64,000 nucleotides of DNA, taken from positions 3,348,001-3,412,000 of the forward strand of contig NZ_CP021874.1 in the NCBI RefSeq assembly GCF_002197645.1, written 5' to 3'. Under the pieces are notes generated by a model. It made no database searches. It was not told the DNA's origin and was given only the letters and a program-made list of their open reading frames with translations. Position 1 is the stretch's first letter, and each line of letters starts with the position of its first letter. Below are positions 1-64,000 of the stretch, in pieces. A program made the position numbers and the translations under genes. Origin of the DNA: Enterococcus wangshanyuanii (lineage in GTDB: Bacteria > Bacillota > Bacilli > Lactobacillales > Enterococcaceae).

Positions 1-639
1 GGCGATGAACAGGGAATCAAAGTAAATAGTGATGGTAAATATCTGATCGATATTCGTGATGTCGAACCTGGAAAAAAATGGTCTACTAAAATTACGATCA
101 TCAATGTGGAAAAAGATATCCCATATCAATTAACCATGACTAGTAGTAAACCGACATTGATCGAAGGAAATTTAGATTTATCAAAAGCTATTCAGATGAG
201 CCTGTTTCTTGATGGAAAAGAAGTCTATCAAGGACCTCTGTCAGGTGTCAGTAAAGCAAGAAATCTACAGGATAAAGCGAATCCCTTGAATTTAGGTATC
301 TATAAGGGCGGAGATACCCATTTATTAGAAGCTAAATTTGAGTTAGATGGTAAAGCCTATACCAATCGAGATTTTTTCAAAAAAAATGTAGTCGAAAATA
401 TCTGGAACTTTAAAGCAGTCAAAACAGAATTACCAGATACAAAAGGACCAGACCCGGACAAGCCTAAAAACATCATCGAGGCAGTCAAAGACCGACTGTC
501 GTTTCCAAAAACAGGTGAACAATGGCGCGAAGCGTTGCTGTTTATGTGTATCGGATTGTTTTTAATTTTGATTGTCCTGTTGATTTTAAAGCATAAAAAG
601 AATGAACAAGGAAAGAAAAATAAAAAATGGATTTCTTAG
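1..639 (+). CDS. Sortase-anchored surface protein, C-terminal part
   Basis: The frame is open from base 1, so the gene starts left of the window. The visible 212 residues end in a cell-wall sorting signal: an FPKTGE sortase motif (a variant of LPXTG), a hydrophobic segment rich in L/I and a Lys-rich tail. The part before it is beta-rich and soluble and I do not recognise a named domain. It sits 29 bases before the first of two TasA-like genes, so it probably belongs to the same surface operon. A GTG at 106 has no ribosome site and is an internal Val. Anchoring to peptidoglycan is inferred from the motif. Confidence 0.85.
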   Translation, partial: GDEQGIKVNSDGKYLIDIRDVEPGKKWSTKITIINVEKDIPYQLTMTSSKPTLIEGNLDLSKAIQMSLFLDGKEVYQGPLSGVSKARNLQDKANPLNLGIYKGGDTHLLEAKFELDGKAYTNRDFFKKNVVENIWNFKAVKTELPDTKGPDPDKPKNIIEAVKDRLSFPKTGEQWREALLFMCIGLFLILIVLLILKHKKNEQGKKNKKWIS

Positions 640-668
640 AACGATCAAAGGACAGGAGGAGATAGCGT

Positions 669-1526
669 GTGAAAAAGAAGTTAGCGAAAAAGAAAAAAAA
701 TACTCGCAGAAAAAAATTTAAAATCCATGCCAAACTAATCATTGCAGTCTGCGCGTTTCTTTTTTCTGGTTTGATGGTTCTAGGAAGTACATATGCTTGG
801 TTTGTTTCAGAAGATGAAGAAAACAACCACTTTGTAGGAACAAGGTTATCAGCTGAAATCGTTGAAGATTTTGAGCCTGATTTTGAATGGCAGTCAGGAA
901 TGACAGTCAAAAAAGTCGTTCGTGTCAAAAACACTGGGGACGTGCCTGCCTTTGTTCGAATCAGTTTATATGAATATCTGCTGATGTTCAAAATAGATGT
1001 AGCAGATCAGACAGGAAATGGGAATTTAGCTCTTTCGCCGAATGCTATACAGCCGATTGCAGAAATAGAGCATCCAAACAACTGGGCAAATGCAGCAGCA
1101 GGCGGCGGGACGTATCTTTATGACGGACATTATTATATTGCTAAAAATGCAGTGATTCCGGCAACTGCGGAAGATCGGTATAAATTTAAAGATGCCGCTC
1201 GTAATGCAACAGATTTGAAATGGTTCAAAGTGAACTTTCCAACGAATATCTACGAAAGTTTGCCGGCAAGCGGGACACAAAATTATTGGTTATATCAAGA
1301 CGGTTATTTTTATTACTCAGAATTATTAGAGCCAAATGATTTAACAACACCGATTGTTGAGAGTGTTTCACTGGATCAAAGTGCGCCAAACAAATTTAAG
1401 GGAGCTCTTTATAAGTTAGAACCAGTAATGGATGCACATGATGCTACGCAAATCTTACTAAGTAATTGGAAGATAACACCATCAAGTCCAGCAGCCAATT
1501 TATATAAAGATCGGCTAAGTGACTAA
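669..1526 (+). CDS. TasA/camelysin-like secreted protein with SipW-type signal
   Basis: 285 residues. A very basic N-terminus (Lys/Arg-rich, about 25 residues) leads into a hydrophobic segment ending GSTYAWF, then the acidic stretch and N.F.VG pattern typical of SipW-dependent signal peptides. A beta-rich TasA/camelysin-type body with RVKNTGDVPAFVRI follows. Family members form extracellular fibres or are inactive M73-like proteins; which applies here is not shown. The start is GTG with AGGAGG about 8 bases upstream. It is 17 bases before a paralogous gene. The dedicated signal peptidase SipW expected for such proteins is not in the window. Confidence 0.8.
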   Translation: MKKKLAKKKKNTRRKKFKIHAKLIIAVCAFLFSGLMVLGSTYAWFVSEDEENNHFVGTRLSAEIVEDFEPDFEWQSGMTVKKVVRVKNTGDVPAFVRISLYEYLLMFKIDVADQTGNGNLALSPNAIQPIAEIEHPNNWANAAAGGGTYLYDGHYYIAKNAVIPATAEDRYKFKDAARNATDLKWFKVNFPTNIYESLPASGTQNYWLYQDGYFYYSELLEPNDLTTPIVESVSLDQSAPNKFKGALYKLEPVMDAHDATQILLSNWKITPSSPAANLYKDRLSD

Positions 1527-1543
1527 AAAGAGGAGGAGCCATT

Positions 1544-2203
1544 TTGAAAACAAAAAAATCAAAAAAGAAAATTAAAATAGCAAAATCCCTCTTTTTACTT
1601 ACGAGTGCAGTGATCATTATGGTGATGGTGTCATTGGGATTGCATCGAACGTATGCAGCTTTAACAGATAGTGATCAAAAAGAAAACGATTTTAGAGTAG
1701 GAAATGTTCAAACAGAGATCAAAGAAGAATTTGATCCACCTAACATATTTGAACCAGATAAAGAATATTCAAAAAAAGTACAGATAACAAATACTGGGGA
1801 ACAAGATATCTTTATTCGAGTGTTAGCTTTACCAAGTATCACAAAACAACAGTCGAATGGTTCGACCCTTTTATTGCCAGCTACGACAGAAGGAAGCAAC
1901 CCAGTTTTAACGATCGACTATAATTTGACAGATTGGATCAACGGACAGGATGGCTATTTTTATTATAAAAAGAAACTAGCGAAAAATGAACAGACAGCAG
2001 TTCTTTTTACGAAAGTCAAAATGAACCAAGCGGCAATTACAGAGGAATACGAAAATGTTTCTTTGACCATTGAAATCAAAGCAGAAGGTATCGGAACAAC
2101 GAAATATTCTTATCGAGATGCTTGGTGGAACGCTGAGACACCGACCACCGGTCCGCTTTTAAATGTTGATAATGCACTGAAAGGACAAACAAGCAGTCAA
2201 TAA
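1544..2203 (+). CDS. Second TasA-like SipW-type secreted protein
   Basis: 219 residues, paralogue of the preceding gene. It has a basic start, a hydrophobic segment ending in HRTYAAL, then DSDQKENDFRVG and QITNTGEQDIFIRV, which match the previous protein's layout. A TTG start is chosen because GAGGAGG lies 7 to 8 bases upstream. The order two TasA-like proteins plus a VWA protein suggests a fibre or pilus-like surface structure, but no pilin motif or sortase gene is seen here. Confidence 0.78.
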   Translation: MKTKKSKKKIKIAKSLFLLTSAVIIMVMVSLGLHRTYAALTDSDQKENDFRVGNVQTEIKEEFDPPNIFEPDKEYSKKVQITNTGEQDIFIRVLALPSITKQQSNGSTLLLPATTEGSNPVLTIDYNLTDWINGQDGYFYYKKKLAKNEQTAVLFTKVKMNQAAITEEYENVSLTIEIKAEGIGTTKYSYRDAWWNAETPTTGPLLNVDNALKGQTSSQ

Positions 2204-2234
2204 GAGTAAAAATCTAGAGAAAGAAGGTGCAATC

Positions 2235-4481
2235 ATGAAAAAGGGAAGAAGAAAGAGAGTACGTTTTTTTCGTTGGATGATGATTGTTGCAAGTTTGATT
2301 GGATTAGTCTATTTTGCACAATCAGCACTTTTATATACGAATGCGCCTATCAAAGCTGCTTTGAAGACTGAACTTCAGCCTGGAGAAGTGAAATTGAGTA
2401 AAACCGCAAAACCGGTAGAAGGTATGGTCAATCAATGGGATATCACCGTTCGAATCGAAGGGCGTAACCAATTTCCGCCACCGCCAACGGATATAGTTCT
2501 AATTATCGATACATCAGGCAGTATGGAAGAAAATGATCGAATGATCAAAGCGAAGAGTGCGGCAGAAAAATTTGTAAACATGGTGCTCCACAAAGATTAT
2601 GTCAATCGAATCGCTTTAGTTACCTATAATTCCACTGTGACGAATTATACATTCAACCAGGCTGGATGGAGTGGTCAATTTGTTGATTACTCACATAAAA
2701 GCCTACTGATCGATAAGATCAAAGAATTAGAACCTGTTGTCAACGGAGGAACCTTTACACAAGCTGGAATTAAATCTGCAACCGAAGTGATGACCAAAGC
2801 GACTGGAGAAAAAAGAAATATCGTACTTATTTCTGATGGTGTACCAACGTACAGCTATCCACCTACTGCACCTTATAACCAATTAAGCGGTATGGAACTT
2901 TTTGACTATCCTAGTGGTGCTGCGGGATACAACTACTATGAAAGTGTCAAAACGATTCCGGAAGCAAACTTTGATTACAGTAAGCCTTACGGAAATGGAG
3001 CTAAATACCGTATTGGTGCGTTCGCACCAGAATATGAGCAAATGCCTAACGGCTCTAAAAATCGTTTAATGGCTAATCATGCACATAGTGCAATTGCTCA
3101 AGCAACAATTACTAAAAAAGAAAAAATGTCGAATGGCGAATTTTTAGTGACCGATTTCTATACGATCGGTGTGGATTTAGATTCTGCTTCTCAAGATGAC
3201 GAAATCACGACAGGAAATCAGACATTAAAAGAAATTGCCTCATCGGAAGATAAATGTTTTGCTGCAACTGCAGATAATTTAGATGATATTTTAAGTGGTA
3301 TCGCGGGTGAAATCGTAGGTGCGATCAAATCAGCACATGTCGTAGATCCGATGGGAACAGGTTTTGTTATGAATGGCAGTGAGTCTGTCACCCAAGGAAA
3401 TTCTGAGGCGAAGGATGTTTTAGGCGTAAAAACGATCAATTGGGATGTTGGAACACTCAAAACACCCGTTTCAAATGATCCAGATGAAGATGTGATGTAT
3501 GCGGAAATGACGTATCGAGTGGATGCGACAAATGATGTATTGAAACCTAATGTGATCGATGCAAATGGATTAGCTGAAACAAATGGTAAAACAACGATTG
3601 TCTATAAAAAATATAATGATATGGTCGTGCCGGACATATTTGAGGTCCCCAAGGTCAAGCCGATTATTGTAAGTCTGCAAAAGAAACTGCTGGATGAAGA
3701 GGGGAAAGAAGTAACAGAGAAGTCTGACTCATTTGACTTTAAATATGGTAATGATCAATACACAGGGAATGATGCCTTTACCCTTTTCCCGAACGAAGTG
3801 AAAAAAATCGTTCATCCATGGAAAGCAGGTCAAGAATACACGGTAGAAGAGCTGTTGAAGTCAACGGAAGAATATGATACCCAAATAGAGATCAATGGAC
3901 AGGTGACCGCAGGAACTAAAGGAATCTTCAAGTTTCTTGCTGTAAATGATCAGTACACCGATCAACAAATCATTGTGACAAATGCAAAAATTGCTCAAAT
4001 AAGAAAAGTGTATCTAAATATCCGACAAGCTGTCATTAAACCAAGTGAAGAACTGGTGATTCCTTCAAAAGGCTATTATACATCTGATATCGAGAACACT
4101 GATCAAACGAGCAATATCATTTCTAAAAGTACGACTAAAGATACGTCAGCCGAGGTATCTGAATCCTTGTTTATGAAATATGAACTTATTTTGAAAAAAG
4201 GAGAAACAAAAGTAGCTATTAGCGATATCATCCCGGAATACTATAAGTTTGCAGGATATATTGTTTCTTCAACGAATCAAAATTTGAACACAACACATAT
4301 CTCAAGCAATACGAGTGAATTAATGAAAACAAATAAGGCAGAACTAGATTATCAAACGAACGAAGAATACTGGCTGACGATGTTTATTACACCAAAATTA
4401 GGAACAACAATAGACGGTGAACAAGAAACGTCACCTAGACCCTATAGCTGGGCATATAAAGTAAATCAATTCGGCAAATAA
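2235..4481 (+). CDS. Secreted von Willebrand factor A domain protein
   Basis: 748 residues. One N-terminal membrane/signal segment (residues 12-32) is followed by a VWA domain with a complete MIDAS start, D92-T-S-G-S96, in DIVLIIDTSGSM. The remainder (about residues 400-640) is beta-rich and carries a SpaA/Cna-B-like section near FDFKYGNDQYTG. There is no C-terminal sorting motif or membrane anchor, so retention must be by the N-terminal segment or by partner proteins. VWA domains of this class bind host or matrix ligands through a metal ion. The gene ends 22 bases from a convergent regulator. Confidence 0.8.
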   Translation: MKKGRRKRVRFFRWMMIVASLIGLVYFAQSALLYTNAPIKAALKTELQPGEVKLSKTAKPVEGMVNQWDITVRIEGRNQFPPPPTDIVLIIDTSGSMEENDRMIKAKSAAEKFVNMVLHKDYVNRIALVTYNSTVTNYTFNQAGWSGQFVDYSHKSLLIDKIKELEPVVNGGTFTQAGIKSATEVMTKATGEKRNIVLISDGVPTYSYPPTAPYNQLSGMELFDYPSGAAGYNYYESVKTIPEANFDYSKPYGNGAKYRIGAFAPEYEQMPNGSKNRLMANHAHSAIAQATITKKEKMSNGEFLVTDFYTIGVDLDSASQDDEITTGNQTLKEIASSEDKCFAATADNLDDILSGIAGEIVGAIKSAHVVDPMGTGFVMNGSESVTQGNSEAKDVLGVKTINWDVGTLKTPVSNDPDEDVMYAEMTYRVDATNDVLKPNVIDANGLAETNGKTTIVYKKYNDMVVPDIFEVPKVKPIIVSLQKKLLDEEGKEVTEKSDSFDFKYGNDQYTGNDAFTLFPNEVKKIVHPWKAGQEYTVEELLKSTEEYDTQIEINGQVTAGTKGIFKFLAVNDQYTDQQIIVTNAKIAQIRKVYLNIRQAVIKPSEELVIPSKGYYTSDIENTDQTSNIISKSTTKDTSAEVSESLFMKYELILKKGETKVAISDIIPEYYKFAGYIVSSTNQNLNTTHISSNTSELMKTNKAELDYQTNEEYWLTMFITPKLGTTIDGEQETSPRPYSWAYKVNQFGK

Positions 4482-4503
4482 TGATATAAAAAACAAATAA
4501 AAA

Positions 4504-5376
4504 TCATTTAATTTGGTTGGATCGCAAAATATTTTGATAATCCTCGACGATTTTACAATAATCCAAGGTTTCTAGAATATCTAAGTACTTTGTGATTTCG
4601 GGTGTCAATTTTTTACATGTATTAGCTGAATGAGCAATCGCATAATTTAAGCGGGCAATAAGCATTTCAAAAAGTCGATAATCCGAGTGAGCGTTAGTGA
4701 TAGCAAGTTTAGAAAAATTCATAGCATGTGGGTAATCTTTATAATTTAAACATAACGAAGAGAGATTTAAATAAATTCTCAATTTTGTATCCTGCAAGAT
4801 CTCCATTTGATTCAAAGGATCGATTTTATCTGTTACCAATGTACCTAAAGCGATTGCCTCTGAAGGTGAAAAACAATAGAGAGAATTATTCAAAAGTTTT
4901 AACTCATAGAGATACCATTTATCTACGCCGATCAAATAGTTTTTAATCGGGCTCATGAGTTGCTGTAATGAAGGATGCTGCGGTGTTTCTTCGTTTGTAA
5001 AATTTATTTGAAGCATTGCTTTTGTGATCAAAAAAAGGTGGAAATACTTCTCATTTTTAGTCGTTTGATAGCGTTGATCAGCAAGCTTCACCAATGTTTC
5101 AAGATAAGCTTTATCTTTTTTAAAAACAGCATGACTTAATTTGTAGTATAACTGATTTTCAGCGGGAAAATACTCCGGATCAAGTAAGTTAAGAAACTCC
5201 TCAACGGATAGAAACAATTTCTCCAAGATTAATAAGAATTTATCAAATGAGGGCATGCTGACATTTGATTCAATCAAGTAGTAAGTTTGCCTAGTCATAA
5301 TTCCTGAATAAACATTTTTTTGGCTTAGACCTTTTTCAATTCTGATTTTTTTTAATAATGATCCATAATTATTCAA
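4504..5376 (-). CDS. Rgg/MutR-family helix-turn-helix regulator
   Basis: 290 residues. The N-terminal XRE-type helix-turn-helix (about 5-60; LLKKIRIEKGLSQKNVYSGI, then YYLIESNVSMPSFDKFLLILEKL) has the spacing of Rgg/GadR/MutR proteins. The remaining roughly 220 residues are all-helical, as expected for the repeat domain that binds short peptides. In streptococci such regulators sense exported hydrophobic peptides and control neighbouring genes, including lantibiotic genes (MutR). Here it is divergent from a micro-ORF and the SpaA-repeat/lanthipeptide block, so control of that block is the natural inference. Its AGGAGA ribosome site lies just upstream of the start. Confidence 0.8.
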   Translation of the reverse strand: MNNYGSLLKKIRIEKGLSQKNVYSGIMTRQTYYLIESNVSMPSFDKFLLILEKLFLSVEEFLNLLDPEYFPAENQLYYKLSHAVFKKDKAYLETLVKLADQRYQTTKNEKYFHLFLITKAMLQINFTNEETPQHPSLQQLMSPIKNYLIGVDKWYLYELKLLNNSLYCFSPSEAIALGTLVTDKIDPLNQMEILQDTKLRIYLNLSSLCLNYKDYPHAMNFSKLAITNAHSDYRLFEMLIARLNYAIAHSANTCKKLTPEITKYLDILETLDYCKIVEDYQNILRSNQIK

Positions 5377-5611
5377 AAAAAAATCTCCTTTCTGGGTATA
5401 AAATACTTTACCGACTGAAAAAATTTACTTCCTGTGTGTTATTATAACAAAAAAATAAATAACTAATTAAATAAAGTTAATATTATTAGATTAACTTTTT
5501 TAGATAAAGGAAGGAGCTGAGTAAATATGGTTTTGTTACTCGTATGGTTTATAACATTTTAATTGTTTGTATGGTTTAAATTAAATAATAGTTAGGGGCG
5601 TTTATTAGAGG
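5377..5611. promoter_or_regulatory. Divergent control region of the Rgg gene and lanthipeptide block
   Basis: This 235-base A+T-rich gap separates the regulator from the SpaA-repeat gene. A direct repeat GTATGGTTTA occurs at 5542-5551 and 5569-5578, 27 bases apart, and could be an operator or a promoter part. No close match to a sigma-A promoter is seen for the rightward genes, which fits activator-dependent transcription. It also holds the micro-ORF listed separately. Function is inferred from position. Confidence 0.45.
5527..5562 (+). CDS. Candidate short hydrophobic signalling peptide (11 aa)
   Basis: ATG-initiated frame encoding MVLLLVWFITF, preceded by AAGGAG with a 10-base gap. It lies divergent from an Rgg-family gene, the arrangement of rgg/shp pairs in streptococci. 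Against this, it lacks the Lys-rich start and acidic residue of typical SHP precursors and is shorter than they are. It could instead be a leader peptide for the next gene. No homology claim is made. Confidence 0.35.
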   Translation: MVLLLVWFITF

Positions 5612-8062
5612 ATGAAACAAAAATTTAGTTATGTACTTATTCCAGTTATCATGATTTTCATCGCGTTGGGGCTGTTTAATGGACCAACAGCAGAAGCGAC
5701 TAGTACGAATGCAACATGGTCAACGGCATCAAATTCATCTACAGTTGGTCTTCCGAACTTAGCGGATGTCCAAAATAATGTATTACAGGCGAGTCAGCCG
5801 ACAGCCAGATTTTTTGGAGTCACTTGTTATGCTGGCGTTCAAGTGATCAAATATGATTCAAAAACGAATGCAAGATTAGCCGGAGCAGAATTTACGATTT
5901 ATGACTCTTGGGGGCGTGCAGTTCAGGTCATCCAGTCAAATGCAAACGGGATTGCTCAAACAACTACCTTGCCGTTAGGTAACTATTCGATACGAGAAAC
6001 AAAAGCACCGAGCGGCTATCAGCTTGAATCTAGTCGTATGTATTTTTCTCTAATGAGAAGTGGTCAACTACTTTGTTTGACGAAATGTAATGTACCATTG
6101 CCAGAGCAAAAAGGCGGGCTGCAAGTAGTTAAAACGAATGAATCAAATCAAGTGTTGGCTGGTGCTGTTTTCGATGTGTATAATTCCAGCAATCAGCTTG
6201 TAGGAAGAATTACCACTGGAGCCAATGGAGTTGCTGCGTTAAGCAATTTACCTTTTGGCACCTATAAACTAGTTGAAGTTCAAGCTCCGAACGGCTATGA
6301 ATTAGACTCAACGCCAAAATATGTGACGATTTCTTCAACTAATAAAACTGTAACGATATATGTCACTAATAAAAAAGCCACAGGAAAAATCTTGATCGTT
6401 AAACAAAGTGTGGAAGGTAGATTATTATCAGGTGCTACTTTCCAAGTATACAATGCAAACAATCAGTTAGTTGGGACGATCACTACAAATGATAGTGGGT
6501 TTGCTACGTTGAACGATCTACCTTATGGCACTTATAAATTGGTTGAAACAAAAGCGCCGGACGGCTATGAACTAGACCCAACACCGCATTATGTCACTAT
6601 TTCAAAAGATACACCAAATGGAGTTGCAAGTATTGCTATTGTGAACAAGAAAAAAGTCACAACGGGCGATCTTGAAGTCATCAAAAAAGATGAAGAAGGA
6701 AAACTACTTGCAGGAGCAGAGTTCAATGTATTCAATGCAAACAACCAGCTGGTTGGGACTGTTACAACAGATGCAAATGGTGTAGCAACATTAAGTGATC
6801 TACCTTTTGGCACCTATAAATTAGTTGAAACAAAAGCACCGGCAGGCTATGAGTTGGATGCGACACCACATTATGTAACGGTATCTGAAAATGATCCAAA
6901 TGGAAAAATCAGCATTACTGTGGTGAATAAAAAAGAACAAACCACAGGTAACCTTGAAGTCATCAAAAAAGATGAAGAAGGAACGCTCTTAGCAGGAGCA
7001 GAATTCGAAGTATACGACAGCAATGATCAGTTAGTTGGCAAAGTGACAACAGATGCTAATGGCGTAGCGACTTTAACAGATTTACCATATGGTACGTATA
7101 AATTGATTGAAACAAAAGCGCCGGAAGGCTACGAAATGGATGCAACACCAAAATATGTCACACTTTCCAAAACAGATCCAAACGGTAAAGCAACCATTGA
7201 AGTCTTGAATAAAAAAGAAGTCGTACCTGAAACTGGATCTTTGAAAATCATCAAATATGTGAAAGATTCGGACCCAATCGAATATTTAGCAGATGCAGTC
7301 TTTGAAGTTTATGATACAGATACACAATTATTAGGCACCTATACAACAGATCAAAATGGAGAAATCCTCCTAAATGATTTAGCGCCTGGAAAATATTATG
7401 TCATTGAAGTGAAAGCACCTCCTGGTTTTGAAGAAGATACAACCTTCTATGAAATCACGGTAGAAGCTGGAAAAATTGCTGAAATCAGACATGCTAATGT
7501 TAAAAAGGAAAACCTAGGTGGTCTAAAAATCACGAAATACGCATTAGATGAAGATGGTTATGAAACTGATAATGTTTTACCTAATGCAGAATTTTCAGTA
7601 ACAGACTCAAATGGGAATGTTCATACTGGAACGACAGATGCCAATGGAGAACTCTTCTTTTCTAATTTGCCGGTAGGCGAAGTTGTCATTGCAGAAACGA
7701 AAGCACCGGATGGCTATGAACTAGATGCTCCGCAACAAACCAATACTATTGAAGTTGGTACGATTGCAGAAAATATTTTCTATAATAAACCGAAGCAAAT
7801 TCAAGGACGTGCATTAGTATATGTCTCAAGTACAGATGCTAAGCAAGTGTTAAGTGGTTTGCAATATCAAATTACTTGTACGAAAGGGAATGCCTTAGAG
7901 ACAACGGCTATTACCAATAGCTTTGGTCAAATCAGTATCTACTTGCCGCCTGGTGAGTATGAAATCGCACCATTGATCAAAGGCAGAACGACTTCAACCG
8001 TGAAGCCGACAAGCTTCAAGATCGAACCGAATAAATTTACGATCATTAGATTAACCATTTAA
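5612..8062 (+). CDS. Secreted protein of eight SpaA/Cna-B-type repeats, no anchor
   Basis: 816 residues. A signal peptide (about 1-30, ending near AEA) is followed by a short Ser/Thr-rich part and then eight prealbumin-like repeats of 80-95 residues. Each starts with the pattern G.L.V.K.D..G..LAGAEF.V.D and contains GTYKLVETKAP.GYELD and a closing V.NKK. Conserved Lys, Glu and Asn at these places are those that form internal isopeptide bonds in Cna-B folds. Repeats 3-5 are the most alike. The final repeat is divergent and no LPXTG or membrane segment follows, so it is released or held by another protein. The ATG has only AGAGG directly against it, a poor ribosome site. It is followed by the lanthipeptide precursor gene. 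Confidence 0.85.
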   Translation: MKQKFSYVLIPVIMIFIALGLFNGPTAEATSTNATWSTASNSSTVGLPNLADVQNNVLQASQPTARFFGVTCYAGVQVIKYDSKTNARLAGAEFTIYDSWGRAVQVIQSNANGIAQTTTLPLGNYSIRETKAPSGYQLESSRMYFSLMRSGQLLCLTKCNVPLPEQKGGLQVVKTNESNQVLAGAVFDVYNSSNQLVGRITTGANGVAALSNLPFGTYKLVEVQAPNGYELDSTPKYVTISSTNKTVTIYVTNKKATGKILIVKQSVEGRLLSGATFQVYNANNQLVGTITTNDSGFATLNDLPYGTYKLVETKAPDGYELDPTPHYVTISKDTPNGVASIAIVNKKKVTTGDLEVIKKDEEGKLLAGAEFNVFNANNQLVGTVTTDANGVATLSDLPFGTYKLVETKAPAGYELDATPHYVTVSENDPNGKISITVVNKKEQTTGNLEVIKKDEEGTLLAGAEFEVYDSNDQLVGKVTTDANGVATLTDLPYGTYKLIETKAPEGYEMDATPKYVTLSKTDPNGKATIEVLNKKEVVPETGSLKIIKYVKDSDPIEYLADAVFEVYDTDTQLLGTYTTDQNGEILLNDLAPGKYYVIEVKAPPGFEEDTTFYEITVEAGKIAEIRHANVKKENLGGLKITKYALDEDGYETDNVLPNAEFSVTDSNGNVHTGTTDANGELFFSNLPVGEVVIAETKAPDGYELDAPQQTNTIEVGTIAENIFYNKPKQIQGRALVYVSSTDAKQVLSGLQYQITCTKGNALETTAITNSFGQISIYLPPGEYEIAPLIKGRTTSTVKPTSFKIEPNKFTIIRLTI

Positions 8063-8091
8063 TCTGCGGATGTAAATACTAAATTTTGTTT

Positions 8092-8132
8092 TAAGCTGGA
8101 CGATTGGTGTTCAAAGCAAACGTCCAGTTTAA
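8092..8132 (+). terminator. Hairpin between SpaA-repeat gene and lanA
   Basis: AAGCTGGACG pairs with CGTCCAGTTT across an 18-base loop, followed by a weak A/T-rich tail. It may end or thin out the upstream message before the precursor gene. Confidence 0.4.
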
Positions 8133-8196
8133 ATAGATAAATAATAAATGTGCACACTTTATTATTAGGAAAAAAACATAATGGGAGGAAAAAACT

Positions 8197-8385
8197 ATGA
8201 ACAAAACTGCTGAAAAAAAAGTTGGAAAATCTTTTGAGGAATTAACACCAGAAGAAATGAATAAAGTACAAGGGAGCTTCTTCGGATGGAGCTGGTCTTC
8301 ATCTTCATCTTCTTCATCATCAAGTAGCTGTTACTCTACAAGATGTAGCTATAGCTGCTGCTCTTCAAGATGTTGCGGTTGGTAA
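8197..8385 (+). CDS. lanA: Class II lanthipeptide precursor with poly-serine core
   Basis: 62 residues. The N-terminal 26 or 27 form a class II leader: FEELTPEEMNKVQGS, with the acidic helix and a Gly-Ser variant of the double-glycine cleavage site. The core starts FFGWSW, continues with eleven consecutive Ser (34-44), then CYSTRCSYSCCSSRCCGW, giving six Cys (45, 50, 54, 55, 59, 60) and two CC pairs. Ser/Thr greatly exceed Cys, so many would stay as dehydroalanine or serine after ring formation. A full GGAGG precedes the ATG. The Ser run is coded by mixed TCT/TCA/AGT/AGC codons, and the first part is a TCTTCA repeat. The lanM and lanT genes follow directly, which makes the assignment firm even though I know no close relative of the core. 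Confidence 0.9.
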   Translation: MNKTAEKKVGKSFEELTPEEMNKVQGSFFGWSWSSSSSSSSSSSCYSTRCSYSCCSSRCCGW

Positions 8386-8400
8386 TCTAAAATAATTCGA

Positions 8401-8449
8401 TGCTAGATAAGTTGCCTTTAAAAAGGCAATTTATCTAGCACTTATTTTT
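8401..8449 (+). terminator. Strong hairpin between lanA and lanM
   Basis: TGCTAGATAAGTTGCCTTT pairs almost perfectly with AAAGGCAATTTATCTAGCA and is followed by a T-rich run. Partial termination here would give excess precursor message over synthetase message, as in other lanthipeptide operons. The last part is inference. Confidence 0.8.
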
Positions 8450-8507
8450 AATATGGAACTAATTCAGGAGAATTTACATAAATAAATTGATTTAAAGGAG
8501 ACTAGCT

Positions 8508-11500
8508 ATGAGTCTTAATAATTTAGCTAAAGCAACCTCGATTCGTCAACGATACGATCTGTTAAAAAATTACTATGTTGGGAAAACAACACGACCGGAT
8601 ACTTCATCACTTGAAAATTATAAAAAGTGGCGCAGTCGACCGACCACCGTGACAGACGAAAGATTTGAAGAAATCCTTCAGTCTGCAAGATTAACAAAAG
8701 AAGAATTTGATTTGGCTATCAAAGAGTTGACAGAAGAAGAAAAAGACTATATTTTTTCAGAAATTCAAACGGATGACTGGCTCCAAATGACACAAGAGAT
8801 TTTTGAACAAGAAGACCATTTAGTCGAGGATGTGTTTGATGAGAGCAAAGCCAATTTTACCTATGCCTTACGTTTGCATATCGATTATTTTGAACTGAAG
8901 CTGAAAGAAATCTTGAAAGAGTTTTCAGAAGTAGAGGTACAAGCGAGCGCAATGATGGATTATGTCGGTGAAGTCATCAATCGCTTCATGGATATTGGGC
9001 TTAGAACCTTTGTTTATGATTTACACGTAACAAAAGAAAAGCTGGAAATAGAGCCGGAACTTGATGAGAAAAAGGCGTTTCAAAAGTACCTCATCTCTCG
9101 TTTTGATTCAAAAGAAAAAGTAGCTGACTTTTTTGCCCAGTATCCTGTATTGGCACGACTATATGCAGAAACGATCAGCTTTCAGCTTGTCAATTTCAAC
9201 GAGCTGATGAAAGCACTTGATGAAAGTCAGGACGAGTTGAATGAGATTTTCAAACTAAGACTTCCTCTTAGTTTAACTGGATTAAAAATGGGCGCTGGAG
9301 ACTCTCATGATCGTGGAAAATCAGTGGCAATCTTAACGTTTCATGAGGAAGCAGAACTTGTTTATAAACCAAAAAATTTGGCTATTAGTGAACGCTTTGA
9401 TCGTTTTGTACAAGAGATACAAAAATTAGATGCATCCTTTGATTTTTATTTAACAACTAAAATAGTAAAAGAAAACTATTCGTTTGAAGAACGTTTGCTC
9501 TATCTGGAATGCGCAACAGAAGCAGACGTACATCACTATTATCGTCAATTTGGTCAAACGATTGCTTTAGTTTATTTACTTAACGGCAATGACTTTCATT
9601 TGGAAAACGTCTTGGCTTTTGAAAAATATCCTGTGCTGATCGATTTGGAAACGATCATCCAAAATCATTTTCCAATGCCGGACAGCCAAAATGCGATCGT
9701 TAAAGTAATGCAGGAGAATGGTGAGTCCGTAGTGATGAGCGGGTTAGTGCCGATTTATCTCTTTGAAGAACGTGCGGAAGAAGATGTCGAAGGTGCGTCA
9801 AAAGGAATTCAATTAAGTGCTTTAAGTGGCGGCGAGCAAAAATTACCATATAAGGTTTTGAAGCTTGTCAATTTTGATTCTGTGAATATGCAATTTTTAT
9901 ATCAAGAACATATCACTGATGCTGCTGAAAATATTCCAATGTATAACGGAGAAAAGGTTGATTTTGTTCCTTATATCGACACCATTATAAAAGGGTTTAA
10001 GGAATTTTCAGCTTTTGCATTGAATAACCAAGAGACATTAGCGGAGATCGTAGAAAATATTTTTTCAGATTGTCTTGTTCGTAATGTGATCAAAACAACG
10101 CAAAGCTATGGAGATCTTCTTGATTATTCTACACATCCGACCTGCATGGTCGACTATATCGAAAGAGAGAAATTATTCGAAAATCTTTGGATGCATGGGT
10201 ATTCCAATGCTCAGCCTGTGCCGTTTGAAGTAAGAGATATGCTCCAACATGACGTACCGATATTCTTTAACCCTACTAGCAGCCGCGATCTTGTAGCCAG
10301 TCAGGGAGAAGTGATCAAGGATATGTATCCTGATAAAGCAATCGATTTAGAAGTAACGAAAGTCAAAGGTTACTCCAAGCAAGAAGAAACCGAGCAACTG
10401 GATTATTTAAAAACCTCATTTGGTCTGTATCACTCAACGGATCTTCAGGAAAAACGAGTTCCACTAAAAGACATCGCTGGACAATCGATTTTTGAAAATG
10501 GTGCCCATGCAATTGGTGAAGCGATCCTTGAAGCGGCCTTTTTAGGCGAAGATTCGATTGCTTGGAAAGACATTGAAGAATCTTCACCTGACAATTATGT
10601 GGTCAATGTGATGAATGAGAACTTTTATGATGGCATTACAGGAATGTATCTTTATTTTAGTGAACTCTATCATGTGCTCAAAGAGCCACAATTTAAAGCA
10701 GCTTATCAATTAGCCGAAAAATTAGTATTGAAACTAGAAGAAGATTATGTAGACAGTGTTTCTGCCTTCTATGGTTCTTTTGCGGCAGTCTATCCTTTAC
10801 TTTATACCTACAGGATCACAAAGGAAGAACACTTGCTGCAGGCAGCTGAATCGATCGCCGAAAAATACATGACGAACTATGATCCAGAAACGATTGAAAG
10901 CTATGACTGGAATGGCGGGACAGGCTCGATCATCAAGGTCTTTGTGCTCTTGTATCAAGAAACAGGTCAACCACGCTACTATGAATTTGCGAAACGCCTA
11001 TTATTCGATCTGGATTTAAACAAGGTAACGCAAGGTGGATTTGCCCACGGTTATTCAGGGATTATCTATGCGGCCAATAGTTTGCTGACAATTACTGATG
11101 ATCCAGAAATTGAATTGATCATAAAAAAATGTTTAGTCAAAGAACGGACAACCTTTGATCCCGTTCAAAAAGGCTGGCTGGATCTCAGACCCGTTCCGCC
11201 GATGGTCAATGATTTGTGGTGTTATGGTTCTACTGGAATTGGTTTGGCTTATTTGGATCTTTTGAATAGTGGTTTTACTGATTCAAAATTACAGTCAGAG
11301 GTTCAACTTGCAGCAGATCGTCTGCTTGCACAGGAAAAAAGAGATGATTGTCTTTGTCATGGAAACTTAGGTGATTTAGCCTTTTTAAATGCTTTCGGAG
11401 AAACAACTTTTGCGACTGCTGAACAGCAAGCAAAAATCAAAGAAAAACAAGAGAGAATAAAAACAAAAATCATAAACCAAGCCTATACATTTGAAGGCTT

Positions 11501-11621
11501 ACCGACCATTCCTAAATACGGTTTATTTACTGGTTTATCTGGAATCGGGCATCAAATTTTACGAATCCATTCCCCAGAAAAAACAGCAGATATATTAACA
11601 TTGAGCTTACCGAAAGAATAA
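8508..11621 (+). CDS. lanM: Class II lanthipeptide synthetase LanM
   Basis: 1037 residues, normal for LanM. The N-terminal half is the kinase-like dehydratase that phosphorylates and eliminates Ser/Thr: KMGAGDSHDRGKS, ELVYKPKNLAIS, and GNDFHLENVL followed by PVLIDLETI are its conserved blocks. The C-terminal third is a LanC-type cyclase with all three zinc ligands, C905 (WCYGSTG) and C950-H951 (CHG), plus several G..G repeats of the alpha-toroid. Both activities therefore look intact, and it should dehydrate the serine-rich precursor encoded just upstream and close (methyl)lanthionine rings. AAAGGAG precedes the ATG. LanT follows 17 bases on. Confidence 0.95.
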   Translation: MSLNNLAKATSIRQRYDLLKNYYVGKTTRPDTSSLENYKKWRSRPTTVTDERFEEILQSARLTKEEFDLAIKELTEEEKDYIFSEIQTDDWLQMTQEIFEQEDHLVEDVFDESKANFTYALRLHIDYFELKLKEILKEFSEVEVQASAMMDYVGEVINRFMDIGLRTFVYDLHVTKEKLEIEPELDEKKAFQKYLISRFDSKEKVADFFAQYPVLARLYAETISFQLVNFNELMKALDESQDELNEIFKLRLPLSLTGLKMGAGDSHDRGKSVAILTFHEEAELVYKPKNLAISERFDRFVQEIQKLDASFDFYLTTKIVKENYSFEERLLYLECATEADVHHYYRQFGQTIALVYLLNGNDFHLENVLAFEKYPVLIDLETIIQNHFPMPDSQNAIVKVMQENGESVVMSGLVPIYLFEERAEEDVEGASKGIQLSALSGGEQKLPYKVLKLVNFDSVNMQFLYQEHITDAAENIPMYNGEKVDFVPYIDTIIKGFKEFSAFALNNQETLAEIVENIFSDCLVRNVIKTTQSYGDLLDYSTHPTCMVDYIEREKLFENLWMHGYSNAQPVPFEVRDMLQHDVPIFFNPTSSRDLVASQGEVIKDMYPDKAIDLEVTKVKGYSKQEETEQLDYLKTSFGLYHSTDLQEKRVPLKDIAGQSIFENGAHAIGEAILEAAFLGEDSIAWKDIEESSPDNYVVNVMNENFYDGITGMYLYFSELYHVLKEPQFKAAYQLAEKLVLKLEEDYVDSVSAFYGSFAAVYPLLYTYRITKEEHLLQAAESIAEKYMTNYDPETIESYDWNGGTGSIIKVFVLLYQETGQPRYYEFAKRLLFDLDLNKVTQGGFAHGYSGIIYAANSLLTITDDPEIELIIKKCLVKERTTFDPVQKGWLDLRPVPPMVNDLWCYGSTGIGLAYLDLLNSGFTDSKLQSEVQLAADRLLAQEKRDDCLCHGNLGDLAFLNAFGETTFATAEQQAKIKEKQERIKTKIINQAYTFEGLPTIPKYGLFTGLSGIGHQILRIHSPEKTADILTLSLPKE

Positions 11622-11638
11622 GAAAGGGGGCTGTTGTT

Positions 11639-13780
11639 TTGGTAAAAAAAATTCCGTTTATTGAGCAAAGTGAACATAGTGAATGTGGCCTTGCCTGTAC
11701 CGCTATGGTATTAAACTATTATGATGATCATGTGACCTTAAGTCATCTGCGTGATGTCTATGGTGTGCCCAAAGGAGGGAATACCTTAACCAATCTTTAC
11801 CAAATTTTACTGGATAGAGGCATCGAAACCAAAGCGATCCGAGTGCTGGAATTAGATGTTTTAGAAGAACAAACGGCACCAACGATTTGTTTTTGGGAAG
11901 AGCGACATTACGTTGTTTTAGAAAAGCTAACAGCGAAAGAGGCCATCATCCTTGATCCATCTACAGGGAGAAAAAAAATCAGACGAGAAGAATTTATTGC
12001 TGGTTTTTCAAATATTGCGTTGATTTTAGTCGATATCGATGTCACTGTGTCACAAAGAAAAAAAGCGAAAAATGCGACCTGGGTCATATTGAAAGATATT
12101 TTAAAGAGCAAGAAGGCGCGAGTGGTAGTGTTTATTTTGTTGACACTTTTGATACAAGGAGTGACGATCATCGTTCCGCGAATCACTCAAATGATCATCG
12201 ATGGCGCAGATTCTGTAGTCAACAATGGGGTTCAGATCGGCTTAACTATTTTGGCATTATTTGTCGCCTATTATTTTTTACAGGTGGCCAGAGGGTTAGT
12301 ATTGATTTTATTGGAAAACTTATTTGATCTAACATTGATGAAAGAATTTATGCAAAAAATCATTCATCTACCCTTGCGTTTTTTCATTAATCGTTCTACG
12401 GGCGATTTGATTTTTAGAGCGAATTTAAGTGTGATCATCCAGCAAATCATGAGCCAGCGAATGTTGACGATTTTTGTTGATTTCCTTTTCGTGTTTATTT
12501 ACCTGATTTTAATGATCAGCATGTCTGTTAAATTGACATTGATTGCAATTTTTGGCGCGTTGCTTATGGGCTTGATTTCTGTGGTCAATTCAAGAAGAGT
12601 GCAAAGCATCACTAATAAAGAATTGATCGCTCAATCAAAAGTACAACGTATTTTAGTTGAATTGTTTGAAGGAATGGAGACTGTGAAATCTTCAGGTTCT
12701 GAAAACGAGTTTTATACAAAGTGGCGGAATGAATTCAAAAATCAAATTGGTTTACGGGCTGAGAAGAGTCGCTTTTCAACCTGGGTCAGAACGATTCAAA
12801 CCTCGATCCAGTTTATTCTGCCGATCACATTGATTTATATTGGATTGATGCAGGTCGTAGCTGGTCAGGTGACTTTAGGGGAACTGATCAGTTTCAATGC
12901 ATTGGCAGGAGCATTCATCACACCGATCGTTACAGTGTTTGATTCTTATACAGAGTTACTTTTATTGCGGTCATATTTTGGTAAACTGAATGAGATTTTA
13001 GAAGCTAAAGAGAGTCCTCGCTTGACACAGGCAGATGAAAAAATCACTCGCATCGATGAAATTGCCGCTGAGGATATCTCATTCAAATACAGCCATTTCG
13101 AAGAAGAGATTTTGACGTCTGTTACCTTCAAGATTGCAGCTGGAGAAAAAGTTGCGATCGTCGGAAAAAGTGGATCTGGGAAAAGTACGTTATTGAAGTT
13201 GCTCGCAGGATTATATGATGTCAGCGCTGGCGAAATTCGTTTTAATGATACTGACATTAGAAGAATTGACGAAACGTCCATAAAAGGCTGCGTGAGTATC
13301 GTGAATCAAAAGCCAACGATTTTTAATGCATCCCTGTATGAAAATATCGTGCTGAATCAAAATGATGTAGCACAAGAGCGAGTGGAACAGGCAATTTTTG
13401 ATTCCAAAGTGGACGAAATCATAATGAACTTACCGTTAGGTTTGGAAACACAAATTTCAGAAGGCGGTATGAATCTGTCTGGCGGTCAGATGCAGCGGAT
13501 TTCGATTGCTCGTGCGTTAGTCAAAGAGACAAGTCTTTTATTGATGGATGAGCCAACTAGTTCATTAGATAATATTTCAGAAAATTTCATTATGAATAGA
13601 CTAAAAACTTATGATTTTACTTGTATCATTGTTGCTCATCGTTTAAATACGATCAAGCATTTCGATCGTATTTTGGTGATGGATCAAGGCAGAATCGTTG
13701 AAGAAGGAACACATGACGAACTATTACAGTTAAAAGGACATTATTATTCCATTTATGTTGATCCACAAGGAACTAGCTAA
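11639..13780 (+). CDS. lanT: LanT-type peptidase-containing ABC exporter
   Basis: 713 residues. An N-terminal C39 peptidase has the Q10...EC16G motif, H90 and D106 (LDPSTG) as the catalytic set; it removes leaders after double-glycine-type sites. About six transmembrane segments (roughly 155-420) follow. The ATPase has Walker A GKSGSGKST, signature LSGGQMQR and Walker B LLLMDEPTSSLD. The TTG start is chosen because AAAGGGGG lies about 10 bases upstream and the C39 domain begins immediately. It should cleave and export the modified peptide. No LanFEG immunity transporter and no LanP protease are present around it. Confidence 0.93.
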   Translation: MVKKIPFIEQSEHSECGLACTAMVLNYYDDHVTLSHLRDVYGVPKGGNTLTNLYQILLDRGIETKAIRVLELDVLEEQTAPTICFWEERHYVVLEKLTAKEAIILDPSTGRKKIRREEFIAGFSNIALILVDIDVTVSQRKKAKNATWVILKDILKSKKARVVVFILLTLLIQGVTIIVPRITQMIIDGADSVVNNGVQIGLTILALFVAYYFLQVARGLVLILLENLFDLTLMKEFMQKIIHLPLRFFINRSTGDLIFRANLSVIIQQIMSQRMLTIFVDFLFVFIYLILMISMSVKLTLIAIFGALLMGLISVVNSRRVQSITNKELIAQSKVQRILVELFEGMETVKSSGSENEFYTKWRNEFKNQIGLRAEKSRFSTWVRTIQTSIQFILPITLIYIGLMQVVAGQVTLGELISFNALAGAFITPIVTVFDSYTELLLLRSYFGKLNEILEAKESPRLTQADEKITRIDEIAAEDISFKYSHFEEEILTSVTFKIAAGEKVAIVGKSGSGKSTLLKLLAGLYDVSAGEIRFNDTDIRRIDETSIKGCVSIVNQKPTIFNASLYENIVLNQNDVAQERVEQAIFDSKVDEIIMNLPLGLETQISEGGMNLSGGQMQRISIARALVKETSLLLMDEPTSSLDNISENFIMNRLKTYDFTCIIVAHRLNTIKHFDRILVMDQGRIVEEGTHDELLQLKGHYYSIYVDPQGTS

Positions 13781-13842
13781 AAAATAATAGGTAATTAAAA
13801 AAATGGGAGAAAACTCTTGGTTATCAAAGGGAGAGAAAAAAT

Positions 13843-14463
13843 ATGGCAGTTATTGGGTATATGCGTGTTAGTACACATTTTCAAAAATTCGATTCACAAC
13901 AACAGGCACTTGATGATTATGGTGTAGATATGATCTTTAAAGAGTATGAAAGTGGGCGTAAAAGTTTTCGGAATGAGCTAAACAAGGCATTGGATATTCT
14001 TGAACCGGGAGATACATTTGTGATTTTCAAATTAGATCGATTAGCAAGGGGAACAAAGCAGCTGCTTGTTTTGCTGGAGCGGTTCAATGAACTGAATATT
14101 AATTTTGTCAGTATCGAAAATAATATCGATACCTCGACACCAATGGGCCGATTCTTCTTTACGATCATGGGAGCTTTTGCTGAGATGGAAGCAGAATTGA
14201 TTAGAGAACGTGTTCTAGCGGGGCTGAATGCGGCAAAGCAAAAAGGCGTTGTTTTAGGTCGCCCGCCTCTAGTTGACCAAGTCAATGAGGCACTTGAGTT
14301 ATACCATAATACAAAGCTTCCAGCTGAACAAATCTCAAAACGCTGTGGGATCTCGATTTCTACCTTGTATCATCATTTAAGAAAAGAAGGCGTTTATCGA
14401 ACAAAAACGACGAATGACCTAATCGATATGGGCGAATTTATGGTCAGAAGTACTAAAAATTAG
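13843..14463 (+). CDS. Small serine recombinase (resolvase/invertase family)
   Basis: 206 residues. The catalytic domain has Y6-MRVS10, with S10 the nucleophile, LDRLARGTKQ, and MGRFFFTIMGAFAEMEAELIRER leading into the long E helix. A C-terminal helix-turn-helix (AEQISKRCGISISTLYHHL) binds DNA. The size fits Tn3-type resolvases or Gin/Hin invertases rather than large integrases. A GGGAGA site precedes the ATG. I saw no paired inverted repeats that would mark an invertible segment, so it may be a relic of the mobile element that carried the lanthipeptide locus. Confidence 0.85.
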   Translation: MAVIGYMRVSTHFQKFDSQQQALDDYGVDMIFKEYESGRKSFRNELNKALDILEPGDTFVIFKLDRLARGTKQLLVLLERFNELNINFVSIENNIDTSTPMGRFFFTIMGAFAEMEAELIRERVLAGLNAAKQKGVVLGRPPLVDQVNEALELYHNTKLPAEQISKRCGISISTLYHHLRKEGVYRTKTTNDLIDMGEFMVRSTKN

Positions 14464-14478
14464 CGCTAGCTAAATATA

Positions 14479-14516
14479 AAAAAGTTGAGATCAACCTAGG
14501 TTGATCTCAACTTTTT
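14479..14516. terminator. Bidirectional terminator, perfect 38-bp palindrome
   Basis: A perfect palindrome centred on CCTAGG with A-run and T-run ends lies between the convergent recombinase and chitinase genes. It should end transcription in both directions. Confidence 0.9.
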
Positions 14517-14528
14517 ATTTATAAACGA

Positions 14529-15578
14529 TTATTGTAAAATTTGCGCATATCTCGTTGCAAATTCATTGTTGTAGGATACACCATTGACATTTGAACCAAC
14601 ATCCCAATTTGCTGACCAAGTCATCAAACCTTTGATTGGGTTGCCATCTTTTTTCAATTGATCCAATGCTTTGTAGACAGCCGTTGGATCGATAACATAG
14701 CCACTTCCAGCAGCATCAACATTTGCAGGTAATCCTAAGACAAGTTTGTCATTTGGAATCTTCAAGAAGGTTCTTGTACCATGGATCATTGAATCTGACA
14801 TGTAATAAAGGAACTCATATTTGAGTGCGTCATTACTTTGAGGGATCCACTTCATGATTTCATCAACCCAAACACCATCGCCGCCTTGATTATACAATTG
14901 TGGAGCAATGTAGTCATAGTAGCCATCTAAAGAAGTGATATATTTTTCATAAGCTGCCCCTGGTTTTAAATAAGGGAATTCCGGCGCCATTGTAATGATG
15001 AAATTTTTCCCTTGGGCTTTATAGTGATTTTTGACTGTTTTCAATGCTGCTGGAATCACTGTTTGGTTATCACCAGCTGTGATTGCAGATTGTTCTAAAT
15101 CAATATCTAGCCCGTCGAAGCCATATGTTTCTACTTGGCGGATAATTTCATTTGCAAAAGCTTGTTCATCGCCGGCTTGTAATTGGATATGGGCGTCAGC
15201 ACCACCTAAGGCAAGCAGCACTGCTCGTCCTTGACTGTTTAGAGTTGCGACATCCTGGCGGAATGCTGCATCGGTTTTATTGTAAGGGGCAAATGTCGGG
15301 ATTCGATTGACACCGTCACTCTTCATAAATGAAACAGGAACTACGTTATATGCTTTATTGACATCTGCTAAAGAGATATTTGCAGAGGTGCCTTGTTTAT
15401 AGCCATCTCTTCCTTTAGAAGCCCAGTTGTGCCAATAGCCGACAAGTACTTTTTTATTTGCTACACTGACCATGTCGCTTGCTGCATCTGCTGCTTCGAC
15501 AGGTTTACTGGTAAATAAGCTGCCGGCAAAGATCCCTGAGATCAATAAAGCGGCTGGAATAAGTTGTTTGATTTTCAT
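14529..15578 (-). CDS. Secreted GH18 chitinase
   Basis: 349 residues. A signal peptide (about 1-29, ending VEA) precedes a single glycoside hydrolase 18 barrel. The catalytic motif is D155-G-L-D-I-D-L-E162, with E162 the proton donor. VLVGYWHNW and the closing LMTWSANWDVGS strands are typical. No chitin-binding module is attached. The family cleaves chitin or GlcNAc-containing glycans. It is the second gene after the monooxygenase, 31 bases downstream, the same pairing as the E. faecalis chitinase and AA10 enzyme. Confidence 0.93.
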   Translation of the reverse strand: MKIKQLIPAALLISGIFAGSLFTSKPVEAADAASDMVSVANKKVLVGYWHNWASKGRDGYKQGTSANISLADVNKAYNVVPVSFMKSDGVNRIPTFAPYNKTDAAFRQDVATLNSQGRAVLLALGGADAHIQLQAGDEQAFANEIIRQVETYGFDGLDIDLEQSAITAGDNQTVIPAALKTVKNHYKAQGKNFIITMAPEFPYLKPGAAYEKYITSLDGYYDYIAPQLYNQGGDGVWVDEIMKWIPQSNDALKYEFLYYMSDSMIHGTRTFLKIPNDKLVLGLPANVDAAGSGYVIDPTAVYKALDQLKKDGNPIKGLMTWSANWDVGSNVNGVSYNNEFATRYAQILQ

Positions 15579-15609
15579 CTAAGTTCTCCTTTTTGATTCC
15601 TGATTTGAC

Positions 15610-16194
15610 TTATTTTACATTCACATCAATAGCTTGGTAGAACGCATTTGTTGTATCGTAGACGTTCCAAACTGCGTAAATAACATGGTAACCTTTACGA
15701 TCTGCTGGGACAGTCACCGTGTGTTTGACACTCGCTTCAGGAATCGTTCCATTATCATTAACGGTACCGATCAAATCAAAATTTTTGATGTCTAAAGGTT
15801 GATTGGAGTTCCAACCTTGTTTTGTCATATAATAGTTCCAAGTGGAAGTTCTGTGACGTGCAGTCAATGTCCAGGTAAGGCTAAGCGGGCCTGTTGTAAT
15901 GTCTGATTTTACCCAGCGGTCAGGAGTCTGTTCATCCAAAGGATCGAATCCGCTCACACCAGCACTTGCTAACTTTCCAGTAATAAAGGTATTTTTGGTT
16001 GCTTCAATACTTTGAGGCTCCCATTCAGCACGACCAACATTTTTGTTGACTTTTCCACCAGCAGCACTACCGAAGTAAGCACGGCTTCCAGGTGAAGAAA
16101 CATATCCATGGGCATCAGCTACTGCGGTTGTAACGAACAATCCTCCAGCCAATAAACTAAGTGACAGTACAGCTTTTAACAATGTCTTTTTCAC
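15610..16194 (-). CDS. AA10 lytic polysaccharide monooxygenase (chitin-active)
   Basis: 194 residues. Signal peptidase cleavage after ADA would expose H29 as the N-terminal residue, HGYVSSPGSR. With H114 (TARHRTSTW) it forms the copper histidine brace. The rest is the single AA10 (formerly CBM33) domain without extra modules, as in the E. faecalis enzyme. Known members oxidatively cut crystalline chitin and help the GH18 chitinase encoded next. The start has AGGAGG upstream. Confidence 0.93.
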   Translation of the reverse strand: MKKTLLKAVLSLSLLAGGLFVTTAVADAHGYVSSPGSRAYFGSAAGGKVNKNVGRAEWEPQSIEATKNTFITGKLASAGVSGFDPLDEQTPDRWVKSDITTGPLSLTWTLTARHRTSTWNYYMTKQGWNSNQPLDIKNFDLIGTVNDNGTIPEASVKHTVTVPADRKGYHVIYAVWNVYDTTNAFYQAIDVNVK

Positions 16195-16218
16195 TCTAAT
16201 TCCTCCTAAAAATGTTTT

Positions 16219-16231
16219 TGTAGCGCTTACA
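16219..16231 (-). promoter_or_regulatory. Possible catabolite-repression (cre-like) site
   Basis: TGTAGCGCTTACA, just upstream of the monooxygenase gene, differs from the palindrome TGTAAGCGCTTACA by one missing base. CcpA control of chitin utilisation would be sensible. The match is imperfect. Confidence 0.45.
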
Positions 16232-16320
16232 AAAAGATTATAACATTCTTATTTATATTATTCAAATGATAAATATATTATAAAATAAATAATTTAAAGA
16301 AGATATGATCTACATGAAAA

Positions 16321-16369
16321 AAAACAAAAACAAATAACGACTTTAAGTCGTTATCGGTTCTTGTTTTTT
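16321..16369 (-). terminator. Terminator of the TPR regulator gene
   Basis: A stem built on ATAACGACTT/AAGTCGTTAT is flanked by A-rich and T-rich runs, so it could work in both directions. Confidence 0.75.
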
Positions 16370-16389
16370 ATGCGTAGGGGTGCTGTATT

Positions 16390-17235
16390 TTAGCGCTTTA
16401 ATTCTTTTTCATCATTTTTGATTACAGTCAAAAGACTTTGATTGTCATTAAAAGCAGCAAAAGCTTTCGCACTACTATAGTCAGGGGCAATCAAATCATC
16501 TGATAACATAAACGCATTGAATGCAGCTTCATAAGCTAGAAGATCCAGCATATAAAGTGATTGATACGTCTTATTCAGCGCCATTCCTTTTGAAGCAAGC
16601 TCAAAGGCTATCTCATAGTTTTTGATCAAAGAATAGAATTTTGCTGTATTAAAGTATACTTTTGTCGCTTTGATTGGCATTTTGATCGTCATTTTATTCA
16701 GCATCTCAATTGATTTTTCATAATACACTTGTGCTTTATCTAATTCATCTGCCATTTCGTAGACGATTCCTAAGCTATTGACAGAAAGGATCGCATAAAT
16801 CGAATTTGCATCTCCAAGTTCATCCGCACGATAAAAGTAAAATAAGCTGTCTGTTGTATTATTGTAGCCTAAGAGATTTGTGATTCCCATATAATAGAAC
16901 CAGCGAATTTCCAATTCTCTATTTTGAAAATCAGAAACGTTGATCGTAGATTCTTTCAAAAGAGCTTGTGCTTCCTTATGTTTAAAGGTATTACATAACT
17001 CTTCTACTGTATTCAACAAATTTGTTAATTTTTTTTCGTCGTTGTCATCTAGAACACTTTCTAGACTAAGGTTTAATCTTTTACAGATCGCATCAAGGAT
17101 TTCAAGACTGTCACAGATATTTTTATTTTCGATATTACTGATTGTTCCTTGGGTACAAATACCTGCAGCAAGAGTGACTTGTGATAGTTTTTTTTGTTTT
17201 CTTACGGAACGGATGATGTCTCCTTTGATTCTCAT
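16390..17235 (-). CDS. RRNPP-type regulator (helix-turn-helix plus TPR)
   Basis: 281 residues. The XRE helix-turn-helix spans about residues 5-60 (IRSVRKQKKLSQVTLAAGICTQGTISNIE). The rest is helical with TPR-like repeats, for example NSLGIVYEMADELDKAQVYYEKSIEML and the next one at TAKFYSLIKNYEIAFELASKG. This is the architecture of PlcR/Rgg-like sensors that respond to short peptides. It is divergent from a 20-codon ORF with a strong ribosome site. Its target is not known from the sequence. Confidence 0.75.
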   Translation of the reverse strand: MRIKGDIIRSVRKQKKLSQVTLAAGICTQGTISNIENKNICDSLEILDAICKRLNLSLESVLDDNDEKKLTNLLNTVEELCNTFKHKEAQALLKESTINVSDFQNRELEIRWFYYMGITNLLGYNNTTDSLFYFYRADELGDANSIYAILSVNSLGIVYEMADELDKAQVYYEKSIEMLNKMTIKMPIKATKVYFNTAKFYSLIKNYEIAFELASKGMALNKTYQSLYMLDLLAYEAAFNAFMLSDDLIAPDYSSAKAFAAFNDNQSLLTVIKNDEKELKR

Positions 17236-17332
17236 ATAATTCCCCTCTATGTTTATGCATTATATTTATAGTTTTATATAATAGTATGGTATTATTCCTA
17301 TAGAAGCAACTAATTTTTTTGGAGGTATGGAG

Positions 17333-17395
17333 ATGGAAACACTTTTAGAGTTACTGACTTTAGTGTCCCCTTACGGCAATACCGGACACGTGTAG
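17333..17395 (+). CDS. Isolated 20-codon ORF next to the TPR regulator
   Basis: Encodes METLLELLTL followed by VSPYGNTGHV. GGAGG at 17321-17325 is 7 bases before this ATG; an in-frame ATG at 17327 is too close to it. A terminator follows about 55 bases later, so it forms its own short transcription unit. It may be a regulatory peptide, but acidic residues and the lack of a basic start are unlike exported pheromone precursors. It could equally be the decayed start of a metallopeptidase gene, since those often begin with a similar LLELL.L....G pattern. Confidence 0.4.
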   Translation: METLLELLTLVSPYGNTGHV

Positions 17396-17448
17396 TTTGA
17401 AAAAATTAGTTCCAGGGAGTTTTTATGTGACAAATAGATAAGGGTGAA

Positions 17449-17497
17449 AGCTTTTCAAGAGGGGAGATATTTTCTCTAGATTTTGAAAAGTTTTTTT
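17449..17497 (+). terminator. Terminator after the 20-codon ORF
   Basis: AGCTTTTCAA pairs with TTGAAAAG, GGGGAGA with TTCTCT inside, and a run of seven T follows. Confidence 0.8.
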
Positions 17498-17594
17498 AAT
17501 TGATCTCAAAAATATCTTTCTTATATTTCAGCTCTTTCGTTAACAATACGTTGATTAGGCTGTGATCTGCGTTCTCACTTTAAAAGTCTTATGT

Positions 17595-17600
17595 TATAAT
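17595..17600 (+). promoter_or_regulatory. Extended -10 promoter of the thioesterase gene
   Basis: TATAAT preceded by TGT gives an extended -10 box, 35 bases before the GTG start. The -35 box is weak. Confidence 0.6.
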
Positions 17601-17635
17601 TTAACTGGTTATGTTGAAAAAAAGGGGGAGATCCA

Positions 17636-18373
17636 GTGGGAAAAAAATTTACAACACCATATGAAGTGGCATACTACGATGGAGATATCACAAGAAAGAT
17701 GACGATTCCATCTATGCTGGCAGTGGTGATCAAAACCTCAGAGGAACAAAGTGATGCCTTAGAACGCGGAGCAGATTATGTCGCGTCGTTTGGTCTTGGC
17801 TGGGTCATTACGAATTATGAAATCCACATTACTCGTTTACCTATAGTAGGAGAAAAATTGACAATAACGACGCAAGCGATGTCTTATAATAAATACTTTT
17901 GCTATAGAAACTTTTGGATCCACGATGAAAACGGCAATGAATGTGTCTTGATCAAGTCCACATTTGTTTTAATGGATAAAGAAAATCGAAAAATGAGCAG
18001 TGTATTACCGGAAATTATCGAGCCGTATGAAAGTGAAAAAATCACAAAAATTTATCGTGGTGAGAAAATTGAAAAAATAGAAGCAGGAGAGTTTCTTCCA
18101 TATCGTGTTCGCTATTTTGATATTGATGGAAACCAGCACGTAAATAATGCGATTTACTTTAACTGGCTGCTAGATGTTTTAGGCTATGACTTTTTGACGA
18201 CTTACGAGCCAACCTTCATCAATGTCAAATTTGATAAGGAAGTAGAGTATGGGCAAGAGATCGAAAGTCACTTTGAAATACTTGATGATGACAATGGCAA
18301 ACAAACACGTCATGAAATTCGGATCGCAGGTCAACTCTATTGCGAAGCAAACATGACTTGGAAAAAGAGCTAA
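17636..18373 (+). CDS. Acyl-ACP thioesterase
   Basis: 245 residues forming two hot-dog folds, the layout of the bacterial acyl-ACP thioesterase family. The N-terminal part has YEVAYYDGDITRKMTIPSML and the second half VRYFDIDGNQHVNNAIYFNW, where the D.N.H.NN pattern holds the catalytic residues. It releases fatty acids from acyl carrier protein in the cytoplasm. The GTG start has AAAGGGGGAGA about 7 bases upstream. It is a single-gene unit followed by its own terminator. Confidence 0.88.
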   Translation: MGKKFTTPYEVAYYDGDITRKMTIPSMLAVVIKTSEEQSDALERGADYVASFGLGWVITNYEIHITRLPIVGEKLTITTQAMSYNKYFCYRNFWIHDENGNECVLIKSTFVLMDKENRKMSSVLPEIIEPYESEKITKIYRGEKIEKIEAGEFLPYRVRYFDIDGNQHVNNAIYFNWLLDVLGYDFLTTYEPTFINVKFDKEVEYGQEIESHFEILDDDNGKQTRHEIRIAGQLYCEANMTWKKS

Positions 18374-18397
18374 TAACTATTACACGAAATTTATAAT

Positions 18398-18436
18398 AAG
18401 ATTGAGGCAATTTCTTGTTTTGTCTCAGTCTTTTTT
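18398..18436 (+). terminator. Terminator after the thioesterase gene
   Basis: AAGATTGAG pairs with CTCAGTCTT and is followed by TTTTTT. Confidence 0.8.
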
Positions 18437-18510
18437 GGTATAAAATAGAAGCATGATTCTTTGAACGATTTGTTGGTAATAATTTAAAAATAGGAAGGAT
18501 AGATGTTCTT

Positions 18511-19344
18511 TTGATTCGATTAGGTTTGACTTCTTTTAATGAGCATGATAAATTAACGGGAAAAAAACGTTCAACATTATATGAATATGCGGGCTATTTG
18601 CCATTCGTTGAGATGGACACAGCCTATTATGGGATTCCCAGACAAGAGTCTGTCATAGAGTGGACAAAATCTGTTCCTGAGAACTTTCGCTTTGTTATGA
18701 AAGTGTACAGCGGAATCAGCTGTCAGGGTGAATGGCAGCAGTACTATCAAAATGAGCAGGAAATGGTGACCGCATTTTTAACAAGTATGCAGCCGATGAT
18801 CGAAAGTGGTAAATTGTATGCTTTTCTGGTTCAATTTTCAGGAACATTTAGCTGTACAAAAGAGAATGTTCAGTACCTGGAAAAAATCCGTCACTGGTTT
18901 GCCGGTTATCCACTTGCGATTGAATTGCGTAATGGTTCATGGTATACAGAAAAATACCTTAAACAGACATTGTCTTTCATGAAAAAAAATGAATTTTCGC
19001 TAGTGATCGTTGATGAACCACAGATCCCAACCAATCCAGTTCCTTTTTTCCCATTTGTTACAAATGAACAGTTTGTTTTATTTCGTTTGCATGGACGTAA
19101 TGCTGCTGGTTGGATGGCTAACGACAAGGACTGGCGTAAAAAAAGAACCTTATATCGCTATAATGCTGATGAAATTGCAGATTTGAGTGAAGCGGTAGAA
19201 AAAATTGCTGGAGCAGCTAAAGAAGTCGGTGTGATTTTTAATAATAATTCCGGCGGCGATGCAGCTGGAAATTTACTTGAGATGAAAGCGGCGCTTGGAA
19301 TAAAGTATGACCAGCTGAATCCGAAGCAGATCGATTTGTTTTAG
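18511..19344 (+). CDS. DUF72 family protein (YecE-like)
   Basis: 277 residues matching the TIM-barrel-like DUF72 family: IRLGLTSFNEHD at the start, FVEMDTAYYGIPRQESVIEW, FRFVMKVYSGIS, LAIELRNGSW and FRLHGRNAAGW, then VIFNNNSGGDAAGNLLEM near the end. The biochemical role is not established. The TTG start lies after AGGAAGG. It is 35 bases before a HAD phosphatase gene, so the two are probably co-transcribed. Confidence 0.85.
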   Translation: MIRLGLTSFNEHDKLTGKKRSTLYEYAGYLPFVEMDTAYYGIPRQESVIEWTKSVPENFRFVMKVYSGISCQGEWQQYYQNEQEMVTAFLTSMQPMIESGKLYAFLVQFSGTFSCTKENVQYLEKIRHWFAGYPLAIELRNGSWYTEKYLKQTLSFMKKNEFSLVIVDEPQIPTNPVPFFPFVTNEQFVLFRLHGRNAAGWMANDKDWRKKRTLYRYNADEIADLSEAVEKIAGAAKEVGVIFNNNSGGDAAGNLLEMKAALGIKYDQLNPKQIDLF

Positions 19345-19379
19345 TGTGAAAAATGAATGATTTGAAGAAAGGAAATCTG

Positions 19380-20231
19380 ATGATAAAAGCCATTTTTTTT
19401 GATATTGACGGAACATTAGTGACCAAACATGGCAAAGCATTAGAATCGACTAAACAGGGAATCGCCTTAGCTCAAAAGCAGGGAATCATTTGCGGAATAG
19501 CAACAGGAAGAGGACCGATCCATCTTAGTCAGCAAATCGATGCTTTGAATTTAGATGTGTTTGTTACTTATAATGGACAACTGGTTTACAATGAGGAGAA
19601 AACGATTCGTTCTGCCCATTTTCCCGATGAAACACTTAAAAGAATTGTTTCATTTTCTGACCGTTACCACCGTCAAATTATGTTTGGTAGCCGAAAAAGC
19701 ATGGAAGGAAGTTCTTTGATGCGTTTTGGTCAGAATAAATGGGCAAAAAAAATATCACGTTTTATCCCTAAACGGTTACCAATGACCTTGACAAAAAATC
19801 TGATAAGTCGTCTTTCGATCCATCGTAAAGATCAACGTTATGCTGAACTAAATATCTTAAAAGAACCGATCTATCAATGTGTATTATTGAGTCCGCCAAA
19901 AGAATTGGACATGTTAAAGGAACAATTGCCCGATTGTCATCTGACTCGTTCCAATCCCTATACAGTAGATATCATTCCAGCAGGTGGTTCTAAGTTGATC
20001 GGTATTCAGCAGTGTGCTGCATCACTTGGAATACAAATGGATGAGATCATGGCTTTTGGTGATAGCTGGAATGATTTAGAGATGTTGTCAGGAGTAGGCG
20101 TTGGTGTTGCAATGGGAAATGCGGAAAATGCAGTGAAACAAGCGGCTGATTTTGTTACACGATCAAATGAAGAAGATGGGATTTATCAGGCGTTACTCCA
20201 TTATGGCGTTATTTCTGATAATAATTTCTAA
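19380..20231 (+). CDS. Cof-type HAD phosphatase
   Basis: About 283 residues from this start, chosen because GAAAGGAAA lies just upstream; an ATG 27 bases earlier has no ribosome site. HAD motif I is FFDIDGTL, motif II ATGRG, motif III includes K (GGSKLIGI) and motif IV is AFGDSWNDLEML. The cap between motifs II and III is of the C2 type found in Cof/YbjI phosphatases. Substrate is probably a sugar phosphate or flavin/pyridoxal phosphate and cannot be told from sequence. Confidence 0.85.
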   Translation: MIKAIFFDIDGTLVTKHGKALESTKQGIALAQKQGIICGIATGRGPIHLSQQIDALNLDVFVTYNGQLVYNEEKTIRSAHFPDETLKRIVSFSDRYHRQIMFGSRKSMEGSSLMRFGQNKWAKKISRFIPKRLPMTLTKNLISRLSIHRKDQRYAELNILKEPIYQCVLLSPPKELDMLKEQLPDCHLTRSNPYTVDIIPAGGSKLIGIQQCAASLGIQMDEIMAFGDSWNDLEMLSGVGVGVAMGNAENAVKQAADFVTRSNEEDGIYQALLHYGVISDNNF

Positions 20232-20303
20232 AAATAAGACAAAGAAAATAAGTGAAGGTGTCGAGCCTGATCGAGCTCATTCCGCTTTTATCGTTATCCA
20301 GCT

Positions 20304-20400
20304 ACGCAAATCAGTCCTTAGGAAAATAGATAAATTGCCAGTGAGACAAAGAGCGTCTCGAAGTCAATTTCCTAATTTTCTACAGGATTAGGCGATTTGT
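20304..20400. repeat. Single copy of the 95-nt hairpin repeat
   Basis: Imperfect palindrome with outer arms GCAAATC and GATTTGT and inner stem GAGAC/GTCTC around AAAGAGC. It is the same element as the tandem array at 31609-32310. A 25-nt linker copy (20280-20303) and a short remnant of another unit precede it. TCCGCTTTTAA and the ribosome site of the next gene follow at once. Confidence 0.85.
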
Positions 20401-20426
20401 TCCGCTTTTAATTTAGGAGGTATGTT

Positions 20427-20948
20427 ATGAAGATCGATGATCCATTTGAAAAAACTGAGGCATTTCATGAGCGTTTTGATAATAGAAGACCGGATGTGCC
20501 AACGGAGTTTTCTGCTGAGCGTGCAGTAGCGCGAGCGGGGTTTAAGATAGAAGAATTAGTTGAGTTTTTATATGGATCGGCGAATAATGATCCAGAAAAA
20601 TTTGAACAAATGATTGAACAGTTGAAAGAGTCTGTCGATCAGGCGGTCGAGAAAGTGTTGAGTAAAGAAAAAATCGTCACAGATCCTTTAGTTGAGCAAG
20701 TAGATGCACTAGTTGATTTACTTTATTTTACTTATGGGTCATTTTCACTTTTAGGTGTGAATCCGACAGAAATTTTTTCGATCGTTCATGAAGCGAATAT
20801 GGGCAAATTATTCCCAGACGGGAAACCTCACTACCATCCCGTCACACACAAAGTACTTAAACCAGATAATTGGGAAAAGGACTTTGCTCCTGAACCAAAA
20901 ATCAAAGCCGAGCTTGAACGACAACGCGAATCAAAAAAAGAACGTTAA
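20427..20948 (+). CDS. MazG-like / phosphoribosyl-ATP pyrophosphohydrolase-like protein
   Basis: 173 residues, all-alpha. EELVEFLYG and DALVDLLYFTYGSF give the E..E and D..D metal-binding pairs of the MazG/PRA-PH superfamily. It most likely hydrolyses a nucleotide or nucleotide-like pyrophosphate. It is not in a histidine operon, so a his role is unlikely. Its AGGAGG comes directly after the hairpin repeat. Confidence 0.7.
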   Translation: MKIDDPFEKTEAFHERFDNRRPDVPTEFSAERAVARAGFKIEELVEFLYGSANNDPEKFEQMIEQLKESVDQAVEKVLSKEKIVTDPLVEQVDALVDLLYFTYGSFSLLGVNPTEIFSIVHEANMGKLFPDGKPHYHPVTHKVLKPDNWEKDFAPEPKIKAELERQRESKKER

Positions 20949-21229
20949 AAAGAGGACGGCCAGAAGTGTTCGACTCTGAGCACCAAGTAGGTACTGTGCA
21001 ACACTGTTTATCTGTGAAGAGTCTTTGACGAGAAAGCATCAACTCATTCTTCGTTGTGTTTTACGGCAATTTCAGCTTATTTCCGAAGCCTTCAACTCTT
21101 AGTGCTCTAGCACTTAGAATTTTGCTAGCTTCACTTTGTTCTTTGAACATTAGTGAAACTGTATGCGTTAGCTGATGTGATCGAAGCGAAGCGGAGTAGT
21201 TACTTTTGCTTCCACCGTTTATTCGTTTT
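20949..21229. other. Gene-poor spacer
   Basis: About 280 bases with no supported gene. A 72-codon frame on the minus strand has no ribosome site and looks accidental. The sequence resembles a decayed intergenic element but I could not match it to anything else in the window. Confidence 0.4.
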
Positions 21230-21276
21230 AAAAAGGACTGGGTCGTAACTCCTAGAGTTATGTCCCAGTCCCTTTT
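21230..21276. terminator. Bidirectional terminator
   Basis: AAAAGGACTGGG pairs with CCCAGTCCCTTTT, and GTAACTC pairs with GAGTTAT inside. It lies between convergent genes. Confidence 0.85.
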
Positions 21277-21282
21277 CAATAA

Positions 21283-22881
21283 TCAATCAAACCGTTGCCA
21301 AAAATTCTTTTGATAATGAAGAATCAATAGAAATGAAATGAATACAACTACAGCCAATACTGCTAAATTCAAGGGCCAAAATGGGAAGTAAGCTGCAGCA
21401 AAACCATAACCCACTAAAACGATCAAGCTTCCAAATATTGAGACGAGCAGAGTCAAAACTAACCCCACGTTTCCGCTGCCTCGACTGAATAATTGGTTTA
21501 GATTAGTCCAATCCAATAAAAGCAAGCGATGATCTCTAGCAAAAAATCGTAAACAAAGCAGATAACTGCCTAAAAGTGCACCGACTATCAGACTAATAAG
21601 AAATACGATCGGAAGTCGAAAAAGTAAGCCGCCAGCTAGAGCAATTCCGCCAGTCAAAATCGATTGAACCACAAGTCCAACGATAAATTTTTGTTTTAGA
21701 TAATTACGCATAGAAATCGGTAATGAACGTATAAAATGAAAATTTTCTTGATCCAATGAAATAAGATTACTGATAAAGGATGTTTGATTCGTTGTCATAA
21801 AGGCTAGCGCAACACCTGTCAAAAAGACAACACCAATAAAGCGTACTTCTAAATGGCTCAAATTTAGCGAACCGCTAAAAGCAAAAGAAACAATGAAAAT
21901 GACAGGCATCAATAAAGAGCTGGAAAGCACCTGCATGATCAAATTCGGTTCTTTCAGTAATTGTTTGTTATAGTCGATGAATATCTGATTTAGTGATTGA
22001 TCCGTTTTATGTTTACGCCGACGAGTTCCAGCAGAAGCTGAAGCATCAGCAAGTTGTTCGTACAGTTTCGGTAGAATAAATAGTTTTATGGCACCTAATA
22101 GTAAAATAAGTACGAGTAAAAGCCCAGCAAAGCTTGTCATTCCAGCGACTGAAAAAGGTGTGGAAGCAATATGGAAAACAGGCATCAGCAAACTGATCGG
22201 TTGTCTATCAACTTGGCTTGTTTCGATCGATGAACTTTGAGCATTCATTGATAGAATCCCGATAATGGCGATCGCCATAGAAATACCTAACAAAAGGCTG
22301 GTGACGACCTTCTTGTGTTTTTTAAAAATAGCCGTTCTCGTCAAACCAAAAACGATCAAACAGCAGATAGAAAAAACCAGAGCAATAATTAAAACAAATA
22401 GAACGATCGAAAGCAGTAGCGTTAGCGGGATAAATATTCCAGACCGCCAGCCAGTTAATAAAAAGACGACAAACATAGGAAAAACAAAAGGTACGACAGT
22501 TAATGTCACAACAAGAATCTTAGCTGAAAAAATCGTACGTTGACGAAATGGCAGCGGCAAATAGGCGGCCAAATCCTGACTTTCAAAAAAGACATTATAA
22601 ATGACTGAAATCCCTTGAGAAAAAGCTAAAATCCCAAACAAAGCGACATAATACGTAAAATAACCGGGCATTTTACTGAAATCGATGATAAACATTGTTA
22701 AGCCGTAAATAAATAGAAATAGAACACCAGAAAGTAGATACTGGCCGATCAAAGCACGAGTCAAGGCTTTTCCGCTTTTTCCTTTTTTTCTAGCCCGATC
22801 CGTTACCTGAGGGTTTGCATAGCGAAGGTTGACACGTGTTAATTCAAGTAACTGACTTTTATTCATACTGTTCACCTTCAA
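21283..22881 (-). CDS. ABC exporter membrane subunit
   Basis: 532 residues with about 12 hydrophobic segments, fitting the large ABC-2-type permeases of Firmicutes. A soluble basic loop (GTRRRKHKTDQ) lies in the middle, between the two membrane halves. The start overlaps the end of the ATPase gene by 23 bases, so the two subunits are translationally coupled. Substrate is not evident. Confidence 0.8.
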   Translation of the reverse strand: MKVNSMNKSQLLELTRVNLRYANPQVTDRARKKGKSGKALTRALIGQYLLSGVLFLFIYGLTMFIIDFSKMPGYFTYYVALFGILAFSQGISVIYNVFFESQDLAAYLPLPFRQRTIFSAKILVVTLTVVPFVFPMFVVFLLTGWRSGIFIPLTLLLSIVLFVLIIALVFSICCLIVFGLTRTAIFKKHKKVVTSLLLGISMAIAIIGILSMNAQSSSIETSQVDRQPISLLMPVFHIASTPFSVAGMTSFAGLLLVLILLLGAIKLFILPKLYEQLADASASAGTRRRKHKTDQSLNQIFIDYNKQLLKEPNLIMQVLSSSLLMPVIFIVSFAFSGSLNLSHLEVRFIGVVFLTGVALAFMTTNQTSFISNLISLDQENFHFIRSLPISMRNYLKQKFIVGLVVQSILTGGIALAGGLLFRLPIVFLISLIVGALLGSYLLCLRFFARDHRLLLLDWTNLNQLFSRGSGNVGLVLTLLVSIFGSLIVLVGYGFAAAYFPFWPLNLAVLAVVVFISFLLILHYQKNFWQRFD

Positions 22882-23623
22882 GTGTTTGAGTTAGTTGTGC
22901 ATCCGACTGACGACCAGCCATTTTTAAGTAGATTTCTTCTAATGACTCGTTGGGAGATTGCTCCAGTAATTCCTCTACAGAACCATTGTAAATCAGTTCT
23001 CCTTTTTTCAAAATGGCGAGCTCATCACACAATTGTTGGGCAGTATCCAAGGCATGAGTTGAAAAGATTACGGTTTTTCCTTTCGCAGCATGAGCTTTCA
23101 TCATTTGTTTCAGGTCAAATGCCGCTTGCGGATCTAGTCCTTGTAACGGTTCGTCCAAGATCCAAATGTCAGGGTCTGGCAGCAAGGCGCCAATAATAAT
23201 CGTTTTTTGCCGCATACCATGTGAAAAACCGGCTAATGTTTCTTCTTGGTGACTTTTCATGTCGAATAAGGAGGTAAGCTCATCTAGCCGCTGTTGCTTT
23301 TTTGAAGCATCAAGTTCGTAAGCTGCTCCGATCAAGTCCCAATATTCACCAGCAGTTAATTGTAAAAAAATATCAGGTGTATCAGGAACATAGGCAATTT
23401 TTTTCTTGATTGCTTCACGATGTTCAGATAATAATAATCCGTCGATTGTGATAGAACCGCTTGAAGGCTGGATAATACTTACTAAACTTTTGATCGTTGT
23501 GGATTTACCAGCACCGTTATGACCTAAAAAACCAAAAATTTCACCCTGTTTGATGCTCAAATTCAGTTCTTTTAATGCTTGCTTCGTACCGTAATTCTTC
23601 GTTACGTTGACCAATTCAATCAT
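22859..23623 (-). CDS. ABC exporter ATP-binding subunit
   Basis: 254 residues with Walker A GHNGAGKST, a degenerate signature GFSHGMRQK, Walker B IWILDEPLQGLDP and the switch His in FSTHAL. It pairs with the permease gene that overlaps its end. A good GGTGGGAAT site precedes the start. It is an export-type ATPase by similarity to CcmA/YhaQ-like proteins. Confidence 0.88.
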   Translation of the reverse strand: MIELVNVTKNYGTKQALKELNLSIKQGEIFGFLGHNGAGKSTTIKSLVSIIQPSSGSITIDGLLLSEHREAIKKKIAYVPDTPDIFLQLTAGEYWDLIGAAYELDASKKQQRLDELTSLFDMKSHQEETLAGFSHGMRQKTIIIGALLPDPDIWILDEPLQGLDPQAAFDLKQMMKAHAAKGKTVIFSTHALDTAQQLCDELAILKKGELIYNGSVEELLEQSPNESLEEIYLKMAGRQSDAQLTQTLEGEQYE

Positions 23624-23767
23624 AAAATTCCCACCTTTTTCAAATTCATTTATTGATCTTATTGTACGCCAGTCACAGCGAGAAGGACATACAACTTATA
23701 AAAAAACAGACCAGAAAAAAATTCTAATCTGCCATGTTTTTAGTATGGTAGTATAAATAAGTCAGAA

Positions 23768-25129
23768 TTAACTGTTTAAATCTGCAAAAAATGTTTGATA
23801 GAGTGCCTGTATTGCTCTTTTTTCTTGATCTTCACGAATGCCAAACATGATACTGACTTCAGAAGATCCTTGGTTGATCATTTCCAAGTTGATTCTATTT
23901 TCTGCAAGTGCAGCTGTACTGTCAGCCATCACCCCGATTCGTTGACGCATCCCTTCACCGACGATCATCAGCATAGATAAACCATGTGTGATTCGTAATT
24001 CATCTGGCTCAAGTTCTTTTTCTAGGCGTTCCATCAATTCTTCTTCAATTTCAACTGTCAGTTGACGTTCTCTTAAAATAATCGAAATATCATCGATTCC
24101 AGAAGGCATATGTTCATAGCTTAAGCCTAATTCTTCTAAAATCTGCAGTAGACGTCGTCCAAATCCTAATTCTCTATTCATCAAGTACTTGCTAATGTAA
24201 ATGCTGGCAAAACCTTGGTCACTTGCGATTCCAACCACTGGATCATGTTTGACCATCCGAGAAGTTGTGATCAATGTTCCTGGGTGAGAAGGGTTATTCG
24301 TGTTTTTGATCACCACTGGAATATTTGCACGGTAAGCAGGCATCAATGCTTCATCGTGAAGAACAGCAAAACCAGCATACGCTAGCTCGCGCATTTCACG
24401 ATAGGTCAATTCAGTGATTGTTTTTGGCTCGCGTACGATGCCCGGATGAGCAACAAAAATACCATCAACATCGGTAAAGTTCTCATAAATCTCCGCTTCT
24501 ACACCAGCTGCGACGATCGATCCTGTGATGTCAGAGCCGCCTCTTGAAAACGTACAAATCTCACCTGATTCCGTGAAACCAAAGAAACCAGGGATGACCA
24601 AGATCTCTTCAGTTGCTTTAAAGGCATTGATTTTACTTAATGAGGATGGCAAAATACGTGCATTTCCTGGTTCATCTGTAACGATCAAGCCCAAATCCAG
24701 CGGGCTTTTGTAACAAGCGTTCAATCCTCGTTGTTGGAAAAATGCTGCAACCAATTTGGCATTGTTATCTTCACCGCTAGCCAAAAAGGCATCGAGTAGA
24801 TGTGGATTATTTTCTTTTGGTAATGTGGCTAATTGTTGGATCGCTTTTGTAATATCTGCTAAAATTTCCTTACTCATGTTAAGTTCATCAAGGATCGCTT
24901 CGTAGCGGGCAACGATTTTTTCAATAGCAGCTGTCGTTTTTTCATTATTTAAATACGCATTGTAATAGGCTATCAATAAATCTGTTACTTTGATATCATC
25001 TGATGAACGCTTTCCAGGAGCTGAAACAACGACAAACTTTCGTGAAGCGTCTTCTTTTACAATGGTTAAAACTTTTTCTAATTGAGCAGCAGAAGCTAAA
25101 GAGCTGCCTCCGAATTTTATGACTTTCAC
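23768..25129 (-). CDS. Aspartate kinase
   Basis: About 453 residues. The GTG start is chosen because TAGGAGTG lies just upstream and the conserved VKVIKFGGSSLA begins there; the open frame runs 24 codons further without a ribosome site. The kinase domain includes FSRGGSDITGSIVAAG. Two ACT domains in the last about 150 residues give feedback control by an amino acid. Length and layout match the YclM-type (class III) enzyme. It makes aspartyl phosphate for lysine, threonine and methionine synthesis, and stands alone here. Confidence 0.9.
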   Translation of the reverse strand: MKVIKFGGSSLASAAQLEKVLTIVKEDASRKFVVVSAPGKRSSDDIKVTDLLIAYYNAYLNNEKTTAAIEKIVARYEAILDELNMSKEILADITKAIQQLATLPKENNPHLLDAFLASGEDNNAKLVAAFFQQRGLNACYKSPLDLGLIVTDEPGNARILPSSLSKINAFKATEEILVIPGFFGFTESGEICTFSRGGSDITGSIVAAGVEAEIYENFTDVDGIFVAHPGIVREPKTITELTYREMRELAYAGFAVLHDEALMPAYRANIPVVIKNTNNPSHPGTLITTSRMVKHDPVVGIASDQGFASIYISKYLMNRELGFGRRLLQILEELGLSYEHMPSGIDDISIILRERQLTVEIEEELMERLEKELEPDELRITHGLSMLMIVGEGMRQRIGVMADSTAALAENRINLEMINQGSSEVSIMFGIREDQEKRAIQALYQTFFADLNS

Positions 25130-25321
25130 TTTGTTCACTCCTAATTTTAATAAATTTTTCATTAATAGTAAAAGGATACCGAAATATCTATAGAAAATCA
25201 ACTCCTAAAAGGCCATGTATTTCTTCTTTTCAGTTATTTTTCAACAAATTTCTTCATTTTTTTTCAAACTTTTGTTAGACTAGTAAAGTTGGACAAGAAT
25301 TGAAGCAGAGGGAGTATAAAA

Positions 25322-25996
25322 ATGAAACCAAAATACGAAGGGATCATTTTCGATATGGATGGGGTCTTAGTTGATAGTGAATCATTTTACTACCAGCGTC
25401 GAAAAGCCTTTCTTAAAGAATATGGGTTATCCATCGAGAAGATACCGGTCGCATTGTTTGTTGGGGCAGATATGCGTAGTTTATGGCAATTGATCCTTGA
25501 AGAAAATGAAACAGAATATGATGAAGCTTTTTTAACTGAAAAATATCATCAATATAAAATAAACCATCCGATCGACTATAGTGAGTTGATCGAGCCGAAT
25601 GCCAAAAAGGTCTTACAATTTTTGAAAAGAAAAGGGTACAAAATCGGTTTGGCCTCGTCATCAAAAATGGATGTCATTCAGGAAGTATTGAGAGTTGGAC
25701 AGTTAACTAGCTTTTTTGACGTAGTTGTAACTGGTTCTGAGTTTAAAAGAAGTAAACCCGATCCTAAAATCTATGAACATACAGTAAAGGAATTAGGGAT
25801 AGCAGTAGAAGATTGTTTGGCTATCGAAGATTCTGAAAAAGGCATTCTTTCAGCTCACAGTGCTGGATTGACTGTTTGGGCATTGAAAGATACTCAGTTC
25901 GGCATGGATCAGACACTGGCAGATGATAATCTGGAGTCACTAAGTGGTGTGTGTAAAAAGTTGCAAGAGTTGGATAAAATAGGTTACACTGGCTAA
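25322..25996 (+). CDS. HAD hydrolase, beta-phosphoglucomutase-like
   Basis: 224 residues, subfamily IA. Motif I is IIFDMDGVLVDSE, motif II LASSSK, motif III KRSKPDP, motif IV IEDSEKGILSA. The small helical cap is at about 15-85. Members act on sugar phosphates. GAGGGAG precedes the ATG. Confidence 0.85.
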   Translation: MKPKYEGIIFDMDGVLVDSESFYYQRRKAFLKEYGLSIEKIPVALFVGADMRSLWQLILEENETEYDEAFLTEKYHQYKINHPIDYSELIEPNAKKVLQFLKRKGYKIGLASSSKMDVIQEVLRVGQLTSFFDVVVTGSEFKRSKPDPKIYEHTVKELGIAVEDCLAIEDSEKGILSAHSAGLTVWALKDTQFGMDQTLADDNLESLSGVCKKLQELDKIGYTG

Positions 25997-26066
25997 TGAT
26001 TGCTCAAAAAAAGGAGACAATGTTACAAACTCAAAACATTTCTTAAAAAAATACAATTAGTTAGTG

Positions 26067-26220
26067 CTTGAAAGAACGGTTTGTGATATAATTTTCTGTA
26101 GGTGTTTTTAAGGACTATTTAAAGTAGATAAGAGAATCATACGATCCGATTCATTCAGAGGCATTGCTTCTGAGAGAAGGTCGTATAGCATAGATGGACT
26201 AATAAACGGAGGTTCCCTGA
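26067..26220 (+). promoter_or_regulatory. ezrA promoter and structured leader
   Basis: An extended -10 box TGATATAAT lies near 26091-26099. The leader of about 115 bases contains a two-part hairpin at 26138-26186: ATACGA with TCGTAT outside and CAGAGGC with GCTTCTG inside. No known riboswitch is recognised. GGAGG precedes the start. Confidence 0.5.
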
Positions 26221-27942
26221 ATGAAGAATAATCTGATCATTATCGTAGTTTTAGCTATAATAATCATCGCAGCTGTTTTGTATTTAGTTGGATTTTTTAT
26301 GAGAAAGAAAAATCAAATGAAACTCGATAATCTGGAAAAGAGGAAAGAAGAGCTGTTTGACTTACCGGTGATCGAAGAAGTTGACGATGTCAAAAAGATG
26401 CATATGGTTGGTCAAAGCCAAAACACATTTAGAGAATGGAATCAACGTTGGACAGAAATCTCGACTCGCTCTTTTGCAGAACTGGAAAGTCAGATATTTG
26501 AAGTTGAAGAGCTGAATGAATCTTTTCGTTTTATGAAAGCCAAAAAAGCCGTTGCTTCAGCAGAAGATACGATGGACGAAATGGAATCAGAAGTCGAAAT
26601 CATTCGTAACGGATTAAGAGAGCTGCGTGAAAGTGAAGAACGTAATTCACTTGAAGTTCAAAAAGCGCTGGATGTTTATGAAGAACTTAGCAAGTTGCTT
26701 CATGATGAAAAAGCTGAATTTGGTTCAGCCTATCCTGAACTACAAAAACAAATCAAAAATATCGAACTTGAGTTTACTCAATTCGTTACATTGAATACCT
26801 CTGGAGATCCGATCGAAGCGCGTGAAGTACTGGAGAATGCTGAACGTCATACCTATGAATTAGATGATGTTATGAAACGTATTCCACCACTTTATGATGA
26901 ACTGACTAGAACGTTCCCAGACCAATTGAAAGAAATCGAAGAAGGATACAAGCGTCTGCTTGCAGATCACTATGTATTTCCTGAAAAGAATTTTACTGAA
27001 GAATTGAGACGTGTTCAAAAACGCGTGAAGAATTCAACCGTCGATTTGGAAAAAACAGAAGTGGATGCAGTAGAAGTAGCAAACCGTGATACAGCGAATG
27101 CCATCGATGCATTATATGAAATCATGGAACGTGAAATGAATGCGAAGAAATACGTAGTTACGAATCATAAAGTTGTTGGTGACTACATTGCACATACGTT
27201 AAAAAATAATCGCCAATTGATGATCGAATTAGATCATACTTCACAAAGCTATACGTTGAATCATAATGAGTTAGGTCGCTCAAGAGGCTTCCAATCGGAG
27301 ATCGAAGAATTGATCCGTCGTTATGAAGATTTTGAACCAAAATTAAAAGAACATACAATTCCTTATTCAGAAGTTCAAGCATTCTTCAAAGATTGCTACA
27401 AAATTCTTAATGATATCGAAAATCAACAAGTTGAAATCGATGACTCATTAAAAGAATTACGAAAAGGTGAAAAAATTGCACAAGAGAAAGTCGATCAATA
27501 TGATTTCCGTTTGCGTAATATCAAACGTTATGTTGAAAAACAACGTTTACCAGGACTACCAGCGGATTACTTGGAATTTTTCTTTGTAGCAACTGACCGT
27601 ATTGAAGAATTAAGTAAAGCCCTGAATAGAATCCGAATCAACATGGAAGAAATCAAAAAACTTTCTGATTTATGTAATGAAGACTTGGATCTATTAGATA
27701 AGAAAACGAATGATTTGGTCAATTCAGCTGCGTTGACAGAACAAATGATGCAGTATGCAAATCGTTATCGCCATACGCATGAAGCAATTCGTGTAGCAAT
27801 GGAAAATAGTTTAGAACTTTTCTCAAAAGAATACAGATACCAAGATGCATTGGATGAAATTGGCACAGCACTAGAACGAGTTGAGCCAGGCGCATTCAGA
27901 AGAATCGAAGATTTCTATTTCAATAATCTTGATGCCATCTAA
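26221..27942 (+). CDS. ezrA: Septation ring formation regulator EzrA
   Basis: 573 residues, the usual EzrA length. One N-terminal membrane helix (about 5-27) with almost nothing outside the cell precedes a long series of coiled coils rich in Glu, Lys and Leu. Conserved pieces include FREWNQRW and the closing EPGAFRRIEDFY. EzrA sits at the division site and modulates FtsZ ring assembly. It is followed by its own terminator. Confidence 0.95.
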   Translation: MKNNLIIIVVLAIIIIAAVLYLVGFFMRKKNQMKLDNLEKRKEELFDLPVIEEVDDVKKMHMVGQSQNTFREWNQRWTEISTRSFAELESQIFEVEELNESFRFMKAKKAVASAEDTMDEMESEVEIIRNGLRELRESEERNSLEVQKALDVYEELSKLLHDEKAEFGSAYPELQKQIKNIELEFTQFVTLNTSGDPIEAREVLENAERHTYELDDVMKRIPPLYDELTRTFPDQLKEIEEGYKRLLADHYVFPEKNFTEELRRVQKRVKNSTVDLEKTEVDAVEVANRDTANAIDALYEIMEREMNAKKYVVTNHKVVGDYIAHTLKNNRQLMIELDHTSQSYTLNHNELGRSRGFQSEIEELIRRYEDFEPKLKEHTIPYSEVQAFFKDCYKILNDIENQQVEIDDSLKELRKGEKIAQEKVDQYDFRLRNIKRYVEKQRLPGLPADYLEFFFVATDRIEELSKALNRIRINMEEIKKLSDLCNEDLDLLDKKTNDLVNSAALTEQMMQYANRYRHTHEAIRVAMENSLELFSKEYRYQDALDEIGTALERVEPGAFRRIEDFYFNNLDAI

Positions 27943-27946
27943 AAAT

Positions 27947-27978
27947 AAAAGGTGAGACGCTGGTCGTCTCACCTTTTT
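27947..27978 (+). terminator. ezrA terminator
   Basis: AAAGGTGAGACG pairs with CGTCTCACCTTT and a T-run follows. Confidence 0.9.
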
Positions 27979-28055
27979 CTATTGAACTGTCTGTTGAACT
28001 GCTCATTCGAAAAGTATATAATAAGAAAGAATTTCAAAGAGAAGAAGGTAATGTA

Positions 28056-29201
28056 ATGATTTATTTTGATAATAGCGCAACGACAGCTGTTTATCCTCAG
28101 GTGTTGGATACTTATGTAAAAACGAGTCAGCGAATCATCGGTAATCCCTCAAGTCTTCATGATTTAGGAACGCAGGCAGGCCGCTTGCTGGAAAAAGCCC
28201 GTGAGCAAATTGCAGAGCTGATGCAAGTCAAAACAAGTGAAATCTATTTTACCAGTGGTGGAACAGAAGGAGACAATTGGGTATTGAAAGGGACGGCGCT
28301 GGAGAAAAAACAGTTCGGACGTCATATCATTATTTCAAATGTGGAGCATCCAGCGGTTTCAGAAACGGCTGAACAATTAGCCCAAAATGGATTTGAACTT
28401 TCAATCGCACCAGTAGATGAAAATGGTCGTGTTAAGGTAGATGAGTTAGTAAAACTGATTCGTAAGGACACCATTCTTGTGTCTGTTATGGCTGTGAACA
28501 ACGAAGTTGGTACGATCCAGCCGATTCAGGAAATTAGCGAATGTTTAGAAGCTTACCCAACGATTCATTTTCATGTCGATGCGGTACAGGCAATTGGTAA
28601 AGTAAGTCAAGACGAATGGTTGACTGATCGAGTTGATTTTGCGACCTTTTCAGCACATAAATTTCACGGTCCTAGAGGTGTTGGTTTTATTTACTGGAAG
28701 CATGGTCGAAAATTAGAGCCGCTGTTAAATGGTGGCGGTCAAGAAATGAATCACCGCAGTGGAACTGAAAATGTGGCTGGAATTGTTTCGATGGCAAAAG
28801 CATTACGTTTATATATGGATAAAAGAAATGAGAAACCAGAACATACAGCAATTATCCGTCGTTATCTTCTTGAAGCTTTACAAGAGTATAGTAATGTAGC
28901 AATTTTTTCAAAAGATACGCCAGAATTTGCTCCCCATATTTTGTGTTTTGCACTAAAAGGCGTACGCGGAGAAGTACTGGTTCATGCGTTTGAAGAAAAG
29001 CAAATTTACACGTCGACCACTAGCGCCTGCTCAAGTCGAAAAAAAATTGCCAGCAGTACATTACACGCAATGAAGGTCCCGGATTCCTTAGCAACTTCGG
29101 CGATTCGTGTGAGCTTGGATGAGAGCAATACGATTGCAGAGGCTGAGCAGTTTATGATTATTTTTAATCAGTTATATAAGAAATTTTCGATATTGAATTA
29201 G
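28056..29201 (+). CDS. Cysteine desulfurase (NifS/IscS-like)
   Basis: 381 residues, class V aminotransferase fold. The PLP lysine is K202 in FSAHKFHGPRG and the catalytic cysteine C325 in TSTTSACSS. It lies directly before thiI, so it is the likely sulfur donor for 4-thiouridine formation in tRNA, as with NifZ of Bacillus. AGAAGG precedes the ATG. Confidence 0.92.
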   Translation: MIYFDNSATTAVYPQVLDTYVKTSQRIIGNPSSLHDLGTQAGRLLEKAREQIAELMQVKTSEIYFTSGGTEGDNWVLKGTALEKKQFGRHIIISNVEHPAVSETAEQLAQNGFELSIAPVDENGRVKVDELVKLIRKDTILVSVMAVNNEVGTIQPIQEISECLEAYPTIHFHVDAVQAIGKVSQDEWLTDRVDFATFSAHKFHGPRGVGFIYWKHGRKLEPLLNGGGQEMNHRSGTENVAGIVSMAKALRLYMDKRNEKPEHTAIIRRYLLEALQEYSNVAIFSKDTPEFAPHILCFALKGVRGEVLVHAFEEKQIYTSTTSACSSRKKIASSTLHAMKVPDSLATSAIRVSLDESNTIAEAEQFMIIFNQLYKKFSILN

Positions 29202-29334
29202 ACATTTAAAAATATAAAACACTATGTTATAGTAATTCAAGCAAATATTCAATGTTAGCACTTTGAAAAAAACGAAAAAAATATGTCTTGAAAACGTTGA
29301 TAAATCAAGCTTTATAAAGAAGGATTGAAGAAAA

Positions 29335-30540
29335 TTGAACTATACAGAAATTATGGTTCGCTACGGCGAACTTTCAACAAAAGGGAAAAATAAAAAGAGC
29401 TTCATCTCTCAACTTGCATACAATGTAAAACGGAATCTAGGTGATTTTCCCGCAGTTAAAATTCATGCTGACCGTGATCGTATGCATTTACTACTTAATG
29501 GAGAAGACAGCACGCAAATTATTCCTAGATTGGAAAAAATCTTTGGCATTCAAAATTTTTCTCCTAGTGTTCAGGTAGAAAAAGAGATGCCTGCCATTCG
29601 TGAAATGGTACAAACGATCATCAAAACAATTTATCAACCAGGTCAAACATTTAAAATTACATCAAAACGTTCTGATCATAATTTTGAGTTGGATTCTAAT
29701 GAGTTGAATCGTGAATTAGGCAGCGCAGTCTTTGAAGTTTGCCCGGAAATAACTGTTCAAATGAAAAAGCCTGATATCGAAATTCGAGTTGAAATACGAA
29801 ACGAAGGCGCCTATCTTTCTTACGAAACGATCAAAGGTGCTGGCGGCTTACCAGTTGGAACTGGAGGTCGTGGCATGTTGATGCTTTCCGGTGGAATCGA
29901 TTCACCTGTAGCTGGCTATTTAGCCATGAAACGTGGCGTAGAAGTAGAAGCAGTCCATTTTGCCAGTCCACCATATACTAGCGAACAAGCATTACAAAAA
30001 GCCAAAGATTTAGCAGCAAAAATCGCACCCTATGGCGGCAGTATGCAATTTATTGAAGTGCCATTTACGGAAATCCAAGAAGAAATCAAGCGAGTCGTTC
30101 CAGAAGGCTATTTGATGACGGTTACCCGTCGAATGATGTTGCGCTTAACAGATGCAATTCGTGAAGAACGAAAAGGGCTAGTGATCATCAATGGTGAATC
30201 TTTAGGTCAAGTCGCATCTCAAACCTTACAAAGTATGGTGGCAATCAATGAAGTAACAAATACACCGATCATTCGTCCAGTTGTCTCAATGGATAAAGGT
30301 GAAATCATTGAAATTGCTGAAAAAATCGATACCTTTGAACTTGCGATCCAGCCGTTTGAAGATTGCTGTACGATTTTTGCTCCGCCGCAACCAAAAACGA
30401 GACCAAGACTAGATAAGGCACAAGCTTATGAAGCGCGTCTAGATGTAGAAGGCTTGATGAAACGTGCTATGGCTGGTCTAAAAGTTAGTGAAATAACTGA
30501 AACGAGTGAACAATCAGAAGAATTTGCTGATTTACTATAA
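29335..30540 (+). CDS. thiI: tRNA 4-thiouridine sulfurtransferase ThiI
   Basis: 401 residues. An N-terminal ferredoxin-like/THUMP part (about 1-165) is followed by the PP-loop ATPase with [17 protein letters not shown]. The protein ends after the AANH domain and lacks the rhodanese domain of the E. coli enzyme, which is normal in Firmicutes; the desulfurase gene upstream supplies the sulfur. The TTG start is chosen because AAGGATTGAAG lies upstream and [12 protein letters not shown] begins there. Confidence 0.95.
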
Positions 30541-30547
30541 AAGTTGA

Positions 30548-30586
30548 AAGAATAGACTTGATAACGCTATCGAGCCTATTCTTTTT
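30548..30586 (+). terminator. thiI terminator
   Basis: AGAATAG..T.GATA pairs with TATC.A..CTATTCT, followed by TTTTA. Confidence 0.75.
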
Positions 30587-30694
30587 ATTTATTAGGTTTT
30601 TCTCATACCTGCTCTCTTTTTCACAAACAAGTTGCCTCATCTTAAGAAGCATGCTAAACTAGTTATGTGAAATAAGTAACAAGGAGAGCTGGAA

Positions 30695-31348
30695 ATGAAA
30701 GAATTACATAAAGAAAAGAAGATGCCAAAAGCAACTGCGAAACGACTGCCTTTATATTTACGTTATTTAAAAATGCTGGGGGATTCTGGTGTCACAAGAA
30801 TCAAATCGAAAGAATTCAGTGATGTGATCCAAGTACCGCCGGCTACGATCCGTCGTGATTTTTCTCACTTGGGGGAATTAGGACGCAGTGGGTATGGCTA
30901 TGATGTACCGTATTTAATTGATGTATTCAGTCATATTTTAAATACGCAAGAAGAAAAGAGAATTGCGCTGATCGGTTGTGGAAATCTAGGTAAAGCCTTA
31001 GTGAAAAATAATTTTCGTCGTAATGAAAATTTGAATATCGTTTGTGCTTTTGACTCCTCAGAAGCAATCGTAGGCCTGTCGATCGATGATATTGTGATCC
31101 AGCCAATGGAAAAATTAAAGGAAGAAGTTGAAAAAACGGGTGTAACTGTTGCGATTTCGACAGTTCCAAGTCAATTTGCGCAAGAGGCTATCGACAAAAT
31201 TGTTGATGCAGGAATCACGGCTATTCTGAATTTTGCACCAGACCGGGTGACAGTCCCTCATAATGTGAATGTTCAATATATTGATTTGACGACAGAATTA
31301 CAGACATTGATCTACTTTGACGAGACCTTTACTAGTAACAGAGCTTAA
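30695..31348 (+). CDS. rex: Redox-sensing repressor Rex
   Basis: 217 residues. The N-terminal winged helix (RLPLYLRYLKML, then VPPATIRRDFSHLG) binds operators; the Rossmann domain has IGCGNLGKAL for NADH. The C-terminal helix swaps between subunits. Rex represses fermentation and respiration genes at low NADH. GGAGAG precedes the ATG. An ATG 27 bases later is a possible alternative. Confidence 0.95.
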   Translation: MKELHKEKKMPKATAKRLPLYLRYLKMLGDSGVTRIKSKEFSDVIQVPPATIRRDFSHLGELGRSGYGYDVPYLIDVFSHILNTQEEKRIALIGCGNLGKALVKNNFRRNENLNIVCAFDSSEAIVGLSIDDIVIQPMEKLKEEVEKTGVTVAISTVPSQFAQEAIDKIVDAGITAILNFAPDRVTVPHNVNVQYIDLTTELQTLIYFDETFTSNRA

Positions 31349-31447
31349 GAAGCAAGAACATTGTGATCGGGACAAACTTCTACTATACTTGATATAGATG
31401 CGGATGCTTGAAAGTCTTTCAATAGTAATAAAATGTAGTATGCTTTT
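31349..31447. other. Spacer after rex
   Basis: A+T-rich spacer with a small GAAAGTCTTTC palindrome. Open frames here on the minus strand are by-products of the tandem repeat next to it. Confidence 0.4.
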
Positions 31448-31593
31448 GCTGAGAAACACAGTGAATAAAGTGAACTGATGTTGAACAGTATAAGACTTTC
31501 GGAGTATGTGTTGATCATTTGCTGAGAAACACAGTGAATAAAGTGAACTGATGTTGAACAGTACAAGACTTTCGAAGAAAGTGTTGATCATTT
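31448..31593. repeat. Tandem repeat, two 73-bp units
   Basis: Units 31448-31520 and 31521-31593 start GCTGAGAAACACAGTG and differ at only a few places. No gene is coded. The repeat ends just before the hairpin array. Confidence 0.9.
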
Positions 31594-31608
31594 GTATTAT
31601 TTAGCTGC

Positions 31609-32310
31609 ACAGGCTAGCTCTTTGGAAAAAAGATAACTATTGAGTGAGATAAAGAGCATCTCAATCAATAGTTCCTATTTTTCAGTCAGAGCTTGACGAG
31701 CCTGTTCCGCTTTTATTGTTATCTAGCTGCATGAGCCAGTCTCTCGAGAAAAAGATAAAACATAAATGAGACAAAGAGCGTCTCAGTCATGTTTTCCTAT
31801 TTTTCAGTCGAGACTAAACGGGCTCATTCCGCTTTTATCGTTATCCAGCTGCACAAACCGATCCTTAGGAAAATAGATAAATCGCCTGTGAGACAAAAAG
31901 CGTCTCAAAGCCAATTTCCTAATTTTCTACAGGATCAAGCGGTTTGTTCCGCTTCTATCATTATCCAGCTGCATGAGCCAATCTCTCGGAAAAAAGATAA
32001 AATATAAATGAGGCAAAAAGCACCTCAGTTATATTTTCCTATTTTTCAGTCGAGATTGAGCGGCTCATTCCACTTTTATTGTTATCTAGCTGCATGAGCC
32101 AGTCTCTCGAGAAAAAGATAAAACCTGAATGAGGCAAAGAGCGCCTCAGTCATGTTTTCCTATTTTCTAGTCGAGACTAAACGGGCTCATTCCGCTTTTA
32201 TCGTTATCCAGCTGCACAAACCGATCCTTAGGAAAATAGATAAATCGCCTGTGAGACAAAAAGCGTCTCAAAGCCAATTTCCTAATTTTCTACAGGATCA
32301 AGCGGTTTGT
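31609..32310. repeat. Array of six hairpin repeats with 25-nt linkers
   Basis: Six imperfect palindromes lie at 31609-31705, 31731-31827, 31853-31947, 31973-32068, 32094-32190 and 32216-32310. Each pair is separated by exactly 25 bases of the linker TCCGCTTTTAT.GTTAT plus C.AGCTGC. Outer arms vary but stay paired: ACAGGC/GCCTGT, ATGAGCC/GGCTCAT, ACAAACC/GGTTTGT. The inner stem also covaries: GAGAT/ATCTC, GAGAC/GTCTC, GAGGC/GCCTC, always around AAAGAGC or AAAAAGC. The array ends 14 bases before the tpx ribosome site. Frames inside are not coding. Confidence 0.92.
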
Positions 32311-32339
32311 TCCGCTTTTAAATTAAGGAGGAGAAGTTA

Positions 32340-32831
32340 ATGTTCGTAACTAAAAAAGGTGAGCAAGTTGAAATCATTGGTGAACAGCCTAAAGTAGGCA
32401 TGAAAGCTCCAGCATTTTCGTTGCCAAATCTTAATGATGAAATGGTGAGTCTAAAAGATCTTGCTGGTAAAACAGTGTTGATCAGTGTAGTTCCAGATAT
32501 CGATACGCGGGTTTGTTCTTTACAGACAAAACGATTCAATCAAGAAGCTGCTAAAGTGGAAGATGTTGTATTTATAACAATTTCCAATAATACTAAAGAA
32601 GAGCAAGCTAATTGGTGTGCCGCTGAGGGGGTAGACATGGAGTTACTTCACGATACAAAAGGAACATTTGGTGAGGCTTACGGGCTATTTATCCCAACAA
32701 TGGGTCGCTTGGCTCGGGCTATTTTTATCATCGATCAAGAAGGAACCCTTGTTTATGAAGCCATTTCAGCTGAAATTGCTGAAGAGCCGGATTATGATTT
32801 GGCCTTAGAAAAAGCAAAAGCTGCACGATGA
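32340..32831 (+). CDS. tpx: Thiol peroxidase Tpx
   Basis: 163 residues. Peroxidatic C59 sits in DTRVCSLQTKRFN and the resolving C93 in ANWCAAEG, the atypical 2-Cys Tpx pattern. It reduces peroxides in the cytoplasm with thioredoxin. AAGGAGGAG precedes the ATG, directly after the hairpin array, so its leader would carry the array if transcription starts upstream. Confidence 0.95.
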   Translation: MFVTKKGEQVEIIGEQPKVGMKAPAFSLPNLNDEMVSLKDLAGKTVLISVVPDIDTRVCSLQTKRFNQEAAKVEDVVFITISNNTKEEQANWCAAEGVDMELLHDTKGTFGEAYGLFIPTMGRLARAIFIIDQEGTLVYEAISAEIAEEPDYDLALEKAKAAR

Positions 32832-32842
32832 TTTTTTTCAAA

Positions 32843-32872
32843 TTGACTTCTGTTCACGTTCAATGGTAGAAT
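32843..32872 (+). promoter_or_regulatory. Promoter of the valS T-box transcript
   Basis: TTGACT, an 18-base spacer and TAGAAT. The T-box leader starts a few bases downstream. Confidence 0.8.
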
Positions 32873-32878
32873 GTAGCA

Positions 32879-33125
32879 AAGACGTTGAACAAGAGGAGTA
32901 TTACTGGCATCGTTTTAGAGAGAAGATCGATTGGTGGGAGATTTTCACATAACCAGTAAGAAGGTAGCTTGGGAGTCGATGATTTGAATTTAGTAGAATG
33001 ATTCGAGTCGTGATCGTTACCTCACGAATGAAGTGGTGTTTGTAGTTACAGACACAATTTAGGTGGTACCACGTATAAAAAAGATTATGCGCCCTAGAAT
33101 ACGCAAGTATTTTAGGGCTTATTTT
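32879..33125 (+). promoter_or_regulatory. T-box riboswitch of valS
   Basis: The leader has an AGAGA motif in stem I, the T-box sequence AGGTGGTACCACG at 33061-33073, and a terminator from GCCCTAGAATAC pairing with GTATTTTAGGGC (33091-33118) followed by a T-rich tail. A GTA (valine) triplet in AAGGTAGC near 32963 is the likely specifier. Uncharged tRNA-Val should favour the antiterminator and valS expression. Confidence 0.93.
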
Positions 33126-33187
33126 TATGTCTTTCATTGAATCAATACTCACTAAAATAGTCGAAAAAACAGGAAGAAGGAATTTGT

Positions 33188-35833
33188 ATGACAGAAGAAA
33201 AAAATCTACCTACTAAATACCAGCCGACTGAGATCGAACAAGGCCGGTATCAAAAATGGTTGGATCAGGATTTGTTCAAACCAAATGGTGATAAAGAAGC
33301 TAAACCCTATTCAATCGTGATTCCTCCACCAAATGTAACTGGCAAACTACACTTGGGACATGCGTGGGATACGACTTTACAGGACATGATCATTCGTCAA
33401 AAAAGAATGCAGGGCTTTGACACCTTGTGGCTACCTGGAATGGATCACGCTGGGATTGCTACTCAAGCAAAGGTTGAAGAAAAGTTAGCCGAAGAGGGGA
33501 TTTCTCGTTATGATTTAGGCCGTGAAAAGTTTGTCGAACAAGTGTGGGACTGGAAAGAAGAATATGCTTCCCATATTCGTGAACAGTGGGCAAAAATGGG
33601 CTTATCTTTAGACTATAGCCGTGAACGTTTTACCTTAGATGAAGGGTTATCTCAAGCCGTTCGCAAAGTGTTTGTATCTTTATATGAAAAAGATTTGATC
33701 TATCGTGGGGAATACATCATCAATTGGGATCCTAAAGCGAAAACAGCATTATCAGATATTGAAGTGATCCACAAAGATATCGAAGGTGCGTTTTACCATA
33801 TGAGTTATCCACTGACTGACGGAACTGGAGTTGTGGAAATTGCGACAACTCGTCCTGAAACGATGTTGGGAGATACGGCGATCGCCGTTCATCCCGAAGA
33901 CGAACGCTATCAGGCTTTGATCGGTAAAACAGTAACACTACCATTAGTGGATAAAGAAATTCCGATCATTGCAGATGAATATGTCGATATGGAATTTGGA
34001 ACGGGTGTTGTAAAAATTACACCAGCTCATGATCCAAATGACTTTGAAGTTGGTAACCGTCATGATCTTCCTCGTGTCAATGTCATGAATGAAGATGGTT
34101 CTATGAATGAGCTTGCTGGTAAATACGAAGGAATGGACCGTTTTGCTGCAAGAAAAATGATCGTTTCTGATTTAAAAGAACTAGGTCGTTTGATCAAAAT
34201 TGAAACAATGAATCACAGTGTTGGTCATTCAGAACGGACAGGCGTTGTTGTTGAGCCAAGACTATCTACACAATGGTTCGTCAAAATGGCGCCATTAGCT
34301 GAAAAGGCGATCGAAAATCAAAAGACAGACAATGCAGTTGAATTTTTCCCTCCGCGTTTTGACCAAACGTTCTTGCGCTGGATGGACAATGTCCACGACT
34401 GGGTTATTTCCCGTCAATTATGGTGGGGTCATCAAATTCCCGCTTGGTATCATAAAGAGTCAGGTGAAATGTATGTTGGCATGGAAGCGCCGGAAGATGC
34501 AGATAACTGGATTCAGGATGCTGATGTATTAGATACATGGTTCAGTTCAGCTTTATGGCCATTTTCAACGATGGGCTGGCCAGACACGAATGCTGAAGAT
34601 TACCAACGTTATTTCCCGACAAGCACTTTGATCACAGGCTATGACATCATTTTCTTCTGGGTAAGCCGGATGATTTTCCAAAGCTTAGAATTTACAGAAC
34701 AGCGTCCGTTTAAAAATGTCTTGATGCATGGGTTGATTCGTGCAGAAGACGGCCGCAAGATGAGTAAGTCTTTAGGTAACGGGATCGATCCAATGGAAGT
34801 GATTGAAAAATATGGTGCAGATGCACTAAGATGGTTCTTATCAAACGGTTCGGCACCGGGACAAGACATGCGTTTTAGCTATGAAAAAATGGATGCAGCT
34901 TGGAACTTTATCAATAAAATCTGGAATGCTAGCCGTTTTGTTATCATGAACGTCGAAGGCATGACGTATGAAGATATCGACTTTAGCGGAGAAAAAACAG
35001 TCGCAGATCGCTGGATCTTAACTCGTTTAAATGAAACAGTTGAAAAAGTGACGGACTTCTTTGAACGGTTTGAGTTTGGTGAAGCTGGTCGTCAATTATA
35101 TAATTTCATTTGGGATGATTTTTGTGACTGGTATATCGAAATGAGTAAAGAAATTTTATACGGTGAAAATGAGACTGCTAAACAAACAACACGTAGTATT
35201 TTAGTTTATACGCTAGATCAAATTTTACGTTTATTGCACCCAATCATGCCGTTTGTAACAGAAGAAATTTGGGAAAACATTCCGCATCAAGGAGAGTCTT
35301 TAGTCGTTGCAGAGTATCCTGTTGTACATGAAGAGCTTTCTGATGAAACAGCTGCTCGCGGAATGGAAGTACTGAAAGAACTGATTCGTGCAGTCCGAAA
35401 CATTCGAGCAGAAGTGAATACACCGTTGTCTAAACCGATCACGCTGTTAATCAAAACAAACGATAAAGCCATTGACAAATTCTTGATCGAAAACACAAGT
35501 TACATTGAACGCTTCTGTAATCCAGAAGAATTGATGATCTCAAGTGATATTACAGCACCAGAGTTAGCGATGTCTGCTGTTTTAACAGGGGCTGAACTTT
35601 ATTTGCCGCTAGCAGGATTGATCAATATTGAAGAAGAAATCGCACGTTTAGAAAAAGAATTAGAAAAGTGGACTCAAGAAGTAAAACGTGTACAAGGAAA
35701 ATTAGCGAATGAACGTTTTGTAGCGAATGCGCCAGATGAAGTGGTTCAGGCAGAAAAAGAAAAAGAAAAAGATTATCTAGAAAAACAAGTAGTTGTGAAA
35801 GAACGAATTGCCCAATTACGTACCGTTGAATAA
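33188..35833 (+). CDS. valS: Valyl-tRNA synthetase
   Basis: 881 residues, full length. The HIGH motif is H55-L-G-H58 and the KMSKS motif starts at K524. The CP1 editing domain (about 190-350) has the [12 protein letters not shown] signature, and the C-terminal coiled coil (about 815-880) is the valine-type arm. It charges tRNA-Val and is under the T-box just upstream. Confidence 0.97.
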
Positions 35834-35837
35834 ATAA

Positions 35838-35873
35838 AAAAAAGGGGATGGCATAAAATGCCATTCCCTTTTT
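35838..35873. terminator. Bidirectional terminator after valS
   Basis: AAAAGGGGATGGCAT pairs with ATGCCATTCCCTTTT around AAA, between convergent genes. Confidence 0.9.
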
Positions 35874-36465
35874 AGCGTATCAAGAATCGATTGAATAAAA
35901 ATAATATAGCGTACCCATAAGTGGCTACAGACCAAAATTTGAAAATCAACAGAATTTTCATATACTCTTTAAATGGCAACTCAGTTAGTCCAGCAACTAA
36001 ACAGACCAAATCATCCGGTGCAAAAGGAACTAACAACGTTAAGATCATAAGTTTTTTGATCCCTTTTTGAGGACGGTCGACCATTCGTTCAAATTTGAGG
36101 TAACGTTTTTTTGATAAAATCAATCGTACAAAGGATTTGCCATAATAGCGAGCAAGCCAATAAACAATGATTTCTCCAATGATCAAACCAATATAGCTAT
36201 AAAACAATCCTTGAAGATTACCAAACATCAACATACCGACAACTGTGGAAATCCCACCAGGAAGAATCGGGACAATGACTTGAAGGATTTGTAAAAAAAT
36301 GAAAATAAATACAGCATATTCACCAAACTGGTCGATAAACGTTTGAAGTGACTGAACAGAACGAAAAATTCCTATAGAATAGCCGTAAATTACTAAAGCT
36401 GTAAAGCATAGGACTCCTAGAATAGGCAATACATAAATGATTCGTTTTAAAAACGTTCTCTCCAT
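35872..36465 (-). CDS. TVP38/TMEM64 family membrane protein
   Basis: About 197 residues from the ATG chosen here, which has AGAGAGGAA upstream; an in-frame TTG 24 bases earlier overlaps the previous stop but has no ribosome site. About five membrane segments surround the conserved VVPILPGGISTVVGMLMFG and RYYGKSFVRLIL pieces of the DedA/SNARE-associated superfamily. Members include lipid scramblases. It follows the yfhO-like gene, so the two are probably one envelope operon. Confidence 0.82.
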   Translation of the reverse strand: MERTFLKRIIYVLPILGVLCFTALVIYGYSIGIFRSVQSLQTFIDQFGEYAVFIFIFLQILQVIVPILPGGISTVVGMLMFGNLQGLFYSYIGLIIGEIIVYWLARYYGKSFVRLILSKKRYLKFERMVDRPQKGIKKLMILTLLVPFAPDDLVCLVAGLTELPFKEYMKILLIFKFWSVATYGYAILFLFNRFLIR

Positions 36466-36485
36466 ACTGGAAATTCCTCTCTTAC

Positions 36486-39053
36486 TCAAGCTGATTTTTT
36501 CTTTGAAATTCTTTTGAACAGTTGATAAAAGAATACGCCTAAAAGTACAGAAATGCTAATGAAAGTACCTATGATCAAATTCTTCTGATAATAACGCATA
36601 CTGATTTTGTGTGTACCTGATGGTAGTTCTATTCCAGTGAAATTACCTAAGATACGATGACTGTCCACTTTTTTTCCGTCAACTGTTATTTTCCAATCTT
36701 TGTCATAAGGAATGGACAGATAAAGTAATGATGAATCACCTTTTTCTACAGTTATCGTACCAGTTAATACACCAGAAGTATGTCTGGTAAGCTGAAGTGC
36801 TTGTTCTTTTTGTTGTTCTACTAAAGAGTCAAACTGTGATTGAGACAATGTTTTTAGATCGATCGTATCTTTTTTTAGTGTTTTTTCCGTTTCTAATTGT
36901 AATTGTACGATCTCATTTTTCTTATAATAGCCTAAATTGAAAATTTGATTCGTTGCAATATAGATAGAGGGTTCGATTTTTTTCCCATTTACCTTGAAAG
37001 AGGTGATTTTCTTCCAATTGATATCAGGAATATAAAGGTATAATTCACCATTAGCAGTTGTTTTTACTGTTAACGTATAATTATTCTCAGATTGAACGGA
37101 CCAAAATGTTTTTTCGGCAGATTGAAAGTAATTAGACTGTTTTTTTCTGATACTTTGTAAAATTGTTTCTTGATTTTTTAACGGTTGATTCTTGGTAAGT
37201 TTGATAGAGTCAAATTCGTTTGGTACTAGAAAGCCCATGCCGATCGCTTCAGCATTTTGATAAACGTGAGTCGAAGGATCTCTGGAGATATCTTCTTGAT
37301 TCGTTTTTTTATCGGGTGTCACTTGATAGCCAACATTCAATAATAGGTTAATCACATTTGATTCATCGACATAAGCGATTCTTCGATCATTTTTTTGATA
37401 GAGTCCTAGTTCCTGCAATGTTTTTTGAGTCTTAGCTTCTAAAGTCGATGTATAACTTGAAACACCAGCATAGCCGTAAAAAAGTGGGTTGTTGTAGCCG
37501 TTATTTTTTTCTTGATACCCAGCATCTTTAGAATTGATCGTTTGTTTGATACGAGATAAACCAGACTGCTTATTTTCTAAATCTGAAATGATTTCGTTTT
37601 GAATTTTTGCTGTGTTACTAAACGTTTCCTGGTTTCCAAAAGGAATATCCTTGAAGCTGATCCAAAAATTGAAACTCAATTCAAAACTGACAACTAGGAA
37701 CATTATAATAAATGCACTTGTTTTCTTTCTACCATTATTTCGCTGAATGAATGTAATCAATCCATAAATGATCCAAATGCCGAACAAACTAAAAAGATAG
37801 TAGTGATCTTCAAGTAAAAAATCTCTGTGATTTGAAAACTTCAAAGAGATATATCCGATAATCAATAAAGCTGAAAAAACACTAGGAACGATGATCCTTA
37901 ATTTCTCTCCTTTTTTTAATTCCAGAAAGGCTTCATAGGCAAACTTGATGATCAAAAAGCTGAAAATAAACGTATTTCGATAAGGAAAACCAGCTGGACT
38001 CTGGAACATATGCCAAATCGTATTGATCAGTTCCAGCCAAAAGCTTAGAAAAATGAACCCAACTAAAGCTGCAGCTCCAAGCTTTTCTTTCTTAGATATC
38101 GTATTAAGTTGAAAATAAGCAATAAAAAGCAACACCATCAATAAGCCTGAGAAGACGGTTGGTAAATGATCCAAGCGTGTATCAAAATTGACATTACCTA
38201 GACCAAATTGTGAAAGAACATCGGGACCGAATTTAGGCTTGGGTAAAAAAGTTTGCCACTCAAAATTTGTTTTATTCGTTAGAAGCATTCCTTCCACTGC
38301 CGGAATCAAAATGAAGCTGGTACTGATTCCTGTAAAGAAAGAAGTCACAAAGAATAAGCGCCCTTCTTTGATAAAATGCCATAAAGATTTTTTTCCAGAG
38401 ACAAGTGATTTTTGATAGTACCAATAAAGGCTGTAACAAACAGCAAAAATACAGAGCATATAGCCCATATAATAATTGGTGACAATGGAGAAAAAGAGCA
38501 CACTGGCATACAACCAGTATTTTTTCTTATCCCATAATTGCTGAATGCCTAATACGAGAAGTGGAAGTAGGATCAGAGCGTCCAGCCACATGAAATTCAA
38601 ACTATAAACAGTTACAAAGCCGCATAAACTATAAGAAGTTGAAAATAATAAGGTAGCTGTGGATGCTTGTGAATATGTTTTATTAAGATAATAGAACATT
38701 GAAGTTCCCATCAACGAAATCTTCAACGTGATGATCAATAAAATCACTATCGGCAGCTGATCATAAGGAAATAACAACACTAAAAAATTGAAAGGACTTA
38801 ATAAATAATAGGCGGTCAACGGTAAAATAGTTCCGCCAAGAGCATCAGAAAATGAATAGAGAGAATAGGAATCTCCTTGGAAAAATTGCTTGAAAGCACT
38901 TAAAAAAGGCATATATTGAGTTCCTAAATCGCTGACTAATAAATTATTATTTCCAAAAGGCGCCAGACTTAAGCAAGACCAAAGAATGATCAGCAGTAAG
39001 AATGGAAGCAGAAAGCTCCCGCCTAATAAAAGACTCTTTTTTCTTTTCGACAT
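36486..39053 (-). CDS. yfhO: YfhO-family membrane glycosyltransferase-like protein
   Basis: 855 residues. About 12 membrane helices fill residues 10-480 and the first loop carries the acidic SDLGTQYMPF motif of YfhO/GT-C proteins. A large extracellular part (about 480-825) and a final helix follow, with a Lys-rich tail. YfhO proteins of Bacillus and Listeria add sugars to teichoic acids. The exact sugar and acceptor here are inferred only. Confidence 0.85.
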   Translation of the reverse strand: MSKRKKSLLLGGSFLLPFLLLIILWSCLSLAPFGNNNLLVSDLGTQYMPFLSAFKQFFQGDSYSLYSFSDALGGTILPLTAYYLLSPFNFLVLLFPYDQLPIVILLIITLKISLMGTSMFYYLNKTYSQASTATLLFSTSYSLCGFVTVYSLNFMWLDALILLPLLVLGIQQLWDKKKYWLYASVLFFSIVTNYYMGYMLCIFAVCYSLYWYYQKSLVSGKKSLWHFIKEGRLFFVTSFFTGISTSFILIPAVEGMLLTNKTNFEWQTFLPKPKFGPDVLSQFGLGNVNFDTRLDHLPTVFSGLLMVLLFIAYFQLNTISKKEKLGAAALVGFIFLSFWLELINTIWHMFQSPAGFPYRNTFIFSFLIIKFAYEAFLELKKGEKLRIIVPSVFSALLIIGYISLKFSNHRDFLLEDHYYLFSLFGIWIIYGLITFIQRNNGRKKTSAFIIMFLVVSFELSFNFWISFKDIPFGNQETFSNTAKIQNEIISDLENKQSGLSRIKQTINSKDAGYQEKNNGYNNPLFYGYAGVSSYTSTLEAKTQKTLQELGLYQKNDRRIAYVDESNVINLLLNVGYQVTPDKKTNQEDISRDPSTHVYQNAEAIGMGFLVPNEFDSIKLTKNQPLKNQETILQSIRKKQSNYFQSAEKTFWSVQSENNYTLTVKTTANGELYLYIPDINWKKITSFKVNGKKIEPSIYIATNQIFNLGYYKKNEIVQLQLETEKTLKKDTIDLKTLSQSQFDSLVEQQKEQALQLTRHTSGVLTGTITVEKGDSSLLYLSIPYDKDWKITVDGKKVDSHRILGNFTGIELPSGTHKISMRYYQKNLIIGTFISISVLLGVFFYQLFKRISKKKSA

Positions 39054-39415
39054 GGTTCATATTACTCCTTTATACTAATGATTTATCGCTGTTTTAGGAT
39101 AAAGGTTCAATCAATCTAAAAAATCAAACGAACTACCTGCAACAAAGCTATGAAATAAAAAATGACTGGATGAGACCTAACAAATAAGTCTAGCATGAAA
39201 CATAACAATGAGGCAAAATATTGCATCTCACTTTATACATATAGTCCTGTTTATTTTATCATAGCAGCCCACGATTTGATGTTGTCCCCAATTTTTTTAC
39301 TCTTTTTTTAAAATTTGTCCATGTTTTTGGACAATTTTGACCGTTTTCAGAATTAGACACATTAATTAGTGAAAAGAATCCAGCCTTTCGCTATAATGGA
39401 GATTGAGGAGTTGAT
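39054..39415. other. Divergent spacer between yfhO and folC
   Basis: 362 bases, A+T-rich, without a supported gene. It holds a TGTCC/GGACA hairpin (near 39317-39334) and the folC promoter: TATAAT near 39393 with a weak GTGAAA box 17 bases before. A GAGGC...GCATCTC piece near 39211 only loosely resembles the hairpin repeats. Confidence 0.5.
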
Positions 39416-40720
39416 ATGATGTCACTAACGATAGAAGAAGCAATCGAATGGGTCCACAGTAGACTGCCATTTGGATCAAGACCAGGATTGGATCGTGTTG
39501 AAGCCTTATTGACACGTGTCGGAAACCCGGAAGAGAAAGTCCCTACGATTCATATTGCTGGAACGAACGGGAAGGGTTCGACAGTTACGTATTTACGGTG
39601 TATGTTGGAAGAGCTAGGCTTAAAAGTAGGTACGTTTACCTCTCCATACATTGAACATTTTAACGAACGGATAGCGATCAACGGACAAGGGATACCCGAT
39701 CATCAAATCATTCATTATGTAGAGAAATACCAGCCGCTGATCAAAGAAATGGATCAAGACACATCAGTATCAGGGATTACAGAATTCGAAACATTGACAG
39801 TAATGGCGTTGGATTACTTTTTAGATAAACAGGTAGATATTGCAGTTGTCGAGGTTGGCTTGGGTGGATTATTAGACAGCACCAATATAGTAAAACCCAT
39901 TTTGACAGCAATCACGACGATAGGGAAAGATCACACTGAGATCTTAGGCGATACACTGGAAAAAATTGCTTTTCAAAAAGCGGGCATCATCAAAGAGAAT
40001 ATTCCAGTCGTTACAGGTAATATTGAAGAAAGTGCCTTAGCTGTCATCGAAACAGAAGCTCACAAAAAACATAGCCGAATTTATCGTTATAATCAAGACT
40101 ATAAGACCGACTATCTACATCCAGATAAAAATTGGGGCGAAACATTTCATTTTTATGGAGACGCTGGAAAATTACCAAATATAAAAATTCCGTTACTGGG
40201 ACGTCATCAGATAGAGAATGCAGCAGTTGCGATCGAATTGTTCTATTTGTATTGCCAGTTATACCAGATCAATTTTAGAGATCGAGACGTATATAACGGT
40301 CTTGCTAAGGCCCAATGGCCCGCCCGTATGGAAAAAATCAGCGATGAGCCATTGATTATCTTAGACGGTGCTCATAATGATCATGCTATTCGTCGTTTAG
40401 CAGATAATCTGAAAAAAGAATTTTCTGGTCGCGAGATCCATATTCTTTTTTCTGCTCTTTCTACAAAAAATGTCGATCAGATGGTCAGTATACTAAAAAA
40501 AGTGCCAAACGTTCATCTGTATTTGACGACTTTTGATTATCCAAAAGCCATCGATTTGACGAAAATGGAGCATCTTGAAGATACTAAGACTGAGATTGTT
40601 TCTTTATGGCAGTTTGGCTTAGGTGAAATATTAGAAAAAATGTCTTCGGATGACGTAATGTTGGTGACAGGTTCACTTTATTTTGTTTCTCAGGTTCGTG
40701 AGCTATTACTAAACTTATAA
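39416..40720 (+). CDS. folC: Folylpolyglutamate / dihydrofolate synthase
   Basis: 434 residues. The ATP loop is IAGTNGKGSTVTYL, followed by the mur-ligase pattern GTFTSPYIEHFNERI. The middle has TTIGKDHTEILGDTLEKIAFQKAGI and the C-terminal domain ILDGAHNDHAI. It adds glutamate to folates. The first of two adjacent ATGs is given; the second, three bases on, fits the GAGGAG site equally. Confidence 0.93.
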   Translation: MMSLTIEEAIEWVHSRLPFGSRPGLDRVEALLTRVGNPEEKVPTIHIAGTNGKGSTVTYLRCMLEELGLKVGTFTSPYIEHFNERIAINGQGIPDHQIIHYVEKYQPLIKEMDQDTSVSGITEFETLTVMALDYFLDKQVDIAVVEVGLGGLLDSTNIVKPILTAITTIGKDHTEILGDTLEKIAFQKAGIIKENIPVVTGNIEESALAVIETEAHKKHSRIYRYNQDYKTDYLHPDKNWGETFHFYGDAGKLPNIKIPLLGRHQIENAAVAIELFYLYCQLYQINFRDRDVYNGLAKAQWPARMEKISDEPLIILDGAHNDHAIRRLADNLKKEFSGREIHILFSALSTKNVDQMVSILKKVPNVHLYLTTFDYPKAIDLTKMEHLEDTKTEIVSLWQFGLGEILEKMSSDDVMLVTGSLYFVSQVRELLLNL

Positions 40721-40780
40721 TTTTAGCCCAAGGAAAATCTTGTAAGGATGACCGCGGTGCTTTTGATTTAGGAGGAAATA

Positions 40781-41440
40781 ATGAGAAAAACAGATGGGAT
40801 TATTTTTGATATGGATGGTTTGTTGTTTGATACAGAATTAATTTATTATCAATCAACACAAAAAATTGCAGATGTAATGGAATTTCCGTACAGCAAAGAG
40901 CTTTATTTAAAATTTTTGGGTGTATCAGATGAAGAGGTACAGGCAAATTATCATGAAATCTATAAAGATTTTGGTAAAGAACGAGTGGCTGAGTTTATCG
41001 AGCGTTCTTATGCTGACACGATCAACGTATTTGAATCTGGAGAAGTACCATTAAAAGAAGGTGTCATAGAATTGCTGGATTATCTTGATGAGCAAAAAAT
41101 TCCAAGAATTGTTGCATCAAGTAACGTTCGTCCGGCAATTGAGCTTTTACTGGATGGAGCAGGAATCAAAGAACGTTTTTCAGGAATTGTTTCCGCAGAA
41201 GATGTGACTCGGGCAAAACCAGATCCGGAAATTTTCCAAAAAGCTTTAGCTTTTCTGGGAACAGAAGCTGAACATACGTTGATTTTTGAAGATTCATTCC
41301 ATGGTGTAACAGCAGCTGTTGCAGCGGGAATACCTGTGATCATGGTACCAGATCTTTTGCCACCAACGGAAGAAATCAAAGAAAAAACACTTGAAATCTT
41401 TGAAAGCTTGAACCAAGTTCCTGCTTATTTAAAAAAATAG
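40781..41440 (+). CDS. HAD hydrolase, beta-phosphoglucomutase-like
   Basis: 219 residues, subfamily IA with a helical cap. Motif I is IIFDMDGLLFDTE, motif II VASSNVR, motif III TRAKPDPEIF, motif IV IFEDSFHGVTAA. It is a paralogue in type of the protein at 25322. AGGAGG precedes the ATG. Substrate unknown, probably a phosphorylated sugar. Confidence 0.85.
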   Translation: MRKTDGIIFDMDGLLFDTELIYYQSTQKIADVMEFPYSKELYLKFLGVSDEEVQANYHEIYKDFGKERVAEFIERSYADTINVFESGEVPLKEGVIELLDYLDEQKIPRIVASSNVRPAIELLLDGAGIKERFSGIVSAEDVTRAKPDPEIFQKALAFLGTEAEHTLIFEDSFHGVTAAVAAGIPVIMVPDLLPPTEEIKEKTLEIFESLNQVPAYLKK

Positions 41441-41446
41441 ATTTTT

Positions 41447-41497
41447 CACTCCTTTGCGTATTTTATAGAGAGAAGCGTATTAAGGAGTGATTTTTTG
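41447..41497 (+). promoter_or_regulatory. Hairpin overlapping the radC ribosome site
   Basis: CACTCCTT (41447-41454) pairs with AAGGAGTG (41482-41489), then ATTTTTTG. The right arm is itself the radC Shine-Dalgarno sequence and the T-run contains the TTG start. It can act as a terminator for the HAD gene and could limit radC translation. Confidence 0.55.
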
Positions 41498-42055
41498 ATC
41501 AAAGAAGAAAAACTGTTTATTAGAGAGATGCCGGAAGACTGCCTTCCAAGAGAAAGATTAGAGGTTGTAGGGGAAAAAGCCTTATCCAATCAAGAGCTAT
41601 TAGCAATTTTATTAAGAACAGGTTCCAAAAGCACTAATGTCATGGAAGTCGCATCAAAATTTTTGAATTACTTTCATCATCTTTATGAGCTGAAAAATGC
41701 GACGATCACTGAAATGATGGAAATAAAAGGAATTGGCAGAATAAAGGCAATTGAGCTAAGAGCTGCCATTGAATTCGGTTACCGTATCCAACAGAGTACA
41801 CAAATGAAGTTAGGAAAAGTTTCATCTAGCTATCAGATCGCCCAAAATCTGATGTATGAATTACAAGATTTTCAGCAGGAGCATTTGGTCTGTTTATATT
41901 TGAATACAAAGAATGAAGTCATCAAACAAGAAACGGTTTTTAAAGGATCATTGAATCAAAGTGTGGCTCATCCGAGGGAAATCTTTCGTAGTGCTGTGAA
42001 GTATTCTGCCGCACGCTTGATTCTCGCACATAATCATCCAAGTGGTACCTATTAA
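41495..42055 (+). pseudogene. radC: radC 5' part, interrupted by the prophage
   Basis: 186 codons. The N-terminal UPF0758 helices (with LLRTGSKSTNVMEVA and a helix-hairpin-helix MMEIKGIGRIKAIELRAAIEFG) are intact. The JAB metalloprotease-like domain stops at AHNHPSG, right in its metal-binding motif, then reads TY and a stop. Normal RadC continues for about 35-40 residues. The break matches the integration point of the adjacent serine-integrase prophage, so the rest should lie beyond the right end. Confidence 0.9.
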
Positions 42056-42070
42056 TTAAACCACATAAAA
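42030..42070. other. Prophage left attachment site (attL)
   Basis: Host radC sequence changes to phage sequence after the codons for HNHPSG (about 42036-42053). The integrase gene ends 16 bases further. The exact crossover cannot be placed without attR or an empty site. Confidence 0.7.
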
Positions 42071-42071
42071 A

Positions 42072-43427
42072 TCATAAGAATTTTATCTCGATTTTTCCAT
42101 CGGGAAACACTAAGATATCTTTGATAAAAGAGCGCCAAATAGCTCTACGATCCTCTTCATTCATATTTGAATAGATATTTGAAAAGTTATCAGACATTAT
42201 TTTTTTTAACATGATTACGTTATCTTTTGGTGAGGGTGTAGGTTCTTTGGTTGCTTCTTTAAGTTCCGCCATTAATTTTTCTCGATCAATTTTGTATTCA
42301 TCAAGTTCGATGATTTCATTAAGATATGCTTTTTTTAGACGTTCTAATTTTTGATTTATTTTCTTTTCGATATCGACAGTTTTATTTATTTTTTTCTCTG
42401 TTTTTGAATAATCTACAAGGTAACGTTCAACTTCGTTTTGAATGTTCTCCAATAAATAGTTTTCTGTCGTATGTTCATATACTACACGCTTGTTAGAACA
42501 AGCTTTAGAACTGTTTCTATGCTTTGGGCAACGATAGCATTTTCTAGTATAGACTGATTTATTGCCATCTTTTTTTATATAGTTGGTTCTTAAGACTTGA
42601 CCTGAAAAAGCTCTAGAACATTCTCCACAACGTATTAGACCGGTGAAAATATAAGTATGTTTGCTGTTGTTCTTAATATTTTTGGATAGCTTCAGTTGGA
42701 CGCTATTAAATAATTCTTTATCAATAATCGGAGGGCAAAAATTTTCATTGCCACGGTGCACACCCATGTATTTCTTATTTGTGAGCATATTTTTAACGCT
42801 TTGATAATCACGAGAAAGATTAAGCTCATTTTCCATATAATGAACAGTTTTTCTTAAGCTTCCGGAATCATTGTAGTAATTAAAAATATCAACGATCAAA
42901 GGAGCTTTTTCATTTATCACGAGTTTTTTATTCTCTATACTGTATCCAAAAGGAACCTTGCCACTGACAACCTCACCATTTTTAATTTTATTATCCATAA
43001 CAGCTTTGATTCGTTCGCTGTCTATTTGCGCCTCTAACTCTGCAAAACTCATTACTTGGGCGATAAACGTTCTACCATATGCTGTTGAGGTATCATAATA
43101 CTGTTGAGATACAGCATTCCAAGATACATTATATTTTTCTAGTGTTTCTTGGGTGTTTAGGTAATGCCGCAAATTTCTAAACCATCGATCAAGTTTAGTG
43201 AAAAGAATAATATCGATCTTTCCGCTTTTCACATCGGATATCAGACGAGTGAATTCATCACGTTGTAATTTTTGACCCGAAATCCCATCGTCTATATACT
43301 CGGAATAGACAATCATATCTTTTTGATATTTAACAAATTCATGAAGAGTTTCAGCTTGCTCACGCAAACTGTCACCAAGCTTTTGTTGATCAGTGGATAC
43401 TCGTATATATAATGCAGCTCGTTTCAT
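42072..43427 (-). CDS. int: Large serine integrase of the prophage
   Basis: 451 residues. The catalytic domain has YIRVS11TDQQ and LDRWFRN. The recombinase domain follows, with PFGYSIENKKL and YMGVHRGN. The zinc ribbon has CGEC...CYRC plus a later Cys (KACSN), and a coiled-coil motif spans about 345-395. It cuts and joins attP and attB; here attB is in radC, at whose break the gene lies. It is read toward the host border, as usual for such phages. Confidence 0.95.
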   Translation of the reverse strand: MKRAALYIRVSTDQQKLGDSLREQAETLHEFVKYQKDMIVYSEYIDDGISGQKLQRDEFTRLISDVKSGKIDIILFTKLDRWFRNLRHYLNTQETLEKYNVSWNAVSQQYYDTSTAYGRTFIAQVMSFAELEAQIDSERIKAVMDNKIKNGEVVSGKVPFGYSIENKKLVINEKAPLIVDIFNYYNDSGSLRKTVHYMENELNLSRDYQSVKNMLTNKKYMGVHRGNENFCPPIIDKELFNSVQLKLSKNIKNNSKHTYIFTGLIRCGECSRAFSGQVLRTNYIKKDGNKSVYTRKCYRCPKHRNSSKACSNKRVVYEHTTENYLLENIQNEVERYLVDYSKTEKKINKTVDIEKKINQKLERLKKAYLNEIIELDEYKIDREKLMAELKEATKEPTPSPKDNVIMLKKIMSDNFSNIYSNMNEEDRRAIWRSFIKDILVFPDGKIEIKFL

Positions 43428-43518
43428 TTTTAGTCTCCGTTTCTAGTTTATTGAGTATGCCAATTATATCACCAGTATATAAAATGATTCAATGCAAAAA
43501 GCAATGAATAAAGTCATC

Positions 43519-43547
43519 TTGTTTCGGGTGTTTCGTTTTGATATACT
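43519..43547 (+). promoter_or_regulatory. Promoter of the toxin RNA
   Basis: TTGTTT, a 17-base spacer and TATACT. Transcription should start near 43554 and run through the toxin frame to the terminator at 43760. Confidence 0.7.
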
Positions 43548-43578
43548 GGGTAAGGCAACTCGCCGCGAAAGCGGGGTG

Positions 43579-43680
43579 ATGAATGTGTATGAAATTCTTT
43601 CATTGGTTATCGCGCCTTTATTCGTAGCTTTAGTGACTACAATAGTTTCTCATTGGTTAGATGAGAAAGGCGATAACTAA
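43579..43680 (+). CDS. Fst-type toxin of a type I toxin-antitoxin module
   Basis: 33 residues: a membrane helix in ILSLVIAPLFVALVTTIVS followed by HWLDEKGDN. This matches the Fst toxin of plasmid pAD1, which has LMSLVIAPIFVGLV and an acidic tail. The open frame reaches further upstream, but GGGGTGATG and the family length favour this ATG. A CCGCGAAAGCGG stem just upstream could shield the start, as in the pAD1 RNA I. The toxin perturbs the membrane when the antisense RNA is lost. Confidence 0.88.
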   Translation: MNVYEILSLVIAPLFVALVTTIVSHWLDEKGDN

Positions 43681-43729
43681 AGCGGGTTGTCGCTAACCCA
43701 CACGCTTGTTGTCGCATCAAGCGAAAAAT

Positions 43730-43760
43730 AAACCCACTCTATTCGTCGTAGAGTGGGTTT
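43730..43760. terminator. Shared bidirectional terminator of toxin and antitoxin RNAs
   Basis: AAACCCACTCTA pairs with TAGAGTGGGTTT. In the par family this shared hairpin is where the two RNAs first pair. Confidence 0.9.
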
Positions 43761-43792
43761 TGTGATGAATGTAGAAATTCTTTCATTGTCGC
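43730..43792 (-). ncRNA. Antisense antitoxin RNA (RNA II-like)
   Basis: A minus-strand promoter, TTGAAA (43823-43828) and TATACT (43799-43804) with an 18-base spacer, points leftward. The transcript of about 63 nt would carry the complement of GTGATGAATGT and AAATTCTTTCATTG (43761-43787), a direct repeat of the toxin start region at 43577-43604. Such repeats let the antitoxin pair with the toxin start in pAD1 par. Confidence 0.8.
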
Positions 43793-43840
43793 AAGAACAG
43801 TATAGCATATTGATCATTAGAATTTCAACTGAATAAACAT

Positions 43841-44305
43841 TTACAAATCAAGCAGCTCTCTCTTTTTCTTGTCAAACTCTTGTTGATTTATCACTCCCAT
43901 ATCAAGTAATTCTTTCAGACCTTTAACTTGTTCGACAGGAGACTGTATAGATTGAACGACAGGAGGCGCTTGCCCTAGGCGTATCTTCGTATCGATGAAT
44001 TCTTTAAGTTCACACATGACCTCGTACTCATCTTTTCTAGTGAATAAAATAGTATTTTCGTCAGAAACAGCAGCTTGAACTCCGCCTTTTGATTCATTGC
44101 CACCTTTTACCGCCAACTGCAGATAACCAGTAGCGAATCCAGGTTTTTTTATTTGCGTTGCAGTGATGCTTGTATAAGGAATTGTTTTCTCTCCTTTAAG
44201 ACCGTGATTAGCCATATTTATGAAACCTTTTCTAGAAATTGTGATAGAGTCTTCATCGATAACAACATTCACTTTTTTGCTTTTAACATAGTAAGACTTT
44301 TTCAT
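43841..44305 (-). CDS. SHOCT-domain prophage protein
   Basis: 154 residues. A beta-rich part (1-110) with PYTSITATQIKKPGFATGYLQ resembles bacterial PH-like/DUF4429 domains. The last about 30 residues are a SHOCT motif, LKELLDMGVINQQEFDKKKRELL. Many prophages carry such a gene near the repressor; its role is not known. Confidence 0.75.
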   Translation of the reverse strand: MKKSYYVKSKKVNVVIDEDSITISRKGFINMANHGLKGEKTIPYTSITATQIKKPGFATGYLQLAVKGGNESKGGVQAAVSDENTILFTRKDEYEVMCELKEFIDTKIRLGQAPPVVQSIQSPVEQVKGLKELLDMGVINQQEFDKKKRELLDL

Positions 44306-44575
44306 ATTTTCTCCCTCTGTGTAATATTATTTTAGACATATTGATTCTATCATACTATTCAATTGAGGAAAACTAGAATTATTAGAATAAATTGAATAAA
44401 CATTCAATCAAGAACAAACGTTTGCTTTACGAAGAGATAAACATAACAATCACTATTGTTCGATAACAGACGTAATAATGAGAAAAGGCGATAAAGCATT
44501 CAAAATACTTGCGTTTTTTGGTAACATTAAATTCATGCGAAAACATACAAATACATAATGAATGAGGTTATACAT

Positions 44576-44872
44576 ATGGCAACAGATAAGAAAAAATTTA
44601 GCATAATTCAAAAATTATTAAGGAAATATCCACATCCAAATAATGTTGAACAATATCGAATGCGGATAAACATGTCCCAAAAGGAATTAGCAATAAGTGT
44701 TGAAAAACTTGCTGTAAAAAAATTTGGAAAGACATATAACTTATCACATGAAACGATTAACGCCATAGAAACATATCGTTATGAGCCGAGTTACGGTCTC
44801 ATGATGCTTATTTCCGAGGTTTTGAACCAGGAACTAGAAATAGTCTTTGATCCGGACGCTAAAATTGATTGA
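44576..44872 (+). CDS. XRE-type DNA-binding protein
   Basis: 98 residues. MSQKELAISVEKLA...YNLSHETINAIETYRYEPSYGLMMLISEVL is a helix-turn-helix with an insertion. The ATG given has GAGG about 9 bases upstream; an in-frame ATG 18 bases earlier is less likely. It lies between a convergent repressor gene and the SHOCT gene and may be an accessory lysogeny regulator. Confidence 0.65.
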   Translation: MATDKKKFSIIQKLLRKYPHPNNVEQYRMRINMSQKELAISVEKLAVKKFGKTYNLSHETINAIETYRYEPSYGLMMLISEVLNQELEIVFDPDAKID

Positions 44873-44885
44873 TAGTTTTTATCTA

Positions 44886-44912
44886 ACGCTCTATAACTAT
44901 AGAGTGTTTTTA
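44886..44912. terminator. Terminator between convergent regulators
   Basis: ACGCTCTATA pairs with TATAGAGTGT, then TTTTTATTTTTT. Confidence 0.75.
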
Positions 44913-45785
44913 TTTTTTAAAAAAACCTTTCTTATTTGGAACAGTTTTTTCTTCCGAATCAATGACAACGACTTTGGCTTTAGACACTTGATTAATGTCA
45001 TCATACTCTAAAGGAATATCGTTAAAATCAATGATATGTGATTTACTTTCTACAATAGAACCGCGCGAAGTAACGTAATATAGGATTGCATCAATTACAA
45101 ACTCTTTACTTAAGTTAAACTGCTTCGAAATGTCTTCAATGGTATGAGCATGCTTTTCGCTGGCCGTTACGAAATACGGGAGCGGTAGAATATATTCATA
45201 AATTTTTCTTTTGAGATTAATAAACTCTGCAGTTTTCGTTTTATCAGATTCAATAAGTAGTAAAGAATCCTCTAAGAGCTCTCTATCTCGTGAACTTAAA
45301 CTACCGGTCTGCTCATATAACCATTTTGAAATTCTAGCAAGTTCTTTTACAACTAAATCATCAGTTTCTACTAAAGAGTTAATAAGATCAATTGTATCCA
45401 AATTCTGTTTAGAACCTGATTTTCTATAGTATTCAGTTTGGAGGTCATACCCCGCTCTTATCCATCGATCTTTCCCCTCGTTAGGCAATGAATGGTAAAT
45501 TTGTAAAACCTCAACATCCATGTCTCTATACCCGTAAATAGACTCAGGTGAAATTGCATTTTGAGACGGCTCTATACCTAAAATGAAGTCCATAGAAACC
45601 TGTAGAGCTTCTGAAAGATATTGAATATTTGTTAGTCGAGGTTCCTCTCTATTGTTTTCCCATTTAGAAATCATACCCTTATTTAACTTGGCATCATGCA
45701 AGGTATTGACTTTTTCCGCTAAATCTTCCTGTGACATCTTATTCGAGATTCTCGCTTGTTTAATCCTTTCTCCAAAACTACTCAT
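44910..45785 (-). CDS. CI-like phage repressor
   Basis: 291 residues. The XRE helix-turn-helix (about 5-70; ISNKMSQEDLAEKVN...GMISKWENNREEP) is at the N-terminus. There is no LexA-type Ser/Lys protease. The segment at about 200-245, LPYFVTASEKHAHTIEDISKQFNLSKEFVIDAIL, resembles the tail of ImmA-type metallopeptidases but no HExxH is present. It is divergent from a Cro-like gene over a shared operator region and is the probable lysogeny repressor. Confidence 0.82.
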   Translation of the reverse strand: MSSFGERIKQARISNKMSQEDLAEKVNTLHDAKLNKGMISKWENNREEPRLTNIQYLSEALQVSMDFILGIEPSQNAISPESIYGYRDMDVEVLQIYHSLPNEGKDRWIRAGYDLQTEYYRKSGSKQNLDTIDLINSLVETDDLVVKELARISKWLYEQTGSLSSRDRELLEDSLLLIESDKTKTAEFINLKRKIYEYILPLPYFVTASEKHAHTIEDISKQFNLSKEFVIDAILYYVTSRGSIVESKSHIIDFNDIPLEYDDINQVSKAKVVVIDSEEKTVPNKKGFFKK

Positions 45786-45931
45786 TGGCTCACCTCCGAA
45801 AATAATGTAACATAAAAGTATCGAATTAGCAACAAAATAATCGGAATCGAAACTTTTGTGTTGACAAAATAAAAAACAAGAGTTATTATCGGTGTATCGT
45901 TAACGAAACTTAATTAAAAGGAGAGGTTTAC
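45786..45931. promoter_or_regulatory. Lysogeny switch region with operator repeats
   Basis: A near-perfect rightward promoter, TTGACA (45861-45866), 17 bases, TATTAT (45884-45889), leads to the cro-like gene. Related sequences GTATCGTTAACGAAAC (around 45895), AATCGGAATCGAAACT (around 45840) and AGTATCGAATT (around 45817) look like operators; TCGTTAACGA is a perfect palindrome. Confidence 0.7.
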
Positions 45932-46174
45932 ATGAAGAAAAATACAGGATTTCCCAAATTGAAGCTTTATATAAAAGCGGAAAAGAAGATGACTCAAGGA
46001 GAACTTGCGGATGCAATTGGAATGGATCGAGCTGCGTTGAATAGCCGTTTGAACGGCAGGGTGGAATTTAGCTTGAGTGAAGTTAGAGATATTTGTTTAT
46101 ATCTTAAGGTTAGTTCGGACACCTTTTTTTTAAATCCGGAAGTTTCGTATTCGATAACAAAACAATCTGCATAA
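45932..46174 (+). CDS. Cro-like repressor
   Basis: 80 residues, almost entirely one helix-turn-helix: KMTQGELADAIGMDRAALNSRLNGRVEFSLSEVRDICLYL. It is the first gene of the early operon, opposite the CI-like gene, and probably shuts off repressor synthesis in lytic growth. AAGGAGAGG precedes the ATG. Confidence 0.8.
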   Translation: MKKNTGFPKLKLYIKAEKKMTQGELADAIGMDRAALNSRLNGRVEFSLSEVRDICLYLKVSSDTFFLNPEVSYSITKQSA

Positions 46175-46186
46175 GGAGGAAATGTA

Positions 46187-46339
46187 ATGGGTGCACAAAT
46201 GAGCCAAGAAAATGTTCAAGCCCTTTTCGATACAGTTGCTAGAATCATGTCCCGCGATAGCGGGGTAGAAATCAAAGCGACTGTTCGAAGGAAAGATGAA
46301 GTTGAAAAGAATGAAGCAAAACGAGAGAAGATAGCGTAA
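46187..46339 (+). CDS. Small prophage protein (50 aa)
   Basis: ATG after AAGGAGG, 50 codons, 12 bases after the cro-like gene and 14 before the next. It starts MGAQMSQENVQALF and ends in a Lys/Glu-rich helix. No function recognised. Spacing and ribosome site support it as real. Confidence 0.65.
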   Translation: MGAQMSQENVQALFDTVARIMSRDSGVEIKATVRRKDEVEKNEAKREKIA

Positions 46340-46353
46340 GGAGGCAAGACCTA

Positions 46354-46620
46354 ATGGACCTATTTAGCAAAACATTTCTAGAATCATTAAGAGTTGCGAT
46401 TGTGCAAATTGTAAGAGATGCGGTAGATTCAATCAGCCAATCGAACGTTGCACATGTTCGATACCTCAAAAAGAACGAAGCAATGAAATACGTTGGTGGA
46501 GTGAATACTAAGGGTTTTGAGAATCTTATAGCCCATGGATTGAAAGAAATCAGGATAGATGGATTTCTAAGATATGACAAACACGACATCGACGAATTGA
46601 TGGCAAAATACAAAATTTAG
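46354..46620 (+). CDS. Excisionase-like helix-turn-helix protein
   Basis: 88 residues. The C-terminal part VRYLKKNEAMKYVGGVNTKGFENLI...IRIDGFLRYDKHDIDELM has the winged helix layout of excisionase/MerR-like HTH_17 domains. The N-terminus is an amphipathic helix. Either excisionase or early regulator. Confidence 0.6.
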   Translation: MDLFSKTFLESLRVAIVQIVRDAVDSISQSNVAHVRYLKKNEAMKYVGGVNTKGFENLIAHGLKEIRIDGFLRYDKHDIDELMAKYKI

Positions 46621-46631
46621 GAGGAAAAGGA

Positions 46632-46820
46632 ATGAATAAATTAGAGGAAACTGTAAAACAACAAGGTGAGATGCTTGAGGAAGGAAAGGAATATTCAGCG
46701 TCAGAGATCATGGCTAACCAGTTAGCATACCTGTATAAAACATCAAGAGAAGAAGGAACCACCACTGAAGAAAAAATTGAACTTTCTTTAGCGATGGTTA
46801 GGATTTTTGAAGCTATTTAA
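46632..46820 (+). CDS. Hypothetical prophage protein (62 aa)
   Basis: Acidic, helical, with AGGAGG before the ATG and an 11-base gap to the previous gene. No domain recognised. Its end overlaps the end of a convergent small gene by four bases. Confidence 0.65.
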   Translation: MNKLEETVKQQGEMLEEGKEYSASEIMANQLAYLYKTSREEGTTTEEKIELSLAMVRIFEAI

Positions 46821-46999
46821 TATCCAATTCTTTGAGATGTTCCTGTACTAAACGTAGATTTGATCTCTTTGTAAACTTCTTTGTATTTGTTCACTAGTTC
46901 TTCAGGAGTGAGATTTGAGATGTCTTGATTTTGAAGAAACAACATCGTGAGAGCTTCATGTTTGTTAGCTGGAAAAGTACTCAAGTTTACATTATCCAT
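46817..46999 (-). CDS. Small minus-strand protein inside the early operon (60 aa)
   Basis: The ATG given has GAGGTG 6 bases upstream; the open frame extends further without a site. MDNVNLSTFPANKHEALTML is followed by LTPEELVNKYKEVYKEI, a short helical protein. It is the only leftward gene between the cro-like gene and the packaging genes and may be expressed in the lysogen. Confidence 0.6.
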   Translation of the reverse strand: MDNVNLSTFPANKHEALTMLFLQNQDISNLTPEELVNKYKEVYKEIKSTFSTGTSQRIGY

Positions 47000-47108
47000 T
47001 TTTTCACCTCGGTTCATTTTTTTCAGTGGACCACTCACTGATAAGGAAAGTATATCAAAGCAAGAAATTTTTAACAATATTTATAAAACAATCAACGGAG
47101 GGAAGACA

Positions 47109-47648
47109 GTGTATTTGAATCATATGTTAATGAGAATTTTAGACGAACAAAAGAAAACAAATAAACTTTTAGAGGAAAGTGAGCAACCATTTAGCATATC
47201 TTTTGATAGTCCTAGACTATCAGAAGTAAAAGAACCGAAAATTCAATTGCTTGTTGATGGGAAGCGGGTAACACCCGTAGGATTTGCTAGTGCGACTCGT
47301 GTTTTCGAAGCTGATCGCATTTCAACAGGAACTATAAAAGCGGTAGATTTAAACGAAAAACTAGACAAACTTTCTGTATTAGGAACGATTGATCGCTACG
47401 CTGTTGAACAAGCTGAGGACCGCATGAAAAAAGCTGCTCAAATTTCAGACAGTGCCGCTCAATTCAAAAAGTTCATTACAATCGATCGCTTATGGGAAAG
47501 TGCGACAGGCGAAGTAGAACGGATGTTGGAAATCGCTGTTCAAAACAAAATCGAAGAAATGATCACAAATAAAACAGATTCGGATAAATCGAAAAATGAT
47601 GCATTAAACGAACTATTCGAAGAATACAAACTAAGCGAGGATGACTAA
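47109..47648 (+). CDS. Hypothetical prophage protein (179 aa)
   Basis: The GTG start is chosen for GGAGGGAAG just upstream; the frame continues left over the convergent gene without a site. Helical, with MRILDEQKKTNKLLEE at the start and EELFEEYKLSEDD-like acidic end. No family recognised. The next gene starts directly after its stop. Confidence 0.6.
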   Translation: MYLNHMLMRILDEQKKTNKLLEESEQPFSISFDSPRLSEVKEPKIQLLVDGKRVTPVGFASATRVFEADRISTGTIKAVDLNEKLDKLSVLGTIDRYAVEQAEDRMKKAAQISDSAAQFKKFITIDRLWESATGEVERMLEIAVQNKIEEMITNKTDSDKSKNDALNELFEEYKLSEDD

Positions 47649-47927
47649 ATGGAAATAAAACTAATGATGGATATCAGCGGATTCAATTTGAGCATGATCG
47701 AACAAATCGAAGCAAGACTTGTCCCTGAAATCGTGGATAGCCTAAGTGATACTTTCGAAGGCGGAAGTATTCTTGAATTTAGAAACTACGCTCTAAACGA
47801 AATGAAAAAATATGACGTCGGAGAATCAGTTAAAAACAAAATCAAAAAAGAAATAGATAACCGTGTTGAATTCATGCAGATCACTGATTTACCACGTCCG
47901 AAAATGATAAATAAGGGAGATGACTAA
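47649..47927 (+). CDS. Hypothetical prophage protein (92 aa)
   Basis: Begins at the base after the previous stop and ends directly before the next ATG, so translation is coupled. Acidic and helical. No function recognised. Confidence 0.65.
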   Translation: MEIKLMMDISGFNLSMIEQIEARLVPEIVDSLSDTFEGGSILEFRNYALNEMKKYDVGESVKNKIKKEIDNRVEFMQITDLPRPKMINKGDD

Positions 47928-48365
47928 ATGAAGCTACTATCAAAAAAAGCCAACTTAGTTGGCGGAGTCGCCTGTATTTTCGGAGTAGGTATGCTATTAG
48001 GATTACGAGTGCCACCAGCAATTGTTTTGATCTACGGATTGCTTGTTGCAACCTACGGCATATCGCTAGCTTTTATAACATATGCTAAAGATTTGAACCG
48101 AAGAAAACAGCGATCAAAAATCACGACGGTTTGTATGATTCCACAATATAGACAGAATAGAAAAATGTCTGTAGAGGAGTTAGCAGAAAGAGTGAATGTA
48201 TCACCGGCAATGATCAGATCTATAGAAGCTGACAAGTATTCTCCGTCTTATGAAATAGTTCAGAAAATAGCGGATGAATTCAATGTTACACCAGGTAGTC
48301 TGTTTAAAAAGGCCGAAGAAAATAATAGAAAAGGGGTTTATGTAGATGGACGTAAAATCGTATAA
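47928..48365 (+). CDS. Membrane-anchored helix-turn-helix protein
   Basis: 145 residues. Two membrane helices (about 10-55) precede an XRE domain (RQNRKMSVEELAERVNVSPAMIRSIEADKYSPSYEIVQKIADEF). A DNA-binding domain tethered to the membrane is unusual in a phage early operon. It overlaps the next gene by 20 bases. Confidence 0.7.
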   Translation: MKLLSKKANLVGGVACIFGVGMLLGLRVPPAIVLIYGLLVATYGISLAFITYAKDLNRRKQRSKITTVCMIPQYRQNRKMSVEELAERVNVSPAMIRSIEADKYSPSYEIVQKIADEFNVTPGSLFKKAEENNRKGVYVDGRKIV

Positions 48366-48567
48366 CGAAAAATATTTAGGGGAAAAGAAACCAACACTAT
48401 GTCCACGTTGCGGTATTTCTACTTTGGATAAAACACCGGCGAGAAATTCATTATCAAGACATGAAGAAGGTATTTATATTTGTTCTGCTTGTGGGACAGA
48501 TGAAGCAATACGGGATTATTCGAATGATTCACTAAGAAAGGATCAGTGGGTAGTGGCTCGATGGTAA
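48346..48567 (+). CDS. Zinc-ribbon protein (73 aa)
   Basis: CPRCG (19-23) and CSACG form a four-cysteine zinc ribbon. Small, basic, no other domain. Overlaps the end of the previous gene. Confidence 0.7.
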   Translation: MDVKSYNEKYLGEKKPTLCPRCGISTLDKTPARNSLSRHEEGIYICSACGTDEAIRDYSNDSLRKDQWVVARW

Positions 48568-48602
48568 ATGAGTTGTTTAGCTAGAAGGGAGGTCAATCAT
48601 AT

Positions 48603-48818
48603 ATGGATGAAATCAAAAATATTGTTGTCGTTAGTCCGACTTTGGGAACATATTCAATTGATGCTTTCTATTTTTTGAATACTGTTTGCGGAGGGAATGT
48701 GGAACCATTAGTTGCTTTAGTAAATGGTCGTGTTTTTGAGAAAAAAGGAGTCAAGTATTGTGTTGATGCAAATGAATTCAAACTTGATCCTGTGGCGGAT
48801 GCATGGTTCAACAAATAA
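48603..48818 (+). CDS. Hypothetical prophage protein (71 aa)
   Basis: GGGAGG precedes the ATG. Contains VVVSPTLGTYSIDAFYFLNTV. No family recognised. A hairpin follows. Confidence 0.6.
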   Translation: MDEIKNIVVVSPTLGTYSIDAFYFLNTVCGGNVEPLVALVNGRVFEKKGVKYCVDANEFKLDPVADAWFNK

Positions 48819-48824
48819 AAAAAT

Positions 48825-48855
48825 AACTACATAGGTTGCAGCCCATGTAGTTTAT
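48825..48855 (+). terminator. Hairpin after the 48603 gene
   Basis: AACTACAT and GG pair with CC and ATGTAGTT; the tail is TTATAT, so it is a weak terminator. Confidence 0.55.
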
Positions 48856-48898
48856 ATAAATCAATTTTGTTAACAATAGTATATCACAAAGGAGAGAA

Positions 48899-49363
48899 AT
48901 GACAATGCGAGGAATTGATAATCAAGTGTTGCTTTCTGAAATTTCAGAAGGTGGCTTACAGGAACGCTTTGACTACGAGTTAAAAAAAGTTGCTGAAAAT
49001 GTAATGGATCCAAATACTGATATTAAAAAGAAACGAAAGATCACAATAACTATTGAAGTTGCTTCGGATGACTTTCGTGATCAGTTGTATTTTGCATCAG
49101 AGGTCAAATCAACATTGGCACCACGAGAAAAAGTAAATAGTAAGGTTCTCATTGGTATTGACAATGATGGAGATGTAATCACGAATCCGTTGCACAGCGG
49201 CGAACGTGGTCAAATGTTCTTCGATCCTAACGACTCAAAACTAAAAACTGACAAAGGTCAAGAAGTTGAAGAATTAGAAAAAGAGCAGCAACAAACTGAA
49301 ACAGAACCAACATCAGAGAAATCTGGTGAGGTTATAGATTTTAGAAACCAAAGTGCAAACTAA
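48899..49363 (+). CDS. Conserved phage protein, probably replication-associated
   Basis: 154 residues. KKKRKITITIEVASDDFRDQLYFASEVKSTLAP is a compact beta-rich part; the C-terminus is Glu/Gln-rich and probably disordered. Such a gene commonly precedes the DUF2303-like gene in Firmicute phages. Function unknown. Two ATGs six bases apart fit AAGGAGAG. Confidence 0.65.
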   Translation: MTMRGIDNQVLLSEISEGGLQERFDYELKKVAENVMDPNTDIKKKRKITITIEVASDDFRDQLYFASEVKSTLAPREKVNSKVLIGIDNDGDVITNPLHSGERGQMFFDPNDSKLKTDKGQEVEELEKEQQQTETEPTSEKSGEVIDFRNQSAN

Positions 49364-49382
49364 TTTTTAGGAGGAAAAGAAC

Positions 49383-50132
49383 ATGTCAGAAAATATCAAA
49401 GATGCAATCCAGTATGGGGTAGAGCTTTCACAAGGGCAACAAGTCGTTCACGTAATTGACGGAAAAACATTTTATGATCGTACAAAAGCAGATTTAAAGG
49501 AAGTTGAACCAATTAAATATGCAGCAACATTAACGATCAATTCGCTTACAGGCCTTATCAATTATCTTAAATCAAAATTTGATGAAGAAGCCGATGCTGT
49601 TCAAGAAGAAATCTTGCTTCATGTAGAAAGTCCAACTAGTGTGATCGCATATTCTAAGCTAAATTCTGATCGCTGTCGTGAAAGTCTTGTTGAAGCAAAA
49701 ATGCGGATGGATAAATTTAACTACGGCTATTTTATGGACTCAGAACAATTCATCATCAATATTCAGTCTCTGTTTCAACGTGAAAAGGATGCAGAAGCAG
49801 TTCTTAAATGTGCTAGTGGCATTCGAATCGAAGGTGGTGGTGACTTGTATGATAACGGAATTTCGCAACAGGTTTCTGTAAAGCAAGGTGCTGCGACAAT
49901 TCAGAAAGCGGAAGTTCCGAGTCCTGCAACGCTAAAACCTTATCGAACATTCTTAGAAATTGATCAACCCGAAGGGCAGTTCATTTTCCGTATCAATAAA
50001 CATGGGGAGTGTGCCTTGTTCGAAGCTGATGGTGGTATTTGGAAAAACCATGCAATTGATCAAATTAAAGAATATTTAACTTCTGCTTTGAAAGATGAAG
50101 TCGGCAGTGGTCAGATTACGATTATTGGCTAA
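49383..50132 (+). CDS. DUF2303-like phage protein
   Basis: 249 residues. The order MSENIKDAIQYGVEL, then LTGLINYLKSKFDE and YRTFLEIDQPEGQFIFRI, looks like the DUF2303 type of phage early protein, but this is a memory-based match. AGGAGG precedes the ATG. Its neighbours suggest a DNA-replication role. Confidence 0.55.
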   Translation: MSENIKDAIQYGVELSQGQQVVHVIDGKTFYDRTKADLKEVEPIKYAATLTINSLTGLINYLKSKFDEEADAVQEEILLHVESPTSVIAYSKLNSDRCRESLVEAKMRMDKFNYGYFMDSEQFIINIQSLFQREKDAEAVLKCASGIRIEGGGDLYDNGISQQVSVKQGAATIQKAEVPSPATLKPYRTFLEIDQPEGQFIFRINKHGECALFEADGGIWKNHAIDQIKEYLTSALKDEVGSGQITIIG

Positions 50133-50373
50133 AAATTAAATAGAATCAGTATGTCCATGTGCCATGCTGATTTTATTTTGCAAAAATTCAGTGTAAAAAC
50201 AAAAAAGAAGCCCATAAATGATAACGGACTCCAAAAAGTAATAATATTTCTCAACAACTTATTATACCACTTTTGAGCAAGTTTATCAAAATAACGCTGT
50301 TTTTACGGCGTTTATGGGACTTGTACTAGTTACTAACTTAAGGACGTAAGTGAAAACATTCAGGAGTGGGATC
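50133..50373. other. Inverted-repeat region before the HUH gene, possible origin
   Basis: AAGCCCATAAA (50208-50218) is repeated in inverted form at 50312-50322 (TTTATGGGACTT), with a second hairpin AACGC..GGCGTT (50292-50311) beside the right arm. Such nested repeats just before a rolling-circle initiator gene could be its origin. Confidence 0.45.
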
Positions 50374-51189
50374 ATGATTACCAGAGAAAATAAATATGCT
50401 GCAGGGAATTATATGGAAGTGGATATTGTTCCTTTGCCAGAAGAGGTAGTTAACAAGTTAAGCGGAACATCAAGAAAAAGAAAAAAGAATATGACTAGAC
50501 CTCGTCAACAACTGGTAAATGATACTCGTAGTTTTAAATGGATGAGGCTAGCAATTAATGGCAACTTCTTTAAAGGTGATTACTATTTTACTCTGACCTA
50601 TGACAATGGAGAATTGCCGACACCGGATAAAGTTGAGGAAGCAAAAAAAGATTTAAGCAATTTTTTAAGGAAAGTTAGAACTCAATATAAAAAGAAGCAG
50701 ATTGAATTGAAATATATATGGGTCATGGAATATGAGCTTGATGATGAAGGAGAATATATGACTCGTGTTCATTTCCATTTAGTCATGAATAAGGGAGTTG
50801 ACAGGGATACCCTAGAAGATTGCTGGAGTAGAGGACGAGGGAAGAATCGAAAAATGTTTGGGTATGTTTACGCAAGGAGAGTTCAACCAAATGGTGATTT
50901 TGGACTTGAAAGGCTGTCGGGGTATTTTTCCAAAGGTAAACGCTGGAAAAAAGGGAAGAAGATTTGGAATTGTAGTCGGAATTTAGAACGACCGCAAAAG
51001 CTTCATCCAAATGATTCAAAATACTCTCGAAGAGCAATTGAGAAAATGTTCTTATCCAATGATTATGGCCATGAGATTCTTGAAAAGAAATATCCTAATT
51101 ATTTCATTACATCAATTCAATTTGTAGATCATGAGAAAAAAGGGAAGCATATGTATTTAAGAATGTGGAAGAAGGAGCGTGCGGGATGA
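50374..51189 (+). CDS. HUH-family rolling-circle replication initiator
   Basis: 271 residues from the ATG with AGGAGTGGG upstream. Motif 1 is YYFTLTYDN, motif 2 is H133-F-H135 (metal-binding HUH), and motif 3 has Y184 and K187 in LSGYFSKGKRW. These are the parts of a nickase that makes a 5'-phosphotyrosine link. In this prophage it is the only recognisable replication gene. It overlaps the next gene by four bases (ATGA). Confidence 0.8.
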   Translation: MITRENKYAAGNYMEVDIVPLPEEVVNKLSGTSRKRKKNMTRPRQQLVNDTRSFKWMRLAINGNFFKGDYYFTLTYDNGELPTPDKVEEAKKDLSNFLRKVRTQYKKKQIELKYIWVMEYELDDEGEYMTRVHFHLVMNKGVDRDTLEDCWSRGRGKNRKMFGYVYARRVQPNGDFGLERLSGYFSKGKRWKKGKKIWNCSRNLERPQKLHPNDSKYSRRAIEKMFLSNDYGHEILEKKYPNYFITSIQFVDHEKKGKHMYLRMWKKERAG

Positions 51190-51764
51190 CTGAAAAGAAA
51201 TATTCAAAATCAGAAATAAGCAAGATGAACAATGAGCGAGGTAAACGATTTGAAAAGATGATCCTTGCTGGATGTTCTCATTATCAAAAGAAACAAATAG
51301 CAAAAATAGGGAAAACACCTGAACCATTTAGCTTTAAAAAGAAACTTCCGAAAGGTCAATTTGTTGGTCAGTTTCGTAGAAGTGAAAAGGCGCAACCCGA
51401 TTTTGCTGGCACATTAAACACAGGACGATCAATCATCTTTGAAGCAAAAACAACACATGAAGATCAGATTAGTCAAAGTGTTGTTAGTAAGAATCAGGCT
51501 GATGAATTAGACATCCATCTTTCGTTAGGTGCCTATGCTGGTGTCTGTGTGGAAGTAAATAAAACTGTTGCTTTTGTACCTTGGATCATTTGGAAGAATA
51601 TGGATGAATTTTACGGAAGAAAATTTATGACTGAAAAAGAACTTAAAGCCTATGCTGTTGAAACTCCTGGTCATATCTTATTTCTTAATTACGTTAATTC
51701 GAATCCTAATAACTACAACGACTACAAATTATATGGAGGTCTTGATTTTGCTAACAGCGTTTGA
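51186..51764 (+). CDS. RecU-like Holliday junction resolvase
   Basis: 192 residues from the ATGA overlap start. NERGKRFEKMI, then KAQPDFAGTLNTGRSIIFEAKTTHE and VSKNQADELDIHLSLGAYAGVCVEV follow the nuclease core of RecU (D, E, K and Q residues). It would resolve replication or recombination intermediates. Confidence 0.8.
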   Translation: MTEKKYSKSEISKMNNERGKRFEKMILAGCSHYQKKQIAKIGKTPEPFSFKKKLPKGQFVGQFRRSEKAQPDFAGTLNTGRSIIFEAKTTHEDQISQSVVSKNQADELDIHLSLGAYAGVCVEVNKTVAFVPWIIWKNMDEFYGRKFMTEKELKAYAVETPGHILFLNYVNSNPNNYNDYKLYGGLDFANSV

Positions 51765-51969
51765 AGTGGAGAAACTGACTGAGAAATTCTTCGAAGAAAA
51801 AGCTCTTCATTTTGAAGGAAGTTTTCCGGTCAAAGAAGGAAACGAAACAGTAATGCGTATTTATGTATGGGGACCACAAGGAAGATTCGAAATGAAAATG
51901 ACACAAAACAAGAATCTATTTTCTCGTTCGAAAGATGGAAAACGTTGGATTCCAATAAAAAAATATTAA
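51748..51969 (+). CDS. Hypothetical prophage protein (73 aa)
   Basis: TTG start chosen because GGAGG lies 8 bases upstream, inside the end of the RecU-like gene. Contains AFEVEKLTEKFFEEKALHF and VWGPQGRFEMKM. No family recognised. Confidence 0.6.
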   Translation: MLTAFEVEKLTEKFFEEKALHFEGSFPVKEGNETVMRIYVWGPQGRFEMKMTQNKNLFSRSKDGKRWIPIKKY

Positions 51970-51984
51970 TGAGGTGACTAGCAA

Positions 51985-52272
51985 ATGTCTGTAAAAGAAC
52001 CAAATTATGCAAGCGGTGCGCTGCATATCTTGCCGATAAAACCAAGACCTTTAAAAAAGGGAGTTATCGAGGTTGGTAAAACTTATCAATGCGATATCAG
52101 CAAAACAAGCGAAACATGGAAGTATCCATTTTTAGGCGAAGTCCTTTATATCAATCAAAAAAGCGCGGTTGTTAAAATCATTACGACCCAAGAATGCGAT
52201 GATCATCTTATTGATCGATGCAAACATTTAACAGTGATTCCATTTAAACGAATGAAAGTAGTTGAGGAGTAA
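51985..52272 (+). CDS. Hypothetical prophage protein (95 aa)
   Basis: Starts after a GAGGTGA site and ends at the base where the methyltransferase gene begins. Beta-rich, SH3-like in pattern (GEVLYINQKSAVVKI). Function unknown. Confidence 0.6.
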   Translation: MSVKEPNYASGALHILPIKPRPLKKGVIEVGKTYQCDISKTSETWKYPFLGEVLYINQKSAVVKIITTQECDDHLIDRCKHLTVIPFKRMKVVEE

Positions 52273-53228
52273 TGGAGATAAATAAAATCTACGAAGGGAA
52301 TTCTCTCGAGATACTGAAATCATTTCCGGATGAATCAATTGATTGTGTAATTACTAGTCCTCCTTACTATGGATTACGTGATTATGGAATGGATGATCAA
52401 TTGGGGCTAGAAGCAACACCTGAATTATACATTAATAATTTAGTCACTCTGTTTAGAGAGATAAAGCGAGTGCTAAAGAATACCGGAACTCTGTGGCTTA
52501 ACTTGGGTGATTCCTTTTGGTCTAAACGATCCAAAAATGGTCAAGATTGGACTCAAATAGGATCAAAAAATGGAAAGCATTCATTGAGAGCTGGGGGCAA
52601 AGATCATCCAGTGTATAAACCAAAAGATTTAATGGGAATGCCATGGCGTGTTGCTTTAGCGTTGCAGCAAGATGGATGGTATTTAAGATCGGATATTATT
52701 TGGCACAAACCTAATGTGATACCTGAATCAGTCGTTGATCGACCAACAAAGTGCCATGAGTATATTTTTCTTCTTTCTAAATCAGAAAAGTATTTTTACG
52801 ATTATGAAGCAATCAAAGAAGAATCAGTTTATAAAGAACATGCTCCAATAAGAGGAAGCGAAGGCACGTTCGGTCCTAATCAATCGAGAATGAGAGAGAG
52901 CAAAGAGAAAGGTTCATTCGGTGGTAAACATGGAGAAGATAATTTCAGGGCAGTCCGCGATAAACGGAATAAGCGTGATGTTTGGAAGGTAGCAGCAAAG
53001 CCATACTCAGGTGCTCACTTTGCTACTTATCCAATTGAGCTTATTGAACCTTGCCTCTTAGCAGGATGTCCAGAAGGTGGAATAGTTCTTGATCCATTCT
53101 TTGGCAGTGGAACTACTGGAGTTGCTGCAATTAAGCATCGCAGAAATTATATTGGCATTGAGTTAAATCCTGATTATATCGAATTGGCAGATGATCGAAT
53201 TAATGGAACACAAATAAACTTCTTTTAA
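52272..53228 (+). CDS. DNA N4/N6 methyltransferase
   Basis: 318 residues, class beta order. Catalytic motif IV is TSPPY (28-32) near the start and the SAM motif I, LDPFFGSGTTGVAAI, near the end, with the target-recognition region between. A TSPPY motif fits N4-cytosine or N6-adenine methylation. No restriction gene is next to it, so it is an orphan enzyme that may protect phage DNA. Confidence 0.9.
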   Translation: MEINKIYEGNSLEILKSFPDESIDCVITSPPYYGLRDYGMDDQLGLEATPELYINNLVTLFREIKRVLKNTGTLWLNLGDSFWSKRSKNGQDWTQIGSKNGKHSLRAGGKDHPVYKPKDLMGMPWRVALALQQDGWYLRSDIIWHKPNVIPESVVDRPTKCHEYIFLLSKSEKYFYDYEAIKEESVYKEHAPIRGSEGTFGPNQSRMRESKEKGSFGGKHGEDNFRAVRDKRNKRDVWKVAAKPYSGAHFATYPIELIEPCLLAGCPEGGIVLDPFFGSGTTGVAAIKHRRNYIGIELNPDYIELADDRINGTQINFF

Positions 53229-53253
53229 AGAAGAAAAAGGGAGATCAATAAAA

Positions 53254-53724
53254 ATGGATAAATTAATCGAATTAGTAGAAGAGTGGTCAAAAAACAAAAG
53301 ATTAGATCAAGCAGATTCTAGTAAACAAATGTTGAAGGTGACGGAAGAGGTCGGAGAAGTGGCAGCTGCTATTGCTCGTAATGATCAGGATTTATTGCGA
53401 GATGCTATTGGTGATACAGTAGTTACTTTAATTATTTTGGCTCAGCAAAATGATATGGATTTATACGAGTGCTTAACCTGTGCCTATGATGTGATTAAGG
53501 GGCGCACTGGTAAAACAGTGGATGGTGTTTTCGTTAAGTCTGAGGATTTGGAAAAGAAGAAACTATCTCAAGAAAAATGGAACAAATTATCACCTAGAGA
53601 AAAATTGCTACATGCTGGCTATTCAGAGGAGCAACTTGATCAAATGGTGAAAGAATATCCAGATGAAGATCCGGATGAACTTTTTACAGATGAATTGAGT
53701 TATGCTGCAGAGAATTCTAGATAA
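53254..53724 (+). CDS. MazG-like nucleotide pyrophosphohydrolase
   Basis: 156 residues. KVTEEVGEVAAAI and DAIGDTVVTLIILA give the EExxE and DxxxD metal sites of MazG. A C-terminal extension of about 55 residues is phage-specific. Probably cleaves nucleoside triphosphates or alarmone-like nucleotides. Confidence 0.8.
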   Translation: MDKLIELVEEWSKNKRLDQADSSKQMLKVTEEVGEVAAAIARNDQDLLRDAIGDTVVTLIILAQQNDMDLYECLTCAYDVIKGRTGKTVDGVFVKSEDLEKKKLSQEKWNKLSPREKLLHAGYSEEQLDQMVKEYPDEDPDELFTDELSYAAENSR

Positions 53725-53736
53725 GGAGGAAACGCT

Positions 53737-54069
53737 ATGACAGAGAAAATGGAATTTGAATGGAAAAGACAAAATACTTTCTATCATCAAAAGGTAAGGC
53801 GTGATAATAAGTTTATCGAAACGGGGAAAGGTAATTTATTACCGCTTATCAGCGAAAGTAAAGATGATTACTCTTTAATTATTGTCGATACTAAAGCTGG
53901 TAAAGAACCATTTGCAAAAGCCAGCGCACAAGAACAAATAGAACGATTATCAATGCAAAAATCTGAACCAGTTTTTGCTTTCTATTTTCCGAAAACAGAA
54001 GGCGGGAAATCAAGCGTTAATGCATTGATCGAATGGTTTCAAGAAATACAGGAATATTTGGAGGGGTGA
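53737..54069 (+). CDS. Hypothetical prophage protein (110 aa)
   Basis: AAGGAGG precedes the ATG. EQIERLSMQKSEPVFAFYFPK is the most distinct part. No family recognised. Confidence 0.6.
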   Translation: MTEKMEFEWKRQNTFYHQKVRRDNKFIETGKGNLLPLISESKDDYSLIIVDTKAGKEPFAKASAQEQIERLSMQKSEPVFAFYFPKTEGGKSSVNALIEWFQEIQEYLEG

Positions 54070-54071
54070 GG

Positions 54072-54350
54072 ATGGCTAGACCAAGAAAAAATAAATATAA
54101 AGTTACAGTTTTATACAAAGATGGTGGATCATTTGAAATAAAGATGAGTATTGAAGAGGAGACGGCGGGAAAATACCTAAGCGATGATGAATTGGCAAGA
54201 TACATTATTAAACGAAGTGGATTTGGTAATGAGAGTTATGGACTATATTCATGTAATCGATTAATTGATGCTGTTGATTCAGGTGCTGCATCTCTCAGTA
54301 TATTTCAATACGCTAAACAAAAAAATAAAAGGAAGGTGGACTCAATATGA
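54072..54350 (+). CDS. Hypothetical prophage protein (92 aa)
   Basis: The ATG directly after GAGGGGTGAGG is used; the frame runs 39 bases further into the previous gene. Basic start MARPRKNKYKV. It overlaps the next gene by four bases. Confidence 0.6.
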   Translation: MARPRKNKYKVTVLYKDGGSFEIKMSIEEETAGKYLSDDELARYIIKRSGFGNESYGLYSCNRLIDAVDSGAASLSIFQYAKQKNKRKVDSI

Positions 54351-54847
54351 AATGGGCCATAGTAAATGAAATTGGAAATGAAGAAAAAAGAACAGAAACA
54401 ATAATTGTCGATGCTGAAACTCCAACCAAAGCAATGTTAGAAGAATTCAGTAATTCTGCTTTGGATATGATATCTAGAGGCAAACAACAATTTGAAGAGG
54501 AGTCAGCAACGATTGCGGTCTATGAAGTCTTTGAAAATGAGGATGGTGATATCAGTTTAGGGAAGTTCAACCATCTGATAGCAATCAATGATCGTTCTGA
54601 TTTAGCTCGTAATATGCAAAAGTTGCTGGATGAAGAAAAGGCGAAAATTGATAAATATCTTCTGTTTGATGGTTCGAATTTCCTTCAACCGAGCGAAGCG
54701 TTCCAAAAGGAATGGGGTATTGAAAAACTAGAAGTACAATTCCTAGAAGATGGACGAATTAGAACTCAATCAGTTTCAAGATTCGTAAGCGCGAATTGTA
54801 TACATTGGGGCATGAAAGAAGAGCAGGAGGAAGAATTTGATGAATGA
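54347..54847 (+). CDS. Hypothetical prophage protein (166 aa)
   Basis: ATGA overlap with the previous gene. Acidic, mixed alpha/beta. No function recognised. Ends with an overlap of eight bases with a small zinc-ribbon gene. Confidence 0.6.
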   Translation: MKWAIVNEIGNEEKRTETIIVDAETPTKAMLEEFSNSALDMISRGKQQFEEESATIAVYEVFENEDGDISLGKFNHLIAINDRSDLARNMQKLLDEEKAKIDKYLLFDGSNFLQPSEAFQKEWGIEKLEVQFLEDGRIRTQSVSRFVSANCIHWGMKEEQEEEFDE

Positions 54848-54968
54848 TTCAGTGTTCTGTCCAAATTGCGGTGAAGAGATGATGAATTGGCAATCTGATA
54901 TTTTGGAATGTCCTGAATGTGGGACGATGGTTGATGCTGAAATATTTAAGGAGGAAGAGAAATGGTAA
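54840..54968 (+). CDS. Very small zinc-ribbon protein (42 aa)
   Basis: CPNCG (7-11) and CPECG (24-28) make a four-cysteine zinc site. AGGAGGAAG lies 5-10 bases before the ATG and the gene overlaps both neighbours, which supports it despite its size. Confidence 0.7.
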   Translation: MNDSVFCPNCGEEMMNWQSDILECPECGTMVDAEIFKEEEKW

Positions 54969-55369
54969 AAGTTATAGTCGACGGGAAAGAAATTGTATAT
55001 GGTCCTTTAGTCACAAGAAGCCGTTTTACAGAGGAAGAATGGTTTGCCATCTGTCTTCAAATGATGAAAGAAGAACGGCCTGACCTATATGAAAAGCGAA
55101 AAGATGATAAAGAGTTTATTTTTTGTCTTGGAATGGCGATTGATCTTGAGCAAAGATATGAAGCACTATTAGAACTATTACCACAATCAACTTATTCTAA
55201 AGCTGGGACTCATCCTAAATGGATTGCTGATGCAGTAGAGAGCAACACACTAAACAAAGGAATTACGCAAGATGATATCAAAACAATTTTAGAGCAAGAG
55301 CATTATGAACGAGATGATATTATTTCAGAAATAAAAGAATATTTAGGAATAGAGGAGGAAGACGAATGA
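54962..55369 (+). CDS. Hypothetical prophage protein (135 aa)
   Basis: AAGGAGGAAGAG before the ATG. Acidic, helical C-terminus (DDIISEIKEYLGIEEEDE). Overlaps the next gene by four bases. Confidence 0.6.
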   Translation: MVKVIVDGKEIVYGPLVTRSRFTEEEWFAICLQMMKEERPDLYEKRKDDKEFIFCLGMAIDLEQRYEALLELLPQSTYSKAGTHPKWIADAVESNTLNKGITQDDIKTILEQEHYERDDIISEIKEYLGIEEEDE

Positions 55370-55572
55370 AATATTTTATAGTAATTTTAACATTTTATGA
55401 TCAGGGTGATCAGCTACGGTCGACACCGATGATGATAGAATCTAAGGGCAAACATTCAGCTGTAACAATATGTAAGCAACAAGCTTGGGAACGGTACAGA
55501 TTATTAGATGAGGATATTGTAGATATCCATGTAATTCCAAATATAAGAAAGCAAAAGGATTCGGCAGCATGA
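55366..55572 (+). CDS. Hypothetical prophage protein (68 aa)
   Basis: ATGA start overlap and GAGGAGGAAG upstream. Starts MKYFIVILTFYDQGDQ. Function unknown. Confidence 0.6.
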   Translation: MKYFIVILTFYDQGDQLRSTPMMIESKGKHSAVTICKQQAWERYRLLDEDIVDIHVIPNIRKQKDSAA

Positions 55573-55757
55573 AGTCAACAAAAGAAATTACCATGGACCA
55601 GCTAAAACAGTTGGCCATGAATGACATAGACAAAAAAGTTATTATCTGTACAGGTGGCGAGCTAAGGATAGCTGATCTACCAGAACACGGAACAGCTGGT
55701 GTTAAGATTTCGGATAGCAAATTCCAAAGAATGGAATACAATTTTACAACAAAATAA
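55569..55757 (+). CDS. Hypothetical prophage protein (62 aa)
   Basis: ATGA overlap with the previous stop. It is the last gene before the early-region terminator. Function unknown. Confidence 0.55.
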   Translation: MKSTKEITMDQLKQLAMNDIDKKVIICTGGELRIADLPEHGTAGVKISDSKFQRMEYNFTTK

Positions 55758-55776
55758 TTGTCTGACCAGAAAGCTG

Positions 55777-55826
55777 GAGGGCACTTTAGTAAGCGTGATA
55801 TGCGTTTGCTGAGGTGTCCTCTTTTT
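55777..55826 (+). terminator. Terminator at the end of the early operon
   Basis: GAGGGCAC and AAGCG pair with CGTTT and GTGTCCTC, then TTTTTCT. It separates early genes from the late regulator. Confidence 0.75.
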
Positions 55827-55847
55827 CTGTACATAGGAGGATGTCGG

Positions 55848-56465
55848 ATGAAATACAAATATGCGGATGAGTTAGCGGCAGAATACAAAGAGGACTTAAA
55901 ACCAGTTCTTGCTGTACACAAATATCATAACGATCGAGCAAAGATTTATCTAAAATTAGCCAAAGAATGCGAAGAGAATCAGGAATGGGAAATGGCTGCT
56001 GAATTTTATACTGAGTATGAAGAATATAGAGCGGTAGCGAAAAGATTGAGTCCTATTATCTCTGATACTCGATACTCAATTAAATGGCTGGAAACTGCAA
56101 AACAACCAGGATATAACAAAGAAATAAGTAGACGATCATATTATCAGCGGACAGAACTTTGGGGAGATATTGATAGGGTATCGATGAAGTATCTGCGAGA
56201 AGATTATGGGCAGTTGACAGATGATCAGTCTGAGATTTTAAAGGAGTATATGTCTATTTTGTCTGAGAGAGAGCGGGATGCAATTATATCTGTTATCGGC
56301 GAAGGGAATACGTATAATCAAACGGCTAAATTTCTAAATGTCGGTAGAAGTACAGTCCAAAGTTATATTAACAGAGGCATGAAAAAGTTGACTAGAAATC
56401 ACGAACTTAAAAGAAATATATTTCTTGCCGTACAAGAGCCACCTATATATGAGAGGGCTAAATAA
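55848..56465 (+). CDS. ArpU-type late transcription regulator
   Basis: 205 residues from the ATG with AGGAGG upstream; the longer frame runs through the terminator. The C-terminus is a sigma-70 region-4-like helix-turn-helix: LSERERDAIISVIGEGNTYNQTAKFLNVGRSTVQSYINRGMKKL. ArpU/RinA-type proteins sit just before the packaging genes and switch on late transcription. Confidence 0.82.
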   Translation: MKYKYADELAAEYKEDLKPVLAVHKYHNDRAKIYLKLAKECEENQEWEMAAEFYTEYEEYRAVAKRLSPIISDTRYSIKWLETAKQPGYNKEISRRSYYQRTELWGDIDRVSMKYLREDYGQLTDDQSEILKEYMSILSERERDAIISVIGEGNTYNQTAKFLNVGRSTVQSYINRGMKKLTRNHELKRNIFLAVQEPPIYERAK

Positions 56466-56516
56466 TGGACTACTCACATAGTGCCATTCTTAAATTACCT
56501 TATCGCTAGAAAGAGG

Positions 56517-56551
56517 AAAAGAGACATCGCGTTATTAGCGGTGTCTCTTTT
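56517..56551 (+). terminator. Terminator after the late regulator gene
   Basis: AAAAGAGACATCGC pairs with GCGGTGTCTCTTTT around a 7-base loop. Confidence 0.9.
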
Positions 56552-56579
56552 GATTACAAAAAATAAGGAGAGAGGACTA

Positions 56580-56729
56580 ATGCTTCCTAAAAAAACACCA
56601 CCTCTTATCTTTATTAAGATTGCCGAAGCACAAGTAAAGAAAGAGGGTAATCAGAATGAAGAAAGTAAATCCTTTTTACAAAAGCAAAAGATGGATAAAG
56701 AAAAAGAATCACATCTTAAAGAAATATGA
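56580..56729 (+). CDS. Small prophage protein (49 aa)
   Basis: ATG 9 bases after AAGGAG. MLPKKTPPLIFIKIAEAQ and then a Lys/Glu-rich tail. It overlaps the HNH gene start by 74 bases in another frame, which lowers confidence. Confidence 0.45.
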   Translation: MLPKKTPPLIFIKIAEAQVKKEGNQNEESKSFLQKQKMDKEKESHLKEI

Positions 56730-56985
56730 ATACACATGTCAGCAAACACTAAGGTACGGAACCACGGTAGATGCTGAAACAGTTCATCATATTTATCCAT
56801 TAGAGCTTTATCCTGAACTAGCGTTAGTTGATTGGAATTTACTTCCGGTAACGGGTGAGGCACACAATACATTCCATAGTAGGAAAGATCACTCTATCAC
56901 TGCTAAGGGAAAATACTGGCAGAAAAAAAGAAGGAAGGAGTTTGAAAAATGGAAAAGAAAAAAATCAAATCCCCCCCTAATTTAA
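56656..56985 (+). CDS. HNH endonuclease
   Basis: 109 residues. VHHIYPLELYPELALVDWNLLPVTGEAHNTFH is a complete HNH (beta-beta-alpha metal) motif. An HNH nuclease directly before the terminase genes is common in HK97-type cos phages and works with the terminase in cutting DNA ends. One Cys remains (C28), so it does not have the usual zinc ribbon. Confidence 0.85.
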   Translation: MKKVNPFYKSKRWIKKKNHILKKYEYTCQQTLRYGTTVDAETVHHIYPLELYPELALVDWNLLPVTGEAHNTFHSRKDHSITAKGKYWQKKRRKEFEKWKRKKSNPPLI

Positions 56986-57046
56986 AAACAAAAAATATAG
57001 TTTTGGGAACCGAGGATGGGAACATCTTCCAAATGCGCCGCCCCCC
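56971..57046. other. G+C-rich tracts, possible cos region
   Basis: CCCCCCC (56971-56977) and GCGCCGCCCCCC (57035-57046) stand out in an A+T-rich genome and lie between the HNH and small terminase genes, where cos sites of such phages are found. The cut site cannot be fixed. Confidence 0.45.
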
Positions 57047-57081
57047 ATAAATTTTTTTTGAGAAAATGAGGTGAAAAAATC

Positions 57082-57444
57082 ATGGTAAAAAATGTGCCAA
57101 AAGAAGAGACAATCAAACGCGATACGATCAAACAAATGAAATCGTTAGGTGTTTACAAAATTGAATACAATAGGCTTATTAGCATTTATGCCGGATTGGT
57201 TCATCAATATTATTTTCAATTGCGTGAGTTCGAAAAAGATGGGAGCAGAACTTTTGTTATTTCAGGTACAAACAGTGTAAAAAAGAGCCCGATTCTTGCA
57301 TCTCTCGAAAGTCTAAGAAAAGACATCGTTTTATACAGCGACAGGCTCTGTCTTAACGCAAAAGCGGCAGAAAATAGAAAGACTTCCGGAGAAGATGACG
57401 GAGATAATCCGTTAGCCAATTTCCTTGAAAAAATGGGCGGATAA
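57082..57444 (+). CDS. terS: Terminase small subunit, P27 family
   Basis: 120 residues. ETIKRDTIKQMKSLGVYKIEYNRLISIYAGLVHQYY and the following helices fit the P27 family. It recognises phage DNA for packaging. It is 6 bases before the large subunit gene. Confidence 0.85.
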   Translation: MVKNVPKEETIKRDTIKQMKSLGVYKIEYNRLISIYAGLVHQYYFQLREFEKDGSRTFVISGTNSVKKSPILASLESLRKDIVLYSDRLCLNAKAAENRKTSGEDDGDNPLANFLEKMGG

Positions 57445-57450
57445 AATAAC

Positions 57451-59226
57451 ATGGCTCGTAATAGTCTAAAGAAAATTGATTCTCCGCATTTCAAAGTCGC
57501 TGTTGAATATGCAACGTCGATTGTCGAAGGGAAAAAAGTTGCATGTGAAGAGAAGGTTCTTGAATGTCAGAGATTCCTAAATGATCTTGAATCAGACAAA
57601 TGGGATGTCCGACAAGATCAGGTTGATTTTGTTATCGGACTGATTCAAGGAACGATCAAACATGTTCAAGGACAAGATATTGAAGGAAATGATTTGCCGG
57701 GATCACCATTGATATTACAGCCATGGCAAATTTATGTAGTAGTAAATTTGTTGGGATTTTTTATTCCAGGAACAAATATGCGGCGTTTCGTTGAATCATT
57801 AATATTCATTCCTAGGAAGCAAGGGAAAACTGCATTTATGGCTGCTTTTAGTTGGGCGATGATTCTATTAGAAAGAAAAGCAGGATCTAAACTTTATCTT
57901 TTAGCAAATTCATTGAAACAGACAATGGAGGCTTTCGACTTTCTTAGAAAGAATATTGAACCTTCTGCACGAAAAAACAAAATTAGAATCCGAGATAATA
58001 ATGCTGAACATTCTATCTCATTTGATTGGAAAGCAAACGGGTCAGGATATTTACAAGCACTTGCTGCAGACGAAAATAGACTAGATTCTTTGAACTGTAA
58101 TTTATTGATATTGGATGAACTTCATTCTTGGAAACGTGCTGGGGCTAAGAAGTATTCTTTGATGAAAAATGCACAGAAAGCGTACCGAAACAAATTGTTA
58201 TTAGGTATCTCAACAGCAGGAGATATCCCGAACGGTTTTCTTGCACAACGTCTTGAGTATTGTAAAAAAGTGCTGAATGGCACAGTCATTGATGATTCGT
58301 ATTTCATTTTTATATGTAAAGCGAATCAAGATGAAAAAGGTGAGATACCCGATTATACTGATCCTGGAATTCTTGAAATGGCAAATCCTTCTGTTGGTGT
58401 GACAGTAACACTGGAAGAATTAATAAAAGATGCAGAGCAAGCAATGAATGATCCGCAATTACGAGGAGAATTTTTCAATAAAACGTTGAATGTATTTACA
58501 AATTCGATGAAAGCCTACTTCGATATTAATGAATTCATTTATAGCGACAATCAGTATAACTGGTCAATAGAAGAATTAGCTAAATTGCCTATTAGTTGGT
58601 ATGGCGGTGCGGATTTATCCAAAATGCACGATTTAACTGCTGGTGCTATTTATGGTACGTATAATTTTAAAGGCAAAGAAGTTGATATCGTGATTACTCA
58701 AGCTTTCTTCCCGATAGTGAATGCAACTAAAAAAGCAGAAGAAGACAATATTCCAGTTTTCGGGTGGAAACAAGACGGGTGGTTGACAATGTCAAATACT
58801 CCGACAACTAGTTACGATGATATAGTTAATTGGTTCGTTCTAATGAAAAGCAAAGGCTTCAAGATAAAGAAGGTCGGATTTGATAAAAAGTTCGGAAAAG
58901 AATTTTTCTTAAAGATGAAAAAAGCAAAATTTAGAATCGTTGACCAACCGCAGTATTTTTGGAGGAAATCAGAAGGTTTTAGGCACATTGAACGAAAAGT
59001 GAAAAATGCTGAATTCTATTATGTAGGCAATGAATCATTTGAGTATTGCGTCCAAAACGTTCGAGCAATAGAAAAGACAGATGATATGATCCAATATGAA
59101 AAAGTAGATGGCGATGGCAGCGTGAATAGAATAGATGTATTCGATGCTGGCGTTTTCGCTTGTTGTCAAATGTTGGAAGATACTGGAATTTCTCAAGCTG
59201 CTAAATCTTGGTTAGGTGGCGGATAG
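57451..59226 (+). CDS. terL: Terminase large subunit
   Basis: 591 residues. Walker A-like PRKQGKT has K126; Walker B is LLILDELH (about 220). The C-terminal nuclease domain begins around [10 protein letters not shown], with later acidic residues in FDAGVFA. It is the packaging motor and cuts the DNA. The length is usual for the HK97-type family. Confidence 0.95.
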
Positions 59227-59241
59227 GGAGGAATAGAGCAT

Positions 59242-60444
59242 ATGAGTAAAAGGAAAAGAAAAACTGGAAAAGCAAAAATTAGATCAGAACCAACAAATGA
59301 TTCAAATGTAGGTTTTTTTATCTCGGACAGTGCCAAGGAATTATTTGTTTCAGGATATACTCGATTGAGTGAGAATCCGGAAGTGAAAATCGCAGTGGAT
59401 AAGATTGCTGACTTAGTTTCAAACATGACTATTCATTTGATGGAAAATACTCCAGAAGGCGATGTTCGAGTAAAAAATGAATTATCTCGCAAATTAGATA
59501 TCAATCCATACTCTGTAATGACTAGAAAAAATTGGGTATATGCGATTGTTTATTCAATGCTGCTACCTGGTGACGGGAATAGTATTGTTTGGCCGGTAAT
59601 TAAAAACGGTTTAATTGATGAATTGATACCGTTAGCTCCTTCAAAAGTCAGCTTCATTGAAGATGGGTTATCTTATAAAGTCAGTTATCAAGGAACTATT
59701 TTTGATCCGGACGAGGTTATCCATTTTGCAATCAATCCTGATCCGGAGAAACCTTGGCAAGGAACGGGATATCGCCTTACATTGAAAGATATCACTCAGA
59801 ATCTTAAACAAGCGACCGCAACAAAACGGGCCTTTATGGGTTCTAAGTATATGCCAAACATCATAGTTAAGGTAGACGGGGAAACGGAAGAGTTGACCAA
59901 CGAAGAAGGCAGAACGAAAATTGAAGAAATGTATTTAACACGATCAGAAACAGGAAAACCGTGGATCGTTCCAGGTGAAATGATAGAGGTGCAGCAAGTA
60001 AAACCATTGACGCTGAATGATATTGCCATTAATGATGCTGTTGAAATCGATAAAAAGACAGTTGCTGGACTTTTAGGAGTTCCGGCTTTTTTCTTAGGCG
60101 TTGGAGCCTATAACAAAGATGAATACAATAATTTCATTACAACAAAAATCATGTCGATTGCTCAAATTTTCCAACAAACATTAACTAAAAACTTGCTTGT
60201 AAATCCGAAATGGTATTTCAGGTGTAATGCTAGAAGTCTATACGCCTATGATTTAGAAGTATTAGGGAATTTAGGTATGAACCTCTATAAAATGGGGTTG
60301 GCAACTGGAAACGAAGCAAGAGGACTTGTTGATTTTGATTTCATGGAGGGACTGGACGAACTAGTCATTCTTGAAAATTATATTCCAAAAGGAATGATAG
60401 GAGATCAAAAGAAATTAGATAAAGGCGGTGAAGAGGACGAATGA
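59242..60444 (+). CDS. Portal protein, HK97 type
   Basis: 400 residues. Conserved pieces are VSNMTIHLME, LLPGDGNSIVWPVI, VIHFAINPDPEKPWQGTGYR and LLGVPAFFLGVGAYNKDEYNNF. It forms the ring through which DNA enters the head. Overlaps the protease gene by four bases. Confidence 0.93.
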   Translation: MSKRKRKTGKAKIRSEPTNDSNVGFFISDSAKELFVSGYTRLSENPEVKIAVDKIADLVSNMTIHLMENTPEGDVRVKNELSRKLDINPYSVMTRKNWVYAIVYSMLLPGDGNSIVWPVIKNGLIDELIPLAPSKVSFIEDGLSYKVSYQGTIFDPDEVIHFAINPDPEKPWQGTGYRLTLKDITQNLKQATATKRAFMGSKYMPNIIVKVDGETEELTNEEGRTKIEEMYLTRSETGKPWIVPGEMIEVQQVKPLTLNDIAINDAVEIDKKTVAGLLGVPAFFLGVGAYNKDEYNNFITTKIMSIAQIFQQTLTKNLLVNPKWYFRCNARSLYAYDLEVLGNLGMNLYKMGLATGNEARGLVDFDFMEGLDELVILENYIPKGMIGDQKKLDKGGEEDE

Positions 60445-61037
60445 CCACAAGAAGTAAAGAGAGGCAAATCCGTAGTGTAGTAAGCAGTTTACAAACACGA
60501 GATAGCGAAGAAGCTGGCGAAAAGAAAATAGCCGGCTATTTTGTTGTTTTCAATTCAGAAACTGAATTATGGCCGGGCGCTTTTGAAGAAATCGTTCCGG
60601 AGGCGTGTAAAACGATTCCTGACGATGTTCGGGCTTTGTTTGATCATGATAGTTCAAAGGTTTTAGGAAGAACAAAAGCTGGAACTCTTTCGTTAACTGC
60701 TGATTCTAAAGGATTGTTTGGAGAAATCTTGATCAATGAAAATGATTCAGACGCAGTCAATTTGTATGAACGAGTAAAGCGTGGCGACATTGATCAGTGC
60801 AGCTTCGGTTTTCGTGTATTGGAGGAAGATACAGAATGGCGCGATGATGGAACAGTTAAATGGACGATCAAGGAAATTGAACTATTTGAAGTTTCTGTTG
60901 TAACTTTTCCAGCCTATGAAGATACGGAGGTTGAGGCAAGGCGCAAAGAAGTAAACGGTATGAATGAAAAAAGAAGAAATGAGCGTAAACAAAATATTAA
61001 GGAGCGGATGAAATCATGGCACTTAGACAACTATTAG
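60441..61037 (+). CDS. Prohead protease, HK97 type
   Basis: 198 residues. GYFVVFNSETELWPGAFEEI starts the fold; ALFDHDSSKVLGR carries the catalytic His and DQCSFGFRV the Ser. It matures the capsid by cutting the scaffold part of the major capsid protein encoded next. Overlaps that gene by 22 bases. Confidence 0.92.
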   Translation: MTTRSKERQIRSVVSSLQTRDSEEAGEKKIAGYFVVFNSETELWPGAFEEIVPEACKTIPDDVRALFDHDSSKVLGRTKAGTLSLTADSKGLFGEILINENDSDAVNLYERVKRGDIDQCSFGFRVLEEDTEWRDDGTVKWTIKEIELFEVSVVTFPAYEDTEVEARRKEVNGMNEKRRNERKQNIKERMKSWHLDNY

Positions 61038-62311
61038 TAAATAAAAAAATCAAGGAACGTAAATCTTTGTTGGATCAATTACGTTCTTCCTTCTCTGAAT
61101 TAAAAAAACGGGAATCTGATTTGGAAGCAGCGATCGGAGAAGCTGAAACAGATGATGAAATCAAAGCAGTTGAAGAAGAAGTCGAGGAACTTCAAAAAGA
61201 AATTGATGAAAAAAAAGAAGAAGAAAAAGAGCTTGTCGCGGAAATTGAGGATTTAGAAACAGAGTTGAAAGAGCTAGAAGAAAAAGAACCGGAAGATGAT
61301 AAAGGAAATGGAGATGTGCGATCAATGGCAAATACAGTACAAACAAGAACTCAAGATTTAGGAGACAACTATTTAACAAGAGAAGTTCTTGATTTTTATA
61401 CAGAACTTCGCTCTAAATTAAAATCACGTGCAGCAGGGAATGTTTTACCAGCTGGTGGGGACAACGAAATCATCGTTCCTGACCTTGTGATGTCGAGAAT
61501 TCGCGAGAGAATTGGTGATTTTACGACACTATATCCATTAGTTGATTTGGTAGTAGCTAAAGGTAGAGTAAAATTAATTCTTGATGTAGATACAAAAGAA
61601 GCAACTTGGATGGAGATGCGTGGAGTCACCTTGCCAGAAGATGACGATTCAGAATTATCAGCGGTTGAATTTGACGGATTCTTAATCGGTCGTATCGTTT
61701 ATATTGATAATTCTCTATTAGATGATGCACAACCAATTCTTAATTTGGATGATTATCTTACAAAACGAATTGCTCGTTCAATCGCTAAAGGGATTGATAA
61801 GGCAATTGCAGTCGGTGAAGGAAAAGAGAAAAAACAACCAGCTGGAATCATTCCAGCAATTCCGACAGAAAATAAAGTTTTAGCAAAGCCAGCGTATGCA
61901 GAAATTATTCCTCATCTTGGTAAAATCGATACTGGTGAGGATGCAACGGGAGATATTGCAGTAGCGATGCACCGTCAAACGTACTTTGAAAGAATTGCTG
62001 CATTAACCTTACATGTCGATAGCGGCGGCAAAGATGTTGTACAGTTGCCAAACCTTAATGCACCTAACTTTTTAGGATTGCCAGTCGTGTTTAACAACTA
62101 TATTCCTAAAGACAAATTGATTTTTGGAGTATTTGAAAAATACACACTTGTAGAACGAGAAGAAACAAAAATCGATTCTTCACAACATTATAAATTCCGT
62201 GACTATCAAACTGCTATTCGTGGTGTTGGTCGTTACGACGGGAAACCAGTTGAACCCGCTGCATTTGTTCAAGTTACTTTAGAAATCGAAAGTGAAGTAC
62301 CAGGTGCATAA
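61016..62311 (+). CDS. Major capsid protein, HK97 fold
   Basis: 431 residues. The first about 100 are a highly charged coiled coil, the delta scaffold domain, which is removed by the prohead protease probably near KGNGDVRSMANTVQ. The rest has the capsid pattern IIVPDLVMSRIRERI...ATWMEMRGVTLPEDDDSELSAVEFD and the closing VERE...HYKFRDYQTAIRGVGRYDG. Confidence 0.95.
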   Translation: MALRQLLVNKKIKERKSLLDQLRSSFSELKKRESDLEAAIGEAETDDEIKAVEEEVEELQKEIDEKKEEEKELVAEIEDLETELKELEEKEPEDDKGNGDVRSMANTVQTRTQDLGDNYLTREVLDFYTELRSKLKSRAAGNVLPAGGDNEIIVPDLVMSRIRERIGDFTTLYPLVDLVVAKGRVKLILDVDTKEATWMEMRGVTLPEDDDSELSAVEFDGFLIGRIVYIDNSLLDDAQPILNLDDYLTKRIARSIAKGIDKAIAVGEGKEKKQPAGIIPAIPTENKVLAKPAYAEIIPHLGKIDTGEDATGDIAVAMHRQTYFERIAALTLHVDSGGKDVVQLPNLNAPNFLGLPVVFNNYIPKDKLIFGVFEKYTLVEREETKIDSSQHYKFRDYQTAIRGVGRYDGKPVEPAAFVQVTLEIESEVPGA

Positions 62312-62325
62312 AAGGAGGGAATAGC

Positions 62326-62538
62326 ATGTATACAGTGATTGAAAAATTTAGAGATTTACAGGATAACAATAAAATCTATGAAATAGGTGATGAATACACC
62401 GGGAAAAAATCAAAGAAACGCTTAGCAGAGCTGACGACTGAAAAAAACAAAATAGGCAAGCCGCTAATTATTTTAGAAGAAGATGATCAGGAAGAAAAGG
62501 AAACGGAAGAGTTAGAAGCGGAAGAACTGGAGGAGTAG
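62326..62538 (+). CDS. Small acidic head-region protein (70 aa)
   Basis: GGAGGGA precedes the ATG. VIEKFRDLQDNNKIYEIGDEYTGK then a very acidic tail. Such a protein often follows the capsid gene; the role is unknown. Confidence 0.65.
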   Translation: MYTVIEKFRDLQDNNKIYEIGDEYTGKKSKKRLAELTTEKNKIGKPLIILEEDDQEEKETEELEAEELEE

Positions 62539-62540
62539 GC

Positions 62541-62819
62541 ATGGAAGAATTAGCTTTACCTCTACTAAAAGCGAACTTAGGTATCTCGAAAGATAATCGA
62601 GATACCTATTTACAAGCTATTCTGAAAAGTATTGTCAGTGAGCTTACCAATGAAAAAGGTCTAACGATTGATGAATCAGACAATAATCATTTAATGTTCG
62701 TTGTTGATTATGCAGCATGGCGGTATCGATCACGCGGAGAAGGTACTATGCCAAGAAATATTCAGTATCGTTTGCACAACTTGATTTTAAAGAATGGCGG
62801 TGTGAAGAAAGATGAATGA
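62541..62819 (+). CDS. Head-tail connector protein (gp6-like)
   Basis: 92 residues. LLKANLGISKDNRDTYLQAIL...VDYAAWRYRSRGEGTMPRNIQYRLHNLI matches the short all-alpha connector family. It sits below the portal. The GTG option is absent; ATG is three bases after the previous stop. Overlaps the next gene. Confidence 0.82.
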   Translation: MEELALPLLKANLGISKDNRDTYLQAILKSIVSELTNEKGLTIDESDNNHLMFVVDYAAWRYRSRGEGTMPRNIQYRLHNLILKNGGVKKDE

Positions 62820-63135
62820 ATTGACTTGGGATGATGAGGTCACCTTATTAACAGATGTTTATACGGAAGATAAACTAGGGCAGCCGATTAAAAAAACACC
62901 AAAGAAGGAAGTTGTTTGCTGCTGTAAAAGACCTATTAGTCGGTCTGATCATTGGGCTGCAGGACAAAACGGAATCAAATTGCAACAAATTTTAATTGTT
63001 CATCCTTACGAATATGACGGACAAGCCACTTTGATTTATGAAGGGGAGAAACTTCGAGTAGTTGATACATACCCAATTAATCAAGAAGAACTTGAACTGA
63101 AATGTACTCAAAAAATCGGTGATCAAAATGGCTAA
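62812..63135 (+). CDS. Head closure protein
   Basis: 107 residues, beta-rich: WDDEVTLLTDVYTEDKLGQPIKK then VVDTYPINQEELELKC. Position and pattern fit the head-tail joining family. Overlaps its neighbours by eight bases each. Confidence 0.75.
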   Translation: MNELTWDDEVTLLTDVYTEDKLGQPIKKTPKKEVVCCCKRPISRSDHWAAGQNGIKLQQILIVHPYEYDGQATLIYEGEKLRVVDTYPINQEELELKCTQKIGDQNG

Positions 63136-63526
63136 AAAGTCTTATTCGCAGATTAAGCCAAATGATCTATCAAAGGCAATTCATGAAAGTTTATTAGAAT
63201 ACACAGAAGAGGTTCAACATGAAATTGATGAACAAGCTGAAAGAATCTCCGCTGCAGCTGCTAAACAAATAAGCGAATCCAGTCCAAAGCGGAAAGGGAA
63301 ATATGCGAAAGGTTGGCGTGTGAAAAAGATTTCAGATGGTTCACGATGGCACTCGTTAAGCTATGTTGTGCATAATGCGACAGACTATCAACTCACTCAT
63401 TTGTTGGAAAATGATCACGCGTTAAGAAACGGTGGCAGATCGAAACCAATTAAACATATTGCTCCAGTAGAAGAAACAGCAGTGCAAGAATTTATGACAG
63501 CTGTAGAGAAGGCGGTGAGACGATGA
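63128..63526 (+). CDS. HK97-gp10-like tail completion protein
   Basis: 132 residues from the ATG; a GTG nine bases earlier is less likely. ESSPKRKGKYAKGWRVKKI and YQLTHLLENDHALRNGGR...HIAP are typical of the gp10 family. It overlaps the next gene by four bases. Confidence 0.82.
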   Translation: MAKKSYSQIKPNDLSKAIHESLLEYTEEVQHEIDEQAERISAAAAKQISESSPKRKGKYAKGWRVKKISDGSRWHSLSYVVHNATDYQLTHLLENDHALRNGGRSKPIKHIAPVEETAVQEFMTAVEKAVRR

Positions 63527-63840
63527 CATTAGAAGAATTGAAAATGATTCTAGATAAAACAGGATTAAAAGTTGGTTATCGTCAATGGCCGACAGGCGAA
63601 GCCCCTGATCTTCCATATATTTTGTATTATCAAGAGGACACTGATAATTTGAAGGCTGATAATAAAACCTATTATAAACAGATCAACGTGACGATCGAGC
63701 TATATAGTAATTTGAAAAATATTCCAGCTGAAACGAAATTAGAAGCTATTTTGGATCAACATAAAATAGAATGGGATGCGTTCGAGCGATTTATAGAAGA
63801 CGAACAAATGCACGAAATACTATATGAAATTATTTTGTAG
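63523..63840 (+). CDS. Tail terminator / minor tail protein
   Basis: 105 residues. PYILYYQEDTDNLKADNKTYYKQINVTIELYS is the pattern of small tail terminator proteins found between gp10 and the major tail gene. Assignment is mainly positional. Confidence 0.65.
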   Translation: MTLEELKMILDKTGLKVGYRQWPTGEAPDLPYILYYQEDTDNLKADNKTYYKQINVTIELYSNLKNIPAETKLEAILDQHKIEWDAFERFIEDEQMHEILYEIIL

Positions 63841-63852
63841 GAGGAAAACGAA

Positions 63853-64000
63853 ATGCAAGAAGAGAAAAAGAATATTGTGACCTTTGGTTTAGAAAATTGT
63901 TACTATGCGAAAGCAGTGATTGCTGCAGATGGAACAATGACCTATGAAACACCCAAACAATATCCAGGTGCAACAGAATTAAATCTCGAAGTGAATGGCG
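63853..64000 (+). CDS. Major tail protein, N-terminal part
   Basis: ATG after GGAGGAAAACG; 49 codons before the window ends. KNIVTFGLENCYYAKA then YETPKQYPGATELNLEVNG fits the phi13-type major tail proteins that form the tube of long-tailed phages. Confidence 0.82.
   Translation, partial: MQEEKKNIVTFGLENCYYAKAVIAADGTMTYETPKQYPGATELNLEVNG

Follow-up and report, generated by a model that had tools for sequence, protein, structure and literature searches.

Genes and features of the locus

The window, a stretch of 64,000 nucleotides from Enterococcus wangshanyuanii, carries lanA, lanM, and lanT where a preliminary description of this DNA had placed them, and all three are intact from start to stop (Table 1). 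But that description drew the locus too narrowly. These genes are the end of an island of about 18 kb, which lies between two serine recombinases and also encodes BsaA-family proteins, a VWA pilin-like protein, a SpaA-repeat protein, and an Rgg-family regulator with an 11-codon ORF. That description also overlooked the matrix island as such, the SpaA partner gene, and the pairing of Rgg with the short ORF.

Table 1. Features of the lanthipeptide locus, by position in the window.
Feature	Position	Strand	Remarks
C-terminal part of 254-aa protein with LPKTG motif (by eye)	1..639	+	EF0750-like, 30 vs 47 bits, below cut-off; gene starts about 125 bases 5' of the window
BsaA family SipW-dependent matrix protein	669..1526	+	78.5 vs 60 bits
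BsaA family SipW-dependent matrix protein	1544..2203	+	60.0 bits, at cut-off of 60
VWA protein with GBS104-like tip-pilin Ig domain	2235..4481	+	
Rgg-family regulator	4504..5376	-	divergent from short ORF
Short ORF MVLLLVWFITF	5527..5562	+	purine-rich ribosome-binding site; candidate leaderless communication peptide
SpaA-repeat protein, 816 aa	5612..8062	+	signal peptide by eye
Hairpin between spaA and lanA	8089..8134	+	
Imperfect palindrome AATAATAAATGTGCACACTTTATTATT	8140..8166		5' of lanA ribosome-binding site, by eye
lanA, precursor, 62 aa	8197..8385	+	ORF open start to stop; leader, core, and run mapped
lanA leader	8197-8277		
lanA core	8278-8382		
lanA 11-Ser run	8296-8328		
lanA six-Cys part	8329-8382		
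Hairpin plus T-run between lanA and lanM	8402..8449	+	
lanM, class II lanthionine synthetase, 1037 aa	8508..11621	+	zinc ligands C905, C950, H951
lanT, C39 peptidase-ABC exporter, 713 aa	11639..13780	+	
Small serine recombinase	13843..14463	+	right edge of island

Three BsaA-family proteins from the island score at or above the cut-off of 60 bits: besides the two in Table 1, there is one with 99.8 bits. The sipW-like gene was named by eye. (Its first piece was searched and matched no family at the cut-off.) It consists of two ORFs here, and a single ORF of 247-278 amino acids is present in five of six relatives. (The L080 ORF ends at the edge of its stretch, and in the sixth relative, L081, the stretch breaks off within the gene.) In the relevant passages of PMC7395162, the SipW-BsaA operon of Clostridium perfringens shares the BsaA-family proteins and a signal-peptidase-like gene, whereas here these are joined with LPXTG, VWA, SpaA-repeat, and lanthipeptide genes, and we saw no two-component system in the island.

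The SpaA-repeat gene lies directly 5' of lanA in all 17 loci. (All of the 17-locus counts exclude L039, which is a second, distinct precursor locus in E. plantarum.) The SpaA-repeat protein contains no LP-x-T-[GAS] motif. We considered a novel N-terminal domain, but by eye this region looks like a short linker followed by one more SpaA-like repeat. Relatives of the N-terminal part are widespread (178 at E ≤ 0.001), so this type of partner is not special to the lanthipeptide.

Three noncoding elements surround lanA. For the hairpin between spaA and lanA, predictions give a stem built from different bases in relatives too, as judged by comparing the predictions rather than by a formal covariation count. 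The palindrome is a possible operator, picked out by eye, and the hairpin with its T-run would act as a partial terminator or a stabiliser. Rfam gave no match at the gathering score within 4400-15000.

The precursor and its modification

LanA comprises a 27-residue leader ending in VQGS and a predicted core of 35 residues, FFGWSW-S11-CYSTRCSYSCCSSRCCGW. As originally described, the eleven consecutive serines (residues 34-44) are followed by an 18-residue part with six cysteines (two CC pairs plus two lone residues). The run is not a "tail," as it had also been called, but lies in the N-terminal half of the core. The VQGS end is kept in all 20 rows of our alignment, with GS at the presumed -2 and -1 positions. 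The leader had been called a standard class II leader, and LanA passes the cut-off of Pfam's Mersacidin family (PF16934; 31.7 vs 27.6 bits), with a match that covers only profile positions 1-19 of 34, which is the leader part. LanA falls below the cut-offs for the lichenicidin A2 family (TIGR03893; 23.2 vs 32.95 bits) and the plantaricin C family (NF000539; 19.5 vs 29 bits), and the core, with its serine run and S-x-x-C tandem, matches no family. Judged by its sequence, LanA is a class II lanthipeptide precursor, with a leader, a double-glycine-type site, and a core of Ser, Thr, and Cys. The computed mass of the core is 3821.40 Da unmodified, 3731.35 Da after loss of 5 waters, and 3533.24 Da after loss of 16.

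The enzymes also appear to be intact, as had been proposed. LanM has fused dehydratase (PF13575) and LanC-like cyclase (PF05147) domains and passes the cut-off for NCBIfam's LanM family (TIGR03897; 679 vs 304 bits). The zinc ligands C905, C950, and H951 and the dehydratase (kinase-lyase) residues D265, H267, D362, H364, N367, and D379, which we take to be catalytic, show no variation across the window and 16 relatives. Both sets of motifs align with those of CylM (PDB:5dzt), where C905 and C950-H951 correspond to a Cys and a Cys-His. Of two LanM relatives in the PDB, CylM is the better match; it is related over its full length (378 bits; 993 amino acids vs 1037 for LanM). In LanT's C39 domain, the triad C16, H90, and D106 is invariant in the same 17 proteins. 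Together, LanA, LanM, and LanT support a class II lanthipeptide locus with intact enzymes. (The genome encodes another LanM, L071, with no LanT among ORFs of at least 100 amino acids in 20 kb and no obvious precursor in flanking stretches of about 1.2 and 1.6 kb.)

We then examined the serine run. Eight successive TCN codons occur at three places in the 4.16-Mb genome, and a control pattern occurs at none. (Serine codons of the AGY type fall outside the pattern, and the other two places are antisense to Asp/Glu-rich ORFs.) Also, 15 different synonymous codon strings spell the run in the 16 genomes that have it, including the window. Since such runs are rare and their spelling varies, the serine run is not due to chance. 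Its length is 7-14 serines in 16 of 17 genomes; the other (L017/G005) has none.

The cysteine tail varies less than the run. Wherever the five conserved cysteines are present, they have Ser or Thr at position -3 (98 of 98 cells), and the run-less L017 retains the serine at -3 of C45. The sole cysteine without one, C55, is present in 13 of 20 rows. As a point against, five S-x-x-C motifs arose in 906 of 20,000 shuffles of the tail. The Ser/Thr at -3 suggests tandem thioether rings behind a serine spacer. We predict that LanM closes these S/T-x-x-C rings in the conserved C-terminal part: S42-C45, S47-C50, and S51-C54, plus S/T56-C59 or S57-C60. The product would then have an aromatic head (FFGWSW), a serine spacer that may be unmodified or partly or fully dehydrated, and a rigid multi-ring knob.

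The run had been proposed as the key chemistry, and this idea is weakened: both L017/G005 and a distant relative, P0006, lack the run and keep the S-x-x-C tail. If the run were wholly dehydrated, its up to ten or eleven successive dehydroalanines could form an electrophilic or extended rigid rod that is the functional centre, whether at the surface or as an antibiotic. LanM's intact dehydratase residues, the persistence of the run in nearly all of the genomes under varied codons, and the absence from the operon of a reductase gene for converting dehydroalanine into D-Ala are consistent with this. We nevertheless consider it unlikely, given the variable length, the Arg or Asn that enters the end of the run in several alignment rows, and the two run-less precursors. 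LanM enzymes also often skip serines in hydrophilic surroundings. We weighed phosphorylated serines as a precedent and set them aside (PMC13219514, whose relevant passages do not mention serine runs).

Across 136 pairs, mean pN/pS for lanA is 0.032/0.564 in the leader and 0.112/0.512 in the tail, so the tail is more changeable than the leader. These low ratios argue against the locus being relic DNA whose product is no longer made in this strain, as do the open and conserved lanA, lanM, lanT, rgg, short ORF, and spaA. Only the split sipW-like gene would fit such decay, which we regard as extremely improbable.

Regulation and distribution

The regulator has an HTH domain and an Rgg C-terminal domain, and its gene is present in 14 of 17 loci. 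An ORF of the form M-x(5)-WFIT[YF] is found in all 14 of these and in none of the 3 loci without rgg. (We scanned the rgg-spaA gap, or 1500 bases 5' of spaA, with one regular expression.) In each of the 14 loci, the ORF is leaderless and hydrophobic, has a ribosome-binding site, and is divergent from the rgg gene. This resembles the arrangement of leaderless communication peptides (LCPs) and RopB in the passages of PMC10518010 that describe them, and MVLLLVWFITF is a candidate LCP. The differences are that most LCPs in those passages have 8-10 residues, and the peptide here would have 11, ends in WFIT[YF] in 14 loci, and neighbours spaA-lanAMT. In most loci, upstream in-frame starts are also available and would give 14-20 residues. 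The lanA-lanM-lanT genes are probably under Rgg/short-peptide (quorum) control.

We found lanA in 17 of 22 Enterococcus genomes examined (E 0.01) and in none of 83 other genomes from the family Enterococcaceae. The VWA gene follows lanA exactly, occurring in those 17 genomes and in none of the remaining 5 (E 1e-60). In 4 of these 5, the block is missing and the flanking genes are kept; the fifth, G017, has no LPMO match. In G013 the same block is at another genomic place. This co-occurrence reflects one linked block, which is close to one evolutionary event rather than 17.

LanM distances track those of the neighbouring LPMO (r=0.935, n=16) and track chitinase distances weakly (r=0.434, n=13; 28 of 2000 permutations were as high). 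Correlations with chitinase were similar in kind for lanT (r=0.365; 104 of 2000) and the recombinase (r=0.343; 98 of 2000), and chitinase and LPMO distances themselves correlate at r=0.598. Because LanM tracks chitinase only weakly, transfer between species may have occurred. A blastn search of plasmids with lanM gave no match. We saw no sign of recombinase-driven inversion, since the genes found keep one order in 16 of 16 relatives, with chitinase or LPMO lying on the same flank in 15 (L032 has neither).

A profile from the 20-row alignment found no member outside Enterococcus among 5.8 billion proteins at E up to 1, within the reach of the search's word-based first look; the single LanA sequence found the same six clusters. 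The preliminary statement that no described lanthipeptide has this layout is uncontradicted by the papers listed in our literature searches. However, homologues in 17 of 22 genomes show that it is not a one-off, and NCBI already has a name, "serine-rich class II lanthipeptide," for homologues from E. termitis and E. ureasiticus. The named homologues belong to this family (P0003 and P0004 are closely related and occupy the corresponding position in the island), which is known by its database name: we found no paper under that phrase. In their passages on our chosen terms, the mining papers PMC7268733 and PMC12715929 do not mention the family; the latter describes a lanthipeptide region with a Wadjet system in E. 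plantarum TRW2.

Possible roles of the product

LanT would cut after Gly-Ser and export the product, which we infer to work on the producer's own surface or within its matrix. The lan genes lie in the matrix island and are present or missing with it, and we recognised no immunity gene, which together make surface or matrix action the likeliest reading. Specifically, from lanA to the recombinase we recognised no LanFEG, LanI, second precursor, or, apart from lanM and lanT, other gene in any of the 17 loci, where the largest gap is 243 bases. (The look for immunity genes covered the operon and the island, and that for further genes in the gaps covered all but very short ORFs.) Taking the sequence evidence as a whole, we think it somewhat probable that this is a quorum-regulated class II lanthipeptide tied to the surface-matrix island.

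Counting against surface action, the mersacidin/cytolysin type of leader is mostly known from antibiotics. LanA has this leader (F-E-E-L-T-x-E-E-M, with a double-glycine-type end) alongside a LanM and a C39 LanT, but its likeness to PF16934 is confined to the leader and its operon has no recognised immunity gene. CylM, LanM's closer structural relative, makes a two-peptide toxin; here there is a single precursor with another core. NCBI names P0006 a "mersacidin family lantibiotic." According to passages of PMC13361665, streptococcal RiPP genes, including lantibiotic-related ones, are controlled by Rgg regulators. An ordinary class II lantibiotic, in or deployed from the surface-matrix island, is thus a serious possibility if not a probable one, in which the run would flexibly connect an aromatic, membrane-active head to a ring domain that binds the target. 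The missing immunity genes, the co-occurrence with matrix genes, the wide species distribution, and the little-changing tail argue otherwise. The usual distribution of lantibiotics is patchy.

A more specific form of matrix action is that the lanthipeptide is a dedicated matrix component, made in response to the quorum signal, in which dehydroalanines from the run tether the knob to thiols of SpaA-repeat or BsaA proteins. We consider this very unlikely: we rejected a thiol linkage through a conserved SpaA cysteine, as the SpaA cysteines are not strictly conserved (CxxxC, for example, is lost in L023 and L028), and one genome has no run.

If the product is made, then many Enterococcus species keep a lanthipeptide within a surface-matrix island, which would bear on the roles of lanthipeptides besides killing. 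The natural cores of this family, which carry 7 to 14 serines in a row or, in one case, no run, could show whether LanM dehydrates serine runs, and the locus supplies a candidate leaderless quorum peptide with an obvious target beside it. That the genes for this peptide with its unusual serine run adjoin surface-fibre genes and a likely cell-to-cell signal hints at a surface job rather than, or besides, killing rivals.

The precursor and its enzymes in Enterococcus

The preliminary description had placed lanA, lanM and lanT genes at this locus, and all three were found where it put them. The precursor (62 amino acids, reading MNKTAEKKVGKSFEELTPEEMNKVQGS and then FFGWSWSSSSSSSSSSSCYSTRCSYSCCSSRCCGW) has a leader that scores over the Pfam Mersacidin cut-off. 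LanM scores far above the NCBIfam LanM cut-off, and its matches among solved structures are two, CylM and LicM2. LanT has a C39 peptidase domain and an ABC exporter. The metal and catalytic residues that had been cited as intact are unchanged across the window and 16 relatives. (E. wangshanyuanii also has a second LanM gene, at about 1.83 Mb of contig C1, with a score of 495 bits; no LanT or obvious precursor was found nearby.)

The serine-rich precursor is a genus-wide family. It is encoded in 17 of 22 Enterococcus genomes, counting our own (E ≤ 0.01), and in 17 of 105 genomes of the family, every one of them in Enterococcus (E ≤ 1e-6). The named carriers are E. plantarum, E. quebecensis, E. 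crotali, E. caccae, E. larvae, E. rivorum, E. termitis, E. ureasiticus, E. sp. DIV0212c, and E. sp. BWR-S5. These names cover 10 of 11 loci; E. plantarum also has the remaining one (L018/L039), a distinct precursor locus with a related leader and a different, Asn-rich core. When 20 kb of L039 was compared to ten window proteins, only lanA had a blastp match (E ≤ 1e-5). Another genome (G001; loci L019/L020) has four lantibiotic-like precursors in tandem, with related leaders and GDVQ-ETTP cores.

An island with matrix genes

The gene order [rgg]-spaA-lanA-lanM-lanT-recombinase is found in the window and in 16 relatives, with rgg missing at three loci (L035-L037). No gap from lanA to the recombinase exceeds 243 bases at any of these loci, which leaves no room in the operon for an ordinary-sized immunity, protease, or reductase gene. 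Upstream, one gene encodes a protein with an LPXTG-type terminus, others encode BsaA-family proteins (our genome has three, at 99.8, 78.5, and 60.0 bits, with a cut-off of 60), and another encodes a VWA protein that has a GBS104-like domain. The LPXTG gene, two BsaA genes, and the VWA gene are present in all 16 relatives examined. The 17 genomes with lanA are also those with the VWA gene (E ≤ 1e-60), and the other 5 have neither. (G019 has an additional, weaker VWA match elsewhere.) To the left of the window, the island's sipW-like gene (named by eye) reads as two ORFs, the second of 77 amino acids. Of six relatives examined, five have a single ORF of 247-278 amino acids here (that of L080 runs up to the end of the sequence compared), and in the sixth, the sequence stops before the gene does.

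Coordinates of features (L071 and L072 are other stretches of the same genome)
Feature	Location	Strand	Remark
lanA	window 8197-8385		precursor
lanM	window 8508-11621		synthetase
lanT	window 11639-13780		exporter
Small serine recombinase	L072:4799-5368	minus	left end of island
sipW-like gene, first ORF	L072:5952-6365		
Small serine recombinase	window 13843-14463	plus	right end of island
Chitinase (GH18) + LPMO-like gene pair	window 14529-16194		usual neighbour to the right, whether or not a genome has the island
RadC-like ORF	window 41495-42055		
Phage-like region	window 42072-64000		
Second LanM gene	L071:9256-12147	minus	

Of the five genomes that lack lanA, four carry a close relative of the right-flank LPMO gene, and in all four, the left flank (peptidase C1 and small multidrug transporters) joins the right flank directly, with chitinase-LPMO in three and LPMO in G021. 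Thus, lanAMT and the matrix genes are an island, with a block of about 17.8 kb in our genome. The left recombinase is present in all six further genomes examined, out of 16. The same block has different neighbours on either side in G013, suggesting either that the whole block moved together or that the flanking DNA was rearranged. Distances for LanM and LPMO are correlated (r = 0.935, n = 16), those for LanM and chitinase only weakly (r = 0.434, n = 13), and those for chitinase and LPMO have r = 0.598. The island appears to be mostly inherited, with some transfer possible.

Farther right in the window, a large recombinase gene lies straight after the RadC-like ORF, and beyond it come phage-like genes, among them ORFs resembling terminase and portal genes (functions assigned by eye). 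This region looks like an integrated prophage.

Putative control of the operon

At all 14 loci with rgg, the interval between this gene and spaA contains an 11-codon ORF that diverges from rgg, has a purine-rich ribosome-binding site, and fits the pattern M-x(5)-WFIT[YF]. At most loci, in-frame starts farther upstream would give 14-20 residues. Leaderless communication peptides are described as usually 8-10 amino acids and divergent from an Rgg/RopB gene (PMC10518010, PMC13361665). Our ORF matches this description, at 11 codons. One such peptide, found in E. malodoratus, is a regulator of a type VII secretion locus (PMC10518010). The main text of that paper does not contain the word "termitis", but its supplement may already list the peptide.

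The same pattern search before spaA in the three rgg-less loci found no WFIT ORF, and the operon may have come under different control there. (L035 has an unrelated 236-aa ORF at the rgg position.) Hairpins are predicted in the spaA-lanA and lanA-lanM intervals of most loci, despite differing letters; the segments are badly bounded in L028 for the former and in L024, L036, and L037 for the latter. These hairpins would fit uneven expression from a single transcript, which we infer.

The serine run, the cysteine tail and the predicted product

In our 20-row precursor alignment, the C-terminal part of the core changes little, and Y46, S47, C50, S51, Y52, C54, S57, R58, and C59 are invariant. Wherever the conserved cysteines 45, 50, 54, 59, and 60 are present, Ser or Thr is at -3 (98 of 98 cells). 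C55 is the only cysteine without one, and 7 of 20 rows have Tyr or Phe there. Of 20,000 shuffles of the window tail, 906 equal it in S-x-x-C; the pattern of this tail by itself is weak evidence. The row that lacks a serine run (L017, from G005) retains the serine three residues before C45. We predict tandem i-3 rings in the tail.

The longest serine run is 7 (one genome), 9 (three), 10 (one), 11 (eight), 12 (two), or 14 (one) in 16 of the 17 genomes; it is missing from G005 and also from P0006, a distant homologue. These 16 runs are spelled by 15 different codon strings, which argues that the run is maintained at the protein level. It is probably a spacer whose length is tolerated.

We propose that at high density, the short peptide would activate Rgg, which would raise spaA-lanA-lanM-lanT. 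LanM would dehydrate the Ser/Thr of the tail and close S-x-x-C thioethers, and LanT would cut after GS and export the product, in which a spacer, hydrophilic or dehydrated, would join an aromatic head to a knob of rings. On balance, we favor a surface or matrix role for this predicted product. It could instead be a plain antibiotic, which is a real possibility, but we consider it less likely because matrix and pilin-like genes are its constant company, no recognised immunity genes were found in the operon or island, and the tail changes slowly.

NCBI names two homologues "serine-rich class II lanthipeptide" and P0006 "mersacidin family lantibiotic". The former phrase and its variants were not found in the literature searched. 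Queries for lanthipeptide with serine-rich and Enterococcus gave nothing about this family, judging by titles and the starts of abstracts; on the same basis, neither did the matches listed for lanthipeptide with consecutive serine or dehydroalanine. Lanthipeptide with polyserine had no match. The enzymes and the leader are already known in kind. What sets this family apart as a variant is its long run of serines, its tandem S-x-x-C tail, and the genes around it, and its natural series of serine-run lengths is a ready test of how LanM behaves.
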